Notes under the pieces: generated by a model
What the model was told of the DNA's origin: nothing
Database searches by the model: none
The model's input: only the letters and a program-made list of their open reading frames with translations
Translations under genes and position numbers: made by a program
Part shown: in pieces, positions 1 to 28,922 of the stretch
Numbering within the stretch: the stretch's first letter is position 1
Layout: each line of letters starts with the position of its first letter
IMG/VR virus record: IMGVR_UViG_3300006071_000067
Coordinates: 1 to 28,922 of that record
Direction: 5' to 3' (one strand)
DNA from: a virus
Length of the DNA: 28,922 bases

Positions 1-474
1 AGTCTTGCTTTGGCAGGTGCTGGTTTGGCAGCCAATCTGTTGATGCAGCCGCAAGTGCCTAAATTCCAACCGCAAGTTAATCAAGCGGCACAAGGCATGA
101 CAGCGCAAGGACAACAACTTGCAAGCTATCTTTCAACTGGTACGTTGCCTCCGGGGGTACAAGCTCAAATGAACGCCGCACAAGACGCAGCGATTGCAAC
201 GGTTCGTTCGCAACACGCGGCTCGCGGAACGTCAGGATCGTCGATGGAAGCACAAGACATTCAACGCATCAACGAAGCGATTGTTTCGCAAGGTACAAGC
301 ATTGCAACTCAGTTGTTGCAAGCAGGTATTAACGAACAACAAATGGCCGCAGGTATTTATCAAAACCTGATGAACACATCTCTTGCGCAAGACCAACAAA
401 TGTCAAACGCGATTGCAGGCTTTACCAACGCGCTCGCTTCGGGATATGCGCGAACTGCGACACCAGTGGGGTAA
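1..474 (+). CDS. Probable virion-associated protein, 5' end outside window
   Basis: The frame is open from the first base, so the true start lies upstream and only the last 157 codons are visible; the TTG at 10 is not needed as a start. The product is rich in Ala, Gln and Met with no charged clusters. It is predicted to be mostly helical, with a Gly-Ser-rich turn near the middle (positions 225-245). It ends 6 bases before the next gene and shares its Gln/Ala-rich composition, so the two are probably co-transcribed. By position before two large coiled-coil proteins and a peptidase, it is likely a small internal virion or ejection protein (inference). No catalytic motif is seen and I do not recognise a named family. 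Confidence 0.7.
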   Translation, partial: SLALAGAGLAANLLMQPQVPKFQPQVNQAAQGMTAQGQQLASYLSTGTLPPGVQAQMNAAQDAAIATVRSQHAARGTSGSSMEAQDIQRINEAIVSQGTSIATQLLQAGINEQQMAAGIYQNLMNTSLAQDQQMSNAIAGFTNALASGYARTATPVG

Positions 475-480
475 TAAATT

Positions 481-2460
481 ATGGCCGATCCAGAAAAAAA
501 ATCAGACGATCAAACAGATACCGCAGCATCTCCTGCACCTGCAAACACTCTGACGGCAAAGTTGGCGCTTGGCCCAACTCCGACGCTTGCCCCTGCAACA
601 AACCCACTTGCGCCCGCAAACACCAACGTGCCGCCTAATACAGGCGCGCTTGCTCAATTGTACGGCGCGCCAGCTAAACCGGCACCCGCACCTGTGACTC
701 CGCTTGGGCCTACACCGACAACTACCACACCACCAACAGAAGAAGCTGAACCGCCGTCAACTGCGCAGGTTATGTTGCAAAACATGAAAGAAGCAAAAGA
801 ACGTCGGCAAAAAATTGATGCTCAAATAGAAGAGCAGCGAAAAGAAACTGAAAAAATTACAAAGCAAAACACAGATCGCATGGATGAAATAACCAAAGCA
901 TATTTGGCAAAAGATCAAGCTTTGGATTTAAAAGAAGGTCGTATGGGTGAGCGTCCAAAATACAAACCGCTTCCTGTTCCTGAACCTAAAAAAACAGATT
1001 TGGTTCAACAATGGGGATCAGCAGCAATGTTGTTTGCCATGTTTGGGTCAATGATGACTCGTAACCATACCGTTACAGCATTAAATGCTGCGACAGCCGC
1101 TATGAAAGGTTTTCAAGAAGGCGACAAAGCGTCAACTGATACAGCTATGAAACAATGGGAAGCATCAACACAAAACATGAAACTTGCGTATGAGTCAGAA
1201 GCGAAAGTTTACGATGACATCATGGCAGGCATCCGTGACGCGCGTAAAAACAACAGAGAAGTAACCAAAGAGCAGATGGATGAAGCAAAGGCGCTTATCA
1301 CAACTGCGGCAACCGCTTTTCAACATAATGCTTTGATTATGGCAAAAGAAGAAAAAGGTATGGAAGGTGTTGAACACATTCTACTTACCAATAAAATTCT
1401 TATGGATGAAATGGAAGATAAAAAGAAAAAAAGAGAACAAGCACAAAAAATTGCGGATGCAAAAAGTTCACCAGAATATAAAGAAGCGGTTCTTGCTGGT
1501 GATACTGTCAAAATGGATAAACTTCTTGCGGCTGCGGGTGACGATGCCGCAGAAAAACGCATGTCTGAACAAGCCGCCAAAGTCAAAGCGGCTGAAGTGC
1601 GCGGCTTGGGTAAAAAAGTAGCCCCTGAAGCGGCTAATGAAATGAAAGACCAATGGACTTCATTGAGCCGCAAACCACCTTCTGTTTGGGAAAAGAAAGA
1701 CCCAGAAGTCAATCGTGCATGGACTGAGGCGCTTAAAGAGCATCCTAATTTGGAACAGGATTATGCGCGTCGCAATGAAATGTACAAAAACATAACCAGC
1801 GGTAAAGACGCTACAACTTTGCGGTCGTTTGAAACCGTAGCAAACCACTTGGACACGTTGCGCCAAGCGGCGAAAGAATTGCCTGACACAAGCAATGTTC
1901 AAGCCATGAACGCTTGGAAAGCAAAATGGCAAAAACAGATTGCAGGCGATCCCGCCATTACCAATTTTGAAGCCATTCGTCAGGTCATTCCAACCGAATT
2001 GCAAAAAGCTGTTTCTGGTGCCGGTGTCGGTACGGGTGCAGAGCGTGAAGAATATGCACGGCTTTTGACAACAGCAGGCAGCAGAAAACAAATTGAAGGT
2101 ATTATTCGCAACATGGAAAAACTGATTGAAGGTCAGTCAATCAGCTTTGCCGATCAATACAGTCGCTTCTTTACCGTAGACCAAATTTTTCCACCGAGTG
2201 TTGCACCCAAAGTGGAAGAGGTTATTAAAAAACGCGATGAAGCAACAGGCGTAAAAACATGGCCGACCAGCGAATACCATCAAAAAGGCAAGCCTCTTAC
2301 GCAAGCTGTTGAATCCGTCATTCAACGTCCAACCAATGTGCCTGAAAGCGCAAAAGCGTTTGAAAACGGAAACATTAAAATTTGGTGGGACGGCACAAAC
2401 GCATACGATTACAACTCTGGTCAACCTGTTGATCCTGCTACCGGCAAGCCCATACAATAA
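481..2460 (+). CDS. Probable internal virion/ejection protein, Pro-rich N-terminus and coiled coils
   Basis: 659 aa. Residues about 15-100 are Pro/Thr/Ala-rich and low in complexity. Residues about 100-160 are a highly charged Lys/Glu/Gln coiled-coil stretch. A short hydrophobic patch (WGSAAMLFAMFGSMM) lies near residue 180. The rest is mainly Ala/Lys/Glu-rich helix with conserved-looking Trp residues near the C-terminus (IKIWWDG). This disordered N-terminus plus long-helix layout is typical of podovirus internal core or ejection proteins that leave the capsid with the DNA. That role is inferred from composition and from the neighbouring 927-aa helical protein and peptidase. There is no signal peptide or enzymatic motif. 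The A-rich codon choice in the middle differs from the more GC-rich genes downstream. Confidence 0.75.
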   Translation: MADPEKKSDDQTDTAASPAPANTLTAKLALGPTPTLAPATNPLAPANTNVPPNTGALAQLYGAPAKPAPAPVTPLGPTPTTTTPPTEEAEPPSTAQVMLQNMKEAKERRQKIDAQIEEQRKETEKITKQNTDRMDEITKAYLAKDQALDLKEGRMGERPKYKPLPVPEPKKTDLVQQWGSAAMLFAMFGSMMTRNHTVTALNAATAAMKGFQEGDKASTDTAMKQWEASTQNMKLAYESEAKVYDDIMAGIRDARKNNREVTKEQMDEAKALITTAATAFQHNALIMAKEEKGMEGVEHILLTNKILMDEMEDKKKKREQAQKIADAKSSPEYKEAVLAGDTVKMDKLLAAAGDDAAEKRMSEQAAKVKAAEVRGLGKKVAPEAANEMKDQWTSLSRKPPSVWEKKDPEVNRAWTEALKEHPNLEQDYARRNEMYKNITSGKDATTLRSFETVANHLDTLRQAAKELPDTSNVQAMNAWKAKWQKQIAGDPAITNFEAIRQVIPTELQKAVSGAGVGTGAEREEYARLLTTAGSRKQIEGIIRNMEKLIEGQSISFADQYSRFFTVDQIFPPSVAPKVEEVIKKRDEATGVKTWPTSEYHQKGKPLTQAVESVIQRPTNVPESAKAFENGNIKIWWDGTNAYDYNSGQPVDPATGKPIQ

Positions 2461-2471
2461 GGTTTACAAAG

Positions 2472-5255
2472 ATGGCTGAACTAGCCCCACCTCCCGGATT
2501 TAAACCTGTCGGCGATGACAACATGGCACCGCCGCCAGGTTTTAAACCTATTGAAGCACCTCCCGGCTTCAAACCTTTGGGTGAAGCTAAAGCCGCGCCT
2601 TTGCCTGCACCGGTGTTGCCCGGCAGGGGGTCAGAAATTTCCGCGTCATCAGCCACAAAAGCCGGTGATGAACGGTTGGAAAAAATGCCGCCCGACATTC
2701 GCGTGTCGCCAACGGGGGAACTGTATTCACCGGACCCCGACACACAACGTCAGATTATGAGCGGCCAGATTGATTTTCAAAAAGCCGCAGCAGCCGGTGT
2801 TTTGCAGCGCCCGTTGGGTATTGCACAATATGTGCTGCCTGAATCATGGCAAAACGAAAATTGGGCAAAGTGGTCTAAAGGTTTAAAAGAATTTGGCCGC
2901 CCAGCAGAAGGCTACACATCTGAAGCAATGGACCCTCACGGTGCAGGGCAACTTGCGTTTGACGTAGCGGCTATGGGACCGGTAAGTCGTATGCTGTCTG
3001 GCGCAGCGCGTGCTGTGGGGACAGGTTACGACGCACTTAAAGGTTATCTCGGTATTGCCGAAACAGGAACTAAAGCCGCTCCAGTTTTGGCAGAAAGTGC
3101 CGGAGCTGCTTCAAAGGGTGTGGAGCAAATAGCCGACGAGCTTAAAAACCTTAAACCCAGCACAATGGAAAAAATGCGCGAGGCTTTAGGGTACACGGCA
3201 AAAAGCGTAGCTGCTGGAACCGCAGCGGGAGCTGTGTCAGGCGCAACGGAAATGCGGCCTGAAGAAACTGAAGCGGAACGTAAAGAAGCAAGAGCAGCTT
3301 CAACAGAAGACCAAGCTTTTTATGGTTCACTTGCCGGGCTTTTACCCCCTGGCATCAAAGGGGCAATTGCGGCGGGCCGTCAATTAACAGGCGCAGAACG
3401 AAGAGAGTTTTCAGAGCTAGTTGAAAAAGCGTTAAACACGTTAAAAGAAAAAACAATGGGCTATGTAGAAAGCGGTCAGCTTTCTGCAAGCGAACAAGCG
3501 CGTCTTGCCACCGAAAAAGGTGCAGCGGCAACCAAAGAATTGACAGCCGCAGAAAAAGAGGCACAGCGGCTTACAGAGGTTCAGCAAAAGATTGCACGCA
3601 GCGAAGAAACCCGCGCAGCGCAACAGCGTGATGAACGTCTTGCTCGTGATCCCAACGATCCGCGTAGCGTCCTTTCAATGCAGGAATCTATTTCCGAGAA
3701 ACTGCGTACCCGTGCGGGCGATGCGCGTGCGGCTGCCGAGCGTGCAGGACTGCCAAAAGCAGAAGCCGAAGCTTATGTGGCGGAAATTAAAACCACATAC
3801 GAAACAGCACAAAAAGAACTCGATACGTTGCTTCAATCTTATGCAACACGTCCTACAAAAGACCCAATTCAATTTGGCAAAGATGTCGAAGCTCTTGTTG
3901 CACGCACAGAAAAAGAATTGATGGATGCGCGTAAAACCGTATTCAATGACTTTGATCGTTTGCATTCTACAAACAAAACAATGCCAACAGATGACTTGGT
4001 TGCAACAATTGACAAGCGGCTTGCGTCAGGTGTTTCTTCTACAGAAGAAGCGGCTCTTGCACGCACTAAAAAATTCATAGAAGAGCAAGGTGCAGACGGT
4101 TATTTGACACCTTCACAAATGAATAATTTGCGTTTGTATTATCTTGGTGATTCACCAGAAGCCGCCAAAGTAGCGCGTACTGCATTGGATGAAATTCCAG
4201 AGTTTGTCAGCGCACAGAAAAACTATGCCGAATTGTCTGGACCTCTTGATCCTTACGAACACGCCAAAGGTACGTTTGCAGGAGTAACAGAAAAAGAATA
4301 TGGCCGTGAATCACGTTCAAAAATGGCAAAAGGCGAAATTGTTGCGCAAGTTTTGAATCGCGCTGCAAAAGGCCGTGAAGGTCTTGCCGAACTTGTTGCT
4401 GCCAATCCAGAACTTAAAGAGTCGGCCCGTGAATATTTTAATGGGTTGTTGATTGGAAATTATTCCGACAAAGCGGTAACGCCTCAACGGCTTGCGGCGT
4501 TTATGGAAAAGAACGGCGCGGCTTTGAAAGAGATCGGGCTGTTTGACGAATTTAAAAACTTGACGGCTGAAGGTTTGGCAGCGCAGAGAAAAGCTGCAAC
4601 GCTTGGTGCAGATGTCAAAACGGCTGAAACGCTTGTCAAAGAAGCAACAGATGTTGAAAAAGCCGCACAAATGCGCGCCGAACGTGAACGTGCGTTAAAA
4701 AACATTCAAGAACAACGGCAAACAGCAATTGAAGCAGGAAAACCATTTGTGTTTCCAAACACAAAAGAAACACTGCCGGTTCAACAACAACCGGGCGGCC
4801 CGCTTTTACCAACAAAAGAACAAGTGGCAGAAAAGGCTGCTGAACGTACGGCTGCGGCTCAAGAGCGCACAGCCGAAGCTTTGAAAGCCGCAGAAGAGCG
4901 TCAGGTTGGACCGCGTAAAACGGCGGAACAAGCAGCCAAAGAGTTGGAACGCGCGCAGAAAATGGGGCGTGAACTTCAAACCTTTAAAACAGAAATTGAT
5001 AATACACGTCCAGAAGATTTACCCGAACGGCTTGAAGGTATTATCAAAAAATTGGGTCGTGATGAAATTGTCGGCGATGAAACTTATGGTAAGTTGCTAA
5101 AAGATTTAAACATCGCCAAGACCGAATACGAGAGAGCAAAAGACTTGGAGAAATTCTCCGCAAATGTTCGTACTGCATTGACCGCAGCGGCCACTGGCTA
5201 TGCAGCCAGTGCGACCGGCTTGGGTCGTGCCTTCAGAGGGATGTTCGGATTATGA
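2472..5255 (+). CDS. Large helical virion protein with PPGFKP repeats (probable ejection protein)
   Basis: 927 aa. The first 40 residues carry three PPGFKP-type motifs (PPPGFKPV, PPPGFKPI, PPGFKPL). Such Pro-Gly-Phe tags are seen at the N-termini of large internal proteins of some podoviruses; a docking or sorting role is my inference. Residues about 150-300 contain Gly/Ala-rich semi-hydrophobic helices (ALKGYLG, AAGTAAGAVSGA) that could insert into membrane. Residues about 300-900 are long Ala/Glu/Lys/Arg heptad-like coiled coil. The C-terminus (about 890-927) turns hydrophobic and glycine-rich (AAATGYAASATGLG). Its TGA overlaps the ATG of the peptidase gene as ATGA, so the two are translationally coupled. 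No transglycosylase catalytic motif was found, so any wall-degrading step would fall to the next gene. Confidence 0.78.
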   Translation: MAELAPPPGFKPVGDDNMAPPPGFKPIEAPPGFKPLGEAKAAPLPAPVLPGRGSEISASSATKAGDERLEKMPPDIRVSPTGELYSPDPDTQRQIMSGQIDFQKAAAAGVLQRPLGIAQYVLPESWQNENWAKWSKGLKEFGRPAEGYTSEAMDPHGAGQLAFDVAAMGPVSRMLSGAARAVGTGYDALKGYLGIAETGTKAAPVLAESAGAASKGVEQIADELKNLKPSTMEKMREALGYTAKSVAAGTAAGAVSGATEMRPEETEAERKEARAASTEDQAFYGSLAGLLPPGIKGAIAAGRQLTGAERREFSELVEKALNTLKEKTMGYVESGQLSASEQARLATEKGAAATKELTAAEKEAQRLTEVQQKIARSEETRAAQQRDERLARDPNDPRSVLSMQESISEKLRTRAGDARAAAERAGLPKAEAEAYVAEIKTTYETAQKELDTLLQSYATRPTKDPIQFGKDVEALVARTEKELMDARKTVFNDFDRLHSTNKTMPTDDLVATIDKRLASGVSSTEEAALARTKKFIEEQGADGYLTPSQMNNLRLYYLGDSPEAAKVARTALDEIPEFVSAQKNYAELSGPLDPYEHAKGTFAGVTEKEYGRESRSKMAKGEIVAQVLNRAAKGREGLAELVAANPELKESAREYFNGLLIGNYSDKAVTPQRLAAFMEKNGAALKEIGLFDEFKNLTAEGLAAQRKAATLGADVKTAETLVKEATDVEKAAQMRAERERALKNIQEQRQTAIEAGKPFVFPNTKETLPVQQQPGGPLLPTKEQVAEKAAERTAAAQERTAEALKAAEERQVGPRKTAEQAAKELERAQKMGRELQTFKTEIDNTRPEDLPERLEGIIKKLGRDEIVGDETYGKLLKDLNIAKTEYERAKDLEKFSANVRTALTAAATGYAASATGLGRAFRGMFGL

Positions 5256-6265
5256 CCGTATCGCCGCTTGATCCGACCGCAGATGCAGCGCCGCTTGCAC
5301 CGGCACCTACGCCGGTGCTTCCTGCGCAAACCCTGCAACCTGCTTTGCCTGCGTATATGACAGCTAAACCCGAACAAACGGCTGCGGTGCAACCCACAAC
5401 CACACCTGCACCCGCACCTCAGACTACATCACAAGGCGGCGCGCCTGATCCGATGGGTAATCTTGCCCGCATGGCAGGCGTTGACATGGCAACAGGCAAA
5501 CAAATCATTCAAAAATATTTGAAAGATGGTGGTGTCGGTCTTAACCCAAACGAATTGGCTTGGTGCGCGGCAGCCATGAACGCCAGTTTGGCGCAAGTGG
5601 GGTTGCCTGGCTCCGGTTCCCAAAGGGCGCGCAGCTTTCTTAATTACGGCAATCCTGTTGAAGTGCCTCAGCACGGCGACATTGTTGTGTTTCAACGCGG
5701 TGGCCCGAACAGCGGTCTTGGACACGTTGGCTATGTCGATCAAGTCAACCCTGACGGCACAATCCGCGTTCTTGGTGGAAACCAAAGTGGCGGCATTGGC
5801 TACAGCACTTATGACACAAAAGACGTTCTTGGGTATCGCCGCATTCCGGGCGCTGTGGCAATCACAGACCCCGAAAAGGTAAAAGATTGGAAATCAACCG
5901 GTTATGGTGCCGAGGCGCAAGCCCAGATGCGTGCGCAAGACCAAGCAAAACCGGAAGCACCCCCTAAGACACCGACGGAAATGGCAGGCGATGCGCTTCA
6001 AAGCGGCTTGACCGGCGCTTTGAAAGCCGAAGAAAAACAGCAAAAACCTTTTCAAATGTCACCGTTACAGCCTACAGTTTCGCTGCCTTCGCAGCCGTTT
6101 GCAACGGGGGCAAAAGACGCTTACGCACAGTTGTTGGAAAAAACTCCGTCTCTTCAAGGAGATAGAAACCCACAACCTGTTGCAAGAACTCCGGCGGTTT
6201 CTACCCCACCAAAAGCCTTTATGCAGCCTCAACAGGAGCAGCAAAATGAGCAACCCCAAGCCTGA
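5252..6265 (+). CDS. Virion-associated CHAP/NlpC-P60-like (TIGR02594-type) cysteine peptidase
   Basis: 337 aa. Residues 1-68 are Pro/Ala/Thr-rich linker. The enzyme domain spans about 80-205. Its catalytic Cys lies in LAWCAAAMN (C105), followed by GDIVVF at 142-147, GHVGYV with His158, and GGNQSGGI with Asn177. This Cys-His-Asn/polar order matches CHAP/NlpC-P60 amidases or endopeptidases, and the LAWCAA...GDIVVF pattern matches the TIGR02594 group. Such enzymes cut peptidoglycan stem peptides or the amide bond to sugar. Residues 205-337 are again Pro/Gln-rich and probably disordered. The start overlaps the preceding virion gene (ATGA), and the position among ejection proteins rather than in the lysis cassette suggests local wall digestion during entry. 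The holin/endolysin pair lies 11 kb downstream. Confidence 0.82.
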   Translation: MTVSPLDPTADAAPLAPAPTPVLPAQTLQPALPAYMTAKPEQTAAVQPTTTPAPAPQTTSQGGAPDPMGNLARMAGVDMATGKQIIQKYLKDGGVGLNPNELAWCAAAMNASLAQVGLPGSGSQRARSFLNYGNPVEVPQHGDIVVFQRGGPNSGLGHVGYVDQVNPDGTIRVLGGNQSGGIGYSTYDTKDVLGYRRIPGAVAITDPEKVKDWKSTGYGAEAQAQMRAQDQAKPEAPPKTPTEMAGDALQSGLTGALKAEEKQQKPFQMSPLQPTVSLPSQPFATGAKDAYAQLLEKTPSLQGDRNPQPVARTPAVSTPPKAFMQPQQEQQNEQPQA

Positions 6266-6596
6266 TTTACTCGATACACTGGATCGCGCAGCCGCATTAC
6301 TCTTGGAAAAGGCCGAGATCGGTGATACCATGTCGGGCGAGAAACCAACCGTCGCAACCACTTTGACCGAACAAGTCAAAGCGTTTGAGGCGGTCGTTGA
6401 TTGGGCAAAAACCCGTAAAGATTTGAAGCCACCACAGAAAGAGGAGTCACGGTTCGATGGAATCAAGCGAGAGTTCAACGGTGCGGCGGCTTCAAATCGA
6501 GGAAGTAAGCCAAAGAAAAAAGCCGCAAACGGAAGCTATTCAGCAGCCCTTGATGCCCCAACCGGTCTCGATACCCCAACAGCCCTCGACTCTTGA
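6246..6596 (+). CDS. Small charged protein of unknown function
   Basis: 116 aa. Chosen start is ATG 6246, preceded by AGGAG at 6235-6239; an upstream in-frame extension would lie wholly inside the peptidase gene. Residues 1-70 are amphipathic helix (LDTLDRAAALLLEKAEIG, then a KAFEAVVDWAKTRKDLKPP segment). The C-terminal 40 residues are low-complexity Ser/Lys/Ala/Thr. The first part resembles small phage proteins placed between virion and fibre genes, but I cannot name the family. It overlaps the peptidase by 20 bases and the next membrane-protein gene by 140 bases. That long overlap is unusual even here, though both genes have good ribosome-binding sites. Confidence 0.6.
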   Translation: MSNPKPDLLDTLDRAAALLLEKAEIGDTMSGEKPTVATTLTEQVKAFEAVVDWAKTRKDLKPPQKEESRFDGIKREFNGAAASNRGSKPKKKAANGSYSAALDAPTGLDTPTALDS

Positions 6597-6798
6597 TGTT
6601 GTTGTGGCGGCTTTTGCGGGCCTTGGGTACGCACTTTCAGCCCGCGCACTGCTCCTTTTGGCCCTGATCGGGGCTTTTGTGCTGTCGGTTATGGCGACCA
6701 CGACGCAGACCCTTTCGTCGTTATACGTTTTGATCGCTTATTGCCTTTTTACAGTGATCCCAGTAGCCTATCTTGAAATCCGCCGGAGGCAGCAGTGA
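6457..6798 (+). CDS. Small membrane protein with two hydrophobic segments
   Basis: 113 aa. ATG 6457 is preceded by GAGGAG at 6441-6446. Residues 1-48 are polar and Gln/Ser/Pro-rich. Two hydrophobic stretches follow at roughly 48-85 (VVVAAFAGLGYALSARALLL and LLALIGAFVLSVM) and 90-108 (LYVLIAYCLFTVIPVAYL), ending in a basic tail (EIRRRQQ). It is probably a polytopic inner-membrane protein with two or three helices. Its stop overlaps the GTG of the next gene (GTGA). Its place between the peptidase and the first fibre gene does not define a role; an accessory holin or an anchoring factor are both possible. The N-terminal 46 codons overlap the previous gene in another frame. Confidence 0.6.
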   Translation: MESSESSTVRRLQIEEVSQRKKPQTEAIQQPLMPQPVSIPQQPSTLDVVVAAFAGLGYALSARALLLLALIGAFVLSVMATTTQTLSSLYVLIAYCLFTVIPVAYLEIRRRQQ

Positions 6799-7508
6799 GC
6801 GTCGTCCCAACCGTATCAGCAGATGGCATAGGCGTAATTGCCGCAGGGCAATTGAACGCCTACATGATTAGCGCGACCAACACGGCGGTCATGCGCACCG
6901 TTGTCGGTCAGCCCGGCATGTCCATCTATTTGCAAGGCACCAACGTGCCAAACGATGGTGGTCAAGGCTGGTTCTATTGGAACTATTCGTCCATTGCCCC
7001 CGACAATAACACCAGCGTCATTATCCCGAATGGTGTTGTTCTGGGCGCGTGGATCAGGCAGGCAATTGTTATCACCAGTGCTGGCCCCGCTTTCAGTGCT
7101 TATGCGGCCAACAGCCAGTCGGTGACAACGGCTACACCGACCAAAATTCAATTGAACACCAAAGAGTTCGATACGAACGCGGCTTATGACGCAACTACAA
7201 CCTACCGTTTCACGCCGCTCACTGCCGGATATTACCAAGTCAGCGGCAATTTGTCGGTTGCGGTGACAACCGGCACGACCGGCTATGTGGCGATCTACAA
7301 AAACGGATCGGTCTACAAAAACGGCACGACCGCGGTTTATACCAGCGGTAACTTTTCCTCGGCCCTGTTTGAAGTTAACACGCTCATTTACATGAACGGA
7401 ACGACCGATTACATTGAATTGTGGGGATCGGTGACGGGCACAACCCCGACTTTCACCAGTGGTGCGGCGCTAACAAATTTCAGCGCGTTTTTAGCGCGTA
7501 ACCAATAA
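6795..7508 (+). CDS. Tail-fibre/receptor-binding protein with C1q-like C-terminal domain
   Basis: 237 aa, GTG start, preceded by GGAGG at about 6784-6788; GTGA overlap with the previous gene. Residues about 1-90 look like a small beta-rich attachment region (SIYLQGTNVP, GQGWFYWNYSS). Residues about 90-237 fit the C1q/TNF-like jelly roll of phage fibre tips: an opening VTTATPTKIQLNTKEFDT strand, YRFTPLTAGYYQVSG, then YVAIYKNGSVYKNGT, closing with an aromatic strand FSAFLARNQ. These domains trimerise and often bind host surface glycans. A related fold occurs in the 776-aa collagen-like protein downstream (its residues 470-620). The role in adsorption is inferred from fold and position. Confidence 0.78.
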   Translation: MSVVPTVSADGIGVIAAGQLNAYMISATNTAVMRTVVGQPGMSIYLQGTNVPNDGGQGWFYWNYSSIAPDNNTSVIIPNGVVLGAWIRQAIVITSAGPAFSAYAANSQSVTTATPTKIQLNTKEFDTNAAYDATTTYRFTPLTAGYYQVSGNLSVAVTTGTTGYVAIYKNGSVYKNGTTAVYTSGNFSSALFEVNTLIYMNGTTDYIELWGSVTGTTPTFTSGAALTNFSAFLARNQ

Positions 7509-7520
7509 AGGGTTCTTACG

Positions 7521-8135
7521 ATGGCAAGAGCAGTAGGTTTTACAGAGCAACAGGTTCTTACGCCCGGCTATCGGGCGGATGGCGTTATTGCCGTTGCTGG
7601 CACACCCCAGTTGATTTTGCCTCGCGCAGCACCTCGCTCTTCTGTCCTTATCCAAAACACCTCAACCAGTGACGCATTGTCGATTGAGTTTGGCTGCGCC
7701 CGCGCAACCGCCACAATCACCGGCGGTAAAGTGACGAGCATCACCGTCACCAACGGTGGTTTTGGCTTCACCTACGCCCCGTATGTCCGGTTCTTGGGTG
7801 GTGGCAACCCTTTGAATGGTCGTGATCTCGGTCTCGGCTACCCCAATCAGGATTCGCCGTCTAATTTTGCAACGGCGCACGCCGTGCTGACAAACGGTGT
7901 GGTGACATCCATTGTGATTGACAATGCAGGGTCTGGCTACGCCTACGCCCCGTATGTTCAACTCTTGAACGATCCGAACGACAACTTTGGTTGTGCGGCC
8001 CCGTCTTCAACAAGTGGCTACCGCTTGGCTCCGGGCGCGTCCCTCTATCAAGCCTACAATGTTGTGACCACAGACACGATTGCCGTGTTTGGGGCATCCG
8101 CAGGCGACTCTTGGTTCTGCCAATATACGACGTAA
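7521..8135 (+). CDS. Phage structural protein with two GxGY beta repeats
   Basis: 204 aa. Two tandem repeats are visible: VTSITVTNGGFGFTYAPYV at about residues 73-91 and VTSIVIDNAGSGYAYAPYV at about 132-150, each followed by a hydrophobic strand (RFLGGG, QLLND). The G-S/F-G-Y/F-x-x-A-P pattern recurs in phage tail and fibre proteins as a short beta-hairpin module. The flanking parts are also beta-rich, and the C-terminus (IAVFGASAGDSWFCQYTT) resembles a closing strand of a small virion protein. No enzyme motif is seen. It lies 12 bases after the C1q-like fibre gene and 17 bases before the collagen-like gene, so it is probably a fibre adaptor or decoration protein. Confidence 0.7.
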   Translation: MARAVGFTEQQVLTPGYRADGVIAVAGTPQLILPRAAPRSSVLIQNTSTSDALSIEFGCARATATITGGKVTSITVTNGGFGFTYAPYVRFLGGGNPLNGRDLGLGYPNQDSPSNFATAHAVLTNGVVTSIVIDNAGSGYAYAPYVQLLNDPNDNFGCAAPSSTSGYRLAPGASLYQAYNVVTTDTIAVFGASAGDSWFCQYTT

Positions 8136-8140
8136 CGTGA

Positions 8141-10483
<2,343 letters not shown>

Positions 10484-10497
10484 TTGGAGCGACAGGA

Positions 10498-11076
10498 ATG
10501 TCTATTTCACGGTATCTCAGCATCTTTGCAGACTTCCTGAGCAGCTCAGGGGTTCTCAACCCCTCTGGTGGGGGGTTAGGTATTACATCCACGCCATCCA
10601 ACGGACAAATTCCAATTGGTAATGGCACGAATTATACCGCTGCGGCGATCACGGCTGGCACAGGTATTTCTGTCACTAATGGTGCGGGGTCTATCAGCAT
10701 TTCCAGTACAACAACTGGCACGGTAACATCCGTTGCAACTGGTACAGGTTTGACAGGCGGCACAATTACTACGAGTGGCACTATTTCTCTTGTAACAACT
10801 TCTGGAGCCATTGGAACATATATGTTTGCAATTAGTACTTCTGGTCCCGTAGCATTTGGCTCTACCGTAGCGGGGTCAAGTTTGAGGCCGGGGGGATTTT
10901 TTGGCCAAACTAATTACGGAAGTTCTGGTGCAGTTATACCCGGATCATTAGCTGGTTTTATAAATGGAAGCGCACAATCTGGAACATGGCAATGTATGGG
11001 GTATTGCGGAACACCCGGACAAACAATTGGTTGTAATACGGGTTATCCGTGGACACTTTGGGTAAGGACAGCATAA
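10498..11076 (+). CDS. Small tail-fibre protein with Ser/Thr/Gly beta repeats
   Basis: 192 aa, ATG 10498 preceded by GGAG and AGGA. The first 20 residues are a helix (YLSIFADFLSSSG). Residues 25-105 are the low-complexity phage fibre pattern NGQIPIGNGTNYTAAAITAG, then VTSVATGTGLTGGTITTSGT, which is common just before globular tips. The C-terminal 85 residues contain four Cys (CMGYCGTPGQTIGCNTG) and end with a WTLWVRTA strand. This gives a small, possibly disulphide- or metal-stabilised tip domain. It follows the collagen-like gene by 14 bases and is probably a short fibre or tip protein assembled with it. Confidence 0.72.
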   Translation: MSISRYLSIFADFLSSSGVLNPSGGGLGITSTPSNGQIPIGNGTNYTAAAITAGTGISVTNGAGSISISSTTTGTVTSVATGTGLTGGTITTSGTISLVTTSGAIGTYMFAISTSGPVAFGSTVAGSSLRPGGFFGQTNYGSSGAVIPGSLAGFINGSAQSGTWQCMGYCGTPGQTIGCNTGYPWTLWVRTA

Positions 11077-11077
11077 A

Positions 11078-11332
11078 ATGAGTACCGTTGAAGATATTAA
11101 AAATGTTATTTACGCAGATGAATCAGGGGACAAAATTAACTGTGATGTAAAGTTTGACACATTACCAACGTATGTCCCATTTACAGCGGATAAAAATGAT
11201 GTTGAGCCTCACGGGCGGGAAATTTACGCTCAGTTGATTGCTGGGCAATGGGGGCCAATAGCTCCTTACGTTCCACCGCCTCCTCCGGTAGTGAACCCCA
11301 ATAAACAAGCCGGTCCTAATGTGGTGGCGTAA
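11078..11332 (+). CDS. Small protein of the fibre block, unknown function
   Basis: 84 aa. It begins one base after the stop of the previous gene, with AAAATG and no strong ribosome-binding site, which suggests translational coupling. Residues 1-60 look like a compact alpha/beta unit (NVIYADESGDKINCDVKF, then EIYAQLIAGQWGPIAPY). A polyproline segment (YVPPPPPVVNP) follows. Small proteins with a similar 'EIYxxxxxGxxGxIxxY' ending often sit after fibre genes in marine and freshwater phages, where they may act in fibre assembly. That link is an inference from context only. Its TAA overlaps the ATG of the cupin gene (TAATG). Confidence 0.6.
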   Translation: MSTVEDIKNVIYADESGDKINCDVKFDTLPTYVPFTADKNDVEPHGREIYAQLIAGQWGPIAPYVPPPPPVVNPNKQAGPNVVA

Positions 11333-11604
11333 TGCTTCAAGAAAAACCGCTTTCACTTGGTAAATTAACTGGCGTAATTTATGATTTTCCTGAAGTGGGG
11401 GATGAACTTCCACTTCATGTTCATGGTGTTGATGATATTCACATCAGCGTTGTTGCTCGTGGTCGTTTAAAAGCCTTTGGTCCTAATAACAGTTGGGAAC
11501 AAGAAGTGTCTGCTGGCACGGTTTTGGATTGGGAACCGGAACAGTGGCATGGATTTATTGCACTTGAACCAAACACGAGGTTGGTCAATATCGTTAAAGC
11601 ATAA
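11332..11604 (+). CDS. Small single-domain cupin
   Basis: 90 aa, a minimal cupin barrel. Candidate metal ligands are His29 and His31 in LPLHVHGVDD, His37 in DIHISV, and His73 in EQWHGFIAL. The glycine turn AGTVLDWEP (about 61-69) matches the second cupin motif, and the ending strand is TRLVNIVKA. Cupins of this size include sugar isomerases/epimerases, small dioxygenases and non-enzymatic binding proteins, and the sequence does not decide among them. It lies directly before a methyltransferase-glycosyltransferase fusion, so a role in sugar modification is possible but unproved. Start overlaps the previous stop by one base. Confidence 0.75.
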   Translation: MLQEKPLSLGKLTGVIYDFPEVGDELPLHVHGVDDIHISVVARGRLKAFGPNNSWEQEVSAGTVLDWEPEQWHGFIALEPNTRLVNIVKA

Positions 11605-11628
11605 CCGGCATTTTCAGGGAGAATTTAA

Positions 11629-13215
11629 ATGCCTTTTAGTTCAGACTGCGGCAAAAGCCACATCAAACGTATCATCAATAAAATCAAACCAAAGACCGCA
11701 CTCGACATCGGGTGTGGGTGCGGCACTTACGCCAAAATGTTTCCAGACCTTGAATGGACAGGCGTGGAAATATGGGGGCCGTACATTGAAAAATATGATT
11801 TGAAAAACCTTTACAAAAAATTGCATCATGAAGATGCGCGGGATTGGCGACCTAAAAAAAATCAAAAGTTTGACGTTGCTTTTCTCGGTGATGTGCTTGA
11901 ACACATGACCGCACCGGAGGCGCGAGGTCTTTTTACAAAAATAAAAGATCATTCGAATACAGTGATTGTCAGTATACCAATAGGTCATTATCCGCAGGGA
12001 GAATATGATGGAAACCCTTATGAAAAACATATCACAGACGACTGGTCTGTTGGTGGTTTCTATACTGTATTTGGTGTACCTGACTGGTATGTTGTTGATG
12101 GGGATATTGGCGTTTTTGTTTACACTCCTTTTGATGTCAAATTGAAAATTGCTGTTTATGCTATCAGCAAAAACGAAGCACATTTTGTGCCGCGTTTTTG
12201 CGAGTCTGCCAAAGAAGCTGATCTCATTCTGATCGCCGACACCGGATCGACCGACGGCCTTCCCGATGTGGCGCGTGAACACGGTGCAATCGTGCATGAC
12301 ATCTGCATCACACCGTGGCGTTTTGATCTGGCCCGTAACGCAGCTCTCGCGCTTATCCCGCGTGACATTGATGTCTGCATATCACTTGACATTGATGAGG
12401 TTCTTCAGCCCGGATGGCGGCAAGAAATCGAGCGTGTATGGGTGGGCGATACAACCCGCCTGCGATACATGTTCGACTGGGGTGCAGGCATCGCGTTCTA
12501 TTACGAAAAAATCCATGCCCGTCATGGTTACATGTGGCATCACCCTTGCCACGAATACCCTATTCCTGATGGCCGCATCACCGAGGTGTGGGCACAGACC
12601 GAAATGCTCTTGGCGGTTCATCTCCCTGACCCAACCAAGAGCAGGGGGCAGTATATGGACCTTCTTGAATTATCCGTCCAAGAAGACCCTGACTGCCCCC
12701 GCAACGCTTTCTATTATGCCCGCGAGCTGTCTTTTAACGCCCGCTGGGTAGAATCAATCGAAGCCTTAAACCGGTATTTAGCTTTGCCACGCGCCACTTG
12801 GCCGAACGAGCGGTGCTATGCCTACCGCACAGCGGGGCGGTGTTGGGAGGCACTTGGTAATTGGTATGAAGCCGAACGGTCCTACATGATGGCTGCCGGT
12901 GAAGCCCCAAACACCCGCGAACCGTGGTGTGAATGGGCGTTGTTGATGTACCGCCAATCCCGTTGGGAAGAGTGTTTTGCCTATTCCATGCGGGCTTTGA
13001 AGATAGAAAACCGCGAAATGGTTTACACTTGCGACCCAACCGTGTGGGGACACTGGCCGCACGATCTTGCCAGTATCGCGGCGTATCATCTTGGGTTACA
13101 AGATATTGCCTTGGAACAAGCCAAACTGGCTGTTTTCAAGTCGCCCGACGATTTACGGCTCGTTCAAAATCTGCAATACTTACAGAACATGGGTTCTGAA
13201 AAACAAGGTGAGTGA
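11629..13215 (+). CDS. Methyltransferase-glycosyltransferase (GT2-like)-TPR fusion protein
   Basis: 528 aa. Residues about 1-165 form a class I SAM-dependent methyltransferase: glycine motif ALDIGCGCGTY (24-34), acidic residue in TGVEIW, and FDVAFLGDVLEHM as the later strand motif. Residues about 170-335 look like a GT-A glycosyltransferase: IAVYAISKNEA, then IADTGSTDG (about 202-210) and a DID motif near 254-256 as candidate DXD metal site. Residues about 340-520 are TPR-like helical repeats (ARWVESIEALNRYLALP, YRTAGRCWEALGNWYEAERS). Thus one chain may transfer both methyl and sugar groups to a shared acceptor. Candidates are phage fibre proteins or host surface glycans. The N-terminal third is more AT-rich than the rest, suggesting fusion of parts of different origin. 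GGGAG lies upstream of ATG 11629. Confidence 0.82.
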   Translation: MPFSSDCGKSHIKRIINKIKPKTALDIGCGCGTYAKMFPDLEWTGVEIWGPYIEKYDLKNLYKKLHHEDARDWRPKKNQKFDVAFLGDVLEHMTAPEARGLFTKIKDHSNTVIVSIPIGHYPQGEYDGNPYEKHITDDWSVGGFYTVFGVPDWYVVDGDIGVFVYTPFDVKLKIAVYAISKNEAHFVPRFCESAKEADLILIADTGSTDGLPDVAREHGAIVHDICITPWRFDLARNAALALIPRDIDVCISLDIDEVLQPGWRQEIERVWVGDTTRLRYMFDWGAGIAFYYEKIHARHGYMWHHPCHEYPIPDGRITEVWAQTEMLLAVHLPDPTKSRGQYMDLLELSVQEDPDCPRNAFYYARELSFNARWVESIEALNRYLALPRATWPNERCYAYRTAGRCWEALGNWYEAERSYMMAAGEAPNTREPWCEWALLMYRQSRWEECFAYSMRALKIENREMVYTCDPTVWGHWPHDLASIAAYHLGLQDIALEQAKLAVFKSPDDLRLVQNLQYLQNMGSEKQGE

Positions 13216-13217
13216 TT

Positions 13218-15212
13218 ATGGCAAATCTTAATCAAACAGCGTTTGATCCTTCTCAGTTGGTTACGCTGCCGCAGCGTTTGCGTGACAATTTGGGCAAACA
13301 GAAGGTTTCCGAAAGCCAAAACCTGTTTGAAGCCGATTTTGAATACGGTTCCCAGCCCATGCGCTGGGAGAATTATACGGTTGGCGGGGCCACGGTTGTT
13401 CAAGTTCCGGGCCAAGGCGGCGTTCAGATGTCTGTTACGGCTGCTGCCGGTGACACCGCCATTCGTCAAACCCGTCCCTATATTCGTTACCAGCCCGGCA
13501 AAACCATTTACATGTCATCGGGTTTCTTGTTTGGCACGCCTTACGCAAACCAGCGCCAACGCGTTGGTTTCTTTGATGACGGCAATGGTATCTTTTTTGA
13601 GCAGGGCGATCCCACCACAACCAACCCATCAGGCATGAGTGTTGTGTATCGTTCCGACGTTGGCGGTGTTCCCACAGACACCCGCATTTCCTATGAAAAC
13701 TGGTCAGACCCCTACCAGATCAAAACCCAAATCAATTGGAGCATCATCCAAATGATCTGGATTGAGTTTGCATGGTATGGCGCAGGTTTGTTGCGTTGGG
13801 GTGTTGTTGTTGGTGGTGAACCGTTCCCATTACACACGATAGGTATTGGTAACAAAATCAGCCAAGTGACGCCTTGGTCGCGCACAGGTAACATTCCAGT
13901 GCGTTATGAAATCCGTAACATCGCGCCTGTCACAACCGGCTCTTCGCCTTACACCATGATTCACTGGGGTGTGTCGGTTCTTGCAGAAGGTCGTATTGAT
14001 ACGCAACGTGGTTTTACCTACGGTTACGGCATGGCGGCAGGGACACCGACCCGCGCTCCCGGCGCTTCGGCAACTCGTTACCCACTTCTTTCAATTCGTT
14101 ACCGCACGATGGGTACGCTTGAGTATGGCGTGGACTCTGCTTACAGCGGCAGCAACGGCACGCTTCCTACCGGCGGTGCCGCCATTTCGGCTACGCCCAC
14201 ATCGTCAATTGCGGTTCTTACGGGATCGTCTATTTCCGGCACAACCTTGACTGTGGGTACTGTCACTTCCGGTACAATCACTATTGGTCAGACAATCACC
14301 GGTGTCGGCGTAACGCCGGGAACGGTAATTTTGAGTGGCAGTGGTGCAACTTGGACAGTGAACAACAGCCAGACTGTTGCATCTACGTCGCTCTATCTTG
14401 CCGGAACCGTAATCACCGCGTCGGCAGCCACATGGACTGTCAACCAGTGGGCCGGTAAGTATGTGTTCTCTCGTGGATCAACCGCAGCCATAACCAGCAT
14501 CACGGTAAGCGGCACAACGGCAACAGTGACAACCACTGCCAACCCGAACTATTTGACCACCGGACGCTATCTGACAATCTCTGGTGCGACCGGCAACACT
14601 TCGGTTAACGGCACGTTCCAGATCACCGTTACCGGTGCAAATACTTTCACCTACACCGCTTCGACAATCACGACCGGTGCGGTGGGTGGAACACTGGTGT
14701 ATACACAGGGTCAGGGCGGTATTGGACGCATCTCGTACAACACGGCAACGGCTTTGTATGTTGTTGACAACATCAATTCCGAAGCTCCCATGAGTGTTCC
14801 TCCTGCAAGCGGCGGTAATTACATCCTTGGTGAAATTGATCGCGGTCAAATTTTGCCGCAGACTTTGAACATCTATTCCTCGGCAAACTGCACGTTGGAA
14901 TTGATTGCTTCGACCTTCTATTCACCTGTCACCCTAACAGGCGCATCGTTTGCCACGATGTATTCGCTTGGCTCGTTAAACAGCTTTGTTGAACGCGACG
15001 TTTCAGCAACCGCTTTGACCGGCGGCGAAGTGGTTTACAACACACCATTGCCTTCTGGTGGTTTGCAGAACTTCGACTTGACAGCGTTCTTCCCGCTTTA
15101 CAACACTGTGCAAGGTAACATGCCGGACATTCTGACTGTTGCCATTACAACTCCTTCGGGTTTTAGTGGTAACGTCGGTGCGTCTATTATTGCTCAGGAA
15201 GCCATGTCTTAA
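13218..15212 (+). CDS. Mosaic tail-fibre/virion protein with beta-repeat insertions
   Basis: 664 aa. Start is ATG 13218, with AAGGTGA at 13205-13211; a GTG two codons upstream is possible but overlaps the previous stop. Residues 1-310 are a beta-rich body (YTVGGATVVQVPGQGGVQMS, YIRYQPGKTIYMSSGFLFG, many aromatics) resembling a large phage head-to-tail or fibre protein. Residues about 330-500 read as inserted small beta modules: ISGTTLTVGTVTSGTITIG, then TSITVSGTTATVTTTANP with TFQITVTGANTFTYT. These modules recur in unrelated phage structural proteins. The body resumes at about 500 (GIGRISYNTATALYVVDNIN) through the C-terminus. The insertion looks like domain shuffling into a conserved scaffold. 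No enzyme motif is seen. Confidence 0.78.
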   Translation: MANLNQTAFDPSQLVTLPQRLRDNLGKQKVSESQNLFEADFEYGSQPMRWENYTVGGATVVQVPGQGGVQMSVTAAAGDTAIRQTRPYIRYQPGKTIYMSSGFLFGTPYANQRQRVGFFDDGNGIFFEQGDPTTTNPSGMSVVYRSDVGGVPTDTRISYENWSDPYQIKTQINWSIIQMIWIEFAWYGAGLLRWGVVVGGEPFPLHTIGIGNKISQVTPWSRTGNIPVRYEIRNIAPVTTGSSPYTMIHWGVSVLAEGRIDTQRGFTYGYGMAAGTPTRAPGASATRYPLLSIRYRTMGTLEYGVDSAYSGSNGTLPTGGAAISATPTSSIAVLTGSSISGTTLTVGTVTSGTITIGQTITGVGVTPGTVILSGSGATWTVNNSQTVASTSLYLAGTVITASAATWTVNQWAGKYVFSRGSTAAITSITVSGTTATVTTTANPNYLTTGRYLTISGATGNTSVNGTFQITVTGANTFTYTASTITTGAVGGTLVYTQGQGGIGRISYNTATALYVVDNINSEAPMSVPPASGGNYILGEIDRGQILPQTLNIYSSANCTLELIASTFYSPVTLTGASFATMYSLGSLNSFVERDVSATALTGGEVVYNTPLPSGGLQNFDLTAFFPLYNTVQGNMPDILTVAITTPSGFSGNVGASIIAQEAMS

Positions 15213-15229
15213 TAAGGAATAGCGCGTTT

Positions 15230-15466
15230 ATGGAACAGTATAAATCTCTTTTAGAAATGGGCCTTTGGGTCGTTGTAGCCACCATAGGGTGGTTTTTGAG
15301 AGAGCTGTGGGCTGCCGTAAAAACTCTGAAAGAAGACCTCAGAACGATTGAGCGGGAGCTTCCAAACACTTATGTGCGCCGCGACGATCATAAAACCGAC
15401 ATGAAAGAGATCAAAGATATGCTTGGCAAAATCTTTGATCGCTTAGAAAACAAGGCGGATAAGTGA
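15230..15466 (+). CDS. Small membrane-anchored coiled-coil protein, lysis region
   Basis: 78 aa. One N-terminal membrane segment (GLWVVVATIGWFLRELWAAV, about 11-30) is followed by a charged coiled coil (TLKEDLRTIERELPNTYVRR, then MKEIKDMLGKIFDRLENKAD). The TM-coil layout with a 'LPNTYVRRDD' link is common in phage lysis regions, where such proteins are annotated as holin-like, inner spanin-like or XhlA-like; function is unproved. AAGGAA precedes ATG 15230. A second protein of similar plan lies at 16343. Its TGA overlaps the ATG of the next tiny gene (TGATG). Confidence 0.72.
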   Translation: MEQYKSLLEMGLWVVVATIGWFLRELWAAVKTLKEDLRTIERELPNTYVRRDDHKTDMKEIKDMLGKIFDRLENKADK

Positions 15467-15633
15467 TGGCAAAACCCGGTCTTTATGCAAACATCAACGC
15501 CAAGCGTGAACGTATCCGTAAAGGATCGGGTGAAAAAATGCGCAGCCCTGGATCATCCGGCGCGCCCACAAATGACGCTTTTCGTAAATCTGCCCGCACC
15601 GCTAAACGCAATAAACGCAAAGGGAGGCGCTGA
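15466..15633 (+). CDS. Tiny very basic protein (55 aa), conserved phage type
   Basis: 55 aa, coupled to the gene before (TGATG at 15464) and the gene after (TGATG at 15631). It begins MAKPGLYANINAKRERIRKG and continues with SGEKMRSPGSSGAPTNDAF before an Arg/Lys-rich tail (RNKRKGRR). About a third of the residues are Lys or Arg, with no Cys or Trp. I recognise the 'PGLYANINAKRxRI...GSGEKMRxPG' pattern as recurring in phage genomes without a known function. An internal GGGAGG at 15622-15627 is the ribosome-binding site of the next gene. Nucleic-acid binding is plausible from charge alone. Confidence 0.75.
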   Translation: MAKPGLYANINAKRERIRKGSGEKMRSPGSSGAPTNDAFRKSARTAKRNKRKGRR

Positions 15634-15860
15634 TGTCTGGTCCTAATCTTTCCGTTGGTCGTGGTGAAAAGCAGTCTGTAAAACGCGGCGGCGGTTTGAC
15701 AGCCAAAGGCCGCAAAAAATACAACCGCGCAACCGGCAGTAATTTGAAAGCGCCGACCAAAGACCGTAACAATCCACGCCACAAATCATTTTGCGCACGC
15801 TCGAAAAAATGGAGCAGTGCGCGTGGCAAAGCAGCGCGTAGGCGCTGGGGTTGTCGGTGA
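15633..15860 (+). CDS. Small basic protein (75 aa), conserved phage type
   Basis: 75 aa; GGGAGG ends 5 bases before ATG 15633. The product is strongly basic: LSVGRGEKQSVKRGGGLTAK, then GRKKYNRATGSNLKAPTKD, a KSFCARSKKW block and a C-terminal RRRWGCR. The 'GGGLTAKGRKKYNRATGSNLKAP' stretch with a later KSFCARS motif is one I recognise as recurring in phages, often paired with the preceding tiny gene. Two Cys near the C-terminal half could bind metal. No function is known to me. Its basic character and place between membrane proteins and lysis genes suggest a nucleic-acid-binding or packaged protein (inference). Confidence 0.75.
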   Translation: MSGPNLSVGRGEKQSVKRGGGLTAKGRKKYNRATGSNLKAPTKDRNNPRHKSFCARSKKWSSARGKAARRRWGCR

Positions 15861-15869
15861 GGTGTTTGT

Positions 15870-16343
15870 ATGGACCCGTTGACACTTCTGGCTGGTGCGC
15901 AAGCCGCATACAGCGCGATACAGGCTGGTATTGCCGCCGGTAAAGAAATTCAAGGTATGGCTGCCGATCTATCGGACTTGTGGGGAAGCCTTGCGCAGCT
16001 CACGCACATTGCTGCGGAAAAACCATCCACCAACATTTTCAACAAAAAGACCGCTGAACAAATTGCCATCGAGCGGTACACCGCAAAAGCCGAAGCGCAA
16101 GACTTGGCGTTGAAAGCAAAGAACATGTTTGTGGGGCAATTTGGTTTGAACGCTTGGGATCAAGTGCAACGCGAGGTCATCAACATCCGCAAAGAGATCG
16201 AACGGCAGCGGTGGGAAGAAGAACGTACCAACGCGGCCAGACTGGAAGAAATCAAAGAAGCTGGCGTTGTGACGTTTATCGTTTTATTGTTGTTAGGTAT
16301 AATGCTGACAGTAGGGATTATACTTTTAGGGGTTAAAGTATAA
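15870..16343 (+). CDS. Amphipathic protein with C-terminal membrane helix
   Basis: 157 aa. The N-terminal 40 residues form an Ala/Gly-rich amphipathic segment (LTLLAGAQAAYSAIQAGIAA). Residues 55-130 are charged coiled coil (KKTAEQIAIERYTAKAEAQD, then VQREVINIRKEIERQRWEEE). Residues about 132-155 form one strong membrane helix (FIVLLLLGIMLTVGIILLGV) followed by a short end. Proteins starting 'MDPLT' with this layout are common beside holin and endolysin genes in marine and freshwater phages. A tail-anchored lysis accessory or internal virion role are both possible. GAGGTG precedes ATG 15870, and the stop overlaps the next start (TAATG). Confidence 0.7.
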   Translation: MDPLTLLAGAQAAYSAIQAGIAAGKEIQGMAADLSDLWGSLAQLTHIAAEKPSTNIFNKKTAEQIAIERYTAKAEAQDLALKAKNMFVGQFGLNAWDQVQREVINIRKEIERQRWEEERTNAARLEEIKEAGVVTFIVLLLLGIMLTVGIILLGVKV

Positions 16344-16624
16344 TGGATGACAAAGGTCACATTGACGTAAGCAAGATCGCCAGCATGGCATTTCCTGTCA
16401 TTGTTGCTGCGATCACATGGTTAATTTCCGGCATCAATACCCTGCACATGGATGTGCAGGACATCAAAGGTAAAATGCCTTTGTTAATTACGCCGCAGGG
16501 TGTTCCAACCGATAGTCCTATCAGCGCCGAAGCTCGTTACAAATTGCGGGATGAAATTTACAAAGACATAAACGACATGCGTGTTCGTATTCGTCTTTTG
16601 GAAGCAAAGTTGGGAGATAAGTGA
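16343..16624 (+). CDS. Small membrane-anchored coiled-coil protein
   Basis: 93 aa. A membrane segment at about 10-30 (IASMAFPVIVAAITWLISGI) is followed by a short coil (LHMDVQDIKGKM), a Pro-containing linker, and a C-terminal coil (ARYKLRDEIYKDINDMRVRI). The plan mirrors the 78-aa protein at 15230, so the two may be distant paralogues acting in the same membrane step. Start overlaps the previous stop and the TGA overlaps the holin start. Function is not known; inner-spanin-like or holin-modulator roles fit the layout. Confidence 0.68.
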   Translation: MDDKGHIDVSKIASMAFPVIVAAITWLISGINTLHMDVQDIKGKMPLLITPQGVPTDSPISAEARYKLRDEIYKDINDMRVRIRLLEAKLGDK

Positions 16625-17121
16625 TGGACCTTGGTATTTTTGGAAAGCTCATCGAAAATGTGGCTCCGACAATCGCAACTGCTATTGGTGGGCCTGTTGC
16701 TGGTATGGCCGTCAAAGCCCTATCTACCGCCCTTTTGGGACACGGAGATGGGTCTGAGGATGATATTACCGCTGCCCTATCAAACGCGACCCCAGATCAA
16801 ATTGCGGCAATCCGGCGGGCTGACAATGATTTTAAAGTCCAGATGAAATCACTGGATATTGATCTTGTAAAGATCGCGGCAGAAGATCGCGCTTCAGCAC
16901 GAGACATGGCCGCTTCAACCCATTCATACACACCATCCGTACTGTCTTACGTTACGGTCGTTTGTTGGGCCATCATTCAATATTACCTCTTTACGCACAT
17001 CATTGATCCATCTATGCGTGAGTTGATTGCACGCGTGCTCGGAACTCTTGATGGTGCCCTCATGCTTGTGCTGTCATTTTGGTTTGGTAGCAGCAATCCG
17101 CAGGTGAAAAATGAAAAATAA
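16624..17121 (+). CDS. Probable holin (three-segment, GTA-holin-like)
   Basis: 165 aa from ATG 16624, which overlaps the previous TGA; a GTG one codon upstream is less likely. Hydrophobic segments occur at about 10-38 (VAPTIATAIGGPVAGMAVKA), 102-122 (SYVTVVCWAIIQYYLFTHII) and 134-154 (LGTLDGALMLVLSFWFGSS). A soluble helical region lies between (TPDQIAAIRRADNDFKVQMK). This order, including the aspartate-rich middle and the final FWFGSS motif, matches the '3TM holin' family found in gene transfer agents and alphaproteobacterial phages. Holins make inner-membrane lesions that release endolysin. It overlaps the endolysin gene by 11 bases, a typical lysis-cassette link. Confidence 0.82.
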   Translation: MDLGIFGKLIENVAPTIATAIGGPVAGMAVKALSTALLGHGDGSEDDITAALSNATPDQIAAIRRADNDFKVQMKSLDIDLVKIAAEDRASARDMAASTHSYTPSVLSYVTVVCWAIIQYYLFTHIIDPSMRELIARVLGTLDGALMLVLSFWFGSSNPQVKNEK

Positions 17122-17623
17122 TTTTGACCAATGCCTTGCCTTCGTTCTCAAAGAAGAAGGCGGCTTTGTAAACGATGCCCATGATCCGGGCGGTGCAACG
17201 AACTTCGGCGTGACAAAGGCTACTTATGAACAGTTTATCGGACATCCTGTTAGCATTGAAGACATGCAGTCTCTCACTGTTGACCAAATTACTCCACTTT
17301 ATCGCCGGATGTTTTGGGACGCTATACATGGCGATGATCTCCCAGCTGGTGTGGATTACGCAATCCTTGATTTCGCTGTTAACAGTGGCGTTAAACGGGC
17401 TGCAAAAGCACTTCAACAAGCTGTAGGAGTTGAGGTCGATGGCGCTATTGGCGCTGGCACAATGGCTGCTGTCGCAAGTGCGGACGCTAAAGATATTGTG
17501 ACCAAAGTCTGTGCTGCACGGCTTGCGTTTTTGCAAGCTCTAACGACGTGGCAATATTACGGAAAAGGTTGGGGTGGGCGCGTTGCCCGTGTTGAACAAC
17601 GCGCCACCGAGATGGTCAGTTAG
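17111..17623 (+). CDS. Endolysin, GH108-type muramidase
   Basis: 170 aa, full length for the family. The catalytic motif KEEGGFVNDAHDPGGATNFG lies at 14-33, with Glu16 the likely general acid; GVTKATYEQF follows. The central stretch LYRRMFWDAIHGDDLP and ILDFAVNSGVKRAAKALQQA (about 115-135) match GH108. The C-terminal part VEVDGAIGAGTMAAV fits the peptidoglycan-binding PG_binding_3 region. These enzymes cleave MurNAc-GlcNAc bonds. There is no signal peptide, so release should depend on the holin just upstream. The 3' end overlaps the convergent minus-strand gene by 8 bases, and no clear terminator lies between them. Confidence 0.9.
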   Translation: MKNNFDQCLAFVLKEEGGFVNDAHDPGGATNFGVTKATYEQFIGHPVSIEDMQSLTVDQITPLYRRMFWDAIHGDDLPAGVDYAILDFAVNSGVKRAAKALQQAVGVEVDGAIGAGTMAAVASADAKDIVTKVCAARLAFLQALTTWQYYGKGWGGRVARVEQRATEMVS

Positions 17624-17954
17624 TCGGAGCTTCCGGCGCAAGTTTAGCAGCCATTTCTTTCACGTCATTTTCAAAGTCTGTGATCGACGGCATACGGCGG
17701 ATTTGATTTTTAATCTCATCCTCCACTCGTGTCAGAAAACTCACACGCGGATGCAAGGGAAGAGTTTGCGGGCGCGTCATGCTTTCGGTGGCCGGAACCT
17801 GTTGCAACTGCATGACGATCTGCGTCATCAACCGCACAGCGCGATAGTCTTCCGCAGTCATAAAGTTGCGTCCGTTCTGACCGGCCCGAACCATAACAAT
17901 ATTCATTAAACCAGCGGCAATTTCTTCCTCTTGCCCTGTTACCTGTTCATCCAT
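17616..17954 (-). CDS. Unknown protein, the only convincing minus-strand gene
   Basis: 112 aa. The start is supported by AAGGAG seven bases upstream on the minus strand (the complement of CTCCTT at 17961-17966). The product is helical and acidic at the N-terminus (GQEEEIAAGLMNIVMVRAGQ), with a central EDYRAVRLMTQIVMQLQQV helix and a charged C-terminal coil (RVEDEIKNQIRRMPSITDFE). No HTH, enzyme motif, membrane segment or signal peptide is apparent. It diverges from the Cro-like gene across a 95-base region holding two GACA-N3-TGTC-type sites. That is where a temperate phage would keep its maintenance repressor, but the sequence does not look like a CI protein. An anti-repressor or lysis-timing role would also fit. 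Confidence 0.65.
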   Translation of the reverse strand: MDEQVTGQEEEIAAGLMNIVMVRAGQNGRNFMTAEDYRAVRLMTQIVMQLQQVPATESMTRPQTLPLHPRVSFLTRVEDEIKNQIRRMPSITDFENDVKEMAAKLAPEAPTN

Positions 17955-17993
17955 AGTAAGCTCCTTTTGTTTTTGCCTAGCAACGGCGAGCTA

Positions 17994-18022
17994 CATCTCT
18001 CAATAAAAAGACAACTTGTCAA
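17994..18022 (-). promoter_or_regulatory. Possible leftward promoter, good -35 and weak -10
   Basis: On the minus strand a perfect TTGACA (18022 down to 18017) overlaps the rightward -35 back to back. At 17-base spacing the -10 position reads GAGATG, a poor match. Only the -35 supports this, so it may need an activator or be fortuitous. Confidence 0.3.
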
Positions 18023-18035
18023 CAGCCAGTTTGTC
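18010..18035. promoter_or_regulatory. Operator pair of GACA-N3-TGTC type
   Basis: GACAACTTGTC at 18010-18020 is a perfect 5+1+5 palindrome. GCCAGTTTGTC at 18025-18035 is a one-mismatch copy of the GACA-N3-TGTC pattern, 15 bases on. The first overlaps the -35 of the rightward promoter, and the second ends three bases before its -10. Both also lie in the upstream region of the divergent minus-strand gene, so one repressor could act on both. The binding protein is unknown; the Cro-like product encoded next door is the prime candidate. Confidence 0.6.
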
Positions 18036-18044
18036 CGTTATAAA
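18016..18044 (+). promoter_or_regulatory. Sigma70-like promoter for the Cro-like gene
   Basis: TTGTCA at 18016-18021 and TATAAA at 18039-18044 are separated by exactly 17 bases, so both hexamers are near consensus. The predicted transcription start falls at about 18050-18052, on the ATG of the downstream gene, giving a leaderless or nearly leaderless message. The -35 element lies inside a palindromic operator candidate. Confidence 0.65.
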
Positions 18045-18049
18045 AAGGC

Positions 18050-18277
18050 ATGTTTAATTTCAAAGCTTTCCTTCTCGAACACTGGCGCAATGCAGAAATG
18101 CTGCAACGCTTCCTTGCGACCTATGGCATCACCGAGTTGAAACGGGATTCTATTTACAAATGGTATCTGCGTGAAACCATTCCGGCGGATTGGTTTGCGG
18201 TGTTGCTGTGCTTGCTGGAATTGGACAAAGGCAAACCGGCCAGCATTGCGGGTTACATGAATGACCGAAGCGTTTGA
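18050..18277 (+). CDS. Cro/CI-like helix-turn-helix regulator, probably leaderless
   Basis: 75 aa. The segment MLQRFLATYGITELKRDSIY followed by KWYLRETIPADWFAVLLCLL (about 17-56) fits the small Cro-like HTH: a first helix, a recognition helix with 'xxIYKWYxRxxIPADW', then a hydrophobic closing helix. No ribosome-binding site stands at a normal distance (AAAAGG abuts the ATG). The promoter's -10 ends five bases before the ATG, so translation probably starts on a leaderless message. It heads a run with rusA, which starts inside its last codons (17-base overlap). The palindromes in its promoter suggest autoregulation (inference). Small HTH proteins of this kind are known in rhizobial phages and prophages. 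Confidence 0.75.
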   Translation: MFNFKAFLLEHWRNAEMLQRFLATYGITELKRDSIYKWYLRETIPADWFAVLLCLLELDKGKPASIAGYMNDRSV

Positions 18278-18680
18278 ACTGGTGTTGGATGGCGAGCCGA
18301 TTGGCAAAGGCCGTCCACGGTTCTCTCGTGCAACCGGCCACGCTTACACTCCAGAAAAAAGTGCGCGTTTCGAAGAACGACTCGCTTGGGCCGCTCAAAG
18401 CATTTGGCATGGGAAACCTTTATTGGCGGGTGCGCTGAAATTGACTGTCGTGGCGTTCCTTTCAATTCCCAAAAGCAAGCCTGCGTCATGGAAAAAGGGT
18501 GCATTGGACGGCACGATCCGACCTCTCAAGAAACCCGATCTTGATAACATTATCAAAGGCATAGGAGACGCGCTGAACCGCGTCGTCTATGTGGACGATA
18601 CGCAAATTGTCGAAGTGGATGCCTCCAAATATTATTCTGACCGACCGCGTATCACAATAAGGATTGACAGTTTGTCCTAA
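18261..18680 (+). CDS. rusA: RusA-family Holliday junction resolvase
   Basis: 139 aa, close to the usual length. The N-terminal GEPIGKGRPRFSRATGHAYT (11-30) is the RusA strand-loop. The acidic core KPDLDNIIKGIGDALN (91-106, Asp93 and Asp95) and VYVDDTQIV (Asp112/Asp113) supply the Mg2+-binding aspartates. RusA dimers cut Holliday junctions with paired nicks; in phages this resolves recombination intermediates or branched concatemers before packaging. It overlaps the Cro-like gene by 17 bases. Its last codons contain the TTGACA of the promoter for the next gene, so rusA and the helicase are separable transcription units. Confidence in the family is high. Confidence 0.92.
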   Translation: MTEAFELVLDGEPIGKGRPRFSRATGHAYTPEKSARFEERLAWAAQSIWHGKPLLAGALKLTVVAFLSIPKSKPASWKKGALDGTIRPLKKPDLDNIIKGIGDALNRVVYVDDTQIVEVDASKYYSDRPRITIRIDSLS

Positions 18681-18692
18681 AAGACATATTGT
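18664..18692 (+). promoter_or_regulatory. Sigma70-like promoter for the SNF2 helicase gene
   Basis: TTGACA at 18664-18669 is a perfect -35. TATTGT at 18687-18692 lies exactly 17 bases downstream and matches four of six -10 positions. The predicted start at about 18699 leaves a leader of roughly 28 bases that holds GAGGG (18712-18716) before ATG 18727. The promoter lies within the 3' end of rusA. Confidence 0.6.
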
Positions 18693-18693
18693 C
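18666..18693. promoter_or_regulatory. Tandem GACA-N3-TGTC operators over the helicase promoter
   Basis: GACAGTTTGTC (18666-18676) overlaps the -35, and GACATATTGTC (18683-18693) covers the -10. Both keep all eight outer bases of the palindrome and are spaced 17 bases centre to centre. Occupancy would block RNA polymerase. The same arrangement is seen, with one mismatch, before the Cro-like gene. This pair makes it unlikely that translation of the helicase begins at the TTG at 18664. Confidence 0.62.
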
Positions 18694-18726
18694 CGTAAAC
18701 CAACCGAATCTGAGGGCCAGTTGCCA

Positions 18727-20061
18727 ATGAAACCGATGCCAACACAATTATCTGGAGCGCAATTTTTGGCTTCACGGCATCGGGCCTTGTTGGCGGACGA
18801 GCCTCGCGTCGGAAAAACCGGCACCGCCATTATGGCTGCCGATCTGGTTCTTGCCCAAACCATTGATGTCGTCACAACAGCATCAGGCCGTGCCGTATGG
18901 CGGCGTGGTTTTCAAACATGGTCGAAAATGGGTCGCACCGTCGGTATTGTCGGCGTGGATAAAGACGCTGTTGAGTGTGATGTGCGCATTCACTCTTATA
19001 ACGGCGCAGTGAATTTTGTGAACAACCGCCACAACGATCTGGTGATCCTCGATGAGTCACACAACTGCAAAAACCCCGAAGCCAAACGCACCGAAGCCCT
19101 TTTGGGAAAAGCCATTGCGGGTGGTTCGAAATTGGTCAATGGTTCGGCGTTTGTTAAACCGGATACACGGGCGTGGTTTCTCACAGGCACCCCGTTGCCA
19201 CACGACCCTGGTGATATATGGACGACCATGCGTTCGTCATGTCCAGAAAGGCTTTTGCCTGATCCTGCGCGTGGGTGGCCCGACGTAACCAAATTTGATG
19301 ATTTCCGGTGGCGTTATTGCGTTATTAGAATGAAACAGATTTCCCGTTTTAACAAAATCCCTGTTGTGATTGGTGGACGCAACACCGAAGAATTGCGGGA
19401 ACGTCTCGGAGACTTCATGCTTCGCCGCACACAAAAAGACATTGGCATCCGGCCTCCGACTTATGAATTACAACCATTGTTGGTGTCCCCAAAAGTGCGC
19501 AAACAAGTGGATGGTGATCTGGATCGGGAATTGATCTTGAAAGCTGCCGAAGAAAACAGAACCGCCGATCTTGAGATGCACTTAGGTCCGTTGCGTCGTT
19601 TGACCGGCACGATCAAGGCCCATGCGGTGGCCGAAGCCGTCAAAGAAGAGTTTGATTCCGGCCTCGACAAGATTGTGTTGATGTATTGGCACCGAGAAGT
19701 TGGCGACATTCTTGAACGTGAACTTATCAAGTTCAAACCGTTGCGGATCGACGGATCAACCAATGCAAAAGAACGGGAACACGCCGAATTGACGTTCAAA
19801 GTCAGCGACGTTCATCGTGTTTTTCTTGGCCAAATACAAGCGGCTGGTGAAGCCATCGACTTGTCGGCGGCTGCCGAGCTTTGGTTTGTGGAAACCTCTT
19901 TTTCACCGAAAGATCAGGCACAAGCATCAAAGCGCATTACGAATGTGACGCAGACACGCAACACATATGTCCGTGTTTGCTGCATCGAGGGTTCAATTGA
20001 CGAGGCGCTTCAAGCTTCGCTGTTGAGATTGTGGACTGCCATTAACGGAGTAATCAAATGA
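18727..20061 (+). CDS. SNF2-like superfamily 2 helicase
   Basis: 444 aa from ATG 18727 (GAGGG ten bases upstream); an earlier TTG would read through the operators. Motif I is LLADEPRVGKTGTA (21-34), with Asp-Glu before GKT as in SNF2 proteins. Motif II is VILDESHNCKNPEAKR (DESH 109-112) and motif III FLTGTP. The C-terminal lobe shows DKIVLMYWHREVG, LRIDGST, an FLGQIQAAGEAIDLSAAAE segment (motif V) and DQAQASKRITNV (motif VI). Phage enzymes of this class commonly sit in modules with DUF2800, DUF2815 and a family A polymerase, as here. They probably remodel or unwind DNA at replication. Start and stop overlap the next gene as ATGA. Confidence 0.88.
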   Translation: MKPMPTQLSGAQFLASRHRALLADEPRVGKTGTAIMAADLVLAQTIDVVTTASGRAVWRRGFQTWSKMGRTVGIVGVDKDAVECDVRIHSYNGAVNFVNNRHNDLVILDESHNCKNPEAKRTEALLGKAIAGGSKLVNGSAFVKPDTRAWFLTGTPLPHDPGDIWTTMRSSCPERLLPDPARGWPDVTKFDDFRWRYCVIRMKQISRFNKIPVVIGGRNTEELRERLGDFMLRRTQKDIGIRPPTYELQPLLVSPKVRKQVDGDLDRELILKAAEENRTADLEMHLGPLRRLTGTIKAHAVAEAVKEEFDSGLDKIVLMYWHREVGDILERELIKFKPLRIDGSTNAKEREHAELTFKVSDVHRVFLGQIQAAGEAIDLSAAAELWFVETSFSPKDQAQASKRITNVTQTRNTYVRVCCIEGSIDEALQASLLRLWTAINGVIK

Positions 20062-20882
20062 TAAAGATCGACATTACACTTGACCCTCAGTGGGGAAATC
20101 TTGAAGACCAGCTTACTAAGCACATGAAAGCATTGGGTTTTGTCAAAGCCCCTGTTGTGGGAATTGTGCCTCTTACACCGCCCGAACAATTTGTCTCCCC
20201 CGCCCCAAAAAATTTGGATGATCTGACAACTTGTCCTACATCGCATACAGTGGCCGAAATTCATACGACCGGTGCAACCGAGTTGAATGCAATTCCGCCG
20301 GAAGGTTACAAGGTTGAGATCAAAGCGCGCAAGACCCGCGCCAAGAAGAATGATCCGGTTGTCACCAAAGAAGAAGCGGTGGCGCTGATGGAAGCGGCAG
20401 TTGATCCGCTCGACATCGAGGACGAAAAGCCCGAAGAGGTTTCCGGCAAGCTGACGCATGACGATTTGCGGGCCGTGGTCGGTGAGTTCACACGAGTTTA
20501 CGGGATTGCCAAAGCGCAGAAGATGATCCCCGTCATTCTTGGTTGCGCCATCGTGGAAGTGCCGGAAAATGAAATTCAGGAAGCAATTGATAAAATTCGG
20601 GCCGAGATCACCGATGCCGAGGACGAACTTGAAGAAGAAACGGTAGCTTCACAAGCTGATGTGCGGGAAGCTTTGATGGAATATGCCAAAAAGTATGATG
20701 GTGATGATCCGAAGATGAGCAATACAATGGTCGATGGCCCGAAAATCCTCACCGCTGAATTTGGTGAGGGTGTCACTGCCATCCGTCTCATTCCAAACGA
20801 TCCCAAATCTTATGGTCGTGCGTTGAACGCGATCAACAACGCCATCACAACAAATCCATTTAAACGGAAAGTCGCGCTATGA
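20058..20882 (+). CDS. Acidic two-repeat protein of the replication module, unknown function
   Basis: 274 aa. The N-terminal 90 residues are a short helix and a Pro-rich linker. Next comes a basic patch (EIKARKTRAKKND) and an acidic stretch. Two related helical units follow: LTHDDLRAVVGEFTRVYGIA with AQKMIPVILG at about 135-170, and a second unit from about 198 (SQADVREALMEYAKKYDGDD). Phage proteins with repeated 'xxDVRxAlxxYxxKyG' helices occur beside ssDNA-binding and recombination genes, but I cannot give a defined activity. ATGA overlap with the helicase and overlap with the DUF2800 gene place it in the replication operon. Operator-like palindromes lie inside it. Confidence 0.7.
   Translation: MIKIDITLDPQWGNLEDQLTKHMKALGFVKAPVVGIVPLTPPEQFVSPAPKNLDDLTTCPTSHTVAEIHTTGATELNAIPPEGYKVEIKARKTRAKKNDPVVTKEEAVALMEAAVDPLDIEDEKPEEVSGKLTHDDLRAVVGEFTRVYGIAKAQKMIPVILGCAIVEVPENEIQEAIDKIRAEITDAEDELEEETVASQADVREALMEYAKKYDGDDPKMSNTMVDGPKILTAEFGEGVTAIRLIPNDPKSYGRALNAINNAITTNPFKRKVAL
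20185..20235. promoter_or_regulatory. Intragenic operator-like palindromes
   Basis: GACAACTTGTC at 20225-20235 is identical to the site before the Cro-like gene. AACAATTTGTC at 20185-20195, 40 bases earlier, has one mismatch to GACA-N3-TGTC. Both lie within codons 43-60 of the 274-aa gene. No convincing promoter overlaps them. They could be roadblock or looping sites, or chance. Confidence 0.35.
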
Positions 20883-22174
20883 AGCAGGCACACGCAGACA
20901 GAGACCACGCCGTTTGGTCTGCATCGGCCACTGCCGCCAACTGGACTTGCGCCGGTCGGCTGGCAATGGTGTCGATTTCGCCGGATGATGAGGAAAACAT
21001 CTATGCCGCCGAAGGCACGGCAGCCCACGAAATTGCGGAGCGCGCTTTGCGCTCCGACAAGAATTGCGCCAAATATCTCGGTGAGATCATCAAAACCAAA
21101 AAGTTTGAAGTTGAAATTACCGAAGAGATTGTGGAGTCAGCGCAGAAGTTCGTCGATTATGTCGATGGCTTGAACGACATCGTGGGTCAGCGGTGCGAGC
21201 TGTTTCTGGAACAGAAATACAGCCTTGCCTCGATGGAACCACCCTTTGATGCCGGTGGCACCTGCGACGCGATTGTGGTCAACCCCGTCATGAACACACT
21301 TGAAGTGGTTGATCTGAAACACGGTCGCGGCATTGTTGATGTGAACGAAAACAAGCAAACGCGCACTTATGCGTTGCTTGCATTGCTTAACATGGACCCA
21401 AAACTTGCACGCAAGGTCGATTACATCAAGTCCACCATTGTTCAGCCCCGCGCTTATCACAAGAACGGGATTATCCGGTCAGAGACATTCCATGTGGCCG
21501 ATTTGGTCGAGTGGACTGCCGAACTGATGAAAGCGATGGGACGGTCGAAAGCCGCCCTCGATGAGTTCGAGCAGATCAACGGCAGCCGGATCAAATTTGA
21601 CGAATGGGCGGAAAAGCATCTCACGCCGGGCAATTGCAAGTTCTGCCCTGCCGAGGGCACTTGCCCCGCACTTCGTAAAAAAGCACTGGCCGTTGCGCCG
21701 GAAGTTGCAAAAATCTGGTTTGAAGACCCGACTTTGGAGACACCACCAACTATGACAAATCAAGTGGACGTTCTTTCGCCGGAACAATTGGCACATATTT
21801 TGGATGGCCTTGATGTTCTTGAAGATTGGATCAAAGCTGTGCGGTCGCACGCACACGCTTCTGCCGAAAAAGGAACAAAAATTCCGGGTTATCAATTGGT
21901 AGAAAAAATCGGCAACAGAAAATGGGCTGCTGATGAAGAAAAAATAATTTTGGATCTAAAAAACAAAATAAAATTATCGGAAGACCAAATTTTTGCAAAA
22001 AAACTTTTGTCGCCATCGCAAATTGAAAAAATTATCGGTGCAAAACGCAAAGGTGAGATTGCGAATATGTGGATGAACCCCGTAACTGGTACAAATTTAG
22101 TTTCGGAAGAAAAAACTTCTCGACCCGCAGTGAAAACAAAAGTCGAAAATTTTTTTGAACCCGTAAAAAACTAA
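20879..22174 (+). CDS. DUF2800-family PD-(D/E)xK (RecB/Cas4-like) nuclease
   Basis: 431 aa. Features of the nuclease fold: ASATAANWTCAGR (Cys24), AAEGTAAHEIAERAL (His50, Glu51), catalytic GGTCDAIVV (Asp130) and LEVVDLKHGRG (Asp145, Lys147). A Tyr/Gln helix and a Cys-rich knuckle GNCKFCPAEGTCPAL near residue 262-275 follow; with Cys24 this may hold an Fe-S cluster as in Cas4/AddB-type nucleases. Such proteins pair with DUF2815 and a SNF2 helicase in phage replication/recombination modules and are probably exonucleases producing single-stranded DNA. After about residue 325 the DNA becomes strikingly AT-rich (about 30% G+C in some 60-base blocks against 65% near its start), hinting at a C-terminal part of different origin. 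Confidence 0.85.
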   Translation: MKQAHADRDHAVWSASATAANWTCAGRLAMVSISPDDEENIYAAEGTAAHEIAERALRSDKNCAKYLGEIIKTKKFEVEITEEIVESAQKFVDYVDGLNDIVGQRCELFLEQKYSLASMEPPFDAGGTCDAIVVNPVMNTLEVVDLKHGRGIVDVNENKQTRTYALLALLNMDPKLARKVDYIKSTIVQPRAYHKNGIIRSETFHVADLVEWTAELMKAMGRSKAALDEFEQINGSRIKFDEWAEKHLTPGNCKFCPAEGTCPALRKKALAVAPEVAKIWFEDPTLETPPTMTNQVDVLSPEQLAHILDGLDVLEDWIKAVRSHAHASAEKGTKIPGYQLVEKIGNRKWAADEEKIILDLKNKIKLSEDQIFAKKLLSPSQIEKIIGAKRKGEIANMWMNPVTGTNLVSEEKTSRPAVKTKVENFFEPVKN

Positions 22175-22218
22175 AAATTTTTTTTGTTGGATTCGCCAAC
22201 CAGCAAAATTTTTTTGAA
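22146..22218. repeat. Three A4T7-8 tract repeats in an AT-rich island
   Basis: The tract AAAATTTTTTTG, with 7 or 8 T, occurs at 22146-22157, 22174-22186 and 22205-22216. The first and third are identical over 14 bases (AAAATTTTTTTGAA). Spacings of 28 and 31 bases are close to three helical turns, so the tracts could produce an in-phase bend. The island spans the end of the DUF2800 gene and the leader of the DUF2815 gene. Confidence 0.7.
22182..22215 (+). terminator. Weak intrinsic-terminator-like hairpin
   Basis: TTTTGTTGG (22182-22190), loop ATTCG, CCAAC (22196-22200), then after a four-base bulge AAAA (22205-22208) and seven T (22209-22215). The stem is only five strong pairs plus four A-T pairs across the bulge, so termination would be partial at best. 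It may set the ratio of nuclease to ssDNA-binding protein transcripts. Confidence 0.3.
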
Positions 22219-22242
22219 ACGGCGAACATAAGGAACTGAGAA

Positions 22243-22860
22243 ATGGAACGCTCTGCTGACTTCAAGACTCCCCTCTGCCGCGTATCTTTCGCTGGGAGTT
22301 TATTTAAACCACGCGCCCAGCAAGCGGGCGGTGTGGAGAAATACGGCTGCACTCTGATTTTCCAAAAGAGTGTTGATAAATCTGCGCTGGAAAACGCTTT
22401 GAAGAATGTCATTATTGGACAGTGGGGAGAAAAAGGATTGGAGCGGGCAAAAGCCGGACTTATCAAATCTCCATTCTTAGATGGTGCAGGCAAAGAAGCT
22501 CGTAACAAATCTACCGGTGATCTGCACCCCGGTTTTGGACCGGATGTTTTTTTCATTCGCGTCCAATCAATCCGCGCTCCGATTGTTCGGTGGAAATCCG
22601 AAAACATTCCGGCGACTGAAGATGAGGTCTATTCCGGTTGCTATGGCAAAGCGGTCCTGAATGCCTTTGCTTGGACGAACGCCCAGAATGGCGATGGTGT
22701 CTCCTTCGGCATTCAGATGTTCCAGAAGTTGCAAGAGGGTGAACGCCTCGGCGGCGGTGGCGGCATCGACCCGACCAGTTGGATGGAAACCGTACCGGAT
22801 GAAGGTCCGGCACCGGAATCCACTCGCGGTGCGGGTGCTGGTGGTTTGTTCGGTTCCTGA
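22243..22860 (+). CDS. DUF2815-family single-stranded DNA-binding protein
   Basis: 205 aa, AAGGA upstream of ATG 22243. Family signatures: CRVSFAGSLFKPRAQQAGG near the start, YGCTLIFQKS, RNKSTGDLHPGFGPDVFFIR in the middle, and YSGCYGKAVLNAFAWTNAQN with GVSFGIQMFQKLQEGERLGG toward the end. The tail is Gly-rich and ends GGLFGS, as is common for this family and for SSB-like proteins. DUF2815 proteins have an OB-like fold and accompany DUF2800 nucleases in phage replication modules, where they coat single-stranded DNA. The gene follows an AT-rich leader with A-tracts and a GATTC site. Confidence 0.88.
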   Translation: MERSADFKTPLCRVSFAGSLFKPRAQQAGGVEKYGCTLIFQKSVDKSALENALKNVIIGQWGEKGLERAKAGLIKSPFLDGAGKEARNKSTGDLHPGFGPDVFFIRVQSIRAPIVRWKSENIPATEDEVYSGCYGKAVLNAFAWTNAQNGDGVSFGIQMFQKLQEGERLGGGGGIDPTSWMETVPDEGPAPESTRGAGAGGLFGS

Positions 22861-22868
22861 TCTTAACA

Positions 22869-22888
22869 GGGGTGGGGCAACCCACCCC
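22869..22888 (+). other. Perfect 8-bp RNA hairpin with GCAA tetraloop
   Basis: GGGGTGGG (22869-22876), loop GCAA, CCCACCCC (22881-22888). A GNRA loop on a GC-rich stem is very stable in RNA. Only ACTTTA follows, not a proper U-tract, and AGGAG of the next gene begins six bases later. It is more likely a 3'-end stabiliser of the DUF2815 message or a structure affecting translation of the GapR-like gene than a strong terminator. Confidence 0.7.
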
Positions 22889-22906
22889 ACTTTAGGAGTA
22901 ATACTT

Positions 22907-23134
22907 ATGACTGAGGTTGTGAACTCAACACACATGATGCAGCTCCTCGACCGCATCGAGCATTTGGAAGCTGAAAAGAAAGAGATCGCCGGTGACATTG
23001 CCGAGGTCTGGAAAGAAGCCAAGGCAATGGGCTTTACAAAAGAACTGAAAAAGGCACACTCTATCCGCAAGATGAAATCCGAAGATCGGGCAGTCTTGGG
23101 CGTGTATGTGCAAGCACTGGGTTTGTTCGATTAG
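22907..23134 (+). CDS. GapR-like (DUF2312) nucleoid-associated protein
   Basis: 75 aa, ATG 22907 with AGGAG at 22894-22898; any longer reading would run into the DUF2815 gene. The sequence LLDRIEHLEAEKKEIAGDIA, then EVWKEAKAMGFTKELKKAHS, RKMKSEDRAVLGVY and ALGLFD follows the DUF2312 pattern of two helices joined by a Gly-Phe turn and a final short helix. GapR of Caulobacter binds AT-rich, overtwisted DNA and supports replication and growth; homologues occur in alphaproteobacteria and their phages. In this phage it may shape its own replicating DNA or displace host GapR (inference). Neighbours are the ssDNA-binding protein and a GcrA-like gene. Confidence 0.88.
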   Translation: MTEVVNSTHMMQLLDRIEHLEAEKKEIAGDIAEVWKEAKAMGFTKELKKAHSIRKMKSEDRAVLGVYVQALGLFD

Positions 23135-23153
23135 CATCAACGGGGAGGTTGAT

Positions 23154-23555
23154 ATGTGGACAGATGAAGCAACGGAATCATTACGCGGTTTGATGGCACA
23201 AGGATGGACGGCGCGAAAAATAGCCCAACATCTCGGCCCTGCCTTCACCCGATCCGAAGTGATTTCAAAATGGCGTAGTATGGGGTTAACTTACCAAGTG
23301 GCACGAACACCGGCAACCCCCATCACCGTCAGCTATTCTGTCCTTCCTTTTACCTCCCCTGCTACCGAACCCAAACCCATAACATTCAATGATTTGGAAA
23401 ATGGGATGTGCCGTTACCCACTGAGCGGCGAAGGCAGGAGTATCATATTTTGCGGAGAGAAAACCATCAATCGAACCTATTGCGCGTGTCATCAAAAACT
23501 GACGCGCATACCAGGAACAGCGTCCAAACTGACAGTAAAAGACCTGTTAAAATAA
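23154..23555 (+). CDS. GcrA-like cell-cycle transcription regulator
   Basis: 133 aa, ATG 23154 with GGGGAGG upstream. The N-terminus MWTDEATESLRGLMAQGWTA, then RKIAQHLGPAFTRSEVISKW and RSMGL (1-45) is the GcrA DNA-binding helix-turn-helix. The C-terminal part ITFNDLENGMCRYPLSGE, IIFCGE (Cys100) and RTYCACHQKL (Cys110, His113) matches the conserved sigma70-interaction region of GcrA. In Caulobacter GcrA binds RNA polymerase with sigma70 and activates promoters carrying methylated GANTC. A phage copy could redirect host polymerase. The gene ends in GTTAAAATAA, and the next frame continues through it without a good start codon. Confidence 0.87.
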   Translation: MWTDEATESLRGLMAQGWTARKIAQHLGPAFTRSEVISKWRSMGLTYQVARTPATPITVSYSVLPFTSPATEPKPITFNDLENGMCRYPLSGEGRSIIFCGEKTINRTYCACHQKLTRIPGTASKLTVKDLLK

Positions 23556-23899
23556 CCACCGACCAGCTTCGATACCGTTTTGAAGCCATTGAAAGAGAAC
23601 TGGAAGCCCTGCGGGCTTTGGTCATACCTGATCCAGTATTTGCACCAAATATTAAAATTGCCAAAATGCAACGACGCATTTTGCAAATTCTTTATACGGC
23701 AAATACTGGAATGGTTCATAGAAACAAGTTAGTTACGCTTGTTTATAAAAATAAAACACCTAAAGGAAAAGCATTACTTGTTAACATTTCTACGTTAAGA
23801 AGGGCTTTGAAGAACTACGGAATCGAGATCATCACAAAATATAACGGCGGTTATGTTTTAGACCAAGAGAACAGGAACAAACTGGAGGCACTTCTATGA
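23486..23899 (+). CDS. OmpR/PhoB-type winged-helix domain protein, start uncertain
   Basis: 137 aa if GTG 23486 is used. There is no ATG before the conserved part and no good ribosome-binding site; GTG 23408 and TTG 23480 are alternatives, or entry by frameshift. A short coil TTDQLRYRFEAIERELEALR is followed by the winged helix KMQRRILQILYTANTGMVHR, NKLVTLVYKNKTPKGKALLV, NISTLRRALKNYGIEIITK and the wing YNGGYVL. This matches the C-terminal effector domain of OmpR/PhoB response regulators (the class including CtrA), without a receiver domain. It is therefore a DNA-binding protein not controlled by phosphorylation through itself. The coding sequence is AT-richer than its neighbours. It overlaps the gcrA-like gene and the next gene (ATGA-type overlap). 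Confidence 0.72.
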   Translation: MSSKTDAHTRNSVQTDSKRPVKITTDQLRYRFEAIERELEALRALVIPDPVFAPNIKIAKMQRRILQILYTANTGMVHRNKLVTLVYKNKTPKGKALLVNISTLRRALKNYGIEIITKYNGGYVLDQENRNKLEALL

Positions 23900-24390
23900 C
23901 TATCAATGTGGAACTACCAGATGATTTTATTAACAAGATGCGCGACTATTCACTTGTTTATGTCGCAACACCTTATTCGAAATATGAAGAAGGTCTTGAT
24001 GTTGCACATAAACATGCTTGCACCGTCACTGGTGAACTGTTGAAGTTTGGCATCAATGCCTATTCACCCATTGCTTACACCCATCAAATCGCCCAGCACG
24101 CAAACATTGATCCGTTGGATCATCAATTCTGGATGCGTGTTGACAAGCCTTTCATGCAGAAAGCCGATGCACTGATTGTTGTGCAGATGGATGGTTGGAT
24201 GGAAAGTCTTGGTGTGAACATGGAAATCATGGAATTTCGTGAAGCTGGAAAGCCCATCGAATATCTGCGTTTCTTTGAGCCTAAAGTGCGGCCTTTGACT
24301 CAAGCCAAAATCGTTCAAAACATCATCAGCAGTCTCATCATTTTGAGTTTTACCTTTCTGCTTTACATCGTCATGTTCGGAGGTCGGTAA
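23896..24390 (+). CDS. DUF1937 (deoxyribosyltransferase-like) protein with C-terminal membrane helix
   Basis: 164 aa, GGAGG upstream of ATG 23896. Residues about 18-130 match DUF1937: VYVATPYSKYEEGLDVAHKH, YSPIAYTHQIAQHA, FWMRVDKPFMQKADALIVVQ, then MDGWMESLGVNMEIMEFREA and GKPIEYL. The fold is related to nucleoside 2-deoxyribosyltransferases, with YSPI and MDGW near the expected active site; the substrate is not known. Unusually, residues about 140-162 form a hydrophobic segment (IISSLIILSFTFLLYIVMF) that would anchor the enzyme in the membrane. Most relatives I know lack this. It may act on nucleotides or ADP-ribose-like molecules at the membrane (inference). Confidence 0.78.
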   Translation: MTINVELPDDFINKMRDYSLVYVATPYSKYEEGLDVAHKHACTVTGELLKFGINAYSPIAYTHQIAQHANIDPLDHQFWMRVDKPFMQKADALIVVQMDGWMESLGVNMEIMEFREAGKPIEYLRFFEPKVRPLTQAKIVQNIISSLIILSFTFLLYIVMFGGR

Positions 24391-24623
24391 TGGTTTATTT
24401 TGCCGATGAAGAACAGAAGAAAACGCTGACGCTTTTGTCTTCTGCCACACGCGCTGTCAGAGCCATCGACACGCTTGCAACAGAATTGAAAGCCAGTCGT
24501 GATGCCATGCAGATGGCGGCCAAGTCGCTTGACTTTGCGTGCAAGGCTTTGGCGGAACGTGATGCCGAGATTAAGTATCTCAAAGCCATCATCGCACGGC
24601 TTGAGGTTCAAGGACATGGGTAA
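24390..24623 (+). CDS. Small coiled-coil protein, unknown function
   Basis: 77 aa, start overlapping the previous stop (TAATG) with GGAGG about nine bases upstream. The chain is almost wholly helical: ATRAVRAIDTLATELKASRD, AMQMAAKSLDFACKALAERD and AEIKYLKAIIARLE. No enzyme or DNA-binding motif is visible. Its 3' end overlaps the start of the methyltransferase gene by 8 bases, so the two are coupled. A structural or oligomerisation partner is possible. Confidence 0.65.
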   Translation: MVYFADEEQKKTLTLLSSATRAVRAIDTLATELKASRDAMQMAAKSLDFACKALAERDAEIKYLKAIIARLEVQGHG

Positions 24624-25140
24624 ACGCTCTGACTTCGAACGCTCTCCAAATGATTACTATCCAACGCCGCCAACGGCTCTTGTTCCGTTGTTGCCGCATC
24701 TGCATGATCGCACAAAGTTCGTTGAGCCTTGTGCCGGTGACGGACGCTTGATCGACTATCTTGAGATGTTCGATCACACCTGCACGTTTGCGTGCGACAA
24801 CGAACCTCGGCGCACGGATATTGTTCAGATGGATGCGTTTGATCTGTCCGAAAAAGATTGTGCGGGCGCAAATTACATTATCACAAACCCACCGTGGTCG
24901 CGTGAGATTCTGCATCCGCTCATTTTACGCTTCACATCACTGCGACCAACATGGTTGTTATTTGATGCGGACTGGCTCTACACCAAGCAAGCCAAGACGT
25001 ACATGGAGTACTGCGTGGCGGTGGTGGCAGTGGGTCGTGTCAAATGGATGGAAGGCTCCAAACATACCGGCAAAGACAATTGCGCTTGGTATTTGTTCAG
25101 CACAGGTAAACATGAAGAAACCAAATTTTATCCACGATAG
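24616..25140 (+). CDS. NPPW-motif DNA methyltransferase (N6-adenine type, short)
   Basis: 174 aa. Start chosen at ATG 24616 (AAGGA just upstream); an upstream reading would overlap the whole preceding gene. YYPTPPTALVPLLPHL precedes the SAM-binding motif FVEPCAGDGRLIDYLE (about 37-52). A later acidic strand is FACDNEP, and the catalytic motif ANYIITNPPWSREI lies near 95-108. The end GKDNCAWYLFS fits phage adenine methyltransferases. NPPW is typical of N6-adenine enzymes, though rRNA or other amino-methylases share NPPY/W. No separate target-recognition domain is present, so specificity cannot be predicted. Together with the GcrA-like gene it recalls the host GcrA-CcrM pair, but it is not a CcrM orthologue by length. 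Confidence 0.8.
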   Translation: MGKRSDFERSPNDYYPTPPTALVPLLPHLHDRTKFVEPCAGDGRLIDYLEMFDHTCTFACDNEPRRTDIVQMDAFDLSEKDCAGANYIITNPPWSREILHPLILRFTSLRPTWLLFDADWLYTKQAKTYMEYCVAVVAVGRVKWMEGSKHTGKDNCAWYLFSTGKHEETKFYPR

Positions 25141-25150
25141 GAGAACTACA

Positions 25151-25399
25151 ATGGGTGGTGATACGAAACGGCGCATCAGTGATCTTGAAATTGAATTGAC
25201 CGAAGAACGCAACAAAAACAAATTGTTGATGACATTGTTGTCTGACCGACCGACATTGCGCGATCAATTTGCGATGGCGGCTTTGACAGGCGTTATCACG
25301 CGCTCTGGAACATATTTTGGAATTGAAGAGTTTGATAAGTTCGCGGCGTGGTCCTATGAAATTGCGGATAAAATGATGGAGGCTCGTAAAGATGGATGA
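25151..25399 (+). CDS. Small phage protein with DQFAMAALTG motif
   Basis: 82 aa, AGGAGA ten bases before ATG 25151. The first 30 residues are a charged coil (RRISDLEIELTEERNKNKLL). Then comes RPTLRDQFAMAALTGVITRS and, at the C-terminus, FAAWSYEIADKMMEARKDG. The 'LRDxFAxxALxxxI ... AYEIADAMLxAR' pattern recurs in many small phage proteins of unknown function, usually among early genes. Its end overlaps the next tiny gene by 8 bases. No membrane segment or metal motif is seen. Confidence 0.72.
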   Translation: MGGDTKRRISDLEIELTEERNKNKLLMTLLSDRPTLRDQFAMAALTGVITRSGTYFGIEEFDKFAAWSYEIADKMMEARKDG

Positions 25400-25532
25400 A
25401 GCCTATTGGATTAACTATGTTTTGGAATGGGTGAGCGTCTTTCTTGGTTTAGGTATTGCCTCACCCCTTTTGATCTCGGCATATGTAATTTTGAAAAACG
25501 ATGGAAAGACCAATGTCAAACTCAAAGGATAA
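25392..25532 (+). CDS. 46-aa single-pass membrane protein
   Basis: ATG 25392 lies within the end of the previous gene. After a short polar start the hydrophobic segment WVSVFLGLGIASPLLISAYV spans about residues 13-32, followed by a basic tail (ILKNDGKTNVKLKG). Small single-span proteins like this are frequent in phage early regions and may target host membrane functions. No ribosome-binding site beyond GGAGG at 25379-25383 is evident. Confidence 0.55.
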   Translation: MDEAYWINYVLEWVSVFLGLGIASPLLISAYVILKNDGKTNVKLKG

Positions 25533-25707
25533 TGTCATCAACGTCAATTTCAAAGCGTCGTTGACGGAAAAATTGACGGACGAAATCTTGGAGTTGATTT
25601 TCAAGAACTCCAAAGACCTTACTTTTTACGAGGCCATTGGTGTTCTTGAAACGGTCAAGTTTGAACTGTTCGCTTTAACAAATGACGGAGGTGACATTGC
25701 ATCCTGA
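25513..25707 (+). CDS. Small acidic helical protein, unknown function
   Basis: 64 aa from ATG 25513 (GGAAAG shortly upstream); ATG 25501 would add four residues. The protein is helical: NVINVNFKASLTEKLTDEIL, ELIFKNSKDLTFYEAIGVLE, TVKFELFALTNDGG. It overlaps the membrane protein gene by 20 bases and the next tiny gene by 11. I recognise no family. Confidence 0.58.
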   Translation: MSNSKDNVINVNFKASLTEKLTDEILELIFKNSKDLTFYEAIGVLETVKFELFALTNDGGDIAS

Positions 25708-25795
25708 AGACAAAGACGTTTGGTTGAAACTAACAGCCGTTTACGTCTTGCTGTTCATTTTTTGTTACTACCTAACTACCTTGATGAAACCTTAA
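25697..25795 (+). CDS. 32-aa membrane peptide, TTG start
   Basis: GGAGGTGA at 25687-25694 is a near-perfect anti-16S match three bases before TTG 25697; GTG 25691 is an in-frame alternative but overlaps that site. The product is HPEDKDVW, then a single hydrophobic span LTAVYVLLFIFCYYLTTLM. Such short peptides are easily missed, but the strong ribosome-binding site and the tight packing support translation. Confidence 0.5.
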   Translation: MHPEDKDVWLKLTAVYVLLFIFCYYLTTLMKP

Positions 25796-25808
25796 ACGGA
25801 GAAACACT

Positions 25809-26048
25809 ATGACTATGGATCAAGTAATTGAATACGGATTAGCATGGGCACAAGCTACCCATTATTACGAACATTTAATACGTCCAACACCGGAAACGTC
25901 CGATATTTCCGCAGCTTTGGTCACAATGACACATCGGCGTTACAAGAACGCGCTTTTGGATTATTGGGGTGAACAGATTGAAATGGGTGAAGCCACCCGT
26001 CGCATGGAAGCTGAAATATCCGAACTGCTTAGAACCCAACATAGCTGA
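25809..26048 (+). CDS. Small helical protein, unknown function
   Basis: 79 aa, GGAGA upstream of ATG 25809 (an ATG two codons later is also possible). Helical composition with His/Tyr-rich first half (YGLAWAQATHYYEHLIRP), then THRRYKNALLDYWGEQIEMG and a charged C-terminal helix. No domain is recognised. Its TGA overlaps the start of the cytosine methyltransferase gene (TGATG), so it may be an accessory to it or simply be co-expressed. Confidence 0.6.
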   Translation: MTMDQVIEYGLAWAQATHYYEHLIRPTPETSDISAALVTMTHRRYKNALLDYWGEQIEMGEATRRMEAEISELLRTQHS

Positions 26049-26830
26049 TGTCGGTCTATTACAACGAGAACGATCCCTATGCTGCGCAGTGGCTCCGCAA
26101 CTTGATTGTTGCGGGCCACATCGCGCCAGGTTTTGTTGATGAACGGAGCATCACCGATGTCAGACCCGAAGACCTATGGGGGTTTGTTCAGTGCCACTTC
26201 TTCGCCGGAATTGGCGGATGGTCCTACGCCGCCCGTCTTGCCGGTTGGCCTGACGACCGGCCTTTGTGGACTGGCTCGTGCCCTTGCCAACCCTTCTCCA
26301 TCGCCGGACAACACAAGGGCATCGAGGACGAACGCCACCTCTGGCCGCACTTCTTCGATCTCATCCGCGCCATTCGACCCCCTGTCGTCATGGGAGAGCA
26401 GGTTGCGGGAAAGGCTGGCTATGGTTGGTTCGACGGAGTACAAACTGATCTGGAAAGCGAAGACTACGCCGCAAGGGCGGTCGATGTCCCAGCTTGCGCC
26501 GTCGATGCCCCACACATCAGGCAGCGTTTGTACTGGGTGGCCCACCCCAGCGACACGGGATCACAAGGGTGGGTATCAAGGAGGTCGTATCAGAAACGGC
26601 AAGATCAGCAACGACACGCTGGACGTTACGGTTCAACACACAGTGCATGGGCTGAACACGCTTGGCTCAGAGGGGCGGACGGAAAGTCGCGGCGCGCTCA
26701 ACCCAGCATTCAGTTGTTGGCTCATGGGGTTCCCGCCAGAGTGGGAAAGCTGCGCGCCTTTGGCAACGCCATCGTTGCACCGCTCGCGGCGGAAATCATA
26801 ACAGCATACATGGAATCCCAATGTCTTTGA
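26048..26830 (+). CDS. DNA cytosine-5 methyltransferase, compact
   Basis: 260 aa, shorter than typical C5 methyltransferases (usually 300-400). Motif I is CHFFAGIGGWSYAARLAGW (FAGIGG 52-57). Catalytic motif IV is TGSCPCQPFSIAGQ with Cys80. Motif VI reads GEQV (116-119) where most have ENV. Motif VIII is HIRQRLYWVA (158-160), and motif X RAFGNAIVAPLAAEIITAYM (237-255). The target-recognition region between about 168 and 222 is short and unusually Gln/Arg/Ser-rich. It is read in another frame as a different plausible protein (26157-26801). The enzyme probably protects phage DNA from host restriction. It overlaps the polymerase start by 10 bases. Confidence 0.85.
   Translation: MSVYYNENDPYAAQWLRNLIVAGHIAPGFVDERSITDVRPEDLWGFVQCHFFAGIGGWSYAARLAGWPDDRPLWTGSCPCQPFSIAGQHKGIEDERHLWPHFFDLIRAIRPPVVMGEQVAGKAGYGWFDGVQTDLESEDYAARAVDVPACAVDAPHIRQRLYWVAHPSDTGSQGWVSRRSYQKRQDQQRHAGRYGSTHSAWAEHAWLRGADGKSRRAQPSIQLLAHGVPARVGKLRAFGNAIVAPLAAEIITAYMESQCL
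26157..26801 (+). CDS. Overlapping gene inside the cytosine methyltransferase gene (+1 frame)
   Basis: 214 aa, encoded wholly within the methyltransferase gene. ATG 26157 has GGAG at 26145-26148, eight bases upstream, an independent ribosome-binding site. The product begins MSDPKTYGGLFSATSSPELA, continues SSWESRLRERLAMVGSTEYK, LIWKAKTTPQGRSMSQ, then GWPTPATRDHKGGYQGG, and ends GALNPAFSCWLMGFPPEW. I recognise this order (GLFSATSSP, SLESRL, LxWK, WPTPxxRD, LNPxxxxWLMGxPPEW) as a protein type often predicted in phages and bacteria beside or over C5 methyltransferase genes. LNPxxxxWLMG resembles a motif of the C-terminal region of phage Dcm proteins. A role in target recognition is my inference. 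No membrane or signal sequence is present. Confidence 0.6.
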   Translation: MSDPKTYGGLFSATSSPELADGPTPPVLPVGLTTGLCGLARALANPSPSPDNTRASRTNATSGRTSSISSAPFDPLSSWESRLRERLAMVGSTEYKLIWKAKTTPQGRSMSQLAPSMPHTSGSVCTGWPTPATRDHKGGYQGGRIRNGKISNDTLDVTVQHTVHGLNTLGSEGRTESRGALNPAFSCWLMGFPPEWESCAPLATPSLHRSRRKS

Positions 26831-28922
26831 TTTTTGACTTTGAAACACGCAGTCCCTGCAACCTGATTGATCGGGGGGTTTACATCTATGCTGAACATCC
26901 TGACACCGACGCACTTCTCGCCTCGTTCAAACTCAGTGTCAGCACTTTTGAACGTGATCTGAATGTTGCTGAACGCGCATGGAAAGCCGCTGGCGGCCCC
27001 ATCAATGAAATTTGCCGGTGGCGGCGACCAGACCCTTGCCCACCCTACTTGCGGGCTTACATCGAGGCTGGTGGCGAAATCTGTGCCCACAACGCCCAGT
27101 TCGAGCGGTTGATCTGGTGGAAAGTGATGGTGCCAAATTACAACTGGCCCAAGCCGAAGTTGGAGCAGTTCCGCTGCACCGCCGTCACCGCTGCCGCCAT
27201 GTCTCTGCCCCGCTCTCTTGACCGTCTCGGTGACGCGCTCGGTCTGAAGATCAGAAAAGACAAGAAAGGTTCCGAGCTTATCAAAATCCACTCCGTGCCG
27301 CGCGGCTTTGATCTGGAAGGTCGCCCTGTCTGGCACCCACTTTACAACGATCCTGAATCGCTTGACGCTTTCCATCAATATTGCGACGTGGATGTTCTGA
27401 CCGAAGAAGAAGCCCATCACCGGCTGATCCCGCTATCCGATGACGAGATGAAAGTTTATTGGCTGAACGAACGCATCAATGATCGGGGTTTGCGGATCGA
27501 CACCATCTCCGCTTATGCCGCCATTACCTTGGCTGAGAAGACCAAGGACAAGATCAACAAGGAATTGTTTGAACTGACTGATGGTGCGGTGCCTGCCTTT
27601 ACACTGACAGCGCGCATCAAGGAGTGGATTCACAAGCAAGGTGTGCCGGTGACGGTCTTGGACAAGGAAGCCGTCGAAGAGCTGTTGCATCTGACCCTGC
27701 CACCCAAAGTGCGCCGCGTTCTTGAACTGCGGATTGATGCGGGCAAATCATCGGTTGATAAGCTGGCAGCCATGTTGAAGGCTACCTGCCGTGACGGGAC
27801 GGTCAAGGGGGTGTTCCTGCATCACGGGGCCGGACAGACAGGCCGCTTCTCTGCTCGCCTCGTTCAGCTCCACAATATGCCACGCCCGCGCAAGGTGTTC
27901 GAAGACGCGCATCCGCGCATGGATGTTTTGTTCGAAGCGATCCGCACCGGCGACCCTGACTATGTGCAGGAACTTTACGGGAAAGAGTTGGGCCGCCCCT
28001 TGCATCTCTTGGCTGACGCGGTGCGCTCATTCATCTGGGCAAAGCCAAACCACACATTTATCGGCGGCGATTTTTCGTCCATCGAGGGCCGCATCGCCGC
28101 ATGGTTTGGGCGCGAAGAGTGGAAGATCAAAGCTTTTGAGGCACTCGACCGTGGCGAAGGTGCGGGTATTTATGAAACCACCGCCGCAGGCATTTATGAC
28201 ATACCCGTTCAGGGCGTGTCGAAACCGCAGCGTCAGGTTGGCAAGATCGCGGAGCTGGCACTGGGTTTCGGTGGCGGGGTCGGTGCTTTATCCCGCATGG
28301 CAAAAACATCCCGCCTCGACCTTTCGACTGTTTACCCCAACCTTTGGGAAGTGGCCGATGATGACCGGCGTTGGAAGGCAGTCGCCCGCTACGAAGAAAA
28401 CATCAAACGCCAAGACGCAACCGCCATCGAGCTGGGTCGTGACGCTTACATCGCCGGACATCTGATCGTGCAGGGCTGGCGGGAGAAGCACGCAGGGATC
28501 GCACAAGCCTGGCGCAGCCTCATCAATGCTGCAATGGAGGCCGTGCAAGCCCCTGGAATGGTCGTACCGGCACATGGTATCCCCCATGCCGCTTACCTCG
28601 TCAGACACGGCTTTTTGTGGCTGCGGCTACCATCGGGTCGGTGCCTTGCGTATGGCGCGCCGGAAATCCGCGAGGTCGAAGTTCCGTGGGCAGACAAGAC
28701 GCAGGAACCGTCCAAGCGGGAACGCCAGCCAGCCGTTACGGTCAAGGGTGTCGGGGCGAACAACGCATGGATGCGGTATCCGCTTAATCTCTCGATCACC
28801 TATAACAACCTTGTCCAAGGCACCGCCCGTGATCTCCTCGTCCATGCCATGCACAATGTGGAGGCGGCGGGGTATCCGGTTGTGCTGCACGCGCACGACG
28901 AATTAGTTGCCGAGGTGCATAA
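26821..28922 (+). CDS. Family A DNA polymerase with 3'-5' exonuclease, 3' end outside window
   Basis: About 700 codons are visible from ATG 26821 with no stop before the window edge. Exonuclease motifs: SLIFDFETRSP (Asp6, Glu8), ICAHNAQFERL (near 87-97), and HQYCDVDVLTEEE (Tyr187, Asp189, Asp191). Polymerase motif A is GDFSSIEGRIAAWFG (Asp417), motif B KIAELALGFGGG with its upstream Arg/Lys helix, and motif C LHAHDELVAEVH (His692-Asp693-Glu694). The three acidic exonuclease positions and both polymerase aspartates are intact, so the enzyme should be active. No 5'-nuclease domain precedes it. Its position closes the replication module with SNF2, DUF2800 and DUF2815. Only the last few residues are probably missing. 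Confidence 0.95.
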   Translation, partial: MSLIFDFETRSPCNLIDRGVYIYAEHPDTDALLASFKLSVSTFERDLNVAERAWKAAGGPINEICRWRRPDPCPPYLRAYIEAGGEICAHNAQFERLIWWKVMVPNYNWPKPKLEQFRCTAVTAAAMSLPRSLDRLGDALGLKIRKDKKGSELIKIHSVPRGFDLEGRPVWHPLYNDPESLDAFHQYCDVDVLTEEEAHHRLIPLSDDEMKVYWLNERINDRGLRIDTISAYAAITLAEKTKDKINKELFELTDGAVPAFTLTARIKEWIHKQGVPVTVLDKEAVEELLHLTLPPKVRRVLELRIDAGKSSVDKLAAMLKATCRDGTVKGVFLHHGAGQTGRFSARLVQLHNMPRPRKVFEDAHPRMDVLFEAIRTGDPDYVQELYGKELGRPLHLLADAVRSFIWAKPNHTFIGGDFSSIEGRIAAWFGREEWKIKAFEALDRGEGAGIYETTAAGIYDIPVQGVSKPQRQVGKIAELALGFGGGVGALSRMAKTSRLDLSTVYPNLWEVADDDRRWKAVARYEENIKRQDATAIELGRDAYIAGHLIVQGWREKHAGIAQAWRSLINAAMEAVQAPGMVVPAHGIPHAAYLVRHGFLWLRLPSGRCLAYGAPEIREVEVPWADKTQEPSKRERQPAVTVKGVGANNAWMRYPLNLSITYNNLVQGTARDLLVHAMHNVEAAGYPVVLHAHDELVAEVH

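Follow-up and report, generated by a model that had tools for sequence, protein, structure and literature searches.

A 75-aa helix-turn-helix protein encoded on a virus contig from IMG/VR is best read as a Cro-type autorepressor that would also shut off a replication operon, an interpretation drawn from sequence comparison to which we assign a probability of about 0.8. Its candidate operators lie on two promoters, are conserved in relatives and change together with residue 37 of the protein.

Palindromic boxes on two promoters

The window is the whole of record IMGVR_UViG_3300006071_000067, a linear virus contig of 28.9 kb that is itself a fragment, in which tail genes are followed by genes for a lysozyme (GH108), the regulator, RusA, an SNF2 helicase, a product without assigned function, an exonuclease and an Enc34-type SSB. 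The features that enter the argument are these:

18010..18020, no strand: candidate operator box O1 of P1, GACAACTTGTC, exact; overlaps the P1 -35; every near relative has it at -41/-40 relative to the start codon
18016..18044, + strand: predicted promoter P1, TTGTCA (18016-18021), N17, TATAAA (18039-18044), read from sequence; regulator ATG at 18050
18025..18035, no strand: candidate operator box O2 of P1, GCCAGTTTGTC, one mismatch; in the P1 spacer, 15 bp from O1
18050..18277, + strand: 75-aa Cro-like helix-turn-helix regulator, from homologs and model; recognition helix residues 32-41 (K37, W38, R41)
18261..18680, + strand: RusA-family Holliday junction resolvase, gene 2 of the P1 operon (PF05866, E 1.6e-32; phrog_140)
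18664..18692, + strand: predicted promoter P2, TTGACA (18664-18669), N17, TATTGT (18687-18692), in the 3' end of the RusA gene plus the gap
18666..18676, no strand: candidate operator box O1 of P2, GACAGTTTGTC, on the P2 -35
18683..18693, no strand: candidate operator box O2 of P2, GACATATTGTC, on the P2 -10
18730..20061, + strand: SNF2-family helicase, first gene past P2 (PF00176/PF00271, phrog_62)
20058..20882, + strand: gene without assigned function that holds the fourth box (open frame, Pfam and PHROG searches)
20225..20235, no strand: intragenic box, GACAACTTGTC, exact; one-mismatch copy at 20185
20879..22174, + strand: exonuclease-like gene (DUF2800, PD-(D/E)XK; Pfam, PHROG), after P2 and presumed to be in the same operon
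22243..22860, + strand: single-stranded DNA binding protein (PF10991, E 5.2e-23), after P2 and presumed to be in the same operon

Exact copies of GACANNNTGTC occur in the 28.9-kb window only at 18010, 18666, 18683 and 20225, against 0.43-0.47 expected, and four copies were reached in none of 100 shuffles. This agrees with the sequence-only reading, which had counted four copies at these positions, none elsewhere, for about 0.4 expected; it had also placed three of them on promoter elements, and the P1 -35, the P2 -35 and the P2 -10 are indeed where they lie. One-mismatch copies are only in mild excess over the whole window (18 versus 11.4 expected), and therefore exact or tandem copies alone carry meaning. 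Boxes are spaced, start to start, by 15 bp at P1 (18010/18025) and by 17 bp at P2 (18666/18683), and all of them fall between about -41 and -5 of the predicted transcription starts, none being upstream of a -35. P2 is the best sigma-70-like match of positions 15200-28922 (10/12), and sigma-70-like matches total 14, the same as in shuffles. The helicase most likely starts at ATG 18730, the start common to relatives; we rejected a longer open frame from 18664 as mechanical.

A search of a phage collection returned no near DNA match of the window among named phages, and its distant matches comprised only two short pieces of the helicase gene. The nearest named relative is Rhizobium phage RHph_N65 (55% identity in the helicase, 36% in the regulator), and our literature search found no paper on this phage or on such an arrangement of boxes and genes. 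Two adjoining genes, at 22661-23134 and 23106-23555, are GapR-like (PF10073) and GcrA-like (PF07750), respectively; GapR and GcrA are chromosome or cell-cycle regulators of alphaproteobacteria, and the two genes point to alphaproteobacterial hosts. The window also contains a collagen-like tail fibre gene with many repeats of 9-bp period (8153-10483) and a C5 methyltransferase gene at 26048, 8 kb from the regulator.

The regulator and its predicted mRNA

Homologs of the 75-aa protein in relatives have 71-81 aa. No PHROG matched the protein, its only Pfam hit was Phage_CI_repr at E 0.1, below the cut-off, and a profile search of solved structures gave chance-level matches only. A structure model built on a 16-sequence alignment (mean pLDDT 86.5) contains helices at residues 4-12, 15-24, 32-41 and 46-59, and W38 and R41, both in the third of these, are among the invariant residues. 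The best structure match of the model was N15 Cro, with a weak score (Z 5.2, rmsd 3.1 over 60 residues), followed by an also weak fold match to C.EcoT38IS; other top, likewise weak, rows were phage 186 (2fjr) and Xfaso1 Cro, and Foldseek gave no match below E 1.

In the near clade (see below), the P1 -10 ends 5-6 nt before the ATG, and there is no Shine-Dalgarno sequence at a useful distance. Because of this short spacing we predict that the regulator mRNA is probably leaderless, with the transcript starting at or next to the ATG. Controller (C) proteins of restriction-modification (R-M) systems offer a close parallel, since their genes have paired boxes on their own promoter and a leaderless mRNA (PMC4824078, PMC3758141), and the box layout seen here is the same as that of the C.PvuII type (GACT-tat-AGTC twice, leaderless C gene; PMC4824078). 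The protein might accordingly act mainly as an activator in the manner of such controllers, with an upstream box for activation and a downstream box for repression. We consider this unlikely: neither P1 nor P2 of the window has a box upstream of the -35, and a protein bound to boxes at about -41 to -5 should block the polymerase. We favour repression over activation because the boxes sit within the RNA polymerase footprint, with none upstream.

Conservation of the boxes in relatives

Scanning IMG/VR with the helicase yielded 30 loci that were 44-80% identical; 18 records of the near clade, the window included, total 224 kb. Of 43 exact sites in these records, 39 are at P1 or P2, for 3.1 expected sites in all, and the other four lie within a gene, at 20225 in the window and at the corresponding positions of L018, L019 and L022. 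The palindromes lie about 65 (or 48) bp before the helicase gene and about 720-830 bp before it, the latter directly 5' of the regulator gene. The sequence-only reading was to be given up if related phages did not keep the palindromes at these promoters, and the boxes proved to be kept at both P1 and P2. The N3 core is variable (ACT, AGT, GGT, TAT, GTT and others), and C tends to follow the box.

The tandem pair that had been proposed for each promoter, spaced 15 and 17 bp, stands for the window and for P1 of the relatives, and holds for P2 in few of them. All near relatives, and also L058 (49% identical), have the P1 tandem of boxes 15 bp apart, and P1 promoter spacing in relatives is within 1 nt of that in the window. 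At P2, most relatives have the -35 box only; the -10 box is exact in the window, L018, L019 and L022 and degenerate elsewhere. L020 and L021 have a different frame in place of the RusA gene and retain the boxes of both promoters. The replacing frame (L020:4046-4537, L021:451-942; starting MKIYVGVDPGASGAIAF) looks like a RuvC-type resolvase.

The box at 20225 is kept in L018, L019, L022 and L023, no better than the surrounding coding sequence, and is absent from other near relatives. A third promoter at this site was considered and rejected: CTGACA-N17-TACAGT is present in the window, but its -10 is not kept in L018. Loci L067 (position 2821) and L068 (position 2834), from G013 and G014, have a second box just 5' of another promoter-like sequence, consisting of TTGACA or TTGACATT and a TACACT/TACAAT-like -10. 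From these second boxes, the regulon of some temperate relatives may hold a further promoter.

Box and residue 37 change together

A wider search gave 43 distinct homologs of the 75-aa protein, and the covariation of their residue 37 with the box is the strongest evidence pointing to this protein as the reader of the boxes. Of the 38 homologs with Lys37, 31 are preceded within 400 bp by an exact GACA box and most others by a box with one mismatch; in L029 the box lies one gene further upstream, and the examined stretch of L084, L090 and L115, which likewise have Lys37, contains no exact box. Homologs with Asn36-Gln37 number four (L030, L099, L106 and L107); none is preceded by an exact GACA box, and all four have AACA-N3-TGTT instead, in full TAACA-N3-TGTTA. 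The distant relative L030, first taken as a counter-example for its lack of a GACA box, was rejected as such, as it carries the swapped box. Fisher tests gave P values of 4.5e-5 for AACA and 0.003 for GACA, which assume independent rows and are overstated, since the swap occurred in one clade.

The swap extends beyond the gene's own promoter. TAACA-N3-TGTTA is at P1 and at P2, before the helicase, in five of five records searched from this clade, and G012, G029 and G030 have it beside the end of the primase gene as well. The 64-kb record G012 has only three AACA-N3-TGTT sites, one each at P1, P2 and the primase end, and GACA boxes number 1, 0, 2 and 2 in G012, G029, G030 and G032 (57-64 kb each), where they are sited elsewhere. 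In the tree of the 43 homologs, which was built from 75 columns only and does not resolve the deep forks, the four Asn36-Gln37 proteins form a single clade (support 99/95), and the swap therefore counts as one event, seen at three places.

L058 groups next to the Gln37 clade, yet it has Asn36-Lys37 and GACA boxes, and Arg40 is common to the Gln37 clade, L028 and L029, the last two with GACA boxes. Because Asn36 in L058 and Arg40 in L028 and L029 accompany GACA boxes, it is position 37 that goes with the outer base pair. Lysine usually contacts G and glutamine A. Residue 37 is not the whole code, because L060, a separate protein, has Gln37 yet one exact GACA box; its promoter boxes are GACA..TGTC (one exact), TACA..TGTC and TACA..TGTA, looser at the outer base pair. 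Three records without a detected homolog (G007, G008 and EBPR siphovirus 2) have one box each, which in G007 and G008 lies inside long frames unlike the regulator region.

The sequence-only reading had proposed one repressor, probably the 75-aa protein, for both promoters, and the conservation of the boxes, their co-occurrence with the protein and the joint swap of box and residue 37 argue for this proposal.

Boxes at the primase end

The window ends short of its primase gene, and boxes at the primase end come from longer relatives only. In these, a third box region spans the end of a long gene, from about 140 bp before its stop to 335 bp beyond it. This gene is a primase where tested (L039, L041, L042, L065 and L072), with either Prim-Pol and AAA_25 or PriCT_2 and DUF5906 domains, and looks the same by sequence in the remaining records. 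The boxes lie beside clustered short repeats in G002, G005, G006, G010, G011, G027, RHph_N65, G035 and G036, as do the swapped boxes in G012, G029 and G030. Repeat units such as ACTGGAGC, ACTGCGGC, ATCTCCGC, ACCCTCGC and CCAACCCC are present in 6-12 copies in most records, where shuffles of six repeat regions averaged a best count of about 2 to 4; G006 has four copies, no excess over shuffles, and G012 also has only four. Iteron-like repeats directly follow the primase gene in L039, L040, L041, L042, L064, L065, L066, L072 and L118-L121, and their unit differs even between close relatives (ACTGGAGC in L039, ACTGCGGC in L040).

Several relatives have a hairpin, ACCCCT..AGGGGT, 3' of the repeats, and together the repeats and the hairpin look like putative iteron origins of changing specificity. 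Cumulative GC skew turns upward close to the end of the primase gene in RHph_N65, G036 and G010 and does not clearly do so in G029, which lends the origin weak support. Lambda Cro influences origin activity via transcription from pR (PMC3985674); boxes beside the repeats would, unlike in lambda, permit direct action at the origin. Such action by the Cro-like protein is a tentative proposal that we regard as somewhat doubtful, suggested by boxes that bracket or flank the iteron-like array in about ten longer relatives. If it is true, one small protein would couple the shut-off of early transcription with control of origin firing or of transcription through the origin, and would do so in a phage line seemingly without the CI side of the switch.

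CI-like repressors, host regulators and promoter hexamers

Temperate relatives, among them RHph_N65, Bosea lathyri and L032, encode an HTH_3 repressor and an integrase divergently from the 75-aa gene, and boxes occupy the gap between these and the 75-aa gene. The boxes could thus serve a CI-like XRE repressor as its operators, as they perhaps do in those relatives, with the 75-aa protein doing something else. This is quite improbable, because the boxes are best kept in the near clade, where we found no HTH_3 protein and no integrase in any record searched, the window included and all of them fragments, and because the box changes with residue 37 of the 75-aa protein. Moreover, both proteins could bind, as lambda CI and Cro both bind the operators. 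The CI/integrase module is absent from its usual place in the near clade, the site being occupied by lysozyme or other genes; this suggests, from records that are all fragments, that the near clade lost the module, and another regulator could be encoded outside the 28.9-kb fragment. A 112-aa frame of no assigned family lies on the minus strand at 17616-17954, its start 56 bp upstream of the first P1 box, roughly where temperate relatives hold the CI-like gene, and is seemingly kept in L018, L019 and L022.

A regulator of the alphaproteobacterial host might also read the boxes. Host factors are indeed exploited by phages, and such hosts are suggested by the GcrA- and GapR-like genes, which is nothing specific to these boxes; the position of the boxes beside one and the same phage gene across many lineages, and their change within a single phage clade along with residue 37 of a phage protein, make a host reader very improbable. 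Finally, that the boxes are by-products of promoter hexamers, GACA being part of TTGACA and the left arm at P2 part of the -35, can be dismissed almost entirely, since a promoter has no need of a right arm at fixed N3, the P1 -35 uses the right arm instead, boxes are also found at the primase gene end, and the Gln37 clade keeps TTGACA while its TAACA-N3-TGTTA box sits on the spacer and -10.

Proposed mechanism

Under autorepression by a Cro-type protein, P1 would yield the regulator early, together with RusA and probably on a leaderless mRNA. The protein, presumably a dimer, would bind GACA-N3-TGTC through its recognition helix (residues 32-41), Lys37 reading the outer G:C pair. As it accumulated, it would cover the P1 -35 and spacer, repressing its own gene, and the P2 -35 (in the window also the -10), repressing the SNF2, exonuclease and SSB genes, so that early transcription would turn itself down.

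Comparison with known regulators

The protein resembles Cro of temperate phages (lambda, P22, N15 type) as a small HTH protein encoded by the first gene of an early operon, with candidate operators on its own promoter and, in temperate relatives, a divergent CI-like repressor. Comparative evidence, namely the boxes at P1 and the residue-37 covariation, agrees with operators on the gene's own promoter that are read by the recognition helix, and helix-operator covariation of this kind is described for Cro (Hall et al. 2005, as cited in PMC4997575). Unlike Cro, the protein matches none of the Pfam or PHROG Cro families significantly, its box has 11-13 bp with an N3 centre, a second operator set lies at an internal promoter before the SNF2 helicase gene, and longer relatives have boxes at the primase gene end. 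An opposing, divergent CI-type repressor was found in temperate relatives but, like the integrase, not in the window or the near clade, all fragments, and for this reason we call the protein Cro-like and not a Cro.

With C proteins of the C.PvuII/C.Esp1396I type it shares a similar small size, boxes on its own promoter and a leaderless mRNA, here predicted from spacing; the paired boxes have the same layout and differ in the fourth base (GACT-N3-AGTC versus GACA-N3-TGTC). Unlike with C proteins, there is no activating box upstream of the -35, the presumed targets are phage replication genes, and no link to a restriction endonuclease was found, the neighbours being lysozyme, RusA, SNF2, exonuclease and SSB genes. 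As with the repressor of cluster A mycobacteriophages (L5, D29), the sites of one regulator would be spread over an early promoter and other parts of the genome, and D29, a lytic relative, lost the repressor but keeps the sites (PMC5712189); L5 differs in having about 24 asymmetric sites read by a lysogenic repressor, whereas here there are few, palindromic sites and a Cro-like reader. In its proposed action the system resembles a phage Cro and in its layout an R-M controller gene, and it departs from each class in at least one defining feature.

The specificity swap and the sites at the putative origin go beyond the sequence-only reading. Together, our results define a small phage regulator family without a Pfam or PHROG match, with its operator, regulon and a naturally occurring specificity change pointing to one recognition residue, making the binding rules testable at once. 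The same operator is tied to a putative replication origin in a large phage group on which there is almost no experimental work, and this lineage seems to have kept the Cro side of a lysis/lysogeny switch but not its CI side.
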